Source: Cohnella algarum
GTDB taxonomy: Bacteria; Bacillota; Bacilli; Paenibacillales; Paenibacillaceae
Assembly: GCF_016937515.1 (NCBI RefSeq)
Contig: NZ_JAFHKM010000002.1
Coordinates: 558,001-622,000 of the forward strand
Direction: 5' to 3'
Length of the DNA stretch: 64,000 bases
Both the position numbers and the translations under genes were made by a program. The notes under the pieces were generated by a model that saw nothing but the letters and a program-made list of their open reading frames with translations, was not told the origin of the DNA and searched no databases. Shown here in pieces: positions 1-64,000 of this stretch (positions are counted from its first letter, which is position 1; each line of letters begins with the position of its first letter).

Positions 1-879
1 CAACAGTTCGGCCGTATCCTTCGGGAAGCAGCTTCCGCTCCAGCCGCTGGAGACCTGCAGAAATTTGTTGCCGATCCGGGAATCGAGTCCCATTCCTTTG
101 GACACGGCCGTCACGTCGGCTCCCAAAACCTCGCACAGCCGGGCGATTTCGTTGATATAGCTGATCTTCACGGCCAAAAACGCGTTCGATGCGTATTTGA
201 TCATTTCGGCGCTTTTGATATCCGTTTCGAAATAATCCGGCTTCTTGTTGTCGAGTTTGTAGTCGAATTGAAAATCGGCGCTTTTTTCGAAGTAATTTTC
301 CCGTTGGACGATTCCTTGATAAAGAGCGCTCATCATCGCCCTGGCGCGTTCGTTGTCCGCCCCGATGACGATCCGGTCGGGGAAGAACACGTCCTCCAGG
401 GCGTACCCTTCGCGCAAAAATTCGGGGTTGCTGACGACGGCAAAATGCTCGTTCGGAATCAGGCCGGAATTCTCCTCTATAATGGAGGAAACGAGATCGG
501 CCGTGCCGACGGGAACGGTCGATTTATTGACGATGACCGTAAACCGTTCGGCATTCAAATGCTTGCCGATCCCCTGCGCCGCCAGCTTGATATATTTCAG
601 ATCGGCCGTGCCGTCCGGCTTCGAAGGCGTGCCGACGCCAATGAAAACAACATCCGCCTCGCGCACGACCTCGTAATGATCGACCGCGAAAAGCGTATTG
701 CCGATGTAGGAAGAGATCAATTCGTCCAACCCCGGCTCGTAGATCGGGCTTTTCCCCGAATTGATGAGCTCCACCTTTTTCCTGTCGATATCGATCACGG
801 TCGTCTTGTGCCCAAGCGTTGCAAATGCAGCGCCCGTGACGCTCCCCACATAACCCGAACCGATGCATACGATATTCAT
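1..879 (-). CDS. UDP-glucose 6-dehydrogenase, C-terminus beyond window
   Basis: This enzyme oxidises UDP-glucose to UDP-glucuronate with two NAD+ in the cytoplasm. The ATG at 879 opens MNIVCIGSGYVG, an N-terminal Rossmann nucleotide-binding motif. Further in are GVGTPS, a VNKSTVPVGT segment and SNPEFLREG, all typical of the UDP-glucose/GDP-mannose dehydrogenase family. The catalytic cysteine lies in SGSCFPKDT, Cys at about residue 284. The window keeps 293 codons of a family of about 440, so the C-terminal UDP-binding domain is off the left edge. GGAGG sits 7-8 nt before the start. It follows the UDP-glucuronate decarboxylase gene by 28 nt in the same operon; galU makes its substrate. UDP-glucose is preferred over UDP-ManNAc as substrate because both neighbouring epimerase/decarboxylase genes use UDP-glucuronate. 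Confidence 0.9.
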   Translation of the reverse strand, partial: MNIVCIGSGYVGSVTGAAFATLGHKTTVIDIDRKKVELINSGKSPIYEPGLDELISSYIGNTLFAVDHYEVVREADVVFIGVGTPSKPDGTADLKYIKLAAQGIGKHLNAERFTVIVNKSTVPVGTADLVSSIIEENSGLIPNEHFAVVSNPEFLREGYALEDVFFPDRIVIGADNERARAMMSALYQGIVQRENYFEKSADFQFDYKLDNKKPDYFETDIKSAEMIKYASNAFLAVKISYINEIARLCEVLGADVTAVSKGMGLDSRIGNKFLQVSSGWSGSCFPKDTAELL

Positions 880-907
880 GATAAGCCTCCTTATTTTTCT
901 TTTGAAA

Positions 908-1873
908 TTAAACGTCCGCGGCCAGCAATTGCTCCCTGTATACGGAAATCGTCCGCTTCAGCCCTTCTTCCAGATCGATTTCGGGTTCCCAGTTCAACAG
1001 GCGTCTTGCTTTCTCGATGACCGGACGGCGGACCTTCGGGTCGTCCTTCGGAAGATCGTGAAACGTGATCCGGCTGGACGATTCGGCCAACCGCTTCACC
1101 GTTTGCGCCACTTCCAGAATGGTGTACTCTACGGGGTTGCCGACGTTGATGATTTCTCCGGTCGCCTGATCGGCATCCATGGCAAGCCGGAAGGCGCGAA
1201 GCGTGTCGTCCACATAGCAGAAGGAACGGGTCTGGCTGCCGTCGCCGTAGACCGTAATGTCCTGGCCGGTCAAAGCCTGGGTGACAAAGTTCGAGATGAC
1301 CCTTCCGTCGTCGTTCCGGAGGCCGGCGGAGTACGTATTGAAAATGCGCACCACCTTGGTGCTCACGCCGTAGAGCCGGTTGTACTCGTAGCAATAGACC
1401 TCGCCCAGCCTTTTCGCTTCGTCGTAGCAGGCCCGGGGCCCCCACGTATTCACGTTTCCCCGATAGTCCTCCGGTTGGGGATGAACCTCGGGATCCCCGT
1501 AAGCCTCGCTGGTGCTGGCATATAAAATTTTGGCGCCGGTCCGTTTGGCCAATTCCAGCATATTTTGCGTTCCGATCGTGTTGACGCTGATCGTTTCCAA
1601 CGAGGATGCCTGGTAAAACCGCGGAGAAGCTGGAGAGGCGAGATGGTAAATTTCCTCGACGTCCTGCAGCTCGGGCAAATCGAGCGTTTCGCGCCGGGAC
1701 ACGTCGGATTCGATAAACGAGAAGGCCGGATGACCGATCAGACCGTCCAGATTTTTGGATTTGCCCGTCGACAAATTGTCCATGCCGACGACCCGATCCC
1801 CTGCTTCGACAAGCGATTTGGCCAAATGGGAGCCCAGGAATCCCGCTGCGCCCGTAATCAATATTTTTTTCAT
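908..1873 (-). CDS. UDP-glucuronate decarboxylase (UDP-xylose synthase)
   Basis: Extended SDR enzyme of 321 aa that converts UDP-glucuronate to UDP-xylose. The N-terminus carries GAAGFLGSH for NAD binding. The signatures HLASPASPRFYQ, ASTSEAYGDPEVHPQ and GPRACYDEAKR (Tyr and Lys of the YxxxK pair) are those of the Uxs family rather than of 4-epimerases. It lies 18 nt downstream of the WecG/TagA-type transferase and 28 nt upstream of the dehydrogenase that makes its substrate. Seen: motifs and gene order. Inferred: the polymer contains xylose, or an arabinose derived from it. Confidence 0.85.
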   Translation of the reverse strand: MKKILITGAAGFLGSHLAKSLVEAGDRVVGMDNLSTGKSKNLDGLIGHPAFSFIESDVSRRETLDLPELQDVEEIYHLASPASPRFYQASSLETISVNTIGTQNMLELAKRTGAKILYASTSEAYGDPEVHPQPEDYRGNVNTWGPRACYDEAKRLGEVYCYEYNRLYGVSTKVVRIFNTYSAGLRNDDGRVISNFVTQALTGQDITVYGDGSQTRSFCYVDDTLRAFRLAMDADQATGEIINVGNPVEYTILEVAQTVKRLAESSSRITFHDLPKDDPKVRRPVIEKARRLLNWEPEIDLEEGLKRTISVYREQLLAADV

Positions 1874-1891
1874 TCGCTTTCTCCCTCCATA

Positions 1892-2698
1892 TCATCCATA
1901 GGATTCTTCCGGCTCGTCTCCGGTCGGGCCTAACGCGGATATTCGCAAAATTCCCGTCCACTGGCCGAACAACGTCAACAAATACAACGGATTTAAATAT
2001 AAATATCGTTTCCAAAGCCTTTTGGGCTCCTGGGTCAACCGGTAAAACCATTCGAGCCCTCTGCGCTGCATCCAGCCCGGAGCCTGCTTCAACGTGCCGG
2101 CATGAAAGTCGAAGGCGGCTCCCACGGCGAGAAGCGGCATGTTCAGCAGCTTCCGGTATTCGTATGCCCACACTTCCTGCCTCGGACAGCCCAATCCGAC
2201 GAAGACGATTTTGGCGCCGCTCGCGATAATTCGGGCCGCGACCTCCCGTTTTTCGATTTCGTTCAGCCTTCTGAATTTGGACGGTTCCATCCCCGCAATG
2301 ATCAGATCGGGGAATTTCTTTTTCAGGTTTGCGCTGAAGCTTTGCAGCGTTTCCAGCTTGCTGCCGTACAGATAGACCGGAAGTTTATGCCTCGCTGCGG
2401 CCTCCGCCACTTTTAACGTCAGGTCGGGACCGTAAACCCGCTCTTTCAGATTGGTCCGGTAGAGCAGATTCAGTCCCCATCTGACCGGCTGGCCGTCGGG
2501 AAGCACGAGATCGAGGCCGTTCAGCCTGCGCCGGTGAACGGGATCCAGGCGTCCGGTCATGACGCCGTGCACCGCAAGAGCCGAAACTGCAAAGGGGACG
2601 CCGCGTTCGGCCGCCGAAACGATTTTCTTGACGGCTCCTTCGTAATCCGCGGCATTGATGTTCACTCCGCCGATCGGGTATTTGCCTTTGTCGATCAT
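1892..2698 (-). CDS. WecG/TagA/CpsF-family glycosyltransferase
   Basis: GT26-family transferase of 268 aa that usually adds the second sugar to an undecaprenyl-diphosphate-linked sugar on the inner face of the membrane. Family motifs are visible: [16 protein letters not shown] and [11 protein letters not shown]. The ATG at 2698 is chosen because it overlaps the upstream stop in an ATGA junction and begins [11 protein letters not shown]; the longer open frame upstream reads through the preceding gene. The exact donor (ManNAc, ManNAcA, glucose or other) cannot be read from the sequence. Confidence 0.85.
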
Positions 2699-3774
2699 AC
2701 CGTGACTCTCCAGCGCTCTTTGTTTTCTTCGAAGATGCCTTCGATGATCAGCCGAATATGGTTGAACTGCTGCTTCCATTCCGGGTAGTGCGATTGAAAC
2801 TTCGTCAAGTCCGAAACGTACCATTGGTGGTCGCCCGCGCGGGCCGTGTCCACGTACTGGTAGCTCAGCTTTCTTCCGCTGATTTCTTCGGTCAATTGAA
2901 TCGCTTCGAGCATCGACACGTTCGACGCGATTCCTCCGCCCAGATTGTAAACTTCCCCGCCGCGGCGCGGCCGTTCGAAGAAAGCATGGAAGGCCGAAAT
3001 CACGTCGCTGGAATGGATGACATCGCGCACTTGCTTGCCTTTATAGCCGAAGATCGTATAAGGCGTGCCGGTCATGACGCATTTGACCAAATAATTGATG
3101 AAGCCGTGAAGCTGAACCCCCGATTGCTTCGAGCCGCTAAGCACGCCGCCCCGGAAGCAAACGGTCTTCATATTGAAATACCGGCCGTATTCCTGCACCA
3201 GCACGTCGGCCGCGAGCTTGGAGGCGCCGAACAGGGAATGCATGCTTTGATCGACGCTCATTTCCTCAGAAATGCCGTTCTCGAACGGGTGGCCGGCCGC
3301 CACTTCCCAGCGCGTATCACTTTCGACGAGGGGCAGCGTATTCGGCCGGTCTCCGTACACCTTGTTCGTGGACGTAAAGATGAATACGGCCTCGGGGCAA
3401 TGCTGCCTCGTCGCTTCGAGCAGGTTCAGCGTGCCGTTCGCATTCACCCCGAAATCCGTGAACGGATCGCGGGCGGCCCAATCGTGGGAGGGTTGGGCGG
3501 CGGTATGAATAATGAGGGAAATATCGCTTCCGTACTTCGCAAAAAGCTCGTTGACGCCTTCCTGATTGCGGATATCGATATTGTAGTGCTCGTATTTGGA
3601 GCCGAGGGTTGCCTCCAGCCGCTGCCGATTCCACACGGTCGAGCCTTCCGCGCCGAAAAACGTTTCCCGCATGTTGTTGTCGATTCCGATGACCTTGTAT
3701 CCCGCTTTCGTGTAAAACTCCGTCGCTTCCGAGCCGATCAGGCCGGCCGATCCCGTAATGATGACGATGGACAT
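2695..3774 (-). CDS. NAD-dependent epimerase, CDP-paratose/tyvelose 2-epimerase-like
   Basis: Extended SDR of 359 aa. The NAD motif GSAGLIGSE is near residue 8. The segments [17 protein letters not shown] and STNKVYGD match the CDP-paratose 2-epimerase-like subfamily. The usual YxxxK pair appears as Phe-Gly-Ala-Ser-Lys, so Phe replaces the general-acid Tyr; I believe this is a subfamily trait but cannot verify it here. The ATG at 3774 has AGGAGGAG nine nt upstream. The gene overlaps the next by 4 nt. No CDP-sugar synthase is in the window, so a different nucleotide sugar may be the real substrate. Confidence 0.7.
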
Positions 3775-3791
3775 GATGGTTCTCCTCCTGT

Positions 3792-4984
3792 TTATTGGCT
3801 TTTTTTAAGTTTTTTCGGGTAATGGGTCAAAACGCGATCGTAAATGTTCATGAGCAGGTCGTAATGCCGCTCCGCCGTATACTTGTTTTCAAATTCCTTT
3901 CGGGCATTTGTTCGCATACGTCGCAGCTTTTCCTCGTCGCTCAGCAGCGCGTCAAGTTTCATGGCCAAATCCGAAGCGTTTCCCGGCTCGAAGTAGCTTC
4001 CCGTCACCCCGTCGCGGACGATGCTCTCCATCGCTCCCAATTTCGAAGCCACGACCGGAGTGCCTTTCGCGTAGGCTTCGATGATCGTCCTCGGCAGCCC
4101 CTCGTACCAAACGGACGGAAAAACGAGCAGCCTTGCTTCCCCCATCACATCGTAAACTTCTTCGATCGATTTGGAGCCGACATACTCGATATTCGGATTC
4201 GTTTCGGCCGCCTGAAGCGCTAGTTCGGTGAGCGGCCCGTCGCCGGCGATTTTTAACCGGATCGGGTTTTTCAGCAGCTTCCATGCGGCCAGCAGCGTAT
4301 CGATTCCTTTTTCCGGGGACAATCTGCCGACGTACAATACATAGTCGCCTTCGCCGCTTCCCTCGCCCGGATCGGGCACGAAATTCGGCTTCACCGCAAT
4401 CCGGTCGGATGGAATGCCCCCTTGGATCAGCTTGTCGCGGGCGAATTCCGTCAACGCCACGTACATATCCACTTTATCCCGCCAGGTTCCCAAAGCGCGG
4501 TGCGTCGTCAACATCGCCGCGATCGTCGCGCTTCCCGCCAGGCTTTCCTTGTAGCATTTGTTTTTGACGCCCGGCCACGGCACGAACTTCCCCATGCAAT
4601 CCTCGCAAACCCGGCCTTCGCGGAAAAACAGCGCGTTGGGGCATAGCAGCCGGTAGTTCCTGATGTTCTGGATGACCGGAACGCCCATTTCGTTGGCAAC
4701 GTAATAGATGGAAGGCGAGATGAGGGGAAACGTGTTCTCGCATTCGATCAGATCGATCCGCTGTTCGGTCAGCAATTTTTTGAAATATTTGGAGGTTTCT
4801 TTCGACCAGATCGTTTTCGCGGCCGTGCGGATTTTTCCCAGCTGCTCGATTCTCGTATTCGATTCCGTATGAATGACGACGTGGTGCCCCTTATCCTTCA
4901 AAAGCTTGTTCTTGGCGGCGAACGAGCCGTCCTCTCCCCCCGAATCAAATACGTATTGTGAATCGACAAAATCTTAAGGGGCAT
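3792..4984 (-). pseudogene. Glycosyltransferase family 4, frameshifted at a G6 run
   Basis: The 5' part starts at ATG 4984 (MPLKILSIHNTYLIRG), overlapping the upstream epimerase stop by 11 nt. It then leaves frame at a run of six G on the coding strand (C6 at 4936-4941) and stops shortly after. The rest of the protein is open in another frame down to 3792, with YRLLCPNALFF, YVGRLSPEKGID and the donor-binding segment SVWYEGLPRTIIEAY. One extra G in the run restores I-R-G-G-E-D-G-S and a continuous protein of about 397 aa, normal for GT4. This is a true mutation, a phase-variable tract, or a sequencing error. The 3' open frame alone (ATG 4901, 369 aa) would lack the first Rossmann strand and is unlikely to be active. 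Confidence 0.8.
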
Positions 4985-5948
4985 AATTGACCACTCCGTG
5001 CTTTTCGACGTACCACTCGACGAATTTGGCGATTCCGTCCTTGATGTTCGTGCGGGGAGCGTAATGAAGCAGACGGGAGGCTTTGCCGATGTCCGCATAC
5101 GTTTGGGGAACGTCTCCTAACTGATGGTCATGCTGCTCGATCAACGCTTTTTTTCCGCATGCTTCTTCAAGGGTGCGGATAAGCTCATTCAGGGTGACCG
5201 AATCGTTATTCCCCAGATTAATGACCTCGTATAACGATTGATCGTAATCCATGGCATGGCGAATGCCCGAAACGATGTCCTCGATGTAGGTGTAATCCCG
5301 ACGGGTTTCTCCGTTGCCGAACTTCGGAATCGGTCTGCCTTCGAACAAGCAGCGCGTAAATTTATGTATGGCCAGATCGGGGCGCTGTCTCGGACCGTAA
5401 ACGGTAAAGAAACGCAGGGCAACGAACCGGATGTTATACAGGGAACTGTAGACATGGCCCAGCAGTTCGCCGCTTACCTTCGTGCTTGCGTAAGGACTGA
5501 TCGGGTTCAGGACATCATCGTCCTCGCGCCAGGGGACGTTCGGATTCACGCCGTACACGCTGCTCGACGATCCGAAGACGAACTGGGGAACTCCCCGCGT
5601 CCTGGCCCACTCGAGAAGCCGCTGCGTCCCTTCGACGTTCGTCCGGTAATAGCCGACCGGATCTTCGATGCTCGGACGGACGCCTGCTTTTGCCGCCAAG
5701 TGAACGATAACGTCGTAAGGGGCGTCCAGCTCGCTGCCGATTTGATCCAGCTGCAATAAATCGCCTTTCACGAATCGGAAATTTTCGTGCTTCAGCGCCT
5801 TCTCCATATTGCTCTCTTTAATGGACGAATCGTAGAACGGATCCCAATTGTCGAGGCAAGTGACCTCCCAGCCGCCTTCGTCCAGCAAGGCTTCAATCAA
5901 ATGACTCCCGATAAACCCGCTGCCTCCCGTAATAAGCGCTCTTTTCAA
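4974..5948 (-). CDS. UDP-glucuronate 4-epimerase
   Basis: Extended SDR of 324 aa that interconverts UDP-glucuronate and UDP-galacturonate. It begins MKRALITGGSGFIGSH. The segment LDNWDPFYDSSIKESN is typical of the CapI/LspL glucuronate epimerases, and SSSVYGVNPNVPW, YASTK and RFFTVYGPRQRPD follow in family order. The start is TTG at 5948, supported by GAGGAGG nine nt upstream. It follows the initiating sugar transferase by 83 nt, and its stop lies inside the next gene. Together with the dehydrogenase at 1-879 it implies galacturonic acid in the exopolysaccharide. Confidence 0.85.
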   Translation of the reverse strand: MKRALITGGSGFIGSHLIEALLDEGGWEVTCLDNWDPFYDSSIKESNMEKALKHENFRFVKGDLLQLDQIGSELDAPYDVIVHLAAKAGVRPSIEDPVGYYRTNVEGTQRLLEWARTRGVPQFVFGSSSSVYGVNPNVPWREDDDVLNPISPYASTKVSGELLGHVYSSLYNIRFVALRFFTVYGPRQRPDLAIHKFTRCLFEGRPIPKFGNGETRRDYTYIEDIVSGIRHAMDYDQSLYEVINLGNNDSVTLNELIRTLEEACGKKALIEQHDHQLGDVPQTYADIGKASRLLHYAPRTNIKDGIAKFVEWYVEKHGVVNYAP

Positions 5949-6031
5949 ATCGATACGCCTCCTCTAGGCTTGATTTTATTGGTCTTTCAGCACGCCTCCG
6001 TGCGCAGGGGAGCAGCTAATGAAGGCAGCTA

Positions 6032-6682
6032 TTAATAGGTATTGCTTTTAAAAATAACCTTGACGGTTCGAAAAATGATTTTCAGGTCCATCGCGAAAGA
6101 GATTTGATCGATATAATAAAAATCATGATGCAAATTTTCGTGGATCGGCTTTTTCCGGTCCTCGCTCGTCTGCCAAAGCCCCGTTATCCCGGGCTTGACC
6201 AGAAAGCGATAGTAATCCTGATTCGAAAAATGGGCCTCGACGATCGATCTCTGCTCCGGACGCGGGCCGATAAAGCTCATGTTTCCCTTCAAAATGTTGA
6301 AAAGCTGCGGCAGCTCGTCAAGACTTGTTTTCCGGAGGAACCGGCCGACTCTCGTGATCCGCGGGTCGTTCCCCCTTTCCGGAGAACGCCCCTGCATGGG
6401 GACGTCGGCATACATCGTCCGAAACTTATAAATCGTAAACACTTTTCCTCCGGCGCCGATCCGCTCTTGCCTGAAAATTCCGTTCCCCTTCGAATCAAGC
6501 CGGATAAGCACATAGATGAGCGCTAGCAGCGGGGAAAGAACGACGATGAGCACAAAGCCGAGTACTCTATCCAAAGCGGGCTTGACGATTTTACAGTACG
6601 TTTTATTCGTCGGATGAATCCTTGGCAGCTCGAGAGGCAGATCCGAGGGATGCAACGGGGATGAATTTTTCAAGATTTCCAT
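6032..6682 (-). CDS. Undecaprenyl-phosphate sugar phosphotransferase (initiating)
   Basis: Small bacterial sugar transferase (PF02397 type, 216 aa) that transfers a sugar-1-phosphate to undecaprenyl phosphate and starts repeat-unit assembly. One membrane-inserting hydrophobic helix is at about residues 37-60 (VLGFVLIVVLSPLLALIYVL). It is followed by the cytosolic catalytic core with KFRTMY, TSLDELPQLFNILKG and FIGPRPE, containing the Asp-Glu pair. The long N-terminal four-helix domain of WbaP/CpsE proteins is absent, so this is the minimal monotopic form. The first sugar is not predictable. Confidence 0.88.
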   Translation of the reverse strand: MEILKNSSPLHPSDLPLELPRIHPTNKTYCKIVKPALDRVLGFVLIVVLSPLLALIYVLIRLDSKGNGIFRQERIGAGGKVFTIYKFRTMYADVPMQGRSPERGNDPRITRVGRFLRKTSLDELPQLFNILKGNMSFIGPRPEQRSIVEAHFSNQDYYRFLVKPGITGLWQTSEDRKKPIHENLHHDFYYIDQISFAMDLKIIFRTVKVIFKSNTY

Positions 6683-6712
6683 TGCCGCAATTACCCTCCC
6701 TTCTAACGATGG

Positions 6713-7954
6713 TTAAACGACAAACGCTTTTTCGAGCTCCTCCAATTCCGAATCCTTTGCGCCTGCCGGTTCGGAAATCCGTTCCTCTCCGAGGAGCAGC
6801 CCGATTAATCGATCCAGGTCCTCGTCCTGCTTGCTGGAGACGGCTTCGTACACTTCCCTTCCTCTTCTGGCGTACGCTTCGCGAATGTCCGAATCGAACA
6901 GGACGCTGATGATTCTGTTTTTCATCTCCTCGATGCTGAACGGGTTGAAATAGATGACCCCGTCGCGGCAAACCTCGGAAATGGAGGTGATGGAGGAGGC
7001 GATCACCGGCGTTTCGTGCCGCATTCCTTCGAGCGGAGGATAGCCGAATCCTTCGTTAAGCGTCGGATAAACGAAACAGAAGGCCTGACGGTAGAAAAAA
7101 TCGAGCTGTTCCGAGCTTACGTAATCCAGGAACACGAATTGCTCCGGATTTCGGATGGCTTTTTTGTACATGTCGCTATTTTTCACGCCAAGAACGACCG
7201 TTTTGACATTCGTCCGGAACGCGCCGTAAATTTCATCGAGAGCCCGAGTCGCCCTGTATCCGTTCTTCAGCCATCGGTTGCCGCTGATCAGCAAAAAATA
7301 GCCGCGCGGCTCGACGCCATACGGCGACAAATCGAAAAACTTGTCGCTTTCCTCGGTTTTTCGGGGACTGTACATGACCTTCACGTTCGAGGCGTCGAAC
7401 TCGGGAAAATAGTTGATCAAGCTGTATTTCGTATGGAAGGAAGGCACGACGATTTCGAGCGGGGCTTTCGACTTCAACAGTTTCTCGATCTGTTCTTTTT
7501 TGTGCCGGACGTAAGAAGCTCCGAACAAGCTTTTCAGAACGAACTTCATTTTTTCGGAAACGCCCTGGCGATACTTGCCTTCGTAGCGGTCGGTCGGAAG
7601 CTCGATTTCTCGCAGCCCGTGAATCGTATAAATCAGTTTGACGTCCGCCCGCTCGATCTTAAGATCGTGGTACCGATAAGGCAGGGCGCTGTAAAAGACG
7701 GAATAGTTCCCCTTGTTCAGCAAGCCCGACAGTTCCTCGTTCGTGCTGAGCGCGATCAGCTCGAGACGGTTGCGTTCCACCAGGCCGCGAATTTCCTCGT
7801 CCAATTCCAATCCGCTGTCGTAAAAGCAGGCCAGGCTGCCGGCGTCGGCTTTGGCGACAAGATGCTTGAATACGATTTTCGCGTACTCCCCGCCCCCGTG
7901 AAATTTCGATTCTCCGCAAGGCTGGGTCGCGATCAGATCAAACAATAGTTTCAT
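6713..7954 (-). CDS. Glycosyltransferase (GT-B fold, GT4-like)
   Basis: Cytosolic transferase of 413 aa for repeat-unit assembly. The C-terminal donor domain shows LLISGNRWLKNGYRA and then PTLNEGFGYPPLEGM, the EX7E-type motif of retaining GT4 enzymes, followed by TPVIASSITSISEVC. The N-terminus MKLLFDLIATQ includes a HGGGEYAK loop. GAGGGTGA lies 8 nt before ATG 7954. The start lies 17 nt inside the flippase gene, showing tight coupling. The last 25 residues are acidic and look like a tail outside the fold. Confidence 0.8.
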   Translation of the reverse strand: MKLLFDLIATQPCGESKFHGGGEYAKIVFKHLVAKADAGSLACFYDSGLELDEEIRGLVERNRLELIALSTNEELSGLLNKGNYSVFYSALPYRYHDLKIERADVKLIYTIHGLREIELPTDRYEGKYRQGVSEKMKFVLKSLFGASYVRHKKEQIEKLLKSKAPLEIVVPSFHTKYSLINYFPEFDASNVKVMYSPRKTEESDKFFDLSPYGVEPRGYFLLISGNRWLKNGYRATRALDEIYGAFRTNVKTVVLGVKNSDMYKKAIRNPEQFVFLDYVSSEQLDFFYRQAFCFVYPTLNEGFGYPPLEGMRHETPVIASSITSISEVCRDGVIYFNPFSIEEMKNRIISVLFDSDIREAYARRGREVYEAVSSKQDEDLDRLIGLLLGEERISEPAGAKDSELEELEKAFVV

Positions 7955-9206
7955 GCAAAATCACCCTCTCTCGATTCGACACCTTCCGCATTTTGGAGGT
8001 GATGAGCCGCAAAGCGATCCATTGCGCGACCAACCGCGCGAAGCTTGACACCACCAGGGAGTAAGCGGCTCCTTCCACCCCGTAGGCCGGCACCAAAAAA
8101 AAGCAGGAGACGATGACGGCCGCGGTCCAAATCAGGCCCAAATAGGGCTGAACGCCGAATTTTTTCGTCGCGGAAAGCCCGTAGCCCCCGAATACCGCAA
8201 CGTAATCGATCAGACCCGCTACCGTGACGATGAGGAATACGGTCGAATACTGCGCATACTCCGCGGTGTACAGGAGCGCAAGGATCGTCTTGCCGGCGAC
8301 CGCGGCCGCGGCAATGCCCAGAAGCCCCAACGCCAATCCCAGTCCCATCAGCTTGTACGTGAGCCGGTAAAAATGCCCGAACTCCTTATCGTCCAGGCTT
8401 TTCGCCAAACGAAACGTCGCCGCCTGCCCTAAAGCGGAAACGACCGTGCTGCCCGCAACCAGAAGGTAGGAAACAGCGGTAAACAGCCCCAATTGCTCGA
8501 CTCCGACCGAACGCTCGATGAAAAATCGGGGTATATTCGTGTTCAGCGAAGTCAGCATAAACACGATTCCCAGCGGCAAGCAGATTTTTACGACCCGGAG
8601 GCACTCTTTCCACCGAATTCGGGGAAATACGGCCTCGTAGCGTTTCGTTTTCGGCAGATCGTAAATGAACAGGGAGATCAGCCAGGAAACCATCCATCCG
8701 AACGCGGCCCACACGAGACTGCCGCTCGTTTGCAGGATCGCGGCGAATACCGGAATCGCGATCGTGCCCTTGATGATTTTCGAGATGGCCAGCGCTCTCA
8801 TGTTCTCATGCTTTTGAAAGACGCCATGACTTACGTCGCTTGCGCTTTCCACCGCTTTGGCCAACAAGACGAACCCGAGGACCATTGCCGTTTCGGAATC
8901 GTAGCCGAACGCGAACACGGCGATAAGCGCCAGCAGAACGGAAACGACGATCGTAAGCAAACGAAGGCCCATCAAGTCCCGGAACAGATATTGATTCTGC
9001 GTATCGGTCGCTTGAACGACCCGAAGCTGGAGGTTGGTCAGCGTCATGATCGGCGTGACGATGGCAAGGCAGATCGAAAATTGACCGACCATCGCGGCGG
9101 ACCCGAACTTGGCGATAACGACCAGAAGCAGCCATTGCGCTGCGGCGAAATACACATTTCCGATCAAGCTCCAGGACAAGCTTCGCCGCAAAGAGCCGAA
9201 CTTCAT
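7938..9206 (-). CDS. Wzx-like polysaccharide flippase
   Basis: Integral membrane protein of 422 aa with about 12 hydrophobic segments along its whole length, matching the Wzx/MATE-like polysaccharide export family (PF01943/PF13440). It is expected to flip lipid-linked repeat units to the outer face of the membrane. The basic N-terminus MKFGSLRRSLSWSLIGN is typical. Its ATG overlaps the manC stop in ATGA at 9203-9206. No Wzy polymerase is seen in the window, so one should lie past the left edge if this is a complete Wzx/Wzy system. Confidence 0.8.
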   Translation of the reverse strand: MKFGSLRRSLSWSLIGNVYFAAAQWLLLVVIAKFGSAAMVGQFSICLAIVTPIMTLTNLQLRVVQATDTQNQYLFRDLMGLRLLTIVVSVLLALIAVFAFGYDSETAMVLGFVLLAKAVESASDVSHGVFQKHENMRALAISKIIKGTIAIPVFAAILQTSGSLVWAAFGWMVSWLISLFIYDLPKTKRYEAVFPRIRWKECLRVVKICLPLGIVFMLTSLNTNIPRFFIERSVGVEQLGLFTAVSYLLVAGSTVVSALGQAATFRLAKSLDDKEFGHFYRLTYKLMGLGLALGLLGIAAAAVAGKTILALLYTAEYAQYSTVFLIVTVAGLIDYVAVFGGYGLSATKKFGVQPYLGLIWTAAVIVSCFFLVPAYGVEGAAYSLVVSSFARLVAQWIALRLITSKMRKVSNRERVILHETIV

Positions 9207-10231
9207 GTAACGACCTCGGCCGCCCGCAGTTTCAATTGCTGAACGATGTCCTTCACTTTCTGGGACTGGCTTTTTTTGCAGATCAGCAAGAAATTGTCCT
9301 TCTCGACAATAATCAGGTCGTCCACGCCGATTAACGCCACGTTTCGATCCTGCTCCAAATAAACCAAATTTCCCGTCGAATCGATCAGCACTTCATCGGA
9401 AAACGTAATATTTCCGTTCTCGTCGGGCCTGTATTCGTCAAAAAACGAGTCGAAGCTTCCAAGGTCGTTCCACCTGACATCCATCGGCACGACGGAAACC
9501 CGTCTCGAACGTTCCATGACCCCGTAATCGATCGAAATGCCTGGCGTGTTTTCGTATTTTTGCTGAACGGACGGGAGGAGAAACGCATCGTAAACGTCGG
9601 GACAATGTTCCTTGAGCTCCTCCAAAAAAACGCCGGTTTGAAACGCGAAGATTCCGCTGTTCCATAGACAGCCTTCCAGGATCAGCTCCGCCGCCAGCGC
9701 TTCGGACGGCTTCTCCTTGAATTCCTCCACGCGGAATCCGATGAAATCGGGGTCTCCCGGCTTTATGTATCCATACCCGGAATGGGGCTTGCTTGGCTTG
9801 ATTCCGTAAATGACCAGCCGTTGATCAGTGAGCGGCAGGGACAATTCGATTCTATCCGCGAATTTCCGATCGTCCTCGATAATGTGATCCGAGGGGAGGA
9901 CCAGGGCCAATTGATTTCCTTTCGCGTGAATGTGCTGCGCAGCATAAGCGATCGCGGGCAACGTGTTTTTGCTCGATGGCTCGACCAGGACGTTCGGGGC
10001 CGGGATCCGGAACCCCATTTGCTCGATTTGCTGGTGTACGATTCCCGCATACGAGCGGTTTGTCACGACGTATACATTTTCAAGCGGGGCAAGCTTCAGA
10101 CAGCGGTCAACCGTCATTTGGAAAATCGTTTTCGGCATACCCTTCAATTTCACGAATTGTTTCGGGAAGTCGGAATGGCTTAACGGCCAAAGCCTCGTTC
10201 CGCTTCCTCCGGCTAGCAGGATGATGTTCAT
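9203..10231 (-). CDS. manC: Mannose-1-phosphate guanylyltransferase
   Basis: Makes GDP-mannose from mannose-1-phosphate and GTP. The N-terminal nucleotidyltransferase motif GGSGTRLWPLS follows at once after ATG 10231; the ORF could extend upstream to 10300, but that part crosses a terminator hairpin and has no similarity. VLPSDHII, VEPSSKNTLPAIA and EKPS are also present. At 342 aa it lacks the C-terminal phosphomannose isomerase domain of bifunctional ManC/AlgA. It is the first sugar gene after the EAR-like leader, so its expression would be the first to depend on antitermination. GDP-mannose points to mannose, or a sugar derived from it, in the polymer. Confidence 0.88.
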   Translation of the reverse strand: MNIILLAGGSGTRLWPLSHSDFPKQFVKLKGMPKTIFQMTVDRCLKLAPLENVYVVTNRSYAGIVHQQIEQMGFRIPAPNVLVEPSSKNTLPAIAYAAQHIHAKGNQLALVLPSDHIIEDDRKFADRIELSLPLTDQRLVIYGIKPSKPHSGYGYIKPGDPDFIGFRVEEFKEKPSEALAAELILEGCLWNSGIFAFQTGVFLEELKEHCPDVYDAFLLPSVQQKYENTPGISIDYGVMERSRRVSVVPMDVRWNDLGSFDSFFDEYRPDENGNITFSDEVLIDSTGNLVYLEQDRNVALIGVDDLIIVEKDNFLLICKKSQSQKVKDIVQQLKLRAAEVVT

Positions 10232-10255
10232 CTGTATCCACTCCGTAATTTTTAT

Positions 10256-10312
10256 AAAAAGCCTGACCTTTGTCTCCCTATCCTTGCAATAGAGCGGCAA
10301 AGGTCAAGCTTT
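10256..10312 (-). terminator. Intrinsic terminator/attenuator before manC
   Basis: On the minus strand AAGCTTGACCTTTG pairs with CAAAGGTCAGGCTT across a 25-nt loop, followed by TTTTTAT. The hairpin lies 25 nt before the manC start and after the first two genes of the operon. A terminator inside a polysaccharide operon needs read-through, which fits the structured RNA just upstream. Confidence 0.75.
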
Positions 10313-10319
10313 CCCAAAG

Positions 10320-10484
10320 AAAGGGATAATCGGGGCATTTAACCCCCCCTCACGTCATACCCTCGACGATAAACGTCTAAGGTCCGATGAACCCACAGCA
10401 TGACCGAGTACCTGCAGTGATAAAGGAGGCAGCAGGCTTTCCCTGATGGCCGCTTCCGCCATCCGCGTTCGCGAGAACCTAGCA
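10320..10484 (-). ncRNA. EAR-like (eps-associated) antitermination RNA candidate
   Basis: A 190-nt gap separates the tyrosine kinase gene from manC on the minus strand. It has several local helices: GATGG/CCATC around GGAAGC, CCTGC/GCAGG, GGTC/GACC and GACG-TTTAT-CGTC. In Bacillales the EAR element is a processive antitermination RNA lying within eps/capsule operons, between the kinase-type second gene and the third gene; position, size and the terminator directly downstream all match. The identification rests on position and structure; I could not run a covariance model. Confidence 0.6.
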
Positions 10485-10486
10485 AG

Positions 10487-11143
10487 CTATAAAATTTTTG
10501 AATATTTCGTCTTATTCAAAACCACGCCCAGTACGCGGGCATTCGCATGCTCAAGGGACTGCCTTACTTTTTTGAGCAATGCTTTTTTGGTCTTGCCTTG
10601 GCTTGCGACGATAAACACGCCGTCGCATAACGAACAGATTTTCAGGCCGTCGGTAACCGTCAGCAGCGGCGGCGAGTCGAACAGGACGATATCGAAGTGT
10701 TGCTTGATGTCTGAAATGAGGTCCGGCAAATATTCTGAAGCGAGCAGATCGGATGGATGCAAAGGCGTGATACCGGAAGTCATGACGGATAGCCTGGGGA
10801 TTTGGGTTGCCTGAATAACCGACTTCCATCCCTTTTCGTTCAATAACGCGTTCGTCAGACCGGATACATTGGAAAGCGAAAACAGGTGATGCAGGGACGG
10901 GTCTCTTATATCCCCGTCGATCAGAAGCGTTTTTTTCCCTTCTTGCGCATAGGCGACAGCCAGATTGGCAATCGTGGTCGACTTCCCGTCGCCGTTGCCG
11001 GGCGAAGTTACCATGATCGTTTTGACGGGATCCTCGCCGGATGCAAACTGGATATTCATTCGAAGAGCCCGATAAGCCTCGGATAAAGATGAGCTTGGGT
11101 TGCGGTGCACGATCAGTTTCGAATTAGCGGTTTGCGGCGGCAT
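10487..11143 (-). CDS. CpsD/CapB-family tyrosine kinase
   Basis: Cytoplasmic BY-kinase of about 218 aa that controls polysaccharide chain length with the Wzz-like partner. Walker A is SPGNGDGKST, Walker A' is LLIDGDIRDP and Walker B is IVLFDSPPLL. The C-terminus (NKTKYSKIL) has a single Tyr instead of the usual cluster. The start is taken at ATG 11143, with AGGTGA nine nt upstream; GTG 11155 is an in-frame alternative. It overlaps the chain-length gene by 20 nt. It corresponds in position to epsB of Bacillus. Confidence 0.88.
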   Translation of the reverse strand: MPPQTANSKLIVHRNPSSSLSEAYRALRMNIQFASGEDPVKTIMVTSPGNGDGKSTTIANLAVAYAQEGKKTLLIDGDIRDPSLHHLFSLSNVSGLTNALLNEKGWKSVIQATQIPRLSVMTSGITPLHPSDLLASEYLPDLISDIKQHFDIVLFDSPPLLTVTDGLKICSLCDGVFIVASQGKTKKALLKKVRQSLEHANARVLGVVLNKTKYSKIL

Positions 11144-11885
11144 ATGTCTGTTCACCTGCTTTGTGAGATGGTTGGGAAGGGAAATTGTTGCTCCTGCGAG
11201 GCTTCAAGTCCTTGCTGCGAATCACTTGAATGACGGACAAAGTCGGATAACCGACCGTTTTTTCGATATCGGCTTCCATTTTCACCGTATCGTCCAGGTA
11301 ATTGCGCAAAATGACAAAACCGATAGATATCATGCACGATAGAAGGAACGCCAGCACAACATTAAGCATCGGATTTGAAGCCAAATTGACGGGAGGAGCG
11401 TTCGGATCCGCCGGAGTGAGAATCGTTACGTTATCCAGCTTCATAATATTCGGAATTTCGCGGCGGAACGTTTCGGCCACCTCGTTGGTCAACCTGACGG
11501 CCGTTTGGTAATTCTCGTTGTAGACCGTCACCGTCATGATTTGCGAGTCTTCCGACGAGCCGGCCGCTACGGATCCCATCAGCTGCTTGCCGGTCATGTT
11601 CAAATCCGGATTGGCTTCGGCAACCTTGTTCAGGATGGCCTCGGACAAGATGATTTCTTTGTACGAGTTGATTAGCCGAATGTTCGTGTTGATCGAGTTA
11701 ATGTCGATCGAAGTGGTACCGTTGTTGGGATTGGCATAGTTAATAAGTAGTTTTGCAGAAGCCCGGTAGTATGGCGAAGCATTGTTGTAACTGTATAACG
11801 CGGTAGCAAGACATGAGATGATGACGACGAGTGCGATTAGCCACAGGTGTTTTCTGAGTAAGGCAAGTACTTCCTTTAATTCCAT
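11124..11885 (-). CDS. Wzz/YveK-like chain-length determinant, kinase modulator
   Basis: Membrane protein of 253 aa with transmembrane helices at about residues 14-34 and 174-196 and an extracytoplasmic domain between, the Wzz (PF02706) layout. The proline before TM2 lies in TPADPNAPPVNLASNP. The cytoplasmic C-terminal tail (after about residue 200) would activate the kinase encoded next. The ATG at 11885 has GGAGGATTAGGA just upstream. It is the first gene of the operon and corresponds to epsA. No kinase domain is fused. Confidence 0.87.
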   Translation of the reverse strand: MELKEVLALLRKHLWLIALVVIISCLATALYSYNNASPYYRASAKLLINYANPNNGTTSIDINSINTNIRLINSYKEIILSEAILNKVAEANPDLNMTGKQLMGSVAAGSSEDSQIMTVTVYNENYQTAVRLTNEVAETFRREIPNIMKLDNVTILTPADPNAPPVNLASNPMLNVVLAFLLSCMISIGFVILRNYLDDTVKMEADIEKTVGYPTLSVIQVIRSKDLKPRRSNNFPSQPSHKAGEQTYAAANR

Positions 11886-11967
11886 TCCTAATCCTCCGCT
11901 CGAAAAAAAGATTCAGCAATCTCGGCAGTTTTTTGTTACAATAAGGAACATTTCGGAGCTATTTATA

Positions 11968-11996
11968 AGATTATGATACAATTTGTAACTTGTCAA
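11968..11996 (-). promoter_or_regulatory. eps operon promoter with palindromic operator in the spacer
   Basis: On the minus strand TTGACA (11991-11996) and TAATCT (11968-11973) are separated by exactly 17 nt. The spacer, read on the plus strand as TGATACAATTTGTAACT (11974-11990), is a copy of the palindrome TGATAC-N5-GTATCA with two mismatches in the right arm. A bound protein would block RNA polymerase. The predicted leader to the Wzz-like start is about 75 nt. Confidence 0.75.
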
Positions 11997-12010
11997 CTGC
12001 TTTGCCGATC

Positions 12011-12925
12011 TTATCTTTCGTTTTTTTGAGAAACGAGCAGCGGCTCCGCTCTTTCGCGTTCAATGATTTCTTCCAGAGCTGTAAGCAGCGGATGACGGAG
12101 CTCGTGATTTTTAATCGCGAAATCCAGCGTCGTTAAAATGAATCCCAGCTTTTCGCCGACGTCGTACCGCTTTCCTTCGAATTCATAGGCGTATACCCCC
12201 TGGTCCTGGTTCAGCCTTTCGATCGCGTCCGTCAGCTGAATTTCGCCGCCCGCTCCGATTTCATGCTTTTCAAGGTAATGAAAAATATCCGGCGTCAATA
12301 CGTAGCGGCCGAGAATGGCCAAATTCGACGGCGCTTTTCCTCTCGCCGGCTTTTCTACGAATTTGTTCACCTGATAGAGTCGGCCGTTGGCAAGCAACGG
12401 GTCGACGATCCCGTACCGATAGGTCTCTTCGATCGGCACGGACTGAACGCCGATAACGGATTGCTGGAGCCGCTCGAATTGATCGACCAATTGCCGGATG
12501 CACGGAGTTTCGGCCTCTACGATGTCGTCGCCGAGCAAAACGGCAAACGGTTCGTCGCCGATGAATTTGCGGGCGCACCAAATGGCATGGCCCAATCCTT
12601 TCGCTTCTTTTTGACGTATGTAATGGATCTCGACCTTGGAGGACTTGATCACTTCGCCAAGCAAATCGACTTTTCCCTTTTGCATCAGCATTTGCTCGAG
12701 CTCGAACGCGTTGTCGAAATGATCCTCGATGGCCCTCTTGCCTTTTCCCGTGACGATAATGATATCCTCGATGCCGGAATTGATCGCTTCTTCGACAATG
12801 TATTGAATAGTCGGCTTGTTGACGATCGGAAGCATTTCTTTCGGCATCGCTTTGGTCGCGGGCAGAAACCGGGTTCCCATTCCAGCGGCGGGTATAATCG
12901 CTTTTCGAACTGTTCTCATCCTCAT
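12011..12925 (-). CDS. galU: UTP-glucose-1-phosphate uridylyltransferase
   Basis: Makes UDP-glucose from UTP and glucose-1-phosphate. The protein of 304 aa starts (M)[21 protein letters not shown], the nucleotide-binding loop, followed by [21 protein letters not shown] and [10 protein letters not shown], all standard for GalU. Two in-frame ATGs (12925 and 12919) are possible; AAGGATGG suits either. It lies downstream of its own promoter region, is followed by 125 nt before the eps operon, and feeds the UDP-glucose dehydrogenase. Palindromic operators lie in its promoter region. Confidence 0.92.
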
Positions 12926-12948
12926 CCATCCTTTTTATTGAAGTGGCA

Positions 12949-13008
12949 TGATACAATTCGTATCACTTTTATACGTTCACAATACGATGTGTATTCGCTT
13001 ACTGTCAA
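12949..13008 (-). promoter_or_regulatory. galU promoter region with two palindromic operators
   Basis: TGATACAATTCGTATCA at 12949-12965 is a perfect inverted repeat (6-nt arms, 5-nt centre) 24 nt from the galU start. A second, AATAC-GATGT-GTATT at 12981-12995, has the same 5-nt centre. On the minus strand a perfect -35 TTGACA (13003-13008) is followed 17-18 nt later by a weak -10 (TATTGT) that overlaps the second palindrome. Confidence 0.65.
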
Positions 13009-13098
13009 TGCCTTTTTTCATTTCTTTTTTCATAAACTTTCGGCTTCCGCGCTGGAAAAGGATTGTAAGGGTTTACAGCATATTCCGTAAACTTTATC

Positions 13099-13169
13099 TG
13101 AAACATATTGTATCTTTTTCTGTAAAAAATGATACGTACCGTTGCATATTGTTTGATTTTCTGTATAAT
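13099..13169 (+). promoter_or_regulatory. Lasso cluster promoter with two palindromic operators
   Basis: TTGCAT (13142-13147) and TATAAT (13164-13169) are 16 nt apart, a good sigma-A promoter about 40 nt before the cyclase start. TGAAACATATTGTATCT (13099-13115) and TGATACGTACCGTTGCA (13130-13146) are copies of the TGATAC-N5-GTATCA palindrome with two mismatches each; the second overlaps the -35 box. Confidence 0.7.
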
Positions 13170-13210
13170 TTAATCCATGAGTAATGTCGGACTCTGTTCG
13201 AGGAGGCATC

Positions 13211-15163
13211 ATGAGTTTAATTGCCGGTGTCGTAAAAACGGACCAAGCTGTCGATTTTCCGGCAGATGACGGACTTCGCCTCATGCAGGCGATGCGCAAC
13301 TATCCCGCCGACGATTCGCGGGTCTGGCACGACCGTTTCGCGTTTCTCGGTTGCCATGCTCAGCGGGTGACTCCCGAATCGGTTCATGAAGTTTTGCCTC
13401 TATATAAAGAAGAACTCCGATTGGCCATTACGGCGGACGCCTTCCTGGACAACCGGGATGAATTGTGCGACAGGCTGCGGATCCCTTTTCCCCTTCGAAA
13501 CGGAATGTCCGACAGCGAGCTGATTTTGCTGGCTTACGAAAAATGGGGAGAAGATTCCGCCAAATTTTTGCTCGGCGACTTTGCCTTCGTCATTTGGGAT
13601 GCGGACAAACGCCAGCTGTTCGGCTCGCGGGATTTGACCGGCAGCCGGACGCTGTACTACGCTTTCGGACGGAAACGGGAAAAGTTCGTCTTTTGTTCCG
13701 CCGTCGCGCCGATGTTTTCCGTTCCGGGCATCGAGAGGGAGCTTGACCGCGACTGGCTGGCCGACTTTCTGGCTCTCCCTACGGCTCTCGACTCGACCGA
13801 TCCCGGCTCAACCGCTTATCGGCACATCGGCCAGATCCCGCCGGGGCACTCCTTCACCCTGAGAAACGGCAGGCTCTCGCTTACCCGATACGGGTCGTTG
13901 GTATCCGAAGAACGGCTGAACCTGAGCTCCGACGGGGAATACGAGGAAGCGTTTCGCGACGTGTTCGGCAAGGCGGTTTCCGCCAGGCTTCGGACGCACA
14001 AACAGGTCGGAGCTACGCTTAGCGGGGGACTCGATTCCGGAAGCGTCGCGAGCTTCGCGGCCATGGCGCTGCGGCATGAGGGAAAGACGCTTTATACCTA
14101 CAGCTCGGTGCCCGCGCCCGACTTCAAGCCGTGGACGGCTCCTCACATGGTCCCCGACGAGCGGCCGTTCATCCGGGAGACGGTCCGGCATGTCGGCAAC
14201 ATTCGGGACCGCTACCTGAATTGCCCCGGACGGAGCCCGTATTCGGAAATCGACGAGTGGCTTCGGATGCTGGAGATGCCGTATAAATTTTTCGAAAACT
14301 CCTTCTGGATAAAAGAAGTTTTCGAATCGGCCCGTTCGGAAGGGATCGGCGTGCTGCTGACGGGGGCCAAGGGAAACAACACCGTATCCTGGGGCTCCGC
14401 GGCGCAATACTGCGTTTTTCTGCTGAAAAAGTGGCAGTGGATTCGCTTCTATCGGCAAGCCACCCTGCTCAGCAAGCAGATGAAAATGCGCAGATCGCGG
14501 CTCTTCCCCAAGATCGGCATGCTGGCCGCTCCCTTTCCAGGCGGCTTTCCGTTCTCCGGAGCAAAGCCGGAGCGGACGTTTCCGTCCATGATTCATCCGG
14601 ACTTCGCGGCGAAAACCCAAGTGTTCGAAAAGAAGGGCGAGCTGTTCGGCCGACTCGAGAACCCCAACGAGAGCATGCTGGAGGAACGGCAAAATTACTT
14701 GGGCAACCTGGCCCTGCTGAGCATGCAGGGCATGTCGGGCGCCAAGCTTTCGCTTCGCTACGGACTGTGGGAACGCGATCCGACGTCCGACCCGAGGGTC
14801 GTTCGTTTCTGCTTGTCCGTTCCGATCGAGCAGTATGTTCTGAACGGGGTCGGACGCTCGTTGATCCGCAGGGCAACCGAGCGGTACTTGCCCGACAAGA
14901 TTCGGCTGAATATGCGCTTCAAAGGCGTGCAAGCGACGGACTGGGTTCACCGGATGCTGCCGAGCTGGCCGGAATTTGTCCGGGAAGCGAAGGCGATTGG
15001 CGACAGCGCGATTGCGGCCGAGTGCTTAAACGTCTCTCAAATTCGAAGCTCGCTGGTCAAACTGGAGGCGCAGCCGCCAAAGCCCGAGCTTGCCGTAGAC
15101 CCCGACATGAAATTGGTCATGCGCGGCCTGATTGTGAACCGGTTTTTGAAAAGCTTCGAATAA
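13211..15163 (+). CDS. Lasso peptide cyclase (asparagine synthetase-like C protein)
   Basis: Adenylates the ring Asp side chain of the precursor and closes the macrolactam with the core N-terminus. The protein of 650 aa has an N-terminal Ntn-like domain that starts MSLIAGVV, so the Cys2 nucleophile of true glutamine-dependent asparagine synthetases is missing, as known for lasso C proteins. The ATP-pyrophosphatase loop LSGGLDSGSVA is at residues 270-280. ATG 13211 is preferred over ATG 13184 because GAGGAGG ends 4 nt before it and the known family start (MxxIAG) falls there. It is the first gene of the cluster and ends 25 nt before the precursor. Housekeeping asparagine synthesis is unlikely given the missing Cys and the B1/B2/ABC genes downstream. 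Confidence 0.9.
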   Translation: MSLIAGVVKTDQAVDFPADDGLRLMQAMRNYPADDSRVWHDRFAFLGCHAQRVTPESVHEVLPLYKEELRLAITADAFLDNRDELCDRLRIPFPLRNGMSDSELILLAYEKWGEDSAKFLLGDFAFVIWDADKRQLFGSRDLTGSRTLYYAFGRKREKFVFCSAVAPMFSVPGIERELDRDWLADFLALPTALDSTDPGSTAYRHIGQIPPGHSFTLRNGRLSLTRYGSLVSEERLNLSSDGEYEEAFRDVFGKAVSARLRTHKQVGATLSGGLDSGSVASFAAMALRHEGKTLYTYSSVPAPDFKPWTAPHMVPDERPFIRETVRHVGNIRDRYLNCPGRSPYSEIDEWLRMLEMPYKFFENSFWIKEVFESARSEGIGVLLTGAKGNNTVSWGSAAQYCVFLLKKWQWIRFYRQATLLSKQMKMRRSRLFPKIGMLAAPFPGGFPFSGAKPERTFPSMIHPDFAAKTQVFEKKGELFGRLENPNESMLEERQNYLGNLALLSMQGMSGAKLSLRYGLWERDPTSDPRVVRFCLSVPIEQYVLNGVGRSLIRRATERYLPDKIRLNMRFKGVQATDWVHRMLPSWPEFVREAKAIGDSAIAAECLNVSQIRSSLVKLEAQPPKPELAVDPDMKLVMRGLIVNRFLKSFE

Positions 15164-15188
15164 ATTAGCGTGAAAGGAGGTGAAATCG

Positions 15189-15362
15189 ATGAAAAAAATG
15201 TGGAAAGAGCCGCAAATAGAAGTACTTAACGTTCGGGAAACGATGCTTGGAACGGGTTCGACGAATGTGGACTGGGTTTGGGTTGGTTCCCAACTCGACG
15301 CCGATCTCTATGACGACGGTCAGCAGACGGGCGGCAACACCGGTCCTATTCTGGCTTCCTAA
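15189..15362 (+). CDS. Lasso peptide precursor, paeninodin-like, 38-residue core
   Basis: Protein of 57 aa. ATG 15189 lies 8 nt after AAGGAGG; the in-frame GTG at 15180 overlaps the ribosome site and is rejected. The leader MKKMWKEPQIEVLNVRETM has the conserved aromatic-x-x-Pro-x-hydrophobic element that binds the B1 protein, and Thr18 at the -2 position used by lasso leader peptidases. Cleavage after Met19 gives a core starting LGTGSTNVD, with Asp at core position 9, the same xGxG(x4)D pattern as paeninodin. The tail begins WVWVGSQLDADLYDD and ends GNTGPILAS, so the C-terminal residue is Ser, as in paeninodin. At 38 residues the core is much longer than typical (15-26) lasso cores, and Leu1 is uncommon. 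Confidence 0.88.
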   Translation: MKKMWKEPQIEVLNVRETMLGTGSTNVDWVWVGSQLDADLYDDGQQTGGNTGPILAS

Positions 15363-15383
15363 TCGTAGTTTCTAAGCTTCAAG

Positions 15384-15419
15384 CGGCCCTTATGCCTTCA
15401 GTTTTCGGGATAAGGGCCG
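15384..15419 (+). terminator. Stem-loop between precursor and kinase genes
   Basis: CGGCCCTTAT pairs perfectly with ATAAGGGCCG across a 16-nt loop, 22 nt after the precursor stop. The following bases (TCTATTTC) make only a poor U-tract, so it should act as a partial terminator or an mRNA 3'-end stabiliser. This would keep the precursor transcript in excess over the enzyme genes. Confidence 0.6.
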
Positions 15420-15443
15420 TCTATTTCATGACCGACTGAGGCG

Positions 15444-16388
15444 GTGGTATTCATTCGTTTCGAACCTAAATTCCGCTATACCGCTTTCGGCTTCCGGATC
15501 GCCAGCGAGATCGAGTTTCCGGAGCTGCTTCCCGGTTCCGACCGCGGCCCTGCGGATATCGAAATCGGAATGGCCGATCTACTGGACGCATGGAAGGAAG
15601 AGGAAACGGCCAATCGCATTTATCGGGTCAAGGATAACCGGGTTCTTTTTCATTTTCCCGACGTCGCCATCGCTTCGATCAGCGACGGCCGTAAAATCGG
15701 CGTTTGCCCGCTGCCCGGCGTCGACGAACGACTCGTTCGCCTTTACATACTCGGGAGCTGCATGGGAGCCGTTCTGTTTCAAAAAAGGATTCTTCCGCTT
15801 CACGGCAGCGCAATCGTGATCGGAGGCAGAGCCTACGCGATCGTCGGAAATTCGGGCGCCGGAAAATCCACGCTCGCGGCTGCCTTCGTCGAACGAGGGT
15901 ATTCCCTCCTGACCGACGACGTCATTGCGGTTTCCGTTTTGCCGGAAGCCGGAGGCGTTCCGCACGTCATTCCGGCTTATCCGCAGCAGAAGCTATGGCA
16001 AGAAAGCATCTCCTTGCTTGAGATCCAGGCAAGCGAATATCGTCCTTTATGGAACAAAGCGGACAAATTCGGCATTCCCGTCGTTTCGAAATTCGCGAGC
16101 GAGCCGATCCCGCTGGCGGGAATTTTCGAGTTGACGGCGGCCAAGCAATCGGGCGTGCAGCTGCATCCCGTCGAACGCCTCGAAAGCTTGCCGCTATTGC
16201 GTTACCATACGTACCGCAACTTTTTGATCGCTCCCTTGCATCTGGAGCAATGGCACTTCGACGCGTCGGTCGCGATCGCGCGCGCGACTCCGATTTACCG
16301 GCTGACTCGTTCTTCCGGCGAATATACCCTGCACGAGCTGCCGGGCCGCATTCTTCAAACCGTCGAAAAGGAGAGTATCGTGTTATGA
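15444..16388 (+). CDS. HPr kinase-like lasso precursor serine kinase
   Basis: Protein of 314 aa with an HprK/P-type P-loop, GNSGAGKST at residues 135-143, a His-Gly-Ser just before it (LPLHGSAIVIGG) and LTDDVIAV after it, as in the C-terminal domain of HPr kinase. The paeninodin cluster encodes a homologue (PadeK) that phosphorylates the C-terminal Ser of the precursor; the precursor here also ends in Ser. True HprK usually also has a regulatory N-terminal domain and sits with lgt/ppaX, which is not the case here. The start is GTG 15444, the first possible codon after an in-frame stop, but its ribosome site (GAGG) is very close. The stop overlaps the next start in ATGA. Confidence 0.85.
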   Translation: MVFIRFEPKFRYTAFGFRIASEIEFPELLPGSDRGPADIEIGMADLLDAWKEEETANRIYRVKDNRVLFHFPDVAIASISDGRKIGVCPLPGVDERLVRLYILGSCMGAVLFQKRILPLHGSAIVIGGRAYAIVGNSGAGKSTLAAAFVERGYSLLTDDVIAVSVLPEAGGVPHVIPAYPQQKLWQESISLLEIQASEYRPLWNKADKFGIPVVSKFASEPIPLAGIFELTAAKQSGVQLHPVERLESLPLLRYHTYRNFLIAPLHLEQWHFDASVAIARATPIYRLTRSSGEYTLHELPGRILQTVEKESIVL

Positions 16389-16675
16389 AGGACCTTGCCG
16401 CAATACAGCCGGACACCACGGTTTGCCAGGTTCAAGGGCACGTGACGAGCGATATGTCCGGCGAAAAAGTGATGATGAGCATCCGGAACGGCAACTACTA
16501 CAACCTGGGGGAAACGGGGGGAAGGATTTGGGAGCTCCTTCAAACCCCGACGACGGTCAGACGCATTGTCGATACCCTCGTTCAGGAATACGACGTTGAT
16601 CCGCTGTCATGCGAGCAGCATGTGATTTCCTTCCTGCAGCGTCTTGTCGACGAACAGCTGATTCAAGCGGAGTAA
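16385..16675 (+). CDS. PqqD-like RiPP recognition element (lasso B1)
   Basis: Protein of 96 aa that binds the leader of the precursor and hands it to the peptidase. It has the PqqD-family wing: a beta part (SGEKVMMSIRNGNYYNLGETGGRIWELL) in two strands, then three helices (TVRRIVDTLVQEY; CEQHVISFLQRLVDEQLI). ATG 16385 overlaps the kinase stop in ATGA. The leader-peptidase gene follows after 6 nt. B1 and B2 are separate proteins here, the usual arrangement in Bacillota lasso clusters. Confidence 0.88.
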   Translation: MKDLAAIQPDTTVCQVQGHVTSDMSGEKVMMSIRNGNYYNLGETGGRIWELLQTPTTVRRIVDTLVQEYDVDPLSCEQHVISFLQRLVDEQLIQAE

Positions 16676-16681
16676 ACGGCA

Positions 16682-17146
16682 ATGAGGAAATGGAAAAAGT
16701 TTCTCTCCCTTCGCTCCGATAAAAAGAAGCTTCTGTTGGAAGCCCTTCTCTACTTGGGCTGGGCCCGCATCCTGAAGGCGCTGCCCTTTTCGCGGGTCGC
16801 GCCGATGCTGGGGGAGCCGATGACGGAAACCTCCTACGACCGCAACCTCGCGAACGAAAGGATCGCCCTGCAAATATCCCAGGCGATTCGGGTCGCCAGC
16901 AAGCATACGTGGTGGGAAAGCAAGTGCCTGGTTTCGGCGATCGCCGGCATGAAAATGCTGCAGCGGCGGCGAATCGGCAGCACGCTTTATATGGGAACGG
17001 CCCGGGACCCATCGGGCAAATTGGTGGCGCACGCCTGGCTCCGCAGCGGCGGACTGATTCTTACCGGAGCCGGAGGGCTGGAGCAGTATACCGTTGTCGC
17101 CAAATTCGGCCAACGGATGCCGGAAACGAAAGGGATTCCCACATGA
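16682..17146 (+). CDS. Lasso leader peptidase (transglutaminase-like B2)
   Basis: Cysteine protease of 154 aa that cuts the leader from the precursor before ring closure. Cys82 lies in WWESKCLVSAIAGM and His117 in LVAHAWLRSGG, the spacing expected of the Transglut_core3 fold; the acidic third residue is not obvious. The start has AAGCGGAGTAAACGGCA upstream and the stop overlaps the ABC transporter start in ATGA (17143-17146). A basic, amphipathic N-terminus (RKWKKFLSLRSDKKK) may contact the membrane or the transporter. Confidence 0.88.
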   Translation: MRKWKKFLSLRSDKKKLLLEALLYLGWARILKALPFSRVAPMLGEPMTETSYDRNLANERIALQISQAIRVASKHTWWESKCLVSAIAGMKMLQRRRIGSTLYMGTARDPSGKLVAHAWLRSGGLILTGAGGLEQYTVVAKFGQRMPETKGIPT

Positions 17147-18939
17147 AACTCATCGTAAACCTTTGGAAGCAGCTGCATGCCTTTGCCGGATTCAAACTTT
17201 ATCTTAACCTTTTTACGATGCTGCTCAGCAGTCTCGCGAACGGGATCGGGCTGCTGCTCCTGATTCCGATGCTTCATTTTGTCGGCGTCTCCAGCATTCA
17301 GTTCGGAAATATTCCGTTGGTTTCATCCTTGTTCGAGTCGTTAAGCGCGTTTACGATCGATATCAATTTGCCGATCGTCCTGGCGATCTATCTGCTGCTC
17401 ACGATCGGACAAACGCTCCTGCAGCGGAATCAGGTGCTGCTGGATACCCGGATTCAGCAAGGCTTCAGCCGGCATCTCAAGGTGAAAGCCTACGGGGCGC
17501 TGCTGCAAGCCAATTGGGAGTTTTTCCTTAAAAAAAGAAAATCCGATTTCAATCAACTGTTGACGACCGAAATCGGGCGCGTCGCCCAAGGCGTATCCCT
17601 GATTCTGGGCTTCGTTTCGGCCTTGATCTTTTGTACGATTCAAATCGGAATCGCCTTCTGGTCGTCCGCCGCCCTGACCTCGTTCGTTCTGATCAGCGGC
17701 TTGATTCTTGCGTACTTCTCGCGCAAGGGCGTGTCGAAGGCCAAGCGGCTCGGCAAACAAACGACGGAGCTCTCCTTGGACTATTTTTCGGGACTTTCGG
17801 ATCAGTTGAACGGGATCAAAGATATAAAAAGCAACCGGCTTGAGGTTTCCCATCTGAATTGGTTTCAGTCCGTCAGCGTGCAGATCGAGCGAAACGTGAC
17901 CCGTTTCGTTCAACTGCAAATGAATACGAAGTTTTTCTACAACGTCGTCTCCGCGCTGCTCATGGTTGCGTTTATTTTTATCGCCCGCGTGCTCTATCAA
18001 GTCGAAATCGAGCAGTTAATTTTGATCGTCCTCATTTTCATCCGGTTATGGCCCTTCGTCATTTCCATTCAGAACAATATCCAGCAGCTCGGCTCCGTGC
18101 TTCCCGCTTTCAAGAGCCTGGACGATTTGCTTAACGAGTGCAAGCTTCATAACGAACGGTTTCCGGCGGAAACGAAATCCCCGGTCCGGCCGCTGCCCGT
18201 CGCGCAAGGGATCGAATGCAGCGGAATTTGCTTTCGCTACGATCCCGATTCGCCCGTCTACGCATTGAACGACATCTCGCTGCGAATCGCCGCCAATCAA
18301 ATGACCGCCGTTGTCGGCAAGTCCGGCGCGGGGAAAAGCACGCTGATCGATATCCTTACCGGTCTGCTCCGGCCCGAGCGGGGCCGGCTGCTCGTCGATG
18401 GCGCGGCCATTACCGATGAAACGATTCCTTCGTACCGGCAATCGATCGGTTACGTTTCGCAGGACCCGTTCCTGTTTAACGCCAGCATCCGCGAAAACCT
18501 GCTGATGGTGAAGCCCGATGCGACGGAAACGGAGATTTGGGAAGCTTTGCGATTTGCCGCATCCGACGAATTCGTACGGAACCTTCCCAACGGCGTCGAT
18601 ACCGTCATCGGCGATCGGGGAACGCGGCTGTCGGGGGGCGAGCGTCAACGGATCGTGCTGGCGCGGGCGATTTTGAAAAAGCCGGAAATTCTCATCCTGG
18701 ACGAAGCCACCAGCGCGTTGGATCACGAGAACGAAGCGAAAATTCAAGCGGCCCTGGAACGGCTGAAGGGAAGCATGACCATCATTGTCATCGCCCATCG
18801 CCTTTCCACCATTCGCAACTCGGACCAGGTCGTCGTTTTGGAAAACGGCCGAATCGTCGAACAAGGAGGATATGTTCAGCTTTCCAATGACAAAAAGGGA
18901 ACGTTCCGAACGCTGTTGGAATATCAGATGGGGAGTTAA
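17143..18939 (+). CDS. ABC exporter for the lasso peptide (D protein)
   Basis: Half-size exporter of 598 aa with an N-terminal membrane domain of about six helices (residues 15-330) and a C-terminal ATPase. Walker A is GKSGAGKST near residue 393, the Q-loop is in YVSQDPFLFN, the signature is LSGGERQR near residue 495, Walker B is ILILDEATSALD and the H-loop is IVIAHRLSTI. No N-terminal C39 peptidase domain is present, which fits a separate B2. It exports the mature peptide and probably gives self-protection; no isopeptidase gene is found. A terminator follows. Confidence 0.9.
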   Translation: MKLIVNLWKQLHAFAGFKLYLNLFTMLLSSLANGIGLLLLIPMLHFVGVSSIQFGNIPLVSSLFESLSAFTIDINLPIVLAIYLLLTIGQTLLQRNQVLLDTRIQQGFSRHLKVKAYGALLQANWEFFLKKRKSDFNQLLTTEIGRVAQGVSLILGFVSALIFCTIQIGIAFWSSAALTSFVLISGLILAYFSRKGVSKAKRLGKQTTELSLDYFSGLSDQLNGIKDIKSNRLEVSHLNWFQSVSVQIERNVTRFVQLQMNTKFFYNVVSALLMVAFIFIARVLYQVEIEQLILIVLIFIRLWPFVISIQNNIQQLGSVLPAFKSLDDLLNECKLHNERFPAETKSPVRPLPVAQGIECSGICFRYDPDSPVYALNDISLRIAANQMTAVVGKSGAGKSTLIDILTGLLRPERGRLLVDGAAITDETIPSYRQSIGYVSQDPFLFNASIRENLLMVKPDATETEIWEALRFAASDEFVRNLPNGVDTVIGDRGTRLSGGERQRIVLARAILKKPEILILDEATSALDHENEAKIQAALERLKGSMTIIVIAHRLSTIRNSDQVVVLENGRIVEQGGYVQLSNDKKGTFRTLLEYQMGS

Positions 18940-18955
18940 CGTCCGTATCGCGTAA

Positions 18956-18985
18956 AAGGCCAGCCGCAGCTGACGGCTGGCCTTT
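18956..18985 (+). terminator. Terminator of the lasso cluster
   Basis: AAGGCCAGCCG pairs with CGGCTGGCCTT across a short loop and is followed by TTTCG, 17 nt after the exporter stop. It closes the plus-strand cluster before the minus-strand PilZ-like gene. Confidence 0.75.
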
Positions 18986-19041
18986 CGCTATGGTGACGGG
19001 TCGTTCCCTTCATACGCGTTGTTCCGTTTCCGGCCGCGACC

Positions 19042-19473
19042 TTACCCGTGTCTGTCGCTAATTTCGCGATATAATTCCAATATCCGTCGGTTCGAAACCA
19101 ACACCGTTCGCAAATATTCGTTAAGCTTGTATTCGAAATTTTGCTGCTCGCTGCTCGTCAGCCTCCAGCAGGCGGAATATACGAACAGCCCTTCTTCTTC
19201 GCGGAAATTTTCGATAACGGAGGTTAACCGGACCGTATGCAGCCCCAGTTGGATCTCCAGCATCCATTCGACGTCATCGCGCGCGGGAATCCGCAAAAAG
19301 GTCTGGAATCGGCAGCCTTTGAAGCTGATTTCCTTCAACAACACCTTTTGCTTGTTGCTGCGGATTTCTTTTTCCTGAATTTTTTTGATCGATATATCCG
19401 CAACCAGATGATAAATTTTGATCGGAAGGCAATCTCGGTAATTCAGTTCGTCTTCATCAGCGGCAAAGTCCAA
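19042..19473 (-). CDS. PilZ-like domain protein
   Basis: Protein of 143 aa. The segment KVLLKEISFKGCRFQTFLRIP resembles the second PilZ motif (D/NxSxxG), here E-I-S-F-K-G, followed by beta-strand-rich sequence. The RxxxR motif that binds c-di-GMP is not clear upstream; IRSNKQK is the nearest basic stretch, so ligand binding is doubtful. The start is TTG 19473 with GGAG nine nt upstream. It is read divergently from the XRE regulator, from a promoter carrying two copies of the shared palindrome. It may tie surface or matrix behaviour to the lasso/eps regulon; the PilZ assignment is moderate. Confidence 0.55.
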   Translation of the reverse strand: MDFAADEDELNYRDCLPIKIYHLVADISIKKIQEKEIRSNKQKVLLKEISFKGCRFQTFLRIPARDDVEWMLEIQLGLHTVRLTSVIENFREEEGLFVYSACWRLTSSEQQNFEYKLNEYLRTVLVSNRRILELYREISDRHG

Positions 19474-19485
19474 CGGCCTTCACTC

Positions 19486-19544
19486 CGATACCATATGTAT
19501 CATAATCCTACTTTGAATGTATGATACATTTCGTATCTAGTCAA
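19486..19544 (-). promoter_or_regulatory. PilZ-like gene promoter with two palindromic operators
   Basis: On the minus strand TTGACT (19539-19544) and TACATT (19516-19521) flank a 17-nt spacer which, on the plus strand, is TGATACATTTCGTATCT (19522-19538), the shared palindrome with one mismatch. A second copy, CGATACCATATGTATCA (19486-19502), lies just past the expected transcription start, as a second block. Confidence 0.75.
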
Positions 19545-19654
19545 GGTTTTTTTTGACATTTGTGCTACAGAAACGTCATAATTATACTTGCTTACTTTTT
19601 TGATGTCGTGTAGGTTTAATCGTCATCCTTACGGATCATACTAACGATTAAGCG

Positions 19655-19701
19655 TTGCGACGTTTCGTCGCAATCAATGAAATTGTTTACTATTCGTATT
19701 A
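19655..19701 (+). promoter_or_regulatory. Two inverted repeats upstream of the XRE gene
   Basis: TTGCGACGTTTCGTCGCAA (19655-19673) is a perfect inverted repeat with 7-nt arms and a 5-nt centre. GTTTACTATTCGTATTA (19685-19701) is a weak relative of the TGATAC-N5-GTATCA palindrome and overlaps a possible -10 (TATTAT, 19697-19702). Both lie within 85 nt of the XRE start and are candidates for autoregulation. Confidence 0.5.
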
Positions 19702-19737
19702 TGATTGAACAAGAGAAACGCCTAAGGGGGACAATTA

Positions 19738-20109
19738 ATGAATATCGGCAGCCGTATTGCATTCCTTAGGGAGAAACAAGGCTGGACCCAGGAGGAGCTC
19801 TCGTCTTCCCTCGGAATATCGCGCGCAGCCCTTTCCCACTATGAGAAAAACAGAAGAGAGCCCGATACGGAGACGCTGACGAAAATCGCGGACATTTTCA
19901 AAGTTTCTCTGGATTACCTGGTAGGACGTACCCAAAATCCGAATTCGACGTTGGAGACGGACGTTCGGCAGTTCGTTGAAGATCTTGAGCTCTCCGATCA
20001 GGAACTGCTCGAACGCTTCTCCCTTACGATTGACGGCCGCAAGCTTTCGCCGGAGGAGGCCAGGCGATTCATCGCCTTCGTCAGAGCGGAACGTCAATTA
20101 AACCAATAA
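19738..20109 (+). CDS. XRE-family HTH transcriptional regulator
   Basis: Protein of 123 aa with a Cro/CI-type helix-turn-helix at residues 4-62 (IAFLREKQGWTQEELSSSLG, then ISRAALSHYEKNRREPD) and a C-terminal helical part (LDGRKLSPEEARRFIAF-like) likely for dimerisation or partner binding. The layout, HTH plus a short helical tail, is that of SinR/ImmR-like repressors, though the tail is not SinR's. It has AAGGGGG upstream of ATG 19738 and a strong terminator after, so it is a single-gene unit. It is the only non-TetR, non-AraC DNA-binding protein near the shared palindromes and the best local candidate for binding them; that link is inference. Confidence 0.85.
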   Translation: MNIGSRIAFLREKQGWTQEELSSSLGISRAALSHYEKNRREPDTETLTKIADIFKVSLDYLVGRTQNPNSTLETDVRQFVEDLELSDQELLERFSLTIDGRKLSPEEARRFIAFVRAERQLNQ

Positions 20110-20131
20110 ACGAACTTTCGGATACAAAAAT

Positions 20132-20184
20132 CTCTAAGGCGACGGATCGTTTCGGATCCTTTCATCCGTCCTTGGAGTTTTTTT
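20132..20184 (+). terminator. Terminator of the XRE gene
   Basis: CTCTAAG...GACGGAT pairs with ATCCGTC...CTTGGAG and is followed by seven T. It lies 22 nt after the XRE stop. Confidence 0.85.
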
Positions 20185-20194
20185 GTTTGACTCG

Positions 20195-20359
20195 TTATCG
20201 CGGCTCATCGCTCTTGTATGTAATCATCTGCAGCGCTTCCAGACGTCGTTCCTCACGGATGCCCATCTGAATCATGATTTTTCGGATGTCGAGTTCCAAT
20301 GGTTGAATGGATTCGTTCCTTTTGTTCGATTCTTTCGAAACACTTTCGTTTCTCTCCAT
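20195..20359 (-). CDS. Small hypothetical protein, 54 aa
   Basis: An open frame on the minus strand starting MERNESVSKESNKRNES and ending EALQMITYKSDEPR. The C-terminal half is rich in charged residues and predicted helical (LDIRKIMIQMGIREERRLEA). AGGGG lies 11 nt before ATG 20359, or 5 nt before an in-frame GTG at 20365. A TATAGAAT-like -10 lies upstream near 20420. It faces the XRE gene tail to tail and shares its terminator region. I do not recognise the family; a small partner protein of the XRE regulator is only a guess. Confidence 0.4.
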   Translation of the reverse strand: MERNESVSKESNKRNESIQPLELDIRKIMIQMGIREERRLEALQMITYKSDEPR

Positions 20360-20571
20360 TTCCACCCAATCCCCTCATTTTTCTAACCTCAAAAAAAAAA
20401 CACCGACTACCCTTATTCTATAACAGAAGCGCCGCGAAGAATGTTGAACATTGTTGTCGTTTCCACGGAATTTAACCAGAATACTTACCATTTTTCCATA
20501 TTTTAAGAGAGAAAAAAGGGGACTTTGGATCGATTACAAGTCATAAAGGCTTCGTCGGCCTTGAAAGGCGG

Positions 20572-20608
20572 CGAAACGCAAAGACACCCCCGAACCTTCC
20601 GGGGGGTG
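20572..20608 (-). terminator. Probable gltB terminator
   Basis: On the minus strand CACCCCCCGGAAGG pairs with TTCGGGGGTG, 14 nt after the gltB stop, followed by TCTTTGCGTTTCG, a weak T-rich tail. Confidence 0.5.
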
Positions 20609-20621
20609 CCGCCGAACTTAT

Positions 20622-25226
<4,605 letters not shown>

Positions 25227-25379
25227 CTTAAAACGCATCCTTTCTATAGGAGAAGATCTGGAAGAGGAAGGAACGATCAAACGCTGGCGGCACCGACTTC
25301 CGGGTCTATAACGCAAACGCTCGAAAGCGATCGGCAGCTGAGCGCCGGGCGGCCATCCCCCTTGTGCGAACCGTCCGGA

Positions 25380-25497
25380 AACTACTGCCTTTCGCCGTAA
25401 AGTCTGGTACAATAGTAACGCGCAACGAGTCGAAGCGGCAGCCTCGGCCAAACGCTTCGACGGTCAAGCCCGGAGTCCGACCCGGCTTGAGATGGTT
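25380..25497 (+). ncRNA. Candidate small RNA antisense to the gltB leader
   Basis: On the plus strand an extended -10-like TGGTACAAT (25405-25413) is followed by a perfect 9-bp hairpin GTCGAAGCG/CGCTTCGAC (25429-25461), then TCAAGCC/GGCTTGA (25464-25490) and TTTTTT. This makes an 80-nt promoter-hairpin-terminator unit with no ORF. No convincing -35 box is seen. The same bases are the untranslated leader of gltB on the other strand, so the hairpins might instead act there. Confidence 0.35.
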
Positions 25498-25512
25498 TTT
25501 TATTGTTATGTT

Positions 25513-25542
25513 ATTTTAACACCTTCGTTCGGAAAATGACAA
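25513..25542 (-). promoter_or_regulatory. Predicted gltB promoter
   Basis: On the minus strand TTGTCA (25537-25542) and TAAAAT (25513-25518) are 18 nt apart. It gives a leader of roughly 280 nt with stable hairpins. No GltC- or TnrA-type site was identified by eye. Confidence 0.5.
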
Positions 25543-25561
25543 TTTAATATTTCGCCAATAG

Positions 25562-25590
25562 TTTGCAGAAAAAGACAGGGTTCGAATAAT
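25562..25590 (+). promoter_or_regulatory. Predicted promoter of the SGNH hydrolase gene
   Basis: TTTGCA (25562-25567) and AATAAT (25585-25590) with a 17-nt spacer, 26 nt before ATG 25616, which has GTGGAGG upstream. It is back-to-back with the predicted gltB promoter. Confidence 0.5.
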
Positions 25591-25615
25591 TATTCATGAG
25601 TGGAGGCTTGCGATC

Positions 25616-26962
25616 ATGACTCGGAAACGACACGGCCTGTACGCCGGAACCGTTTTTCGCAAATTGGCCGCCGTCGCGCTGGCCGGGACGCTGGCATGGA
25701 CGGCATCGGGGGCGCTGCCGGCTAACGCCGCGGAAGGGGATTCGGCAGATCGGGCGCCGACCGCCGCCGTCTCTTCCGCCGACGCGTATCGGATCGTGGT
25801 GCTGGGGGATTCCATCGGGGTCGGCTACGAGCCCGGAGTCGCCGCCGCTTCCGACGTTTACGGCTATGCCGACCGCCTGTACGAGCAGGCGCTCCTGCAC
25901 GGCCGGGCGGAGTTCGCCAATTACGCCATTCTCGGCCTGAAAACGGAAGGACTGGCGAACCAGCTCCGGGGCGCGGCGGAGCGGAAGGCGCTTCCCGCCG
26001 CGGCCATTCAGGACTTCGCGGATCCGCGCATCGAGCAGCAAGCGGAGGCGGTCGCGGCGCTGGGGGCGAAGCTGGCCGACGATTTGGCGCAAGCCGATCT
26101 CGTGGCCATAACGATCGGGGGCAACGATTTTCTTGCGTTTGTCCGCGACCTGCTCGAAAAGCCCGCCGAAGAGGCGGCGCGGACGCTTAACGCGGAAATC
26201 GAAAGCAAACTGAATAATTATGCAGAGCATGCAGAAACGGCCGTCCGGCTCGTACGCGAGCTTGCTCCGAACGCTGTCATTCATATGTCGGATCAATATT
26301 TGCCTTTTCCGAGACAGGCGAACCCGGAGCTGTACGATCTTCTGATCGGGCATATGCGCGAATTGTCGGCCGATTTGGACGAACTCGCGGCCAAGCTGCA
26401 GGCGGAGAACATTCCGCTGAACATCGTTCGCGTCAGCTCCGCGTTTACGGGCTTCGAGCTTTCGTTTACCCACGTTTACGCGAACAAGGACATTCACCCG
26501 AACCAGAACGGCTACAACGCAATCGCCAAAACGTTTTCCGAATCGATATGGAACGAATACGCAAAATTGTCCGCCGCGAACAAGGGGTCGGCAGCTTCGC
26601 CCGCCGCTCCCGCCATTTACATCAAAGGCAAGCTGCTTGCCACCGCGAACAAGCCGAAGCTTCGCAGCAGCACGACGTTCCTCTCGCTCAGGGACGTGGC
26701 CGACGCCACGGGAGCGCAAGTCGACTGGAACGCAAAGACGCAGACGGCCCTGTTCAAATTGAACGGACGCGAGGTCGCGATCACGATCGGCTCGAAGACG
26801 CTGGCGGTCAACGGGGTCGAGCAGCCGCTGGCGGCTCCCGCCTATTTGGAAGCGGTCGGAAACGAGAAAAAAACGTACGTCCCGCTCGCCGCGATCGCGA
26901 ACGGCTTGAATTACCAGGTCGTCTACCGTCCCAAGCTGTACAGCGCCTTTATCAATCCGTAA
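25616..26962 (+). CDS. Secreted SGNH/GDSL hydrolase with copper amine oxidase-like domain
   Basis: Exported esterase/lipase-like protein of 448 aa. A signal peptide (basic MTRKRHGLYAG..., then LAAVALAGTLAWTASGALPANAA) should be cut near residue 39. The catalytic Ser66 is in VVLGDSIGVG; the oxyanion Asn is in IGGNDF; the Asp/His pair is in DIHPNQNGY, near residue 294. The C-terminal 115 residues match the copper amine oxidase N-terminal-like domain (PF07833; FLSLRDVADATGAQVDWN, then TYVPLAAIANGL), common as a wall or surface module in Paenibacillaceae. The substrate is unknown. Confidence 0.85.
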   Translation: MTRKRHGLYAGTVFRKLAAVALAGTLAWTASGALPANAAEGDSADRAPTAAVSSADAYRIVVLGDSIGVGYEPGVAAASDVYGYADRLYEQALLHGRAEFANYAILGLKTEGLANQLRGAAERKALPAAAIQDFADPRIEQQAEAVAALGAKLADDLAQADLVAITIGGNDFLAFVRDLLEKPAEEAARTLNAEIESKLNNYAEHAETAVRLVRELAPNAVIHMSDQYLPFPRQANPELYDLLIGHMRELSADLDELAAKLQAENIPLNIVRVSSAFTGFELSFTHVYANKDIHPNQNGYNAIAKTFSESIWNEYAKLSAANKGSAASPAAPAIYIKGKLLATANKPKLRSSTTFLSLRDVADATGAQVDWNAKTQTALFKLNGREVAITIGSKTLAVNGVEQPLAAPAYLEAVGNEKKTYVPLAAIANGLNYQVVYRPKLYSAFINP

Positions 26963-27035
26963 TTTAGCTCGGTAACGGCTTTTTATGCAGCTTTAGTATA
27001 TCCTGCCGCCGGCTTCCTAGTCCGCCGCCGAGATC

Positions 27036-27086
27036 AAAAAACGGGATGGCCCGGAACCTATCCGGACCATCCCGCTTCTATTTTTT
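27036..27086. terminator. Bidirectional terminator
   Basis: CGGGATGG (27042-27049) pairs with CCATCCCG (27067-27074), flanked by AAAAAA and TTTTTT. It serves both the SGNH gene and the convergent Big_2 gene, whose stop codon lies at its edge. Confidence 0.85.
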
Positions 27087-29328
27087 ACGGTTTTTCCACT
27101 TTAACGCGTATCGTGACCGTCTTGCCGTCGTATTTCGCTTTGACCGTCGTGCTGCCTTTGGCGACGCCCGTGACGACGCCCGATGCGTTTACCGTCGCCA
27201 CCTTCGTGCTGGTCGCCGTCCACGTCGCGAGCGAAGTCACGTCGACCGTTTTGCCGTTTTCGTACAAGGCGGTCAGCTTCACGGAACCGGTAGTTCCCGG
27301 CTTCAGCGTCAACGGCCCGTTGGAGGCGGTAATTTTGGTCAGCTTCGCGGTGACCTTGAACGGGATCGTGAGCGTTTTGCCTTGAATCGAGCCCGTGATT
27401 TTGCCGCTGCCTTCCGCAATCGCCTTGACTCTCGCGCCGTCGACCGTCGCGACGGTTTCGTCCGACGACGCCCATTCGATGCGGGACGCGATCGAAACCT
27501 TTTTGCCGCTCTTCGTCTTGCCCGTTACTTTAATGTTTTTCGTTTTCTTCAACGTCAGCTCGATGCTCGTCGGATCGATCGTAAAGGAAACGAATTCTTC
27601 CTCGACCGTTACCGTCATTTTGACGGTGGCGTTCAAGTACGTGCCCGTCAATGTCGCCTTGGCCGCCGCCAGGCCTTTCCAGGTCGTTTCCTTCACGAGC
27701 AGATTGACCGAAGAGGAGGTCCACTTCACTTTATCCGTAATCGTCTCTTCATTGCCGTTCTCGTAGACGACCGTCACTTCCGGATAAGCGACCTCCGTGC
27801 CGATGATCATGCTCATCGATTCGGTCGAAGGGATCAGCAGGTGAACCTTTTCGTTGACGACGACTTCGAACGACCCGGAAAGCACGTCTCCGCCGCCGTT
27901 CGTCAGCGTCGCCGTCAGCGTCGCCGTTCCCGTTTTCAGCGCTTTCCACTTGCCGTCCTCGATCTCGACGACGGAATCGTTCGAGCTGGTCCACGTTACC
28001 GCGTCGCTGATGTCGATCGTTTCGTCGGCAAGCGTCTTGCCGCCGACGGAAGGCAGCGTGCCGCTCTCGTCCGCGTACGTGTCGATCGTTTCCTCGTCGA
28101 TCGTCAATTCGGTAATGGTGGGATACACCGTGACGTTGAGCGTTTTCGTCAAGCCTTTGTACGATGCCGTAATCGTCGTCGTGCCGGCGCTCTTCGGCGT
28201 GACGTACGCCTTGCCGCCCGCGATGTCGACCGTTGCCGTCACCAAATTGGAGGACGTCCAGGTCACCGCCGTCGTCACGTCGGTTTTCGTCTCCAGGTTG
28301 TTCAGCACGTAGGCGCTGATCTCCTTCGGACCGCCCTGCAGCGAAATCTTCAGCGTTTTTTCCGGAGTGATGCGCAGCGCTTCGTACGGAGTCCGGACGA
28401 CAAACGTAATCGTACCGGTTACGCCCAAATACGTCGCTTTGATCTCGGCCGTGCCGACCCCGACCGGCGTGACGGCCCCGTCTTCGTCAACCGTCACGAC
28501 GCCGGTATTGCTGCTCGACCACGTTACCTTGTCCGTGACGGTTTCGGTTCCGCCCGCTTTCAGCGTAGCCGTGACCGTGAGCCCCGTGTAATCGTCGTCG
28601 CCGACGTACATCTCGATCGGACCGCTTTGGTCGAACTTCAAGCTCGAATAGGGCGAAGATACGGTCAGCTTCACCGAATCCGTGCGCCCCAGATAGCTGA
28701 CTGTAATGGTCGCTTCGCCGGAGGCGAGCAGCGTCACGACGCCGTCCTCGACGGTGGCTACGCTGCTGTTCGAAGTCGACCAGGCCGCTTCGTCGGTCAC
28801 GTCGGTCTCTCCGCCGCCGTTCGTTTCCTTGCCGATGGCATTCAGCGAAAGCGATTCGCCTTGCCGGATATCCAGCTTGTCGGCCAAAGCGGCCGATTCC
28901 CCCTGCTTGCGAAGCTCGATGGAGCTGTAGCGATATACCGAATTTATCGTGACGGTTGCCGTATAGCCGCTGTATTTGCCCGTAATCACGACATTTTTCG
29001 CGCTTGAACTTGCCGTAACGACGCCGCCGCTAACGGACACCGCCGAATTCGAGGAAGTCCACGTCGCGACCGAGGTTACGTCTTTTTTCGTCGTCGAGCC
29101 GCTTACTGTGGCCCACAGGGTCAACGCGATCGAATCTTCGTTTACGTACACCGTGTTCGAGGGAATCGAAGACAGTTCCACGGCCGTTATCGTATCCTCC
29201 GCCGCCGCGAGCCCGCCTGCCTGGCCCCACAATAAAGCCGCCACCAATAGGGCGACGATCCAACGAGTCGTCATGCGCTCCGGACGCCGCGGTTTTTGCG
29301 GAACCGCTTGAATCGCGTTGCTGTTCAT
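27085..29328 (-). CDS. Secreted protein of tandem bacterial Ig-like (Big_2) repeats
   Basis: Extracellular protein of about 747 aa made of roughly eight Ig-like repeats. Each repeat carries the Big_2 core WTSSNxxVATV...G...A.GTATITA (for example VTWSSSNTGVVTVDEDG and ATWTATSTKVATVNASG). A signal anchor MTTRWIVALLVAALLWGQAGGLAAAE precedes them. ATG 29328 is preferred for its GGAGG, though 13 nt away; ATG 29370 is the longest form. No SLH, LPXTG or catalytic domain is present, so it is likely an adhesin-like or scaffold protein released or held by other means. Domain count is by eye. Confidence 0.78.
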   Translation of the reverse strand: MNSNAIQAVPQKPRRPERMTTRWIVALLVAALLWGQAGGLAAAEDTITAVELSSIPSNTVYVNEDSIALTLWATVSGSTTKKDVTSVATWTSSNSAVSVSGGVVTASSSAKNVVITGKYSGYTATVTINSVYRYSSIELRKQGESAALADKLDIRQGESLSLNAIGKETNGGGETDVTDEAAWSTSNSSVATVEDGVVTLLASGEATITVSYLGRTDSVKLTVSSPYSSLKFDQSGPIEMYVGDDDYTGLTVTATLKAGGTETVTDKVTWSSSNTGVVTVDEDGAVTPVGVGTAEIKATYLGVTGTITFVVRTPYEALRITPEKTLKISLQGGPKEISAYVLNNLETKTDVTTAVTWTSSNLVTATVDIAGGKAYVTPKSAGTTTITASYKGLTKTLNVTVYPTITELTIDEETIDTYADESGTLPSVGGKTLADETIDISDAVTWTSSNDSVVEIEDGKWKALKTGTATLTATLTNGGGDVLSGSFEVVVNEKVHLLIPSTESMSMIIGTEVAYPEVTVVYENGNEETITDKVKWTSSSVNLLVKETTWKGLAAAKATLTGTYLNATVKMTVTVEEEFVSFTIDPTSIELTLKKTKNIKVTGKTKSGKKVSIASRIEWASSDETVATVDGARVKAIAEGSGKITGSIQGKTLTIPFKVTAKLTKITASNGPLTLKPGTTGSVKLTALYENGKTVDVTSLATWTATSTKVATVNASGVVTGVAKGSTTVKAKYDGKTVTIRVKVEKP

Positions 29329-29450
29329 CGGGTTGAATAATCCTCCTACTGATTTCTTTATCGTCATCATCCGATATTGTTATCGGCAATTCGTCCGAGA
29401 TAATGAAGGGATAAAGGGAAATTCGGGAAAAAATCAGGCCATTAGACTCA

Positions 29451-29494
29451 GAAAAAGAAAGAAGGCCGGCAGCCGGATCCGGCCGCTCAGCCTT
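29451..29494 (-). terminator. Terminator after the YhgE/Pip gene
   Basis: On the minus strand AAGGCTGAGCGGCCGG pairs with CCGGCTGCCGGCCTT and is followed by CTTTCTTTTTC, 12 nt after the stop. Confidence 0.75.
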
Positions 29495-29505
29495 CCATTG
29501 ATCTA

Positions 29506-31638
29506 TCAAGCATTTGCGGGCGCTTGGCCGGCGCCGTTGTCGCCGTCCGGCTCGCCGGCCGCGCCGCGGCGGCGGCTCCGAACCGCAAACAGCGCGAGAA
29601 TAAGCGCGACGAAGGCGACGGCGTATGCTCCCAGCGTATAAAGCTGCGTCCGAACCTCCGCGATCCCCCCTCCCGCGATGAGCAGGCGCAGCGCATTGAT
29701 CGCGTAAGTCATCGGCATCCAGTCGCCGATTCGCTGCAGCCAGACGGGCAGAAGCTCCGCCGGATAGGTGCCGGCGCTGGCCGCAAGCTGAAGCGTCAGC
29801 AAAATGACCGCGACGAACCGTCCGACGTTGTCCGCCAGCGTGACGAAAAATTGCACGATGGTCATGAACGTAAGCGAAATGACCGCCGTGGCCAAGATGA
29901 ACATCGGCACGTTCGGCACTTCCAGGCCGATCCCGAACAACAGCAGCGCATCCGCCAGCAGCGTTTGCGCCAGCGCCACGGGCGCGAACAGCAGCAGCTT
30001 GGACAAATACCAGCGGAAGCCGCTGCGGACCGGGCCGGCCGCATCCCGCAGCGGAAGGATGATGGTCGACATCAGCACGCCGACGTACAGGCCGAGCGCC
30101 AGGAAATAAGGCGTCATGCCGGTGCCGTAGTTCGGGATATCGGCGAGCTTGTGCTCCTGAACGGAAACGGGGGTCGCGAACATGTCCGCCTGTTCGTCGG
30201 TGCCGGCTCCCGCCGCCGCTTGCGCGGACGCCTCGCCCAGCTTGTCGGCGAGCTCGATCGAGCCGTCCTGCAGCTTCAGCAAGCCGCCCGCCAGGTCGGT
30301 CGTGCCGTCCGCCAAGCGGCGCGCGCCTTCATCGACCGCGTTCGCTCCCTTGACCGCGCCGCTTAATCCGCCTTTCAGGCTTGCGGCGCCTTCGGCGACC
30401 TCCTGCGCGCCGTCGGCCAGCTTCGCTGCGCCGGAGGAAGCTTCACCCAGCTTGCCGCTCAGCGCCTCCGCCCCTTGCCGCAGCTTCGCTTGCCCGGCCT
30501 GGAGCTCCTTCGCTCCGGCCGCCAGCTCGCCCTGCCCGGCGGCGAGCTTCGCCGCGCCGTCCGCCACGCTCGCGGTGCCTTGCTCCAGCGCGTCCGCGCC
30601 GGCGGCGACGGACTTCGCCGCCGCAAGCAGCTGCGCGAACGCCTCGTCGCCCTCCATGCCGCCGTTCGCCGCGGCATATTGCTCCAGCCCGGCCGCCAGC
30701 TGCGCCGCCCCGGCCGCAAGCTCGGCGCCGCCCGACTTCGCGTCGGCCGCTCCGTTCGCGAGCGCTTGACCGCTCGCGGCCAGCTCGCCGGCTCCCGACG
30801 CCAGCCGGCTCGCCCCTTCTTCCGCGTCCGCGGCCCCGGCCGCCAGGGTCTTGCCGCCGCTAGCCAGCTGCGCCGCCCCGGCCGCAAGCGTCCTGCTTCC
30901 GTCGGCTACCGACTGCGCGCCCGTCTGCAGCTTGGCCGCGCCGCCGGCCAGCCGGCCGACTCCTTGCTTCAGCTCCGACGCGCCGTCGGCCAGCTTCGCC
31001 AGATTCGCTTGCAGCTTCTCCGCGCCCGATTCCGCCTCTTCGGCCCCGTCCGCAAGCTTGGACGCCCCTTCGCTCGCCTCGCTGAATCCGCTCGCGGCTT
31101 CGCCGACCGAATCGTACACGGCTTGCGCGTAGGCCTTCGTCACCGATTGTCCGACGTCGGCTTTCAGCTTCTCCGAAGCCTCGGCCCCGATCCGGGACGA
31201 CAAATAGTTCCACCCGTCGTCCACGTAGTACTCGATTTGGGCCGGCTGGGGCGTCTCCTCCTCCAGCGTCGTCGCTTTTTGCGAAAAATCGTCCGGAATG
31301 ACGAACGCCATCGAATAGCGATGCTCCTTGAGCCCGTCCATCGCCTCCCGCTCGTCCGTGAAACTCCATTTGAAGCTGTCGTCCTCCTTCAGTTCGTCCG
31401 TCAAATCCAGGCCGATGTGAAGCTCCTTTCCGTCCATGAAGGCGCCGGCATCCTGGTTGACGACCGCCACCGGAAGCTCGTTGAGCTTGCCGTACGGATC
31501 CCAAAAAGCCCCGATCAGCATTCCGCTATATAACAGAGGGATGACGGCCAGGCCGGCGATCGACAGCATCGTCATTTTATTTCCGGCGAGCCGCTTGTAT
31601 TCGGCTTTGACCGCTCCTCCGCGGTTTTTCTTCTTCAT
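29506..31638 (-). CDS. YhgE/Pip-family membrane protein (ABC-2-like)
   Basis: Protein of 710 aa with one N-terminal transmembrane helix (MLSIAGLAVIPLLYSGMLIG), a large outer domain of about 480 residues, and five to six C-terminal helices (YFLALGLYVGVLM to YTLGAYAVAFVALILALF). This is the YhgE/Pip layout (phage infection protein family). From about residue 185 to 460 the outer part consists of Ala/Gly-rich heptads (LAxGAxxLAxG), predicted as a long rod. The basic start is MKKKNRGGAVKAEYKRL. It is downstream of the TetR gene, with the matching operator in between, so it is probably repressed by it. The transported substrate is not known; families like this can be efflux or secretion components. 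Confidence 0.85.
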   Translation of the reverse strand: MKKKNRGGAVKAEYKRLAGNKMTMLSIAGLAVIPLLYSGMLIGAFWDPYGKLNELPVAVVNQDAGAFMDGKELHIGLDLTDELKEDDSFKWSFTDEREAMDGLKEHRYSMAFVIPDDFSQKATTLEEETPQPAQIEYYVDDGWNYLSSRIGAEASEKLKADVGQSVTKAYAQAVYDSVGEAASGFSEASEGASKLADGAEEAESGAEKLQANLAKLADGASELKQGVGRLAGGAAKLQTGAQSVADGSRTLAAGAAQLASGGKTLAAGAADAEEGASRLASGAGELAASGQALANGAADAKSGGAELAAGAAQLAAGLEQYAAANGGMEGDEAFAQLLAAAKSVAAGADALEQGTASVADGAAKLAAGQGELAAGAKELQAGQAKLRQGAEALSGKLGEASSGAAKLADGAQEVAEGAASLKGGLSGAVKGANAVDEGARRLADGTTDLAGGLLKLQDGSIELADKLGEASAQAAAGAGTDEQADMFATPVSVQEHKLADIPNYGTGMTPYFLALGLYVGVLMSTIILPLRDAAGPVRSGFRWYLSKLLLFAPVALAQTLLADALLLFGIGLEVPNVPMFILATAVISLTFMTIVQFFVTLADNVGRFVAVILLTLQLAASAGTYPAELLPVWLQRIGDWMPMTYAINALRLLIAGGGIAEVRTQLYTLGAYAVAFVALILALFAVRSRRRGAAGEPDGDNGAGQAPANA

Positions 31639-31701
31639 TTTTCTCCCGCTCCTTCTCTTTCCGCGTTTATAAGCACAATATTATTTGCGAAAAATACGAA
31701 T

Positions 31702-31724
31702 TGACCAATTTGACCATTCGGTCA
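31702..31724. promoter_or_regulatory. TetR operator before the YhgE/Pip gene
   Basis: TGACC-N13-GGTCA (31702-31706 and 31720-31724), with an extra TGACC half-site at 31711. The same 23-bp geometry occurs upstream of the TetR gene at 32366-32388. Confidence 0.65.
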
Positions 31725-31747
31725 GTCAAAACCAAAAAAAGAAAGCG

Positions 31748-32341
31748 TCAGCGGTTAGCCAACCCTTCGATGCAGTACAATCGGAAGCTGTCGACGACTT
31801 CCTCTTTCGTAAGCGGATCGTGCAGATGAGCGCCTTCCGCCGTCAACGCCAAATACATCTTCAACATCATGTACGCCGTAAGCCGCGGGTCGCACGGACG
31901 GATTTCCCCTTTGGCCGCCGCCGCCTCCACATGCTTCGCGATATAGCCGATAATCGCCCGCTCGATTTTCTCCAGCCCTTGTTTGGCCATCGGAGTTCCG
32001 ATATCGAGCACTTCCTGGGACAGCTTGGCCGCAAGCGCGTGCCGGTCGCGAAAATCGAGCACGCGATGAAGAACCTTGAGCAGGTTGTCCGCAAACGAAA
32101 GAGACGAATCCAGCGTCTCGTCGGCTGCGGCCTTCAGATCGCGGATCAGCTCCTCCATGATTACTTCGAATAGTTCTTCTTTGTTCGCGTAGAACGTGTA
32201 TATGGTTCCTTTGCCGACGTTCGCAAGCTTGGCAACCTGGTCCATCGTCGTCGCCTTGTACCCGAACGAGGCAAACGAGCGGGCGGCCGCTTCGGTAACC
32301 TGCTTGCGCCGATCCGGCGTTTTGCGCTCCTGAGCCACCGC
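31748..32341 (-). CDS. TetR-family regulator
   Basis: Protein of 197 aa from GTG 32341 (VAQERKTPDRRKQVTEAA). The N-terminal HTH is FGYKATTMDQVAKLANVGKGTIYTFYANKEELF; the C-terminal helical domain should bind a small ligand. The longer frame to 32389 runs over the operator, so GTG 32341 with AGAGGCG upstream is preferred. The same TGACC-N13-GGTCA site lies in front of this gene and in front of the downstream YhgE/Pip gene, pointing to autorepression and joint control of the membrane protein. The ligand is unknown. Confidence 0.85.
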   Translation of the reverse strand, partial: AVAQERKTPDRRKQVTEAAARSFASFGYKATTMDQVAKLANVGKGTIYTFYANKEELFEVIMEELIRDLKAAADETLDSSLSFADNLLKVLHRVLDFRDRHALAAKLSQEVLDIGTPMAKQGLEKIERAIIGYIAKHVEAAAAKGEIRPCDPRLTAYMMLKMYLALTAEGAHLHDPLTKEEVVDSFRLYCIEGLANR

Positions 32342-32365
32342 GCATCGCCTCTTTTCGCTAAAAAA

Positions 32366-32388
32366 TGACCAAAATAACAAAACGGTCA
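32366..32388. promoter_or_regulatory. TetR operator upstream of the TetR gene
   Basis: AATGACC and GGTCATT form 7-nt arms around a 13-nt centre (outer limits 32364-32390), 25 nt before GTG 32341. The geometry equals that of the site at 31702-31724. Confidence 0.65.
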
Positions 32389-32436
32389 TTTCGTTCTGAA
32401 GACAACTTTATCACAGCCCGCCTCAATCTTCAAGCA

Positions 32437-32823
32437 TTAGCTTTCGTATTCTTTTCGCAATCCTTCCAACAGTTCGAGCGAACGTTCGGACCACCGTTTA
32501 AGGCGGGCCATCCGCTCCATCTCGGCCGCCAGCGCCGTCCGGCGCGTTTCTTCATAGGAAGGAATCGCTCCGTCGTACGGCTGGACGGCCGTGGACGGAA
32601 CCCATACTTTTTCGCGGTAAGCGGAAGCCCGGCGCTCATGAAAGATCGGGGCGTCCGGATCGTAAGGCCGGTGCAGGTCCCCTTGCGTCGGATGCTGAAG
32701 CACGGCCAATATTTGCACGAGCGTCCTTTTGCCGTCGATCTCCGCGATCTCTCCGATGTATTCTCCCGTTTTATGGCCCGCTTTGACGATTCGGCCGATT
32801 TCCATGTTCTTTTCCATGTTCAT
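32437..32823 (-). CDS. kapB: Kinase-associated protein B (KapB) family
   Basis: Protein of 128 aa starting MNMEKNMEIGRIVKAGHKTGEYIGEI, the conserved opening of KapB, a small beta-barrel protein linked to sporulation phosphorelay kinase KinB in Bacillus. The second half is helical and charged (SYEETRRTALAAEMERMARL). ATG 32823 has TGGAGG eight nt upstream; upstream in-frame codons lack a ribosome site. No kinB homologue is beside it. It is read divergently from the UgtP-like gene. Confidence 0.75.
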   Translation of the reverse strand: MNMEKNMEIGRIVKAGHKTGEYIGEIAEIDGKRTLVQILAVLQHPTQGDLHRPYDPDAPIFHERRASAYREKVWVPSTAVQPYDGAIPSYEETRRTALAAEMERMARLKRWSERSLELLEGLRKEYES

Positions 32824-32951
32824 GTTCGGAACCTCCATGTTTTCGTTTACCTTTTGATTGGATTGTACCGCATCGGCCCGGACAACGCACGAGAGCAAAT
32901 GGTACCATTTGGATGATTTGAGGAGGAATGCTAATTCGTTCCGAAGAATAC

Positions 32952-32980
32952 TTGTCCCGAGTCCCGGAAGCGCGTAATAT
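32952..32980 (+). promoter_or_regulatory. Predicted promoter of the glycolipid synthase gene
   Basis: TTGTCC (32952-32957) and TAATAT (32975-32980) with a 17-nt spacer, about 31 nt before the start at 33012. Confidence 0.6.
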
Positions 32981-33011
32981 GGAATGTAGGTAAAGTGGAG
33001 GAATGTTTACA

Positions 33012-34127
33012 ATGCGTAAAAAACGAGTTCTGCTGCTTTCCGAAGGATTCGGCACCGGTCATACGCAAGCGGCCCACGCCATTTCGGTCGGGCTTCGGCA
33101 GTTGTCTCCCCGGATTCAGACGAAAGTGATCGAGCTGGGGACTTTTCTCAATCCGGTTATCGGGCCGCTGATCCTGTCGGCATACCGCAAAACCGTGAGC
33201 ACCAGTCCAAAGCTGGTCGGCAAGCTTTACCGGAACCAGTACGACAAATCGTTGACCCGGATGAAACGGTTCGCCCTTCACCGGATTTTTTACAATCATG
33301 TTTCGGATGTCGTGGGACAGCTCAAACCGGATATTATTGTTTGCACGCATCCGTTTCCCAATGCGGTCGTCAGTCGGCTCAAGCGGCTCGGGCTCGATGT
33401 GCCTTTGTATACCGTCATTACCGATTACGACGCGCACGCCACCTGGGTTAACCCGGAAGTCGACATGTACCTGGTCAGCACCTCTTCCGTTCGCAACAAG
33501 CTGATCGCGCGCGGCATTTCGCCCAATAAAATCGAAGTGACCGGCATCCCGGTTCATCCGAATTTTTGGCATCCGCACGACCGCGCCGAAATTTTAACCC
33601 AGTTCGGATTGGCGGACATGCCGACCGTGCTCATTATGGGCGGGGGCTGGGGGCTCCTGTATTCCGAGCAAATGGTCGAGTATATGACGACCTATGCGGA
33701 CAAGGTGCAGCTCATTCTGTGCGTCGGCAATAACGAAAAAGCCCGGGAAAAGCTGCAGGAAGACCCCAAATTCCAACATCCGAATATCAAAATCATCGGC
33801 TTCACCAAAGAAATCAGCAAGCTGATGGACGTCTCCGACCTGCTGGTGACGAAGCCCGGCGGCATGACGTGCACCGAAGGAATGGCCAAAGGCATTCCGA
33901 TGCTGTTCTACGAGCCGATCCCGGGTCAGGAGGAAGAAAACCTGGAGTACTTCGTCAAGCATGGCTTCGGCGAGTCGCTCACGTCCGTCGAGACGATCGA
34001 CCGCTGGCTGCGGCTGATTCAGGAGCCGTATGCGGCCGATCAGCACCGTGGAACGCTGCTGGAGCTGCGGAACGCGGAATACAATCCGGCCAAATGCTCG
34101 CAGGCGATTTTGGAGCTGCTGGAATAG
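33012..34127 (+). CDS. Diglucosyldiacylglycerol synthase-like glycosyltransferase (UgtP/MGDG type)
   Basis: GT28-family enzyme of 371 aa that adds hexose to diacylglycerol at the inner membrane face, giving glycolipids and lipoteichoic acid anchors. The N-terminal MGDG-synthase part has LLLSEGFGTGHTQAAHA and VCTHPFPNAVVSRL; the C-terminal donor site has MGGGWGLLYSEQMVEY and TKPGGMTCTEGMAKGIPMLF. ATG 33012 is preferred (GGAGG ten nt away); ATG 33003 is too close to it. It stands alone, with a good promoter upstream. Confidence 0.82.
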   Translation: MRKKRVLLLSEGFGTGHTQAAHAISVGLRQLSPRIQTKVIELGTFLNPVIGPLILSAYRKTVSTSPKLVGKLYRNQYDKSLTRMKRFALHRIFYNHVSDVVGQLKPDIIVCTHPFPNAVVSRLKRLGLDVPLYTVITDYDAHATWVNPEVDMYLVSTSSVRNKLIARGISPNKIEVTGIPVHPNFWHPHDRAEILTQFGLADMPTVLIMGGGWGLLYSEQMVEYMTTYADKVQLILCVGNNEKAREKLQEDPKFQHPNIKIIGFTKEISKLMDVSDLLVTKPGGMTCTEGMAKGIPMLFYEPIPGQEEENLEYFVKHGFGESLTSVETIDRWLRLIQEPYAADQHRGTLLELRNAEYNPAKCSQAILELLE

Positions 34128-34394
34128 GCTTCTTGGCGGTCCGCAAGCGATTCGCAAACGAAAACGCAACCTTACCCGGGATGAAATGCACGCGCTGCAT
34201 CTCATCCCTCTTTTTCGTTCGCGCGGCCCCGTCCCGCCCGATCCTCGGCATGCTTCTTGTCCCGACTCCTCGATTCGGCATCGTTCCGACTCCTTGTCCT
34301 CTCTCCTCGTTGCCAGTTCCTCGTCCCGACTCGTTCTGGCTTCTCATCCGGGCGAACGGATGCTTGGAATAATTTGGTGAATGGCCCTTGGATA

Positions 34395-34562
34395 TACTCT
34401 CCAGATTTCCTCTTACTGCGATATCCCTTTCGCTCAGTGATTATTGGATAGCGGAAGAACAGGCGGTTTTTTTTGCAAAAAATTAGGGTATGATCCACGG
34501 ACGTACTCTCGAAGTCCACCCTTATCGCGATATCCCTTTCGCTCAGTGATCGGATAGCGGGG
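34395..34562. repeat. Two dispersed repeat copies (GATATCCCTTTCGCTCAGTGA type)
   Basis: Two copies about 103 nt apart contain GATATCCCTTTCGCTCAGTGA (near 34421 and 34524), each preceded by a TACTCTC element and followed by GGATAGCGG. Their reverse complement (TCACTGAGCGAAAGGGATATC core) matches the core of the tandem array that follows and of the repeats at 51898-52284. The stretch 34128-34394 before them holds no gene that I can support. Confidence 0.7.
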
Positions 34563-34614
34563 ACGCCTCCCAGCCGTGCGTTATTGGACCAGTTAAACTA
34601 TAAAAAACTCACCT

Positions 34615-34955
34615 CTCCTGAGCAAACGGGATACCGGCACCAGGACGCGAAACAGCTACTACCCCTCCTGAGCAAACGGGATACCGGCACCAGGACGCGA
34701 AACAGCTACTACCCCTCCTGAGCAAACGGGATACCGGCATCAGAACGCGAAACAGCTACTCACCCCCTCCTGAGCAAACGGGATACCGGCACCAGGACGC
34801 GAAACAGCTACTCACCCCTCCTGAGCGAACGGGATATCGGCACCAGGACGCAAACAGCAACTCCCCCTCCTGAGCGAACGGGATATCGGCACCAGGACGC
34901 GAAACAGCTACTCACACCCTCCTGAGCGAACGGGATACCGGCACCGGGACGCAAA
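34615..34955. repeat. Tandem array, seven copies of a 49-52-bp unit
   Basis: Units start CTCCTGAGC at 34615, 34665, 34715, 34767, 34818, 34867 and 34919. Each has GAGCAAACGGGATACCGGCA (or GAGCGAACGGGATATCGGCA), then CCAGGACGCGAAACAGCTAC. Copies differ by a few bases and by 1-3 nt in length. It lies between the 3' ends of two convergent genes. There are no unique spacers, so it is not a CRISPR array. Confidence 0.85.
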
Positions 34956-34996
34956 AAATAAAAACAGCCCGCCGGCAACAATGGCCTAGCGGGCTT
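34953..34996 (-). terminator. Terminator after the heparinase-like gene
   Basis: On the minus strand AAGCCCGC pairs with GCGGGCT and is followed by GTTTTTATTTTTTG. It is about 145 nt after the gene's stop; a second hairpin, CGGTAAC/GTTACCG, lies at 35120-35145 around the stop codon. Confidence 0.8.
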
Positions 34997-35140
34997 ATGG
35001 GGCGGGCCGGAGGACGAGGCTTATGCATGCACGGTAATTGCCCATGCCTTACGGGAAATTCGGCGAAAAAGAAACCGTGTCCGTGAACGAAAAATTTCAA
35101 AGAGAAACCGGTACCGATGACCGGTAACGATATCGATATG

Positions 35141-37408
35141 TTACCGAACCGGCTTTACAATCACGTCCTCGCGCCAGGTTTCCCCGGCAAACTCGAACGC
35201 TCCGATGACATCCGGCTCGGGCAGCAGCGAAGCTTTGACCGGATTGCCCGTGTGGTCCAGGTACGAATCCGCCGGCACATGGGCATGATACAGGCAGATC
35301 GCGTCGGCCCAACCGTCGCTTTCGACGAGCAGCCCCGTCGCCTCCCAAGGCGCGAGCTCCCGCCCGTCTGCCCGGACCGGAAGACGCCGGACGCTTACCG
35401 CCGGTGCCTCCGTACCGAAAGGGACGATAACGGTCGCAAGCTCCGCTTTGCCGACGGCCGACATCGCGCGCTTAACCACCGGATTGGCGGAATATCCGCT
35501 TTTCTCGAAATAGAGCCCCGATTCCAGGATCAGCTCGTCGGACAGCACGATGAACGGGCTTGATCCCGTGGCGGCGAAACGCTTCGGTCCCGGATCCGCA
35601 TCCGGCTGCGGGTATACGAGCAGCGCGTTGGCGTCCGGACCGTTCGTGCGAATCCGGCGCCCGGTCGGGTCGTACACGGCCTCTCCCGGAGGCAGATGGA
35701 AGTATTGCTCGTACACGTGCCGTTCCTTCGCCTCGAACAGGTCGACGACGAGCCAGTAACGGTTTTTGACGAACAGCGTCTTCCGGGAGTGAATGACCGG
35801 ATCTTCGTAGCGCGTATACCCGTAGTGGCTGGCGAAAACGTAATCGAACCGGCTTTCGCTGCGGAAATCCCATATTTTGCAGGCGGCCGTCGGCGGCGCT
35901 CCCCAATGGAGGCCCCTGACGTGCTGGTCCTGGCCGTCGACGACGACCGTATTGTGCGCGCGGGTCGAGACAACGTACTTCCGCTCTTTGTTCCATTCGT
36001 ACAGCCCCATGCCCGAATCCGCCACGAGCTCCTTCCCGCCCGCGTAAAGAACGAGGCCGAGCGCGTCCGAATGGGCGTGGCCGTTGATGCCGACGCCGGC
36101 CCTCATCGCCATGTACATCGCGCCGCGTTCCCAGCTCTGCCGGGAGACGACATACCCGCCGACGGGAAAGCACGCGGCCGTCTCGCTCGGCGGCGCCGAA
36201 GGGAGGCGGCCGTAACGTTCGATCGCTTCCGGCCCGAGCCGCCACAGCAGCGCGAACGGCAGCCGCGCGTGCCCCGCGAATTTGAAATCCGGCCGCCCGA
36301 ACAAATACGCGCCGAGGCTCATCGCGTCCCGCAGCTCCCGCACGTCGCTCGCGCCCGTATCCCCGATTCGCGGCAGCTCCCCTTCCGGCGTCAGCAGATG
36401 GTTCAGCACGACGAACATGTTCTCCAGCGTCTCCATGTATTCGGAAGCCTCGAGCTTCGCCGCCCGGAGCAGCGGCACCAGCTCGTACAAATCGCGCATG
36501 ACGACCAGATGGTAATTCGGGCTCGCTTCGAACTGGACGCCGTCCGGATACACGTTTTGCCGGATGTACTTCGGCATCTCCCGCAGCCCGTAGGCGAGCC
36601 ATTCGCCGGCCTCGCGCAGTTCCGGCAGCAGCAGCGCGACCTGAATCAGGCCCCGAAGCTGCATGCAGGCGTGGTTCCCGTGATCGGCGTGGTACTTCCG
36701 TACGTACCTGGCGTGCTGCGCGAACGACTTGACGAGTTTCATTTTCACTTCCGGCGCAAACGACGGGGAACCGAAGAAGATCGCGAACGGCTCCGCCAGA
36801 TGGAACATCCGAACCCCTGCCGAAAGCGGCTCCCACGTATTGTGCTGAACCCGAAACGCGTCGCCCGCCGGGGCCGGGCAATCGTCGAGGAAATGACCGA
36901 TCATTTCGTTAAAGCATGCCGCGTAAATTTCGTCGCCCGTCAGGGCGTAAGCGCGGGACAAAAACTTCGTATACGCAAATCTCGTCAAATGCAGCTGGTA
37001 CTGCGAGCTGTCGTAAAGCCAGCCGTTCCAGTCGAACGCGCCGCGGGGGAAAACCGCCCTTTTTCCCTTGAACAGCGGAATGTCGCCCGAAACGATCCGG
37101 TCCGCTTCCGCAATGACCGCCAGCGCCTCTTCCCCGCCGCCGTAAGCTTCGCGAGCCGCCTTCATCAGCTTCGGCACGTCCCGAAAGGCGAAATAATACC
37201 GCCCTCCCTCGTCGGACCCGATCAGCCGCAAGTAGGCGTCCCGCGCTCCCGCCGCGTCCCCTTCGGCCGCAAGCCGCCGAACCTCGGCAAGCTCCGGCCG
37301 GTCAAGATCGAGCTCCCGCGCGAAAAAATCCCCGTCGGCCGGCAGCGGCACCGTAAAGCGCGGATCCTTCCGCAGTTCCTTGTAACCCAGCGTCTTCGTT
37401 TGCGTCAT
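35141..37408 (-). CDS. Heparinase II/III-family polysaccharide lyase
   Basis: Protein of 755 aa with the two-part Hep II/III layout. An N-terminal alpha/alpha toroid holds YHADHGNHACMQLRGLIQ and PDGVQFEASPNYHLVVMRDL; a C-terminal beta-sandwich holds NGHAHSDALGLVLYAGG, VADSGMGLYEWN and RAHNTVVVDGQDQH. No signal peptide is seen, so it should act in the cytoplasm on oligosaccharides brought in by the ABC transporter encoded next to it. It lies 45 nt downstream of the second permease gene, probably in the same operon. The substrate (a uronic acid-containing glycan such as alginate, glucuronan or heparinoid) is not fixed by the sequence. Confidence 0.85.
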   Translation of the reverse strand: MTQTKTLGYKELRKDPRFTVPLPADGDFFARELDLDRPELAEVRRLAAEGDAAGARDAYLRLIGSDEGGRYYFAFRDVPKLMKAAREAYGGGEEALAVIAEADRIVSGDIPLFKGKRAVFPRGAFDWNGWLYDSSQYQLHLTRFAYTKFLSRAYALTGDEIYAACFNEMIGHFLDDCPAPAGDAFRVQHNTWEPLSAGVRMFHLAEPFAIFFGSPSFAPEVKMKLVKSFAQHARYVRKYHADHGNHACMQLRGLIQVALLLPELREAGEWLAYGLREMPKYIRQNVYPDGVQFEASPNYHLVVMRDLYELVPLLRAAKLEASEYMETLENMFVVLNHLLTPEGELPRIGDTGASDVRELRDAMSLGAYLFGRPDFKFAGHARLPFALLWRLGPEAIERYGRLPSAPPSETAACFPVGGYVVSRQSWERGAMYMAMRAGVGINGHAHSDALGLVLYAGGKELVADSGMGLYEWNKERKYVVSTRAHNTVVVDGQDQHVRGLHWGAPPTAACKIWDFRSESRFDYVFASHYGYTRYEDPVIHSRKTLFVKNRYWLVVDLFEAKERHVYEQYFHLPPGEAVYDPTGRRIRTNGPDANALLVYPQPDADPGPKRFAATGSSPFIVLSDELILESGLYFEKSGYSANPVVKRAMSAVGKAELATVIVPFGTEAPAVSVRRLPVRADGRELAPWEATGLLVESDGWADAICLYHAHVPADSYLDHTGNPVKASLLPEPDVIGAFEFAGETWREDVIVKPVR

Positions 37409-37453
37409 CCCAGACTTGCTCCTTTATGCATGCTCACGGGCGCAAAGCCCGCT

Positions 37454-38323
37454 CTATTCCTTGATCGAGCCCAGCATGGCTCCTTTGGCGAAATACTTTT
37501 GCAAAAACGGGTAGACGATAACGATCGGCAGCATGGCCAGCAGGATCGCGGCGTTTTGCACGTTGGGGCCGAGATTGGCCGCAAGCTGCGCGTCGACCGC
37601 GGCTTCCGCCGAAATGTTCGAGGACCCGATCGCCACCATCTGCCGCAGCAAAGGCTGAATCGGCCACTGCGTCGTATCGTTCAGATAGATGATCGCCGAG
37701 AAAAACTCGTTCCAGTATTGCACCATGAAAAACAGGGTGAACGTCGCGATAATCGGCTTGGATAGCGGAATGACGATCGAAAACAAAATGCGGAATTCCC
37801 CCGCTCCGTCGATTCGCGCCGCCTCGTCGAGACTTTCCGGCAAGCTCTGAAAAAACGTCCGGATGACCATGATGTTGAAGGCGCTCGTCGCGGCCGGCAG
37901 CACGATCGCCCAAAGCGAATCGATCAGTCCCAGGCTTTTGACGACGAGATAGTTCGGGATGAGCCCTCCGTGAAAAATCATCGTGAAAAAGATGAACAGC
38001 AGCAGAAACCGCCGGCCCGGCACGAATTTTTTCGACAACGCGTAAGCGAGCGTAATCGACACGACGAGATTGACGCACGTTCCCAGCACCGTGATGACGA
38101 CCGAGTTTTGCAGCGACTTCAGAAAGGTCGGCGCCTGCAGCAAATAGTCGTAAGCGGCGAGCGTCCACGTTTTCGGCCACAAGTAGAAATTGCCGGCAAG
38201 CGATTCGGACGGAGGGCTGAACGAGACGGCGATAATGTACAGGAACGGCAGGATCACCGTTAAGCAAAACAGAACAACGAGCAGCGCGTTCAAGCTGTCG
38301 AACCATGGAATTTTGATTTTCAT
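37454..38323 (-). CDS. ABC sugar permease, YtcP/MalG-like
   Basis: Membrane protein of 289 aa with six helices. The ATPase-coupling EAA loop is EAARIDGAGEFRILFSIVIPLSKP in two parts (EAARIDGAG and the following helix). The N-terminus MKIKIPWFDSLNALLVV and the C-terminal KYFAKGAMLGSIKE are typical of the carbohydrate uptake transporter-1 subgroup used with LplB. It has GGAGGGG before ATG 38323 and follows the other permease by 12 nt. No ATPase gene is in the locus; these importers usually share an MsmX-type ATPase encoded elsewhere. Confidence 0.9.
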   Translation of the reverse strand: MKIKIPWFDSLNALLVVLFCLTVILPFLYIIAVSFSPPSESLAGNFYLWPKTWTLAAYDYLLQAPTFLKSLQNSVVITVLGTCVNLVVSITLAYALSKKFVPGRRFLLLFIFFTMIFHGGLIPNYLVVKSLGLIDSLWAIVLPAATSAFNIMVIRTFFQSLPESLDEAARIDGAGEFRILFSIVIPLSKPIIATFTLFFMVQYWNEFFSAIIYLNDTTQWPIQPLLRQMVAIGSSNISAEAAVDAQLAANLGPNVQNAAILLAMLPIVIVYPFLQKYFAKGAMLGSIKE

Positions 38324-38335
38324 CCGGCGCCCCTC

Positions 38336-39244
38336 CTAGAAAATCCCGTCTTCGCCGAGCCATCTGGCCGCATAATTCGCCGCAACCACCAGAATCAGGC
38401 TGACGACCGATTTGAACATGCCGACCGTGATCCCGAAGCTGTAGTCGAACTGCTCCAGGCCGACGTGATAGACGTACAAGTCGAATACGTTGGAGACGTC
38501 CAGATTCAGGCTGTTCGTCATCAGGAAAATTTGCATGAAGTTCGAATCGAGCGACGATCCGAGCCGCAGCAGCAGCAGGATGACAATCGTCGATTTCAGG
38601 CTCGGCAGCGTAATGTGCCAAATATTTTGAAAGCGGTTCGCACCGTCGACCTTGGCCGCCTCGTACAGCTCCGGGTTAATGCCGGCCAGCGCCGCGAGGA
38701 AAATGATCGTTCCCCACCCCGCGTCCTTCCAGATCGCCTGGAACACGACGAGCGGACGGAACCATTCGTTGCTGACGAGGAACATTGCGCTCGTCCCGAA
38801 CCAATCCTCGAGCAGGTTGTTGATGACTCCGGAAGGACCGAAGAAGGAGATCGTCATCCCGTAGATGACGACCCAGGACAAAAAGTGGGGAAGATAAACG
38901 ACCGTTTGCGAAACGCGCTTGAACGGACCGAATTTAATTTCGCTCAGCATGATGGCCAGAATGATCGTCACCGGAAAGAACACGATCAAATTGTAAAAGC
39001 TCAGCAGCAGCGTGTTTCGGAGCAGCATGAAAAAATCGTCCGTACTGAAAAAATCCCGGAAATGCTGAAGCCCGACCCAGGGGCTGTCCCATATGCCGAT
39101 AAACGGGCTGTAATCCTTGAACGCGAGCAGCAGTCCCCACATCGGGGCGTAATGAAAGACGACGAAATAAAGAATTCCGGGAGCGGCCAGCAAATAAAAG
39201 GGCCACAACCGCTTCATATGGCTCAGACGAAACGCTCCTGTCAC
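38336..39244 (-). CDS. ABC sugar permease, LplB-like
   Basis: Membrane protein of 302 aa, six helices, EAA loop YEAAKVDGANRFQNIWHITL. It starts at GTG 39244 with GGAGGGG upstream. HYAPMWGLLLAFKDYSP is characteristic of the LplB subgroup. It pairs with the YtcP-like permease downstream and the solute-binding lipoprotein upstream, from which it is separated by an attenuator hairpin. Confidence 0.9.
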   Translation of the reverse strand: MTGAFRLSHMKRLWPFYLLAAPGILYFVVFHYAPMWGLLLAFKDYSPFIGIWDSPWVGLQHFRDFFSTDDFFMLLRNTLLLSFYNLIVFFPVTIILAIMLSEIKFGPFKRVSQTVVYLPHFLSWVVIYGMTISFFGPSGVINNLLEDWFGTSAMFLVSNEWFRPLVVFQAIWKDAGWGTIIFLAALAGINPELYEAAKVDGANRFQNIWHITLPSLKSTIVILLLLRLGSSLDSNFMQIFLMTNSLNLDVSNVFDLYVYHVGLEQFDYSFGITVGMFKSVVSLILVVAANYAARWLGEDGIF

Positions 39245-39268
39245 GCTCGTTCCCCTCCTGTCCGGATC

Positions 39269-39296
39269 AAAAAAAGGGGCTTGAAACCCCTCTTTT
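39269..39296 (-). terminator. Attenuator between binding protein and permease genes
   Basis: On the minus strand AGGGG-TTTCAAG-CCCCT is followed by TTTTTTT. It lies 20 nt after the binding-protein stop and should let only part of the transcripts continue, giving binding protein in excess over permeases. Confidence 0.75.
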
Positions 39297-39316
39297 CGAT
39301 CTCTCTTTTCTAAAAA

Positions 39317-40894
39317 CTATTGTTGGTCCGCATTGTATTGGTCGAGCAGCTCCTGCTTGATTTGCGCGCCGACTCCGCCGGCCCAGGCGTCGATTTCGGC
39401 CTGAACGGCCGGCCATTCGGCTTCGCCTAGCACGTACTGCGTCATGACCGCGCTCATCTTCTTGAAGCTGTCCGGATTTTTCGCCGCGGTCGGCGAGTTG
39501 TACGGCAGGAACGGGTTGGCAATGCCGAACTGGCTGATCGTATCCAGCGACTTCTTCTGCATTTCCAAAATTTCCGGCACCTTCGAGTTCGCGTACACGT
39601 ACGGGTCGACCCGGTTTTCCAAAATGAACTGCGACGGCTTGTCGAGGTCGTACTGCTTCTTCTGTTCCTCCGTCTGCACGGCGATGCCGTCCTTGAATTC
39701 GCTCGAATGCACGCCGATGATGCCTGCCTTCGAGAAGGCGACGTTCTCCTCCGAGGCGGTGAAATCGAGGAAGTCGACGATTTTCTGCACCTTCTCCTCC
39801 GGCACGGAGCTCGGAATCGCCCACAGGCCGTAATAGCCGCCGAGAACCGCTACCCCTTTGTCGCCGTTCGGGCCTTCGAGCACGTCAATGATCGCGACTT
39901 CCGCGTTCGGGTCGGCTTGCTTGAGCTTTTCCATGTTCGTTTCCAGCATGTCGGAGACGTTTCCGGCGAACACGCCCGCGACGCCGGCCAAAAACTTGTT
40001 TCTGGACTGCTGCTGGTTTTTCAGCACGGGAGCGTCTTTGTCGATCAGGCCCTTGCTCCAGGCCTCCCGCAGCCAATCCAGGTACGCCTTTTGCTCCGGC
40101 GTTTCCGCGTCGCGGACCGCCTGGCCGTTCTCGACCGCCCAATCGTACGGCATGCCGAGCGCGAACTTGATCGGCAGCGTGCCGGCGAACGGTCCCGGGG
40201 CGCTTGCGCCTTCCGCTCCGAACAGGGCGAGCGGGACGGTTTTGCCGCCGCCGGCCGGATCGTTCTCCTTGAACACCTCGAGCGCATGGGTCAGTTCGTC
40301 CAGCGTCTTCGGAACGGCCAGATTGTATTTGTCCAGCCAGTCCTTGCGGATCAGGAAGCTCGCCTCGCCGCCGCCGTACAGGCCGCGCGGGCGGGGAATG
40401 CCGTATACCTTGCCTTCCACCCTGACGTTGTTCCATACCTTTTCGTCGATCAGCTTGATGTTTTCGGTATTTTCCAAATAAGGGGTCAAATCGTGGAACG
40501 CGCCCATTTGCACCAGATTGACGAATTTGTCGTCCTTCCCGCCCTCCATCAGCAGAAGATCGTACGAATCGCCCGCCGACACGGCTACGGACAACTTATC
40601 CTTGTAGGCTTCGGAAGGAACGAACGAGATGTCCAGCTTGACGTTCGCGCGCTTTTCCAGATCTTCCTTCGCCTTGTTGCCTTCCGTCACGGGCGGATCC
40701 CCGAACAAAATCGTCATCGCCTTGATTTCGGTCGGCGCCGCTCCTGCCTGCTGGGACGAACCCGGCTGCGCGGACGAACCGCCCGCGGAAGAATTGCCGG
40801 CCGCTCCTCCGTTATTGCCGGAACATCCCGCAAGCGCGGCTCCGGCCAGCGTAAACGCCGCCAAAGAGAGCAAAAGCTTTTTTTTCCCTTTCAT
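39317..40894 (-). CDS. Extracellular solute-binding lipoprotein for oligosaccharides
   Basis: Protein of 525 aa. The signal peptide MKGKKKLLLSLAAFTLAGAA ends at the lipobox LAGC, so the mature protein is anchored by a lipid-modified Cys. A Ser/Gly-rich linker follows. The long size and segments such as GIPRPRGLYGGGEASFLIRKDW are those of LipO/YtcQ-type binding proteins that serve LplB/YtcP permeases. ATG 40894 has GGGGGAAC upstream. The ligand is probably the substrate of the neighbouring lyase. Confidence 0.9.
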   Translation of the reverse strand: MKGKKKLLLSLAAFTLAGAALAGCSGNNGGAAGNSSAGGSSAQPGSSQQAGAAPTEIKAMTILFGDPPVTEGNKAKEDLEKRANVKLDISFVPSEAYKDKLSVAVSAGDSYDLLLMEGGKDDKFVNLVQMGAFHDLTPYLENTENIKLIDEKVWNNVRVEGKVYGIPRPRGLYGGGEASFLIRKDWLDKYNLAVPKTLDELTHALEVFKENDPAGGGKTVPLALFGAEGASAPGPFAGTLPIKFALGMPYDWAVENGQAVRDAETPEQKAYLDWLREAWSKGLIDKDAPVLKNQQQSRNKFLAGVAGVFAGNVSDMLETNMEKLKQADPNAEVAIIDVLEGPNGDKGVAVLGGYYGLWAIPSSVPEEKVQKIVDFLDFTASEENVAFSKAGIIGVHSSEFKDGIAVQTEEQKKQYDLDKPSQFILENRVDPYVYANSKVPEILEMQKKSLDTISQFGIANPFLPYNSPTAAKNPDSFKKMSAVMTQYVLGEAEWPAVQAEIDAWAGGVGAQIKQELLDQYNADQQ

Positions 40895-40949
40895 GTTGTT
40901 CCCCCGTTTCAATGTAGTTCGGTTCGGTTGACTTCGGCTTACATATCGG

Positions 40950-40979
40950 ATTATAAAAAAAGCGGTAAAGCGTTTACAT
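40950..40979 (-). promoter_or_regulatory. cre-like site over the promoter of the transporter operon
   Basis: On the minus strand ATGTAAACGCTTTACC (40964-40979) matches 12 of 14 bases of the CcpA cre consensus, by eye, and forms a near-palindrome. TATAAT (minus strand, 40950-40955) lies downstream, so the site covers the -35 region. Carbon catabolite repression is expected; another LacI-family regulator is possible. Confidence 0.6.
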
Positions 40980-41102
40980 GACAGATCCGAGCGAAAGTGT
41001 CGCCGTTTTTAACATTTGCTCGGCAGACTATACCCCGGCAATGGGCAGTGTACTATAATCGAATTACTTAAACCAACCTCCCAAAACGGAAGGGGTCCGC
41101 AA

Positions 41103-42908
41103 ATGGCATCCCCGTTTTTTCATTTTTTGACCAAAAGCTTTTACGCAAAAATGATTGCCGTCATGTTCGCCGTGTCTATCGTACCGTTAATCGTATTGTC
41201 CGTCATCTCCATCTCGGTATCCAGCACGACCGTCGAAAGCCAGGTCAACCGGCTGAACGCGCAGCTGGTCAACCAGATCGTCGACCGGGTCGAGCTGACG
41301 ATGACGAGGCTCCGCGAGCTCAGCGGCCAATACTCGTCGATCTCGTCCATCCAAAGCGCGCTCGTCGCGCCTTCCGCCCAATATTTCGACGACGTCGTGC
41401 GAAAGAGGGATCTGATCTCCGTCCTGGGCACGGCGTCCGCCGTCATCGGCAACGTGGAAGGGCTGCAGGTGTATTCCGCCGTGACGGGCGAGGTGCTGTC
41501 TTCGGCGGACGCCCCGAGCGCGCTCGGGGATTCGCCCTACAAGCCGGTGTTCGATCTTTTTCTCGCTTCGGGCGAAAACAACCTGTTCCTCGACAAGGAG
41601 TCGTTTCCCGGCCTCGAATTGCTCGACAATTCGACGTATTACGTCAGCCGCCTCCCGATCGAGCCCTACGAGGACATGAAAGGCGCGCTGCTCATTTCCA
41701 TGAGCAATGCGGAATTTTTGCGCCAGATTCAAAATATCCAGCTGGGGTCCCGGGGCTCGGTGTCCTTGCTGACGCAAAACGGGGCCACGGTCGCCACGAC
41801 AAGCAAGCTCGGCGCGGAAGAGGATGCCGAGCGCATCCGGCATATTTTGCGGCAATGGCAGGACGCCGGGAAGCCGGACCAATTCGCGATGGACGCTTCG
41901 ATCATCTCGGTCAAGCAGACGTCCACCTACGACAAATGGATCGTCGTTTCGGAAATTCCGTCCGGGGAGCTGAATCGAAGCTCGGACATCATTCGCAAAA
42001 CCGTGACGTATTTCCTCGTCGTTCTCATTCTGGTCGGCCTGCTCGCCATCGTCGGCTTCGGCTACCAGCTGTACCGGCCGCTGCAGGCGATCAAGCGCCA
42101 GGTGGCCGCCTTCAAAAAAGGGCGCTTCGACGCCCGCGTCACCCGGTTCGCGAATAACGAGATCGGGGAGCTCGGACGGATGCTGAACGCGATGGCCGGC
42201 CGGATCCAGGAATTGCTTGCGGACCTGCAGCAATCGGAGGATTTGAAGCGGAGGCTGGAAATCCGGGCGCTCCAGTCCCAGATCAACCCGCACTTTATGT
42301 ACAACACGCTGAACACGATCCGCATGTTCGCCATGCTGAAGGATTACGACAAGATCAATGCGATCATGGGGCGGCTCGTCTCGATGCTTCGCTACTCGAT
42401 GGAAAATGTCGACCAGACCGTTCCGCTGCGGCAGGAGCTGGATTACGTCCGCGACTACATCGAGCTGCTCAATACGCGCTACAAGTGCCGGTTGACGCTT
42501 CGCGACGAAATCGAGCCGGAGCTTGCGGACATGGAAGTTCCGAAGCTGAGCCTGCAGCCGCTCGTCGAAAATTCGGTATTTCACGGGATTTTGCCCAGGA
42601 AGGCGGAGGACGGCCATATCGACGTCCGGGTACGCGCGGTTCCGGAAGAAGGGAGCATCCTGCTGGAAATCGAGGACGACGGGATCGGCATGGAGAAAAA
42701 CAGCCTGGAAAAGCTGAAGCTGCATTTGCTGCGCGAGCAACTGGGGGAAAATATCGGACTGCTGAACGTCTGGTTGCGGCTGCGGCTCCTGTTCGGCAAG
42801 GGGACGCATTTCGAGCTGGACGGCGCGGAGGGAGAAGGAATGCGCATCCGCTTCCTGCTTCCCGCCGAGGCGGTTCACGTAAAGGAGGTTGCCGATGAAC
42901 AAGGCTAA
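41103..42908 (+). CDS. Sensor histidine kinase, YesM-like
   Basis: Membrane kinase of 601 aa. It has transmembrane helices near residues 18-40 and 300-325 enclosing an extracellular sensor domain, then a HAMP linker (YRPLQAIKRQVAAFKKG), the His_kinase domain with phospho-acceptor His in QINPHFMYNTLNTIRMF, and an HATPase_c with LQPLVENSVFHG and EIEDDGIGM. ATG 41103 has GGAAGGGG upstream; the open frame extends further without support. It overlaps the response regulator by 14 nt. It is divergent from the transporter operon, which it most likely controls in answer to the imported sugar. Confidence 0.92.
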   Translation: MASPFFHFLTKSFYAKMIAVMFAVSIVPLIVLSVISISVSSTTVESQVNRLNAQLVNQIVDRVELTMTRLRELSGQYSSISSIQSALVAPSAQYFDDVVRKRDLISVLGTASAVIGNVEGLQVYSAVTGEVLSSADAPSALGDSPYKPVFDLFLASGENNLFLDKESFPGLELLDNSTYYVSRLPIEPYEDMKGALLISMSNAEFLRQIQNIQLGSRGSVSLLTQNGATVATTSKLGAEEDAERIRHILRQWQDAGKPDQFAMDASIISVKQTSTYDKWIVVSEIPSGELNRSSDIIRKTVTYFLVVLILVGLLAIVGFGYQLYRPLQAIKRQVAAFKKGRFDARVTRFANNEIGELGRMLNAMAGRIQELLADLQQSEDLKRRLEIRALQSQINPHFMYNTLNTIRMFAMLKDYDKINAIMGRLVSMLRYSMENVDQTVPLRQELDYVRDYIELLNTRYKCRLTLRDEIEPELADMEVPKLSLQPLVENSVFHGILPRKAEDGHIDVRVRAVPEEGSILLEIEDDGIGMEKNSLEKLKLHLLREQLGENIGLLNVWLRLRLLFGKGTHFELDGAEGEGMRIRFLLPAEAVHVKEVADEQG

Positions 42909-44499
42909 AGTCATTCTCGTGGAAGACGAACTTCCGGCCAGAACCGTGTTCCGGCAAATGATCGGGGAACGGGACGATTTGTTCGAGCTCGTCGGCGAAG
43001 CGGAGGACGGCCGCGACGGCTTGGACCTGTTTTGGGCGCACAGGCCCCACGTCATCGTGACCGACATTACGATGCCCGGCATGAACGGTCTCGACATGCT
43101 GCGCGAAATCGAAAACAGCGGGGAGCCCCAGCCGCAAAAAATCATTTTGACCTGCCATCAGGATTTTCATTACGCGAAGCAGGCCATTCAGCTCAAGGCC
43201 GCTTCCTATCTGCTCAAGGACGACTGTCTGTCCGATCCGAAGCTGCTGACCCGGACGATGGAGGAGCTGACGTCCCGGTTGGCGTCTATCGACCGGAACC
43301 GGCAAAAGCAGCTTCAGCTGGAGCGGCAGGTCAGATCCAACGAGATCGAAATCGAGCGGAATCTTTTTCTCGATATGCTGCGCAGTCCCGCCGCCGAGGA
43401 AAAATGGCTGGAAAACCTCGAGTCGTCCGGCTTTCCGCAGCGCGGCGGGCGGCTTCACGCCATCCTGCTCGAGCTCGACAGCGGCTCCCTGCGCTTCTCG
43501 CTCGACCAGCTCGAAGAACTGAAGCTGTGGCAGTTTGCCGGAGTGAACGTGCTCAGGGAGCTGCTCGGCGGCTTTCCGGCGCGCAAGGTGATTTCGCTGG
43601 ACAAGGGACGGTTTCTGGCGTTATACGCGGCGGGTCCGGAGCTTCAGGCGTTTCCGGTCGCGATCGACCAGGTGATCCGTTCGTTTCATGCGTTTTTGAA
43701 AATGAACGCCTTCGCCCTGCATATCGCGTCGGATAAGGGGCTTGCGGAGTGGACGGCGGCGCTTCGAAAGCTCGCGGCGGCCCCCTACCCGTTTTTTTAC
43801 GGCGGCAGCCGGACGGCCGGGATCGGGGAATGCGACGGCTTGAACCGGTTCGAGCGGGTGCCGGAGCCGTACGGCAGGCACTGGAACAAGCTGCTGAAGC
43901 AGGCGCTGCTGGAATCGCGCCTGACCGAAGCGCCGCTGGAGAAGGAGCGGGCCTCCTTTTTCCGTCAGGCGAAGGAGCAAAACTGGGAACCGGAGCAAAT
44001 TAAATCGCTGTACGGGAGGGTTTTTCTGGAATTGAGCCGGTTTGCGCCGGAAGCCGGGCAAAGATCGGGACTGGAGGCCGAATTCCGCAAAAAGCTCGAC
44101 CAGAGCCAGACGTTCCAGGCCGTGCACGATACGACCGTCGCCTGCTTCCGCCAGCTGCAGCAGCAGCAGGGCGACGCGAAAAAAATCGACGCCTCCATTG
44201 CGGCGCTCGTTCAAAAAATGCACGAGGATTTGAGCTACCCCTACAAGCTGGAGGAGCTCGCCGCGTCGATCAATTACAGCGTCCCTTACTTCAGCGCCAT
44301 GTTCAAAAAAACGACCGGGGAAAGCTTCATCCACTATTTGACTCGCCTGCGGATCGAAAAGGCGAAGCTGCTGCTGCTGACGACCGACCAGAAAACGTTC
44401 GAAATCGCCGAGGCGGTCGGCTTCGAAAACTACCGGTCGTTCAACCGCATTTTCAAGAAAGAAACCGGGATGTCCCCGTCGGATTTTCGGAAAGGGTAA
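42895..44499 (+). CDS. AraC-type response regulator, YesN-like
   Basis: Protein of 534 aa. The receiver domain is at residues 1-125 with phospho-acceptor Asp57 in VIVTDITMPGMNGLDML; a middle region of about 290 residues has no named fold that I can see; the C-terminal AraC DNA-binding domain holds two HTHs (YKLEELAASINYSVPYFSAM and FEIAEAVGFENYRSFNRIF). ATG 42895 is 6 nt after AAGGAGG; TTG 42889 touches it and is rejected. It is expected to activate the transporter/lyase operon. Confidence 0.92.
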   Translation: MNKAKVILVEDELPARTVFRQMIGERDDLFELVGEAEDGRDGLDLFWAHRPHVIVTDITMPGMNGLDMLREIENSGEPQPQKIILTCHQDFHYAKQAIQLKAASYLLKDDCLSDPKLLTRTMEELTSRLASIDRNRQKQLQLERQVRSNEIEIERNLFLDMLRSPAAEEKWLENLESSGFPQRGGRLHAILLELDSGSLRFSLDQLEELKLWQFAGVNVLRELLGGFPARKVISLDKGRFLALYAAGPELQAFPVAIDQVIRSFHAFLKMNAFALHIASDKGLAEWTAALRKLAAAPYPFFYGGSRTAGIGECDGLNRFERVPEPYGRHWNKLLKQALLESRLTEAPLEKERASFFRQAKEQNWEPEQIKSLYGRVFLELSRFAPEAGQRSGLEAEFRKKLDQSQTFQAVHDTTVACFRQLQQQQGDAKKIDASIAALVQKMHEDLSYPYKLEELAASINYSVPYFSAMFKKTTGESFIHYLTRLRIEKAKLLLLTTDQKTFEIAEAVGFENYRSFNRIFKKETGMSPSDFRKG

Positions 44500-44512
44500 G
44501 GCTCGGCCGATC

Positions 44513-44565
44513 GAAAAAAGCCGGCCCGCCGGGCAGCGTTTCATCTGCTTGACGGGTCGGCTTAT
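44513..44565. terminator. Bidirectional terminator
   Basis: AAGCCGGCCCG (44519-44529) pairs with CGGGTCGGCTT (44553-44563), with A6 on one side and TT-rich sequence on the other. It separates the yesN-like gene from the convergent NlpC/P60 gene. Confidence 0.75.
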
Positions 44566-44597
44566 TCGCGGGTTCTGCCCGATGAGTCTCGCTTGCG

Positions 44598-45614
44598 TTA
44601 CAGCGCGCTGCCGCCGTAAAGGAAGCGGTATTCCCAGTGCTTGCCGGCGATCGAATCGACGCGCACGCCGCCCGATTCGTTCGAGTAGGTTTGCAAAATC
44701 TGCCCGTTGCCGAGGTAAATGCCGACGTGCGTAATGCGCGTGCCGAACGGGCTTTTGGACGTATAGTTCGAGGCGCTTGTCCCTTTGTAGGACATGAAAA
44801 ACATCAGATCGCCGCGCTTCAGCTTCGTCCAGTCGGTCGTCACCTGCGACTTGCTTCGCACGTATTCCCCTTGGCCCCGGGAATCGGCCGGCAGCGTAAT
44901 GCCGAGCGCGTCCTTGAACGCCTGCCTCACGAAATCGGAGCAGTCGAACGTCGCCGTGTTGCTGCGGCTCGAGCCGTACTCGTACGGCGTGCCCAAATAC
45001 TTCATCCCCGCGGCGATGACGGCTTCGACCTGCGCGGATACCGAGTCTCCGCCCGTCGAAGGAGCCGAAGGCGCAGCCGGTGCGGACGGCGTAGACGGCG
45101 CGGGCACGCTGCCGGTCAGCTTGATGTATTTGGAGTTCGTGCTGACGTAGCCCGACACGCCGCTCGCATCCTTAACGGCATACCAGTAGGAATTGATCTT
45201 CGAGGTGACGGTGACCTGCTCGCCTTTTTTCAAATAGCGCATGAATGCGCCGGAGGTCGACGGTGACTTGCGGAACGAAACGCCGGACACGATGACGGCA
45301 TTGCTCCCGTCGACCGCGCCGGTTGACGAGCCCCCGCCAATAAGATTGACGTATTTGGCTTGCGAGGAAACGTAGCCGACCTGGCCGGAAGCGTCCTGCA
45401 CCTTATACCAGTAGCTGTTCGTCTTCTCCAGAAGCGTCAGCGACTCGCCCGATTTCAAATACCGCATGACGGTAGACGACGTCGACGGCGCCGTACGGAA
45501 GCTCACCGACGCCACAATATGGACCGACTGCGGCTCGGCGGCGGCGGCCATCCCCGCCGGCGCGATCGCGGCCATAAGCAAAGTTCCCGACAGTAACAAC
45601 GTGATTCGTCTCAT
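44598..45614 (-). CDS. Secreted NlpC/P60 endopeptidase with two SH3b domains
   Basis: Peptidoglycan hydrolase of 338 aa. A signal peptide (MRRITLLLSGTLLMAAIAPAGMAAAA) is followed by two bacterial SH3 domains (VSFRTAPSTSSTVMRYLKSG... and VSFRKSPSTSGAFMRYLKKG...), a Pro/Ser linker and the catalytic domain. The nucleophile is Cys in TFDCSDFVRQAF, near residue 224, and the His is in THVGIYLGNG, near residue 294. It cuts D-glutamyl-diaminopimelate links in cell-wall peptides. GGGAGG lies 11 nt before ATG 45614. I looked for a ydaO-type riboswitch upstream, common before such genes, and did not find a clear one. Confidence 0.9.
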   Translation of the reverse strand: MRRITLLLSGTLLMAAIAPAGMAAAAEPQSVHIVASVSFRTAPSTSSTVMRYLKSGESLTLLEKTNSYWYKVQDASGQVGYVSSQAKYVNLIGGGSSTGAVDGSNAVIVSGVSFRKSPSTSGAFMRYLKKGEQVTVTSKINSYWYAVKDASGVSGYVSTNSKYIKLTGSVPAPSTPSAPAAPSAPSTGGDSVSAQVEAVIAAGMKYLGTPYEYGSSRSNTATFDCSDFVRQAFKDALGITLPADSRGQGEYVRSKSQVTTDWTKLKRGDLMFFMSYKGTSASNYTSKSPFGTRITHVGIYLGNGQILQTYSNESGGVRVDSIAGKHWEYRFLYGGSAL

Positions 45615-45895
45615 GAGTATAGGATCCTCCCGTGATGTCGACGTTGCGAAGCGCTCGTTCGGCTTCGGGGATTATTATAGGCAGCCCCTCTCAACGCCTT
45701 CTATCGGACCTGAATCACGGGAACTTGTCGCGGAATAGGAAAATAGAATTAAAAAAAACAAGGAAAAAAGAAGGAAGTTCCCCGCAGTGCAATGATGAGA
45801 GCGCCTCAAGGGAACCACCAATTACCAAGCCTTATTCCAGGCGCTTGTCCTAAAAACTAGAAAAAACAGTTCTCTATGAGTATTTTTTAATGTCG

Positions 45896-46699
45896 CTAGG
45901 GAATGACGATCGAGAACGTTTCGTTCGTTTCGTCCTTGTTCGCTCCGCATGCCGCCAGGCGGTATTCCGTGCCTTCGTCCGTCTTTGTTTCCGTCACGCT
46001 GCCGCAAAAATCGACGAGCTTCTGCGGGTTCCCAAACGCATCGTGCGCATTGTCGAACCGATACTGGATCGTCTCCCCGTCGAAGATCAGGTTGTAAAAG
46101 ATCGGATCGCCTTCGATCGTATAGGCGGTGACCTGCACATCGTCCGGTTTCTTGCTTTCGACATTGTCCGCAAACCCGGTCCAGCGCTCCGCGTTCGCCA
46201 CTCCGCGAAGCCCGATGACGACATCGCCGTTCCGCTCGGCGGCTTCGGACGTATATTCGAGCCCGTGAATCAGCTCGTACAGCTCCTTGGTCGCTTCCTC
46301 CGTCAGGTTGTAGCCGGTTCCGGTATCGCTGGCATCCATGTACATGCCTTTGGAGCCTTTCGCTCCCGCCTCGTCGACCCACAGATGAATCGCTTGCGGG
46401 ACGCCGTCGCGCTCGATGACGACGTCGTAATCGGCAAACGCGACGTCCAGCAAGCCCGGAATTCGCTCCGCCGACGAGATTGCGCTTTCGAACGCCCGGA
46501 TTTGCCCGGGCTCGGTAAACGAGCCGTACTCCGCTTCATTGATCAATCCGAAATTGACGAACCGGCTGACCGTTACTTTCGGCTCCGCGTTCGTTTCGGC
46601 GTACACGTCGCCCGGCACCGTCGTTTCTTCCGCCGAACGTCCGCATGCCGTCGCCAGAAGCAGCACGGCAGCCATCAGAAAAGCTGAAATTTTTCTCAT
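45896..46699 (-). CDS. Lipoprotein, DUF4362-like
   Basis: Exported protein of 267 aa. The signal MRKISAFLMAAVLLLATAC ends in a lipobox-like ATAC, so it is probably lipid-anchored. The middle and C-terminal parts (FESAISSAERIPGLLDVAFADYD; DGETIQYRFDNAHDAFG) resemble DUF4362 proteins of Bacillus and Paenibacillus. GGGGGAGG lies before ATG 46699. No function is known. The 280 nt between its end and the NlpC/P60 gene hold no further gene I can support. Confidence 0.65.
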   Translation of the reverse strand: MRKISAFLMAAVLLLATACGRSAEETTVPGDVYAETNAEPKVTVSRFVNFGLINEAEYGSFTEPGQIRAFESAISSAERIPGLLDVAFADYDVVIERDGVPQAIHLWVDEAGAKGSKGMYMDASDTGTGYNLTEEATKELYELIHGLEYTSEAAERNGDVVIGLRGVANAERWTGFADNVESKKPDDVQVTAYTIEGDPIFYNLIFDGETIQYRFDNAHDAFGNPQKLVDFCGSVTETKTDEGTEYRLAACGANKDETNETFSIVIP

Positions 46700-46801
46700 C
46701 TCGAATTCCTCCCCCGGTTTAAGACGTTTTCGTTCCGAAAAAGTTTCAGAGCGCTTGGAGAAATTCGTCTCGCGAGCGACTCGAATCGGCCATCTGGCGA
46801 C

Positions 46802-46831
46802 AAAAAACCTCCAGCCGTCGGCTGGAGGTTG
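46802..46831 (-). terminator. Terminator after the ABC-F gene
   Basis: AACCTCCAGCC pairs with GGCTGGAGGTT with a 3-nt loop; on the minus strand TTTTTTG follows, 15 nt after the stop. Confidence 0.9.
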
Positions 46832-46844
46832 AAGGCGCAGCGGC

Positions 46845-48464
<1,620 letters not shown>

Positions 48465-48482
48465 GACTTCACTCCATTCTTG

Positions 48483-49436
48483 TTATCGAAAAACCGAATT
48501 GCCTATGGCGAATCGCATCGTTTCGCCGTGATGAAGCATGAAAATCCGATCTTCCGCAATATTCAAACGGCATCGTTCCGCTTCCAGCCGCTCCAGGGCG
48601 TCCCGGGGCGTGTCGTCCGCAAGCTTGAACGAACCGTAGTGCATCGGCACGAAATAATCCGCCCGGACGTCCCGGTAAGCTCTAAGGGCGTCTTCCGGGC
48701 TGATGTGCTGCGGAGCCATGAACCATTCCGGCTCGTAGGCGCCGATCGGCATGAGCGCCACGTCGATTTTGCCGAAGCGGCGGCCGATTTCCGAAAATCC
48801 GCGAAAATACCCGCTGTCCCCGGCAAAGTACACCGTCGGGCCCGCATGGCTTTCCATCACCCAACCGCCCCAATGCGAGTCGTTCGTATCCCACAGCGTC
48901 CGGCGCGTCCAATGCTGGGCGGGAACGAAGGTAAACTTGACGCCGTGCAGCGACACCTCTTCCCACCAGTTCAATTCTTCCACGAGGGGAAAGCCTTTGT
49001 CCAGCATTTTGTGGCGGAGACCCGCGGGAACGATCAGCCGCTTCGTTCCTCTCAACCTGCGCAAGGATGCCAGGTGCAGATGATCGTAATGCGAGTGGGA
49101 CACCAGCACGACGTCGACGGGGGGCATGTCCGACAATTCCACGCCGGGCGGGGCGAGGCGCTTCTGAAGCGCCATTCGGCGCGCCCATACGGGATCGGTC
49201 ACGATGTTAAGGCCGCACATTTGAATGAGAAACGTCGAATGCCCGATCCATGTAATCGAAGGCTCGGAACGGTTCGTTTGCAAATACCGCAAATCCGGAA
49301 CGACGTTCGGAACGCATTCGCTGTAATCTCGGCTAAGGAAGTTCTGGAGACGGTCCTGACTCCACCGGAACAACTGGCGTCTGGCCGCGCTGTTCGCAGG
49401 GGCAGAATCCATGTTGACGAAGCGGTGTTTGCGCAT
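48483..49436 (-). CDS. Metallo-beta-lactamase-fold hydrolase (UlaG/NAPE-PLD-like)
   Basis: Protein of 317 aa with TWIGHSTFLIQMCGLNIVTD, then the metal-binding SHSHYDHLHLASL, and further His/Asp in AQHWTRRT, AGDSGYF and MHYGSFKLADD. The pattern is that of the L-ascorbate-6-phosphate lactonase/NAPE-PLD branch. ATG 49436 has GGAGGGG upstream. It is the middle gene of a three-gene operon (25 nt after the papain-like gene, 18 nt before ABC-F). The substrate is unknown; a phospholipid or phosphodiester is possible. Confidence 0.82.
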   Translation of the reverse strand: MRKHRFVNMDSAPANSAARRQLFRWSQDRLQNFLSRDYSECVPNVVPDLRYLQTNRSEPSITWIGHSTFLIQMCGLNIVTDPVWARRMALQKRLAPPGVELSDMPPVDVVLVSHSHYDHLHLASLRRLRGTKRLIVPAGLRHKMLDKGFPLVEELNWWEEVSLHGVKFTFVPAQHWTRRTLWDTNDSHWGGWVMESHAGPTVYFAGDSGYFRGFSEIGRRFGKIDVALMPIGAYEPEWFMAPQHISPEDALRAYRDVRADYFVPMHYGSFKLADDTPRDALERLEAERCRLNIAEDRIFMLHHGETMRFAIGNSVFR

Positions 49437-49461
49437 GTAACCCCTCCGATGATGTGCTCAT

Positions 49462-50043
49462 TCATACTATAGCAGGAATCGGGGGAATGTACCAACGGGG
49501 TCCCAAATATCCGGACATTTTTCCTCTGTAAATTTCATAGGAGCGGAACGCCTGCTCCAAATTTCCGGGCGTCACGAAGCAGGGGGACTTGTCAAACGTA
49601 TAAAGGCTGGAGCGCATCAGCACCGAAGCGACGAAATGGGAACAAAAATACGTGTTTTTGCGGTGCAGCTCCTTTTTGAGCAGGACGCCGGCAAGCCCGA
49701 GCAAGCTGTAGCCGTAGCGGTCGCAATCGGCCATCATCGTTTCGACGTACTCGCGCATCCGATGATATTCCTCTGCGGGAACCGGACAGCGGAAAACGGC
49801 GCAATCCGCGTTTCCGTAAAAGGAATCGCGGAAATTTTCGCGGATGAGGCCCGCGAACAGCGGGTTGCGAAGTTTTTTTCTTCCGAAGCTGTATACTTCG
49901 TGCAAGCCGGGATCAAAAGCGATGGAAGCATGATTCAAATCGTCTTTCGTAAACCATTTGATCGTATTGCTGAACATCGTCCCGGTTGCCGAAAGCACGA
50001 TATAAATATTCGCCGAGGGCGAATTCAAGTTTTCAATCGGCAT
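49462..50043 (-). CDS. Permuted papain-like (NlpC/P60 superfamily) protein
   Basis: Protein of 193 aa without signal peptide or membrane helix. His38 in DDLNHASIAFD comes before Cys134 in TYFCSHFVASVL, the order of circularly permuted NlpC/P60-like (YiiX/YebB-type) enzymes. AGGAGAGG precedes ATG 50043. It heads the operon with the MBL-fold hydrolase and ABC-F ATPase. The family includes amidases or acyltransferases acting on lipids or peptides; I cannot say which. The second gene's possible phospholipase fold makes a lipid substrate a reasonable guess. Confidence 0.6.
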   Translation of the reverse strand: MPIENLNSPSANIYIVLSATGTMFSNTIKWFTKDDLNHASIAFDPGLHEVYSFGRKKLRNPLFAGLIRENFRDSFYGNADCAVFRCPVPAEEYHRMREYVETMMADCDRYGYSLLGLAGVLLKKELHRKNTYFCSHFVASVLMRSSLYTFDKSPCFVTPGNLEQAFRSYEIYRGKMSGYLGPRWYIPPIPAIV

Positions 50044-50224
50044 GACGACCTCTCCTTACGAGCATCAAATACAATTTTATGCTAATGTAAAACGTGCGGG
50101 AAGAATACGTACGCCGGTTGTGTTTGCGGCTAGGACTCGAGACGAGTCTCGAACCCCGACTTAAGCCCGGGAAACTCGTCGATTCCCGCATTCATGAACG
50201 TTGACGATTGGGAGGCGAACGAAA

Positions 50225-51373
50225 ATGAAATTGCTGTCGATCGAACCGACGCCCAGCCCGAATTCCATGAAACTGAACGTGGACGAAAAGCTGGCCCCCG
50301 GCGAACGCCACACGTATACATTGGACAAAAGAGACCAAGTTCCTCCTTTTTATTTGCGTCTTCTTGCGATTGACGGCGTCAAGAGCGTATTCCGCACGGC
50401 CGACTTCATCGCGGTCGACCGGCGTCCGAGCGCCGATTGGGCGGAAATTTTAGGCGCCGTTCGCGAGCTGTTCGGAGCGGGCGGCGTCGCGGCGGAAGCG
50501 CTGGGCGGACCGGAAGCGGGAGGCTTCGGGGAAGCGCACGTGCTGGTGCAAATGTATCGCGGCATCCCGATGCAGATCCGGGTTCGGCACGGAGGGCAGG
50601 AGGCAAGAGCGGCGCTGCCCGAACGATTTGCCGCGGCGGTGTCGGAAGCCGCCGGCGCGACGATGATCCGCGAGCGGAAGCTGGAGGAGATCGGCGTCCG
50701 CTACGGGGAGCCGCAGGACATTTTGGAGGAGATCGGACGCGAGCTCGACGCGGCCTATCCGGACGAGCGGCTGCGCGAGCTGATCGCGCAGGCGCAAGCC
50801 GCCGGCGCGGGCGGCGCGGAGGCGGCGCAGCCGGAGCCTCCCGCGGAGCTGCCGCGGGAGGAGCTGGAGCGGCGCTTGTCCGCTCCGGACTGGCAGACGC
50901 GGTACGCGGCGCTCTCCCGCGTCAAGCCGGATGCCTCGCTGCTGCCGCTGCTCGCCGCGGCCGTGCGCGACGCGCACGTCTCGGTGCGCAGGCTCGCCGT
51001 CGTTTACCTCGGCGACCTGCGCAGTCCGGAGGCGCTTCCGCATTTGTTCGAAGCGCTCCAGGACTCTTCCGTCGCCGTGCGGCGGACGGCCGGCGACACG
51101 CTGTCCGATCTGGGCGACCCCGCCGCGATCGGACCGATGACGGCGGCGCTCGCGGACGCGAACAAGCTCGTTCGCTGGCGCGCGGCGCGGTTCCTGTACG
51201 AAGCCGGCGACGAGACGGCTTTGGAGGCGCTCGAGCGCGTCGCCGCGATCGAGCCCGAATTCGAAGTGCGCCTGCAGGCCGAAATGGCCGTCGCGCGTAT
51301 CAAGAGCGGCGAGGAAGCCGCCGGCTCCGTGTGGCAGCAGATGACGCGGGCGCGCGAGGGCAGGCAGGAGTGA
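50225..51373 (+). CDS. CvfC/YpgR-like protein: Nfu N-terminal domain plus HEAT repeats
   Basis: Protein of 382 aa. Residues 1-90 (MKLLSIEPTPSPNSMKLNVD; YLRLLAIDGVKSVFRTADFI) match the Nfu/NifU N-terminal domain. The middle has the short conserved region of 'virulence factor' proteins (ERLRELIAQAQ). The C-terminal 160 residues are HEAT-like repeats (LPLLAAAVRDAHVSVRRLAV; LPHLFEALQDSSVAVRRTAG). This is the layout of CvfC of Staphylococcus and YpgR of Bacillus. GGGAGG lies before ATG 50225, and a strong terminator follows. The catalytic role is unknown. GC is clearly higher than in the eps region. Confidence 0.82.
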   Translation: MKLLSIEPTPSPNSMKLNVDEKLAPGERHTYTLDKRDQVPPFYLRLLAIDGVKSVFRTADFIAVDRRPSADWAEILGAVRELFGAGGVAAEALGGPEAGGFGEAHVLVQMYRGIPMQIRVRHGGQEARAALPERFAAAVSEAAGATMIRERKLEEIGVRYGEPQDILEEIGRELDAAYPDERLRELIAQAQAAGAGGAEAAQPEPPAELPREELERRLSAPDWQTRYAALSRVKPDASLLPLLAAAVRDAHVSVRRLAVVYLGDLRSPEALPHLFEALQDSSVAVRRTAGDTLSDLGDPAAIGPMTAALADANKLVRWRAARFLYEAGDETALEALERVAAIEPEFEVRLQAEMAVARIKSGEEAAGSVWQQMTRAREGRQE

Positions 51374-51386
51374 CGGCAGGCTGCAC

Positions 51387-51432
51387 AAAAGGGACGGGAC
51401 GGATCGGAGCCTCGCTCCGGCCGTCCCTTTTT
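51387..51432 (+). terminator. Terminator of the CvfC-like gene
   Basis: AAAAGGGACGG pairs with CCGTCCCTTTT, with an inner GGAGC/GCTCC stem, then T5, 13 nt after the stop. Confidence 0.9.
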
Positions 51433-51777
51433 GAACGCCTTGATCTTCAACCCAACGGGGTTGCCGCGCCATCTTCAACCTTTAGGCGTTATCGCCGCCG
51501 TCAACTTGCCCGATCATTCCGACCTCCGGTCGCGCCTCGTCGAAATCAATCATGTCGAATATCCGACCGATGATCCGCCTTGCCGGTATCAACCGCCCTG
51601 AATAGCCGACTTCCTACCGCATTTCCGACACTAACCGTCTGAATAGCCAACCTTGACCCTGCATTCCGGTTCCATTTTTCGGTTCACTTAAATCCAGTTC
51701 CCTCCGACCCGCTCTCCCCGCAAAAATAGGTCAATTTAATACGCGGCAACCGTTTTGTAATGAAACCGTAATATCGC

Positions 51778-51883
51778 TTTCACCTGTCCTTCACATTCAG
51801 GGGATACAATACAGACATGACCCCCCTTTTCATTTATATATCTCTCCACTGACCTGCGGCCCGAAGCTGCAGGTTCTTTTTTT
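51778..51883 (+). other. Orphan promoter-like element with terminator
   Basis: TTCACC and TTCACA, 5 nt apart (about 51779-51795, similar to PhoP box half-sites), lie before TACAAT (51805-51810). A terminator hairpin ACCTGC/GCAGGT with T7 follows at 51852-51883. The transcript would be about 70 nt and could encode only an 11-residue peptide (MTPLFIYISLH) without a ribosome site. It is either a small RNA or the remains of a lost gene. Confidence 0.35.
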
Positions 51884-51889
51884 ACCGCG

Positions 51890-52045
51890 AACGGCACTAT
51901 CCCCTTTACTCAGCACTATTCGTTACATCACCCTAACCTCGATATCCTTTCCCTTATCTACCGAACCCTGATTCCGGTATCCCCTTTGCTCAGTATCCTT
52001 CGCTAGGCGAACCCTAGTTCCGATATCCCTTTCGCTCAGCACCTT
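51890..52045. repeat. Dispersed copies of the GGGATAYC repeat
   Basis: Three copies on the minus strand of a core like CTGAGCAAAGGGGATACC: near 51898-51915 (CTATCCCCTTTACTCAG), 51978-51995 (GGTATCCCCTTTGCTCAG) and 52021-52039 (GATATCCCTTTCGCTCAG). They belong to the family in 34395-34955. The stretch 51433-51777 holds no gene that I can support. Confidence 0.65.
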
Positions 52046-52083
52046 CCAGCCAGCAAATATAGACTCATTTGACGTTGAGAAAG

Positions 52084-52284
52084 CTAGGGTGCGTTTTGGC
52101 GAACTGGCCCGACTGACCCGACGGGATATCGAGACTAGGGTGCGTTTTGGCGAACTGGCCCGACTGAGCCGATGGGATATCGAGATTAGGCTGCGATTTC
52201 GCAAACTGCCCCGACTGACCCGACGGGATATCGAGACTAGGCTGCGATTTCGCAAACTGGGCCCGACTGACCCGACGGGATACC
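52084..52284. repeat. Tandem array, four copies of a 51-bp unit
   Basis: Units begin CTAGG(G/C)TGCG at 52084, 52135, 52186 and 52237, and each ends ...CCGACTGACCCGACGGGATATCGAGA. The period is exactly 51 nt. The last copy runs up to the stop codon of the dehydrogenase gene at 52285. The CTGACCCGACGGGATATC part is related to the core of the repeats in 34395-34955. A 17-residue repeat ORF through it is a by-product of the period. Confidence 0.8.
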
Positions 52285-53304
52285 TTACAGCCTGATTTCG
52301 CGGCCTTCCTTCGAAGATCGGTAGATCGTTTCGATCAACCGGACCGCCCTGTAGCCGTCTTCCCCGGTAACGGCGGGATCGCGGTCCTGTTCGATCGCCT
52401 CGATCATATCGGCCAGCTGCATCCGATGGTACGCGGAAGAAATCGCCTTCGGGTCGGCCGCGCCCCCGAAGTCGCCCGCTTTCGCAAGCTCCGGGCGTTC
52501 CATTCCTTCCGCCGTCCAATGCTCGATCGTATATCCTTGGACGCGAATCGTTCCTTTTTCGCCATACAAACGCAGCGTCGAAGGAAATCCCGGCTGAAAG
52601 CTGGTGGATGCCATGATGGTGCCGAAAGCGCCGCTTTTGAATTGCAAAATCGCCAACCCCAAATCCTCCGCCTCCATCCGGTGCGTTTGCGTCGCCGTTT
52701 TGCCGAATACCGTCGTCACGTCTCCGCCGAACCAAAGAAGCAGGTCGATCGGATGAATGCCCTGGTTCATGAGAGCGCCGCCGTCTTCTCGGACGGTTCC
52801 GCGCCAGTCGGCGCTGTCGTAATAAGCTTGGGTGCGATAAAAAGGCAGCGAAACCTCCGCAAGCAGCAGCCGGCCGATCGCGTTTTGGTCGATCGCTTTG
52901 CGAACCGCCTGATAGTCCTCCGCGAAACGAGACTGGGAAATCACGGCCAGTTTTACTCCTTTCGTCCGGGCGGCCCGAACCAGCTCCCAGGCGGATTCCG
53001 CCGTCATCGCGATCGGCTTTTCGACGATCACATGTTTGCCGGCTTTAACGGCATCCAATCCGATCGCGGCGTGACTTCCGCTGGATGTCGTAATGCAAAT
53101 GACGTCGATGTCCGGGCGGGCCAGCAGTTCCTTGTAATCCGTCGTCCAGAAGCAGCCCTCGCGCTCGCCCGTTTTAGCCGCCCGTTCTTCACCCCTGCTG
53201 GAGACGCCGACCAGCTTCGCCCCCGGAATGTCCTTCAACGCGGCAATATGCGTATCGGCAATCGAACCGCAGCCGACGATGCCAAATCCCCATTTTTTAG
53301 CCAC
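52285..53304 (-). CDS. Gfo/Idh/MocA-family dehydrogenase
   Basis: NAD(P)-dependent sugar or inositol oxidoreductase of 339 aa. The N-terminal Rossmann motif is GIVGCGSIADTHIAAL, the family Lys is in VIVEKPIAM, and the C-terminal domain has REDGGALMNQGIHPIDLLLWFGG. The start is GTG 53304 with GGGGAGGA upstream. It is a single-gene unit, with a tandem-repeat array directly at its 3' end. The substrate cannot be predicted. Confidence 0.88.
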   Translation of the reverse strand: MAKKWGFGIVGCGSIADTHIAALKDIPGAKLVGVSSRGEERAAKTGEREGCFWTTDYKELLARPDIDVICITTSSGSHAAIGLDAVKAGKHVIVEKPIAMTAESAWELVRAARTKGVKLAVISQSRFAEDYQAVRKAIDQNAIGRLLLAEVSLPFYRTQAYYDSADWRGTVREDGGALMNQGIHPIDLLLWFGGDVTTVFGKTATQTHRMEAEDLGLAILQFKSGAFGTIMASTSFQPGFPSTLRLYGEKGTIRVQGYTIEHWTAEGMERPELAKAGDFGGAADPKAISSAYHRMQLADMIEAIEQDRDPAVTGEDGYRAVRLIETIYRSSKEGREIRL

Positions 53305-53515
53305 TTTCGATCATCCTCCCCAAAATAATCGATCATAACCCGATGCCCAATGCCGAATTCCTTATCCCGCGATAAATTTTATGTATGCGATTACGATTAT
53401 AACCGAAGATGCGCCGTGATGGATATCGGATGAACCCCGAATAGGCACCTGCGGATAGGCATTCGCATATGGTGCAGTATCGCTTGCCGGCCTAAAGACG
53501 AAGGAGGAACCCAAC

Positions 53516-54349
53516 ATGCCGAAACAACGGTCGACCCGCGTTCGGCCGATCGCTCGCCAAGCTTCCGGAAAACATGTGGCGAAACTTGCGTCGAATACAC
53601 AAAAGATCAAAACGAAAGAACCCGACCAAAAGACGTCCGCCAAAAAAGTTAGACTGCATCAAAGCGGCCTTGAAACGAAGCCGTCCGTCCGCAAAATTCC
53701 GTGGTGGGTGCTGCCCGAAGAAGAACGCGCCCTGCTTCCCGGCGGGGGAGGAAGTCCTGGCGGTCCGGGGCTTTTTCCGCCGCCCCTGGGTCCGAGTCCG
53801 GGCCCCGGTCCCGGACCTGGACTGTTTCCGCCCGGGCCTGGTCCATTTCCCCCGGGGCCTGGTCCGGGACCGTTCCCGCCCGGACCGGGGCCATTCCCGC
53901 CCGGACCGTTGCCACCGGGGCCAGGGCCTGGTCCGTTTCCGCCGGGGCCAGGGCCTGGTCCGTTCCCGCCTGGACCCGGACCGTTCCCGCCCGGACCGTT
54001 CCCGCTTCCGATCCCGCTTCCCATTCCGGGTCCCGGACCGTTTCCGCCCCCGCCTTTCCCGGGTCCGGCGTTTATCAACGTTCGCGTCATCGGCGGATTC
54101 GCGTTTCCGGGAGCGACCAGTTCGACATTCGTGCCGTTTTATCCCGGAATCACGCTTCGCCAGGCCCTGATTTCCTCGGGCTTGGTCAGCTTCGGACCGC
54201 TGGGCCGCATTACATCCGTAGCCGGCATCCGCATTTTCGGCAGCGTCGGCGTCGGCATTTTTTATAACGGACGGCTTATTCCGGAATCCCTGTTGAACGC
54301 CCCCGCTCAACCGAACAGCACGATCGCGCTTCAATTGTTTTATCAATAA
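53516..54349 (+). CDS. PGP-repeat protein with conserved C-terminal domain
   Basis: Protein of 277 aa. Residues 1-60 are basic (MPKQRSTRVRPIARQASGKH). Residues 75-180 are almost only Pro, Gly and Phe (units like GPGPFPPG), too proline-rich for a collagen triple helix. The C-terminal 90 residues form a compact domain (VRVIGGFAFPGATSSTFVPF ... GITLRQALISSG ... NGRLIPESLLN ... IALQLFYQ) resembling a beta-grasp/SLBB-like fold. There is no signal peptide. GGAGG precedes ATG 53516. I do not recognise the protein; a spore-coat or surface role is a guess from composition. Confidence 0.7.
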   Translation: MPKQRSTRVRPIARQASGKHVAKLASNTQKIKTKEPDQKTSAKKVRLHQSGLETKPSVRKIPWWVLPEEERALLPGGGGSPGGPGLFPPPLGPSPGPGPGPGLFPPGPGPFPPGPGPGPFPPGPGPFPPGPLPPGPGPGPFPPGPGPGPFPPGPGPFPPGPFPLPIPLPIPGPGPFPPPPFPGPAFINVRVIGGFAFPGATSSTFVPFYPGITLRQALISSGLVSFGPLGRITSVAGIRIFGSVGVGIFYNGRLIPESLLNAPAQPNSTIALQLFYQ

Positions 54350-54365
54350 GGAGAAAAAAGCAAGG

Positions 54366-54410
54366 AGAAAAAAGCCGGATCGAAGAGCATGTTCTTCGTT
54401 CGGCTTTCTT
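54366..54410. terminator. Bidirectional terminator
   Basis: AAGCCG...CGAAGA pairs with TCTTCG...CGGCTT (54372-54406), with A-rich and T-rich flanks, between the PGP-repeat gene and the convergent SEC-C gene. Confidence 0.75.
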
Positions 54411-54420
54411 CCCGGTTGGC

Positions 54421-55611
54421 TTAATTTGCCGCAGAACCGCAGCATTTTTTGAATTTTTTTCCGCTGCCGCAAGGGCACGGATCGTTGCGTCCGATCTTTT
54501 GACCGGTTTTGAAGCTGATGACGTCCCCTTGCCGCGCGGACGGCGGCGCCGCGAGCACGTTCGCCGGGACCGACTTGGCCCTGGCGGCGGACAGTTCGCT
54601 CGGACTGTATCCCTTCAGCACCCATTGCCGGGTGCTGTTGTTCATGGCAACGAGAATATCCACGACAGCCGATACATCCGCTTCGTCGCGGAATTCGAAA
54701 TGATGTTGCACAATGCCGAAGGCGTCGCTGAGCGATTTGCCGCTCTTGAATTCGTCAGCGCACAGATCGGCGATCAAATCCGCTTCGCCGCGTTCGATCT
54801 TGTAGTTTCGGGTAAAAAACCGAACCAGATCAAGGTAAGCCTGGGTACGCTCGACAAATCCGGGTTCGCTTGCCTCCAGCAGCTGAGCCCGGGTAAACGG
54901 CCGATAGTCCAGCCCCGACCGCATCTCCTGTTCCGAAAGAACCGCTTCCGGGTCCTCGACATCGCGAAATCTAAAAATGCCGTCGTCGTCCACGACAAAC
55001 GCGTCATAGCAACCGATCGCATCGACAATCATCTCGAAAAGGTCCCGTTCTTCGTCGTAGGGTCCCGCAAGCTCTTCGAGCATGCGCTCCAGCTCGGTTT
55101 CCGGCAATACGCCATAGTAATAAAGCAAGCCCTGCGTCAATTTGATCCGCTCGGTGTTCTTTCGCACGAGGTCGGGAATCCCCGCCAGGCCTTCCATCTC
55201 CTTCAGCCGCTCCACCAGCTCGACCGGCATGACAAGGACCGGCTTTCCCTTCACCTCCGCGGGAAACGCCAGCGCCCGTTCTCTCATATATTCGACGATG
55301 AGAGGGGAGAACTTCGGGCTGCTGATCAGCCCATCGTTTCGAATAAACGTTCTCAGCAGTTCCCAGCGGGACGAATCCCATAACTGGGTCAACCTCGCGG
55401 CCCCTTCGGGGAGTTCCGCCGCCACCGACTCGACGACCGCCTGACGGTTCCCGCCGGTTTTTGCTTCCCGCATATCGAGAAGCCTCTTTACCCTCCGCAT
55501 TTCTTCAACCGTCAACAGCTTTAAGGCATCGCGCAGCCGGAGCGGCAATTCCGGCTCGATCAACCTCTTGCTGGCAAAGCCGTTTCCTTCGTTCGGCATC
55601 CTTGTCTTCAT
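54421..55611 (-). CDS. SEC-C zinc-motif protein
   Basis: Cytosolic protein of 396 aa. The last 25 residues carry the SEC-C zinc motif IGRNDPCPCGSGKKFKKCCG, as at the end of SecA. The rest is mostly helical and charged, similar to a group of Bacillota proteins whose role is not known. ATG 55611 sits directly against GGAAGG, so ATG 55599 (MPNEGNG) may be the real start. The motif suggests contact with ribosomes or SecB-like partners. The 280 nt upstream hold only the terminator of the next gene. Confidence 0.78.
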   Translation of the reverse strand: MKTRMPNEGNGFASKRLIEPELPLRLRDALKLLTVEEMRRVKRLLDMREAKTGGNRQAVVESVAAELPEGAARLTQLWDSSRWELLRTFIRNDGLISSPKFSPLIVEYMRERALAFPAEVKGKPVLVMPVELVERLKEMEGLAGIPDLVRKNTERIKLTQGLLYYYGVLPETELERMLEELAGPYDEERDLFEMIVDAIGCYDAFVVDDDGIFRFRDVEDPEAVLSEQEMRSGLDYRPFTRAQLLEASEPGFVERTQAYLDLVRFFTRNYKIERGEADLIADLCADEFKSGKSLSDAFGIVQHHFEFRDEADVSAVVDILVAMNNSTRQWVLKGYSPSELSAARAKSVPANVLAAPPSARQGDVISFKTGQKIGRNDPCPCGSGKKFKKCCGSAAN

Positions 55612-55831
55612 CCTTCCGCTTCGTACATGGGTCGGCTGCGAAAGTTATTTTCACCGCCCGGATTTTTCCGCTTTCTTTCACTTTATACTTTACGAACGCA
55701 ATAGGGCAAGCCTGCACCCTCGCAAGTCCGCCCCCAAAATCGACCATTTTCGCGGACGACTGCCGTCTCGGCCCGCAAAAAGCCTCCATCCCGGCCGCAA
55801 AGCAAGCCGCCGTCTTTTCGGCCGAGGAGAG

Positions 55832-55876
55832 AAAAAACGCCGCCCGCAGCTCCCCTTGGGAACTCGCGGGCGGCGC
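55832..55876 (-). terminator. Terminator of the GH92 gene
   Basis: On the minus strand CGCCGCCCGC pairs with GCGGGCGGCG and is followed by TTTTTTC, 20 nt after the stop. Confidence 0.9.
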
Positions 55877-55895
55877 TCAGGCCGTTCGCCTCTGC

Positions 55896-58800
55896 CTATT
55901 TGGCAAACGTCAGCTTGTCCAGATTTCCGACGTACCGCAGGGATGAGTCGGTCGATCCCTTGAAGACGACGCAGATGGTCTGCGTTCCGGACAACGTCCG
56001 AAGCAAATCTGCGCTTGCCGTCCTGTACGTGCCCCAGCCGCTGCCGGTATTCGGCAGGCTGACGGTGCCGACAAGCTCGCCGTCCTTGTCGTTCAACCGG
56101 ATCTCCGCGACGACGTCGGCAGGCGTGCGGCTGGTCGGCGCGTCGTAGACGATTTCGACGCGGTTTTTGCCGGACGTGCCGAAGTCGAGGTTCGCGTAGG
56201 TCATCCATGCGCCGGCAAACGTGTTGCCGACGGTGGTGCCTCCGTTGTTGCTTTCGGTTTTCAACGGTTGGTTGTTAAACGTATTGACCGCCGTCGTCCA
56301 CTCGGTGCGGTCCTCGAACTCGACGACGAGGTCGGGCTCGCTGAGCGCGAACGCCGCGTTGTCGTAGTTGCCGATGTACGGATGGTTCGTATCCGTCGTG
56401 CCGGTCAGCACGAGGTAGATGTCCTGAACGCCGGTCAGCGGCTCCGTCAGCTTGCCCGTCGCCGTCGCGTACGTGCCCCAAGAGCTTGCGGTCGGCGGCG
56501 TGCTCACCATGCCGACCCGCTCGCCGTCCGGGCTGCCGAGACGGACTTCGACCGCCGCGTCCGCCGCGACTCTGCCGCTGTTGCCGGAGTATTCGATCGC
56601 CAGCGTGTCGACGCCTTCGCCGCCGAAGTCCATCCGCTCGTAGGCGAGCCATGCGCCGTCGTACGTACCGGCGATCTGCAGCCCGCTTTTGCCTCCCTCG
56701 GTCTTCAGCGCGCCGCCCGACCATTCGTCGTAGCTCTCCAGCTCCAGCTTGGCATAATCGGTGCGAACCGGCTCGCTAAGCGAAAAGGAAGCATTGTCGA
56801 AGTTTCCGATGTACGGGTACGCCGAATCCGTCGTGCCGGTCAGCACGAGATAAATATCCTGGACGCCCGTCAGCGTCTGCGCAAGATCGATTTCCGCCGT
56901 TGCGTAGGTGCCCCAGGAGCTTGCGGTGGCCGGCGTATTCACCTTGCCGACGAGCATGCCTTCCGGGCTTCCGAGGCGAACTTCAACCGCCGCGTCCGCC
57001 GCGACTCTGCCGCTGTTGCCGGAATACTCGATCGCGAACTTGTTGACGCCCTCGCGGCCGAAATCCATATGCATGTAGGCCAGCCATGCGCCGGTGTACG
57101 TATTGGCGATTTGCTGTCCGCTCTTGCCGCCTTCGGTCTTGAGCGGCTGATTGTTGTATTGGTTTACGCCCGTCGACCATTCGTCATAGGTTTCCAGTTC
57201 CAGCTTGGCGTAGTCGGTCCGAATTTCCCGATAGCTCAGCGTCATCCGGTCGAAGTTGCCGATATACGGAAGCGCGCCGGTCGTCGAGCCTTTCAGGACG
57301 ACGTACAGCGTCTGGGTTCCGGTCAAAGTTCTGGACAGCTGAACCCCGGCCGTCTTGTACGTGCTCCAGTCGCTGCCCGTAGCCGGCAGTTCGACCGTGC
57401 CGACCCCTTCGCCGTCCGGACTGCCCAGCCGCAGTTCGAGCGCGGCGTCCGCGGGCACTCTCGTCGAATTTCCGACGTATTCGACTTCAAAATAATTCGC
57501 GCCCTCGTCCCCGAGATCGACGTCCGCATAAGCAAGCCAAGCTCCGTCGAACGTGTTGGCGACGACGGTGCCGCCGTTGCCGCCTTCCGTCTTGAGCGGG
57601 TTGTTGTTAAAGCCGTTGACGGCCGAAGTCCATTCCGTATAGCTTTCGAACTCCAGCGTTCCGGGCGTTCCGCTGCCCGGCTCTTCGGGTTCTTCGGGGT
57701 CGACCGGTTCTTCCGGATCGATCGGACCGAGCGGCGGCAGCGGCTCCTTCTCCGGAACGGGCAGCGGTTCGGGCAGCGGCTCCTCCTTGACCGGAGGCTT
57801 CTCTCCCGGCGCCGGCTCGGTCTCGGGCTCCGTCACGACCGGCTCCGCGAGCCAAAGGGATTCGTAGACGTTGCCGTTGAAGGCGTCGACCAGATAGATA
57901 TTGACCTTGAACTTGTCCGCGTTGACGTTGTAAATTTGCGTCAGCTCGAAGCCGCCTTTTTCCACTGGGAAGGACGTCGTCATCCAGGCGCGGTTTCCGC
58001 CGTCCATCAGTTGGAAAACGGCATAAGCCGAATCGGCATAGTCGCCCTTCAGCGTTCCCGTGACGCTGACTTCCATGTTGCCGGTCCGATCGACGTCTGC
58101 CTTCAAATCATAGACGTCCCACTGAATATCGGAGGTGTACGCGACATCGGAGGCCAGCGCCCGGCCGAAGGTCCGCCCCCGGCTCTCGTCCGCCTTGACG
58201 CGCACCTGCACCTGGCCGGCCTCGAAATCGAGCGGCCCAACCGTTTGGGGATTCGCCGCGACGGGCTTCCACGTCTTGCCGCCGTCCGTGCTGAACTCGT
58301 AGTCGGCCGGCTGCTCGAAGCCCGGGACCGCCGTCCAGCCGAACGTATTCGCTTTGTCGTCGACGACCGGCCCCGTCGGAGCGTCCGGTTTCTCCATCGG
58401 TTTGACTGCTTCGAGACGGAGGTCGAAGGCGATATCCGAACTGGTTGCATTCGCCTGGTGAACTTCGACGGCCAGCACGTTGGTGCCTTCGACCAGATAG
58501 GAAGGATCGATTTGGTAAGCGACCGCGTTCCTTTCGTCGTTTACGGTGACGTTAGCCAACGTATCGTAGCCGATCGTGCCGGAAGGCAGATTGGACCGGA
58601 TGACTTCGTTCCCGTTCAAATAAACGACCGCGCCGTCGTCGCGAACGAGTTCCGCTTCAAGCTGAAGCAATCCTTCCGTATCGGACGCCTCGAACGTTTT
58701 GCGGAAATAGGTGGTCGGGTACTTGTTGTTCGCGTTCGCCCCGAAGCTCACCCTCGTTTTCGCATAACCCGTATTGTCGTACCCGAGCGGCGCGGCGCCG

Positions 58801-59582
58801 GAAGCCCAGGCGCTGTCGTCGAACGACGGGCTCGTCCAACCGTCGCCGGCATATTGCCCCTTGTCGTAATACTTCCAGGTCGATTCCGACGCGATCAGCT
58901 CTTTGCGTTCGAGCGAGCCGTCGATGTCGTCCGCGTATTCCGTCGTCGGCGGCGCCGCGCTTTCGGCTGCGCCCCAGCTCGTATTCGGCGTATCGCCCAT
59001 TTCGAACGCCAGCGTGCCGCCTGCCATGATGTCGGCGTAGGAAATCCAGGCCTGATCGAAATTTTGGCCGTTCAGCGAGGCGGACTGAATGAAGCGGTTG
59101 TCCGAGGACACGTTGTTCGCCTTGATCGTAAACGTTTTGCCGCCGTCCAGATGAAGCGTCAACTCGTCGAAGATCGGGGAACCGATCAGGAAAATCGGGG
59201 TGCCCGGATTTCCCGGATACAGCCCCATCGCGCCGTACACGAACCAGGAAGCCATCGCCCCGGCATCGTCGTCCATCGACGGCAGGTAGCCTTCCGGATC
59301 CGCCCGGTAGACGCGGGCTTCGATCGGATACGCGTATGCCCCGTGGTTGTGGTATTTTTGCGTCACGACTTCCGTCGTATACTCCCTTACGTAGTACTGA
59401 GTCAGATAAGGATAACCCAAGTAGTTGAACAAATAGGGCACATGCAGATCGGGCTCGTTAATGGCTACATATTCCCCGATATCGAAGAAGTGCTGCAATT
59501 CCTTCGCCATTTCCGTTTTGCCGCCCATCAGCTCGGCCAGCCCGTCGATGTCCTGCTGGACGGACCAGCGGTACGTCCACAA
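55896..59582 (-). CDS. GH92 mannosidase, 3' part (frameshifted), with CBM6-like repeats
   Basis: This 1228-codon frame carries the second half of a GH92 catalytic domain: LWTYRWSVQQDIDGLAELMGG, NEPDLHVPYLFNYLG and DDDAGAMASWFVYGAMGLYP, with the acidic residues of the active site. Then come a galactose-binding-like domain (GDGWTSPSFDDSAWASG), an Fn3-like domain, a Pro/Glu linker and four CBM6-like repeats of about 135 residues (each with PLKTEGG...G, GAWLAY and LTGxQxIYLVLTG). A TAA just before the frame shows that it is not a separate gene: it continues the upstream fragment after a net +1 or -2 change near 59590. There is no SLH or sorting signal at the C-terminus (LDKLTFAK). Confidence 0.85.
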   Translation of the reverse strand: MWTYRWSVQQDIDGLAELMGGKTEMAKELQHFFDIGEYVAINEPDLHVPYLFNYLGYPYLTQYYVREYTTEVVTQKYHNHGAYAYPIEARVYRADPEGYLPSMDDDAGAMASWFVYGAMGLYPGNPGTPIFLIGSPIFDELTLHLDGGKTFTIKANNVSSDNRFIQSASLNGQNFDQAWISYADIMAGGTLAFEMGDTPNTSWGAAESAAPPTTEYADDIDGSLERKELIASESTWKYYDKGQYAGDGWTSPSFDDSAWASGAAPLGYDNTGYAKTRVSFGANANNKYPTTYFRKTFEASDTEGLLQLEAELVRDDGAVVYLNGNEVIRSNLPSGTIGYDTLANVTVNDERNAVAYQIDPSYLVEGTNVLAVEVHQANATSSDIAFDLRLEAVKPMEKPDAPTGPVVDDKANTFGWTAVPGFEQPADYEFSTDGGKTWKPVAANPQTVGPLDFEAGQVQVRVKADESRGRTFGRALASDVAYTSDIQWDVYDLKADVDRTGNMEVSVTGTLKGDYADSAYAVFQLMDGGNRAWMTTSFPVEKGGFELTQIYNVNADKFKVNIYLVDAFNGNVYESLWLAEPVVTEPETEPAPGEKPPVKEEPLPEPLPVPEKEPLPPLGPIDPEEPVDPEEPEEPGSGTPGTLEFESYTEWTSAVNGFNNNPLKTEGGNGGTVVANTFDGAWLAYADVDLGDEGANYFEVEYVGNSTRVPADAALELRLGSPDGEGVGTVELPATGSDWSTYKTAGVQLSRTLTGTQTLYVVLKGSTTGALPYIGNFDRMTLSYREIRTDYAKLELETYDEWSTGVNQYNNQPLKTEGGKSGQQIANTYTGAWLAYMHMDFGREGVNKFAIEYSGNSGRVAADAAVEVRLGSPEGMLVGKVNTPATASSWGTYATAEIDLAQTLTGVQDIYLVLTGTTDSAYPYIGNFDNASFSLSEPVRTDYAKLELESYDEWSGGALKTEGGKSGLQIAGTYDGAWLAYERMDFGGEGVDTLAIEYSGNSGRVAADAAVEVRLGSPDGERVGMVSTPPTASSWGTYATATGKLTEPLTGVQDIYLVLTGTTDTNHPYIGNYDNAAFALSEPDLVVEFEDRTEWTTAVNTFNNQPLKTESNNGGTTVGNTFAGAWMTYANLDFGTSGKNRVEIVYDAPTSRTPADVVAEIRLNDKDGELVGTVSLPNTGSGWGTYRTASADLLRTLSGTQTICVVFKGSTDSSLRYVGNLDKLTFAK

Positions 59583-61656
59583 GTTGCCTTAAAGCGTATT
59601 TGTCGACCGCGGTCACGTCCGCTTTGGCGACCGTACCGCCGTTCGGCGTGAAAAATCCGCGCTTGGTCCCGTTTTCGTCGACCTGATCCGGGTTCCAGAG
59701 CGATTTGTACGATTGGGCGACCGCCATATACTTGTTGTAGGTCTCCTCGTCGCCGAGCATTTCGGCAAGCTTCATCGTGAAGTAGGCGCTGAACGCCCTT
59801 TCCAGCTTCCCGGAGATTTCGCCGTCGCTTACGGAGAAGTTGTCCGCGTCGACCGCCATGCCCTGCAGCGCCTTGCGCGCGTCGAAGTCGGTGAATCCCT
59901 TCGCGTAGGCGTCCAGGATGACCGCGCCGTTGAACTCGTTCCGCACGGTCGGGCTCGGCCAATAGCCCTCGCCCCATTGGACGTACGAGCCTCTCGTGTC
60001 GTACAGGTCGACCAGCGATTTGACCATGTTTTCGTACTTTTTCGGCTCGAGAATGGAGAACAACGGGTATTTGCGATAGTCGTCCCATGTCGTCCAGCCG
60101 TTGTAGTATTCGAAGTCCTCGCCGAGCTCCGAAGCCTCGCGCACCGTGTTCTCGTCACGCGCCGCGCGGAACGTGCCGCCGGAGCTGGTGACGTTTTTCG
60201 GATGGAGGAAGGAGTGGTAAAGCTGGGTGTAGAACACCCGCTTGTTCTCCTCGTCGGCGCTTTTCACCTCCACCTTTTTCAGCACGTCGCTCCAGGCGCC
60301 GCGCGCGCGCTGATGCTGCGCTTCGAAATCCCAATCCGGGATGTCGTGCTCGCGCTCGAATTGCGCCTGCTCGACGCTGATCGGCGAGAGGCCGACTTTC
60401 GCCTGAACGACCGGGTTGTCCGCGGTGTCGAAATTCAGCCAAACGCCGCTGTTCGCCCCGGACCGTTCGGATACCTCGCCCGTTTCGTTCCCTGCCCAGG
60501 ACGTGTACGAAGTAAAGTCGTGATCGAACTGAATGGAGAAGTAAAGCTTGTAATACCCGTGGCCGCAGACGTTTTTCGATTGGACCATGCCCGTAATCTC
60601 GTTGCTGCCGACGACCTTGAGATTCGCGTCCACCATTCCCGCGTACGAGTTGGACAAGTCGACGAGAACCGATCCGGTGCCGTTCCCCGGGAACGCATAC
60701 CGGTGGAAGCCGGCGTTTTCGGACGCCGTCAGCTCGACCTCGACGCCGTTTGCCAGCGTCACGCCGTAATAGCCGGGGGAAGCTGATTCGCTGTTTTTGT
60801 CGTACGGCTCCTTGTATTCGTTGCTGTTTTTCGTGAAAGCGCCGGTCTGCGGCATCATCAAAATATTGCCGCCGGCGCCGCTGCAGCCGACGCCGCTGAA
60901 GCGCACCTGGGAAAAGCCTTTCAGGTTCTTGTCCTGATAGTAGTAGCCGCTGAACGCGCCGCCGTCGCTGTCCGGCCCCACATGAACGAGGCCGAACGGC
61001 AGCGTCGGTCCCGGATTGGTCTGCCCGTTGTCGCCCAGCGTGTTAATGAACGGGTCGACATAATCGATCGGCTGCAGATTAACCGCCGGTTCCGCCGGTG
61101 TCTGGCCGGGCTCCACTCCGTACAGCTCCACTTCGTAAATTCTCGTCGCATTGTTGTCGTAAGACGCCCGGTCGAAATAAATCATGACGTAACGGGCCGT
61201 GAACGCCGGGACTTGACGGTCGACGATCGTATGCGCGTTGTTCCGCACGACGTCGACTTCGACCCAGTTCTCGCCGTCATCGCTTTTCGCAAGCCGATAA
61301 TCCTTCGAATTCCAGAATGGGCTGTTGGACGACTCCCCGATGGCCGCGTGCTGCACGATCCACTGGTTGATTTTGTATTCCTTGCCCAAATCAAGCTTGA
61401 GCCATTTCTTGGCGACGCCCGAATTGTCGCACCACTTGGTCGTCGTCTTGCCGTCGACCGCGTTGGCCGCCGCTTCGTTCGCATTGCACTGCCCCGAAGC
61501 CGTCGCCGTCGCGTTCAGCGCGACGTTCCAGGTCTTCGTCGTATCCGCGGCCGCGGACGATGCCGGTACGGTTTCCGCCGCGAATGCCGCGGACGGATTC
61601 ATCGCGCCCAGCAGCAGCACTACCGTCATGACGGCCGCAATCAAGTTTTTAAACAT
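59458..61656 (-). CDS. GH92 alpha-mannosidase, 5' part (frameshifted)
   Basis: Secreted glycosidase fragment of 732 codons. The signal peptide MFKNLIAAVMTVVLLLGAMN (to ...AAFAAE) is followed by an F5/8-type (CBM32) domain (VALNATATASGQ ... RYVMIYFDRAS ... IYEVELYG) and the N-terminal part of the GH92 domain (YVDPFINTLGDNGQTNPGPT; GCSGAGGNILMMPQTG; WDDYRKYPLFSIL). It should hold the catalytic base region of an exo-alpha-mannosidase acting outside the cell. After ...KADVTAVDKYALRQ near 59590 the frame loses similarity and ends 125 nt later, while the other frame continues with LWTYRW. The 5.8-kb pair is one interrupted gene of about 1,920 codons, or a sequencing error. Confidence 0.85.
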   Translation of the reverse strand: MFKNLIAAVMTVVLLLGAMNPSAAFAAETVPASSAAADTTKTWNVALNATATASGQCNANEAAANAVDGKTTTKWCDNSGVAKKWLKLDLGKEYKINQWIVQHAAIGESSNSPFWNSKDYRLAKSDDGENWVEVDVVRNNAHTIVDRQVPAFTARYVMIYFDRASYDNNATRIYEVELYGVEPGQTPAEPAVNLQPIDYVDPFINTLGDNGQTNPGPTLPFGLVHVGPDSDGGAFSGYYYQDKNLKGFSQVRFSGVGCSGAGGNILMMPQTGAFTKNSNEYKEPYDKNSESASPGYYGVTLANGVEVELTASENAGFHRYAFPGNGTGSVLVDLSNSYAGMVDANLKVVGSNEITGMVQSKNVCGHGYYKLYFSIQFDHDFTSYTSWAGNETGEVSERSGANSGVWLNFDTADNPVVQAKVGLSPISVEQAQFEREHDIPDWDFEAQHQRARGAWSDVLKKVEVKSADEENKRVFYTQLYHSFLHPKNVTSSGGTFRAARDENTVREASELGEDFEYYNGWTTWDDYRKYPLFSILEPKKYENMVKSLVDLYDTRGSYVQWGEGYWPSPTVRNEFNGAVILDAYAKGFTDFDARKALQGMAVDADNFSVSDGEISGKLERAFSAYFTMKLAEMLGDEETYNKYMAVAQSYKSLWNPDQVDENGTKRGFFTPNGGTVAKADVTAVDKYALRQLVDVPLVRPAGHRRAGRADGRQNGNGEGIAALLRYRGICSH

Positions 61657-61682
61657 GGCGATCGGGTCCTCCCGCTTTCGTA

Positions 61683-63323
61683 TTAGTTCGTGACGTTCGG
61701 CAGCAGGCGATGGATCATCATGGCGACTTCGGCGCGCGTGACGGGGTTTTTCGGATAGAATCGTTCGCCGTCTCCCTGAATGAGGCCGAGGGACCGCGCC
61801 TCGTCGACAGAGGCCGCCGCCCAGGAGGAGATCCGATCTCCGTCGGCAAAGTCCGCCTTGCCCGCGCCGCTTTCGGCGAGGTCGAAATGCCCCGCCGCGC
61901 GGGCGAGCGCCACGACTGCTTCCTCGCGCGTAATTTCGTCGTCCGGCCGGAACAGGCCGTCATAGCCTTCGACGATGCCGAGCGAAGCCGCCTGCGCGAC
62001 CTGTTCGGCGTAGTACTTGCCGGACGCCACGTCGCGGAACGGATTCGCCGCGTCCGCCGGAACCGCCGTTTCGTCCTGCCAGCCGACGGCGCGCATCAGC
62101 ATCGTGGCGAACTCCCCGCGCGTAATGCTGCGGGCCGGCTCGTAGCGCGTCGCGTCGACGCCGGTGACGATATGCTTCGCGGCCAGCGACTTGACCGCCG
62201 TTTCGGCCCAATGCGCGGACAGATCCGCGAAGCTTTTGTCGTATTCGAGAATCGCGTACAGCGAGAAGTGATCGGCTTTGAACGTGAAAACGCCGTCCTT
62301 GAGCGAGCCTTTGATATATTCCGGCAACCCGCCGTTCACGTAGTAGACGCCCGCGAGGTCGGCCGCGATGGCGCTCGCCTGCTCCGGCGTCAATCGGATC
62401 GTCACGTAAGCGGGCTTGTCCAGATTGCCGATGTCCGTAACGCTCCCTCCGGCGACGTACTGAATGACGACCGAAAGCACGACGCCCGTCGGCTTGTAGG
62501 CCGGGTCCGCTTGAATCGACCGGCCGATCGTTTGGTTCGCTTCCGACGTCAGCGTCGCGTTGAGCACAAACCGTACTCTAGACGACGCGTCGTCGGAGCC
62601 GGCCAGCGCGCCGACCGAATAGCGGATCGAAACGGCCCCGGCGTTCAGGACCAATTCGAGATTTTTGTCCTTCAGCGCCTTGACCGAAGGTCCGGGCAGC
62701 TCGAGCGCGTCTCCGGACCGGATCGCTCCTTCGGGGAGCTCGATCGTCACCTCGCCGTCCGATTGTCGGATGGCCTCGTCCATCGCGCTTTGGCCGACGA
62801 GATACCGTCCGTCCGCCGCGAGCTGCGGCTTGACGACGGAGCCCGCCGCCGTCCCCGCGCTCTGCGGGATCGCGTCCGGATTCGCCGGAATCGGGATACC
62901 CGGGGTTGGCTCGGGATCCGGCGTTCCGGTCGGCGGTTCTTCGGGGTCCGGGTTGCCGCCCCCGCCGTCTCCGATCGTCCGAACGACGGAAAACGTCCCG
63001 CTGTCGACGGCCCCGCCGAACCCGGCGATCACCTCGTACGCTCCGTACGGCGCCAGATCGGCATCCGCCGGAATCGTTACGCTCGTCTCGTAGCGGCCCT
63101 CGTTTACCGCGATCTCGTCGATATAAAATACGGTCCGCGCGGGGCTTACGATTTTCACCGTAACTTCGCCCGTCTCGGCCGGAGTTGTGCCCGACATCGT
63201 GATCGTGCCGCCCCGCAGCACTTCCTTCGCGCTGATGCCCAGCTCGAAAGAAACGGCCGCGAACGCCGATACCGGCATTAGCGCGAATAGGGCGGCCAGA
63301 ACGGCTGCTGCAACTTTTTTCAC
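61683..63323 (-). CDS. Secreted SLH-domain protein
   Basis: Surface protein of 546 aa, from GTG 63323 (VKKVAAAVLAALFALMPVSA; GAGGAG upstream). A signal peptide is followed by an Ig-like domain (LGISAKEVLRGGTITMSG), a Pro/Gly linker, a domain with EGAIRSGDALELPGPSVKAL, and three S-layer homology domains at about residues 370-540 (FADLSAHWAETAVKSLAAKH; NPFRDVASGKYYAEQVAQA; FADGDRISSWAAASVDEA). The SLH domains should bind pyruvylated wall polymer. The gene ends 26 nt before the GH92 gene on the same strand, so the two are arranged as a likely operon: SLH protein first, then the mannosidase. The function of the middle domain is unknown. Confidence 0.85.
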   Translation of the reverse strand: MKKVAAAVLAALFALMPVSAFAAVSFELGISAKEVLRGGTITMSGTTPAETGEVTVKIVSPARTVFYIDEIAVNEGRYETSVTIPADADLAPYGAYEVIAGFGGAVDSGTFSVVRTIGDGGGGNPDPEEPPTGTPDPEPTPGIPIPANPDAIPQSAGTAAGSVVKPQLAADGRYLVGQSAMDEAIRQSDGEVTIELPEGAIRSGDALELPGPSVKALKDKNLELVLNAGAVSIRYSVGALAGSDDASSRVRFVLNATLTSEANQTIGRSIQADPAYKPTGVVLSVVIQYVAGGSVTDIGNLDKPAYVTIRLTPEQASAIAADLAGVYYVNGGLPEYIKGSLKDGVFTFKADHFSLYAILEYDKSFADLSAHWAETAVKSLAAKHIVTGVDATRYEPARSITRGEFATMLMRAVGWQDETAVPADAANPFRDVASGKYYAEQVAQAASLGIVEGYDGLFRPDDEITREEAVVALARAAGHFDLAESGAGKADFADGDRISSWAAASVDEARSLGLIQGDGERFYPKNPVTRAEVAMMIHRLLPNVTN

Positions 63324-63429
63324 CGCGTTTGCTCCTCGTATAGTATTTTTTGAAAGCTCTTTTCGGTTAATTTCCAGCCCCCGAGGGGCTGGAAGAGCCA
63401 TTCTAAATTTCCAGTTAGCTCCTTGAAAA

Positions 63430-63715
63430 CTTAATTAGGGACTGGACTTTTCGGCATGCCTCTGGACAATGGAACTTATGGGTCCATTCGGGGAAATTCT
63501 TCTTGCTCCTGTAGCCACGTCTACATCAAAAGTCTGTTTCTCCGGTACTCGTTTGTGCTTCTTACCCGCTGGCCGTTCCCTTCGGCAACCCATGCCCGGC
63601 ACTAGCAGATTCGGGGCAGCTCATGGCCCGAAGTGTGTTCTCATAGGCGAGGGTGATTGATCTGCGAGTGCGCCGGAGGCATCCCGGAGAGTCCGTTCCC
63701 TGAATTCCCTATCGA
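63430..63715 (+). mobile_element. Noncoding 5' end of an IS110-family element, possible bridge RNA
   Basis: About 300 nt without a credible gene lie directly before the IS110 transposase. In the IS110 group the 5' noncoding end encodes the bridge RNA that pairs with target and donor DNA. Short self-pairing segments are visible, such as GGCCGTTCCCTTCGGCAACC. The left end of the element is not marked by inverted repeats, as is normal for this family, so the boundary near 63430 is an estimate. Confidence 0.45.
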
Positions 63716-63730
63716 AAGGAGGAATTCCAC

Positions 63731-64000
63731 TTGAAGCTGTTTGTCGGTATTGACGTCAGTTCGCAAGAACTGGAAGCGTGTTTCATGAACCCTGACGGCG
63801 ACAAGCTTGAGACGCTTAAAGTGAAGAACGATTTGCAGGGGGCATCGCACCTGCGGGATCGTATCGTCGCCATGGCGGACAAGCAGTCGTCTTCCGAAAT
63901 TCACATCGGGCTTGAGGCGACCTCGGTGTACAGCTGGCATCCTGCCATGTACATGCATCAGGATCCGGCGCTTCAAAAACGGAAGGCTAAGGTCTTCACC
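63731..64000 (+). CDS. IS110-family transposase, N-terminal part
   Basis: The frame starts at TTG 63731, 8 nt after AAGGAGG, and runs off the window after 90 codons. LKLFVGIDVSSQELEACFMN and IHIGLEATSVYSWHPAMYMH contain the first Asp and Glu of the RuvC-like DEDD catalytic domain of IS110 recombinases. The C-terminal Tnp20 domain with its Ser nucleophile is off the right edge. The element sits next to the SLH/GH92 locus. Confidence 0.85.
   Translation, partial: MKLFVGIDVSSQELEACFMNPDGDKLETLKVKNDLQGASHLRDRIVAMADKQSSSEIHIGLEATSVYSWHPAMYMHQDPALQKRKAKVFT

Follow-up and report, generated by a model that had tools for sequence, protein, structure and literature searches.

Six open frames in the order C-A-K-B1-B2-D occupy positions 13211–18939 of the window, a 64,000-nucleotide stretch of the Cohnella algarum contig NZ_JAFHKM010000002.1. 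All of the genes named in the original prediction were found where it placed them, and each matched a family model in Pfam or NCBIfam. On the plus strand, they encode a lasso macrolactam synthetase resembling asparagine synthetases (C, 13211–15163; PF00733, 8.3e-23; best NCBIfam model, NF033535), a precursor peptide of 57 amino acids (A, 15189–15362; NF033524, paeninodin family), an HprK-like peptide kinase with a GTG start whose exact position is uncertain (K, 15444–16388; PF07475, 1.4e-7), a PqqD-like RiPP recognition element or RRE (B1, 16385–16675; NF033536), a transglutaminase-like leader peptidase (B2, 16682–17146; NF033537), and an ABC exporter (D, 17143–18939; PF00005, 1.6e-35, and PF00664, 4.6e-9). 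A, B1, and B2 scored above their curated lasso cutoffs, whereas C scored below its lasso cutoff and K below that of its Pfam model. The ATGA overlaps predicted to run from the kinase to the exporter were present at K/B1 and B2/D, but B1 and B2 are separated by a gap of 6 bases. A −10-like TATAAT at 13164–13169 was recognized by eye only and is absent from the promoter scan listing.

This gene order is the one published for paeninodin, for which PMC5067487 gives the firmicute order as C A K B1 B2 D. The paeninodin cluster of Paenibacillus dendritiformis C454 (padeCAKB1B2D) has the same gene set, order, and PadeA-type leader as the cluster described here, and when A and N are disregarded, the string C-K-B1-B2-D occurs at the loci of 25 of 80 relatives.

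Precursor and kinase

Precursor A scored 41.8 bits against the paeninodin model NF033524 (cutoff 27). Its leader is of the WxxP type (WKEPQI) with a Thr at the penultimate position, and cleavage is predicted after the dipeptide TM, which would give the 38-residue core LGTGSTNVDWVWVGSQLDADLYDDGQQTGGNTGPILAS with a ring between Leu1 and Asp9 and a C-terminal Ser. Core position 9 is Asp both here and in 76 of 79 unique relatives. The paeninodin ring likewise joins residue 1 to Asp9, as predicted here; its residue 1 is Ala1 instead of Leu1, and its core comprises about 23 residues instead of 38.

That the precursor ends in Ser, as originally claimed, is seen directly in the sequence of A. A terminal Ser was present in 82 of the 83 kinase-linked precursors that carry the leader pattern (78 of 79 unique sequences), whereas position −2 is variable, with Pro as the most frequent residue (14/79). 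Of the 100 candidate ORFs lying upstream of kinases, 17 lack the leader pattern and are excluded from these counts. Only such pattern-less ORFs were found at the kinase genes of loci L004, L014 (second kinase), L031, and L067, and kinase genes at L017, L027, and one at L072 had no candidate precursor. The excluded ORF of L031 is a plausible atypical precursor that ends in Ser. One kinase-linked precursor, that of L049, terminates in Cys, which we counted against the lasso reading.

K scored 31.7 bits against PF07475, slightly under the Pfam HPr-kinase cutoff of 33.3. Its residues His120, Lys141, Asp158, and Asp159 are invariant in all 88 aligned relatives, and a His-Lys-Asp-Asp set is described in a review as catalytic for lasso kinases. 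According to review text, the paeninodin kinase acts on the terminal Ser of the precursor, and K is its predicted counterpart. The kinase of pseudomycoidin (psm) from Bacillus pseudomycoides is described as placing one or more phosphates on the terminal Ser, and K is predicted to act likewise. The proposal of a C-terminally phosphorylated lasso product is supported at the level of sequence because gene content, gene order, the precursor model, the conserved residues of K, and a terminal Ser shared by almost all kinase-linked precursors fit a paeninodin-type pathway.

We consider it quite unlikely that the phosphate is transient, or that the kinase serves mainly as a maturation checkpoint, such that the exported product would be a largely unphosphorylated lasso. 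Paeninodin produced in E. coli did occur in phosphorylated and unphosphorylated forms, with phosphorylation yields called low in a review. However, so little variation at the terminal Ser speaks for a role of the modified residue in the final product or in how it is processed.

The spacer between A and K contains a hairpin on the plus strand (15384–15419, boundaries assigned manually from the fold; spacer MFE −28.4, z −3.35). The terminator scan listed no consensus terminator between A and K, and a fold test was used instead. The 100 bases after A gave z < −2 in 58 of 80 relatives, compared with 17 of 90 control regions upstream of C and 1 of 83 inside K. The A-K hairpin recurs in the family and possibly sets the level of precursor mRNA above that of enzyme mRNA. 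A search by title or abstract opening found no published account of hairpins after the precursor gene in the paeninodin family; hairpin removal for astexin-1 expression is tabulated in PMC7549694.

Cyclase, recognition element, leader peptidase, and exporter

NF033535 was the best-scoring lasso cyclase model for C (339.9 bits, cutoff 525), and two further family cyclases also fell under this cutoff (383.4 and 385.5 bits). The scores of C and K under their curated cutoffs, a position that these two cyclases share, were counted against the lasso reading. The SGGLDS motif of C is intact, and all 91 aligned relatives have it unchanged. The cyclase had been noted to lack the amidotransferase Cys, and this is right, as C has an N-terminal GATase domain without Cys2. 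The absence is not special to this protein: among the 91 aligned cyclase relatives, 87 have Ser as residue 2 and none has Cys.

B1 scored 127.5 bits against NF033536 (cutoff 80). It matched PDB entry 9x90 (PbaB1) with an E-value of 2.8e-27 and entry 9x8z (LppB) with one of 0.024; by sequence, B1 is far closer to the solved paeninodin-type RRE than to the one from the linear polyphosphorylated peptide (LPP) type.

B2 scored 99 bits against NF033537 (cutoff 33). Cys82 and His117 fall at positions where all 58 aligned relatives have Cys and His, whereas Gly131, at His+14, stands where 57 of 58 are acidic. We counted the missing acid against the lasso reading. The B2 proteins of L136 and L139 also lack an acid at His+14, having Ala and Lys, respectively, which suggests that an acidic residue there may be dispensable. 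Because of these two proteins, and because a sequence search returned no solved B2 relative on which to map the triad, we rejected the loss of a catalytic acid at Gly131 as proof that B2 is dead. The whole words "triad" and "catalytic" are absent from PMC5067487. The best NCBIfam models for D were of the HepA and MsbA types, both under cutoff.

Gene identity and order, the conserved residues, and the conservation of the terminal Ser and Asp9 across relatives are direct observations. A chance reading of the locus is excluded by the matches to family models together with the gene order and residues that are conserved in relatives.

Genomic surroundings

Outside the cluster, an exopolysaccharide locus extends over 894–12925 on the minus strand, encoding glycosyltransferases, a sugar transferase, a flippase, Wzz, an AAA_31 ATPase, and sugar-nucleotide enzymes. 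Pfam matches were obtained for 9 of the 10 proteins tested; the genes at 9203–10300 and 12011–12925 were named from reading their translations only. An LPP-like linear phosphopeptide cluster (L118) lies on the far side of this locus, about 14 kb from the lasso cluster between nearest ends, and the interval is filled with polysaccharide genes. LPP clusters are marked by the lack of a cyclase, a YxxP leader with FETxxS, and an archaeal-type signal peptidase. LPP-like features are present in L118 and not in the lasso cluster, where C and B2 are encoded and the leader is of the WxxP type.

Lasso and LPP clusters at a polysaccharide locus are an arrangement published in 2026. As described there, the pba lasso and lpp clusters of P. 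alginolyticus are neighbors at such a locus, and the contrast between W-type and Y-type leaders is common to that pair and the pair found here. Unlike the P. alginolyticus pair, ours is separated by the polysaccharide genes, and the nucleotidyltransferase gene (NTP_transf_5) next to the LPP-like cluster is divided between two frames.

We regard it as rather unlikely that the product carries more than phosphate, for example a sugar or nucleotide added to the phospho-Ser by an NTP_transf_5 protein acting in trans. An N-like ORF occupies 39 of 39 relatives' B2-D gaps of 0.9–1.5 kb, a review describes PsmN-dependent hexose addition for pseudomycoidin, and open-frame NTP_transf_5 genes exist in the genome at C2:3355242 and C2:5036122. 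However, these two genes are distant from both PqqD-type RREs, and the copy near the LPP-like cluster is the frame-split one. In contrast to psm, with its nucleotidyltransferase PsmN, no N gene lies inside the present cluster, where B2 and D overlap; D also lies within 300 bases of B2 for 7 of 46 relatives' B2 genes, and the published paeninodin order has no N.

No lasso isopeptidase, the gene that marks isopeptidase-type lasso clusters, was found above cutoff in the genome, which is 98.8% complete (best score, 23.8 bits against a cutoff of 400). The absence of an isopeptidase noted for the cluster thus extends, at this cutoff, to the whole genome, but the further step, which makes the exporter the probable sole source of immunity, has no independent support. 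Because the 2026 paper describes the functions of paeninodins and LPPs as unknown, it is not established that the product harms its producer.

Core length

A 2026 review names pandonodin (33 residues) for the longest tail and achromonodin-1 (30 residues) for the largest loop; the predicted 38-residue product would be, like them, a long lasso peptide. We counted the long core against the lasso reading. A uniquely long core is ruled out, as cores of 38–42 residues occur in 6 of 79 unique relatives, all with Cys. Cys-free cores of 36–40 residues were found in 8 other genomes among the 10 of 12 loci viewed (L132 and L134 left out), the other two being our own locus and L133, with 24 residues. Neither pandonodin nor achromonodin-1 is known to have a kinase.

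It is very improbable that the cluster is degenerate, or yields only a linear phosphopeptide, through an impaired B2 or C or a core too long to thread. The Gly in the otherwise acidic column of B2 and a core longer than pandonodin and achromonodin-1 favor such a reading; against it, all six frames are open, a second database protein (P0002) is 91% identical to precursor A with the same 38-residue core length, L136 and L139 also lack the acid in B2, and cores of 36–40 residues recur in the 8 other genomes.

It is conceivable, although doubtful, that the cluster represents a subgroup of lasso peptides of 36–40 residues that have long tails, no Cys, and a terminal phosphate, with the core pattern xGxGxxxxDW, then mostly G[GS]xLDx[DN], and Ser at the end. 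In such a subgroup, modular C-A(-D) units could use a kinase, RRE, and peptidase encoded elsewhere in the genome, and the phosphate would act in exopolysaccharide biology as a site of attachment or activation. No published account of shared or in-trans leader peptidases in the paeninodin family was found by title or abstract opening. If the subgroup is real, few known lasso peptides would be as long as its members, and perhaps none that lacks disulfides.

Discussion

The locus is very probably a paeninodin-family lasso biosynthetic cluster whose predicted product is a 38-residue phosphorylated lasso peptide. By analogy with characterized relatives, from which we infer the sequence of steps as well as phosphorylation, threading, and export, B1 would bind the WxxP leader of A, and K would add phosphate, perhaps repeatedly, to the hydroxyl group of the C-terminal Ser while the precursor is still linear. 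B2 would then cut behind the TM dipeptide to release the leader, C would form the macrolactam between Leu1 and Asp9 around the tail, and D would export the phosphorylated lasso peptide.

The cluster is a further member of the paeninodin family, and this interpretation is already known in kind. It adds evidence that the terminal Ser is retained in kinase-linked lasso precursors of Bacillota and offers a concrete long-core test case of 38 residues, bordered by polysaccharide genes and, beyond these, an LPP-like cluster. With just two PqqD-type RREs and a single B2-type match found in its genome, this organism is a simple host in which to test cooperation among the lasso, LPP-like, and polysaccharide systems.

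Organization and catalytic residues of the lasso peptide cluster

The six genes at 13211–18939 of the window, which spans C2:558001–622000 of the genome, all run in one direction, and their Pfam and NCBIfam matches are a lasso cyclase (C), a PadeA-family precursor (A), an HprK-like kinase (K), a PqqD-like RRE (B1), a lasso B2 peptidase, and an ABC exporter (D), so the six-gene lasso cluster with a kinase originally predicted here is in place. A, B1, and B2 passed the curated lasso cutoffs; C and K matched the expected families, at scores under the family cutoffs, and the cyclase cutoff was likewise missed by two other family cyclases tested. ATGA overlaps had been claimed throughout from kinase to exporter; we found them at K/B1 and B2/D, two of the three junctions, but B1 and B2 are spaced by 6 bases.

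The kinase residues His120, Lys141, Asp158, and Asp159 are kept in all 88 aligned relatives; they correspond to His-Lys-Asp-Asp, which an excerpt of a review describes as conserved in lasso kinases and examined by mutation. Cys82 and His117 of B2 (16682–17146) are retained in 58 of 58 aligned relatives. At the His+14 column this protein has Gly131, a position occupied by Asp or Glu in 57 of the 58; the B2 proteins of two further loci, L136 and L139, also lack an acid there. The cyclase motif SGGLDS is present in 91 of 91 aligned relatives. Residue 2 is Ser in 87 of these and Cys in none, indicating that the missing amidotransferase Cys, correctly noted in the original prediction, is a family trait.

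Relatives and gene order

Scanning a single genome from each species returned 281 pattern-matching stretches, 259 of them with a K relative, and the best 80 of these 259 loci were all analyzed. In a separate search, 266 of 294 related genomes had a match to K at E ≤ 0.001; many matches were weak, near E 1e-4, and these may be ordinary HPr kinases. The weak match in the C. algarum genome itself (C2:554049–554222) lies inside the kinase of a second cluster, described below. Genomes G018, G022, and G036, of the same genus, have precursors identical to those in Cohnella records (pairs L086/L006, L087/L008, and L090/L007), in keeping with the Cohnella assignment. Leaving A and the nucleotidyltransferase gene N uncounted, the gene string was C-K-B1-B2-D in 25 and C-C-K-B1-B2-D in 15 of the best 80. 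Seven loci (L005, L035, L043, L046, L053, L071, and L074) have two cyclases and two precursors per single K-B1-B2; one precursor of each pair has a paeninodin-like AGPG core, and its partner an NGPG core with two Cys and at most 42 residues.

The window cluster has no N gene, B2 and D overlapping, and the published gene order of paeninodin likewise lacks it. Among 46 relatives' B2 genes with D at most 2500 bases downstream, the gap was 0.9–1.5 kb in 39, every one holding a nucleotidyltransferase-like ORF, and D lay within 300 bases in seven. The genome has four NTP_transf_5 matches: two are distant open frames (L119, L120), and the others are two frames of one split gene (C2:556388–557133).

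The precursor and its predicted product

ORFs upstream of kinases in the best 80 of 259 loci yielded 100 candidates, of which 83 (79 unique) had the leader pattern. These precursors are related by descent and their counts are not independent; 82 of 83 end in Ser, the sole exception (L049, 5683–5814) having a C-terminal Cys, and 76 of the 79 unique ones have Asp at core position 9. The residue before the terminal Ser is unconstrained, the commonest occurring in only 14 of 79, and conservation of the last residue is telling because the tails otherwise differ so much. Our results support the proposed reading of a paeninodin-type, C-terminally phosphorylated lasso peptide, a product predicted from sequence.

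The predicted core, LGTGSTNVDWVWVGSQLDADLYDDGQQTGGNTGPILAS, has 38 residues with a Leu1–Asp9 ring; the leader cut was placed after TM because a penultimate leader Thr marks the lasso cleavage site, a rule taken from an excerpt of PMC10368454. An exact-word search of 5.8 billion proteins found one relative (P0002), 91% identical and of equal core length. A precursor search of 394 family genomes gave matches in 133; 10 of the 12 loci listed were read, comprising the window's own locus, eight with cores of 36–40 residues, and one with 24. Among these listed matches, all 10 precursors end in Ser, the window core and all eight long cores share xGxGxxxxDW, and G[GS]xLDx[DN] is shared with seven of the eight, genome G027 being the exception. 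The median core is 25 residues in the 79 unique relatives from the best 80 of 259 loci, and some predicted cores containing Cys reach 42, longer than the window's 38. According to an excerpt of a 2026 JACS review, pandonodin, a peptide of 33 residues, has the longest tail (18), and achromonodin-1, of 30 residues, the largest loop. These are tail and loop records, not records of total length, and both peptides are shorter than the 38 residues predicted here; if made, the window peptide would be longer than either.

The folding energy of the 81-base A–K spacer is −28.4 kcal/mol (z −3.35). Of 80 relatives, 58 scored z < −2 over the 100 bases 3' of A (median −3.09). Among control stretches, a single one of 83 within K crossed that threshold, as did 17 of 90 from the region preceding C (median −0.66), which is the fairer control because it is mostly non-coding. 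This suggests that the hairpin is an element common to the family, and it may allow surplus production of A. Hairpin removal is among the expression strategies listed for astexin-1 in an excerpt of PMC7549694.

Units lacking B1 and B2, and immunity

Ten of the best 80 of 259 loci, including L006, L007, L008, L015, L019, and L041, have a C-K-D string with B1 and B2 not found in the retrieved flank. In all 12 genomes searched, B1 and B2 matches exceeded the cutoff, often on a contig other than the unit's; most of the 12 were picked for a C-K-D-type precursor or a C-A(-D) unit, the C-K-D layout itself having been seen in database records with like precursors, not in each of these genomes. This pattern suggests that such units would draw on an RRE and a peptidase shared in trans. 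The units of L137 and L138 and the second one of L136 have the layout C-A-D or C-A and themselves carry neither a kinase nor B1 or B2; their precursors are close to the window's and end in Ser, and their cyclases are 55–59% identical to the window's. The L136 unit adjoins a complete cluster, whereas L137 and L138 have none within their 16-kb stretch.

As originally predicted, no lasso isopeptidase match exceeded the cutoff in the genome (best 23.8 versus 400 bits); this model also gave matches in 11 of 14 control genomes, all below cutoff. Export by D may protect the producer cell.

Genomic surroundings

The minus-strand genes adjoining the cluster form an exopolysaccharide locus (Pfam matches for 9 of 10 proteins tested). 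On its far side, about 0.7–6.5 kb before the window, lies a cluster resembling those for linear polyphosphorylated peptides (LPPs), at C2:551520–557313 (11520–17313 of L118, C2:540001–559500), with an RRE, a kinase, a signal peptidase, a precursor, and the split NTP_transf_5 gene. Its RRE has LppB (9x8z) as best solved relative (3.3e-9; PbaB1, 2.4e-4), whereas window B1 shows the opposite preference (PbaB1, 2.8e-27; LppB, 0.024). For the kinase, HprK-related models all score below cutoff (29.7 of 200 bits), as does the archaeal-type model that fits the signal peptidase best (36.3 of 51.85); neither protein has a Pfam match. By eye, the precursor of this cluster, YEAPAVLQVVPIRFETAFS, agrees at 9 of 11 fixed positions with YxxPxVLxHQxIxFETxxS, the LPP leader motif published in PMC13381572. 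The W leader of the window cluster and the Y leader of the LPP-like cluster fit the discrimination rule in an excerpt of that paper, which also describes clusters of both types next to capsule loci. Genome-wide, we found two PqqD-type RREs and one B2-type match. The ORF list of L118 showed no MsbA-like exporter beside the LPP-like cluster; an ABC-2-like pair lies nearby (9286–11032).

Judged from its sequence, the window cluster adds an ordinary new example to the paeninodin family. It draws some interest from its long, conserved core and from its location, next to the exopolysaccharide locus with the LPP-like cluster beyond.
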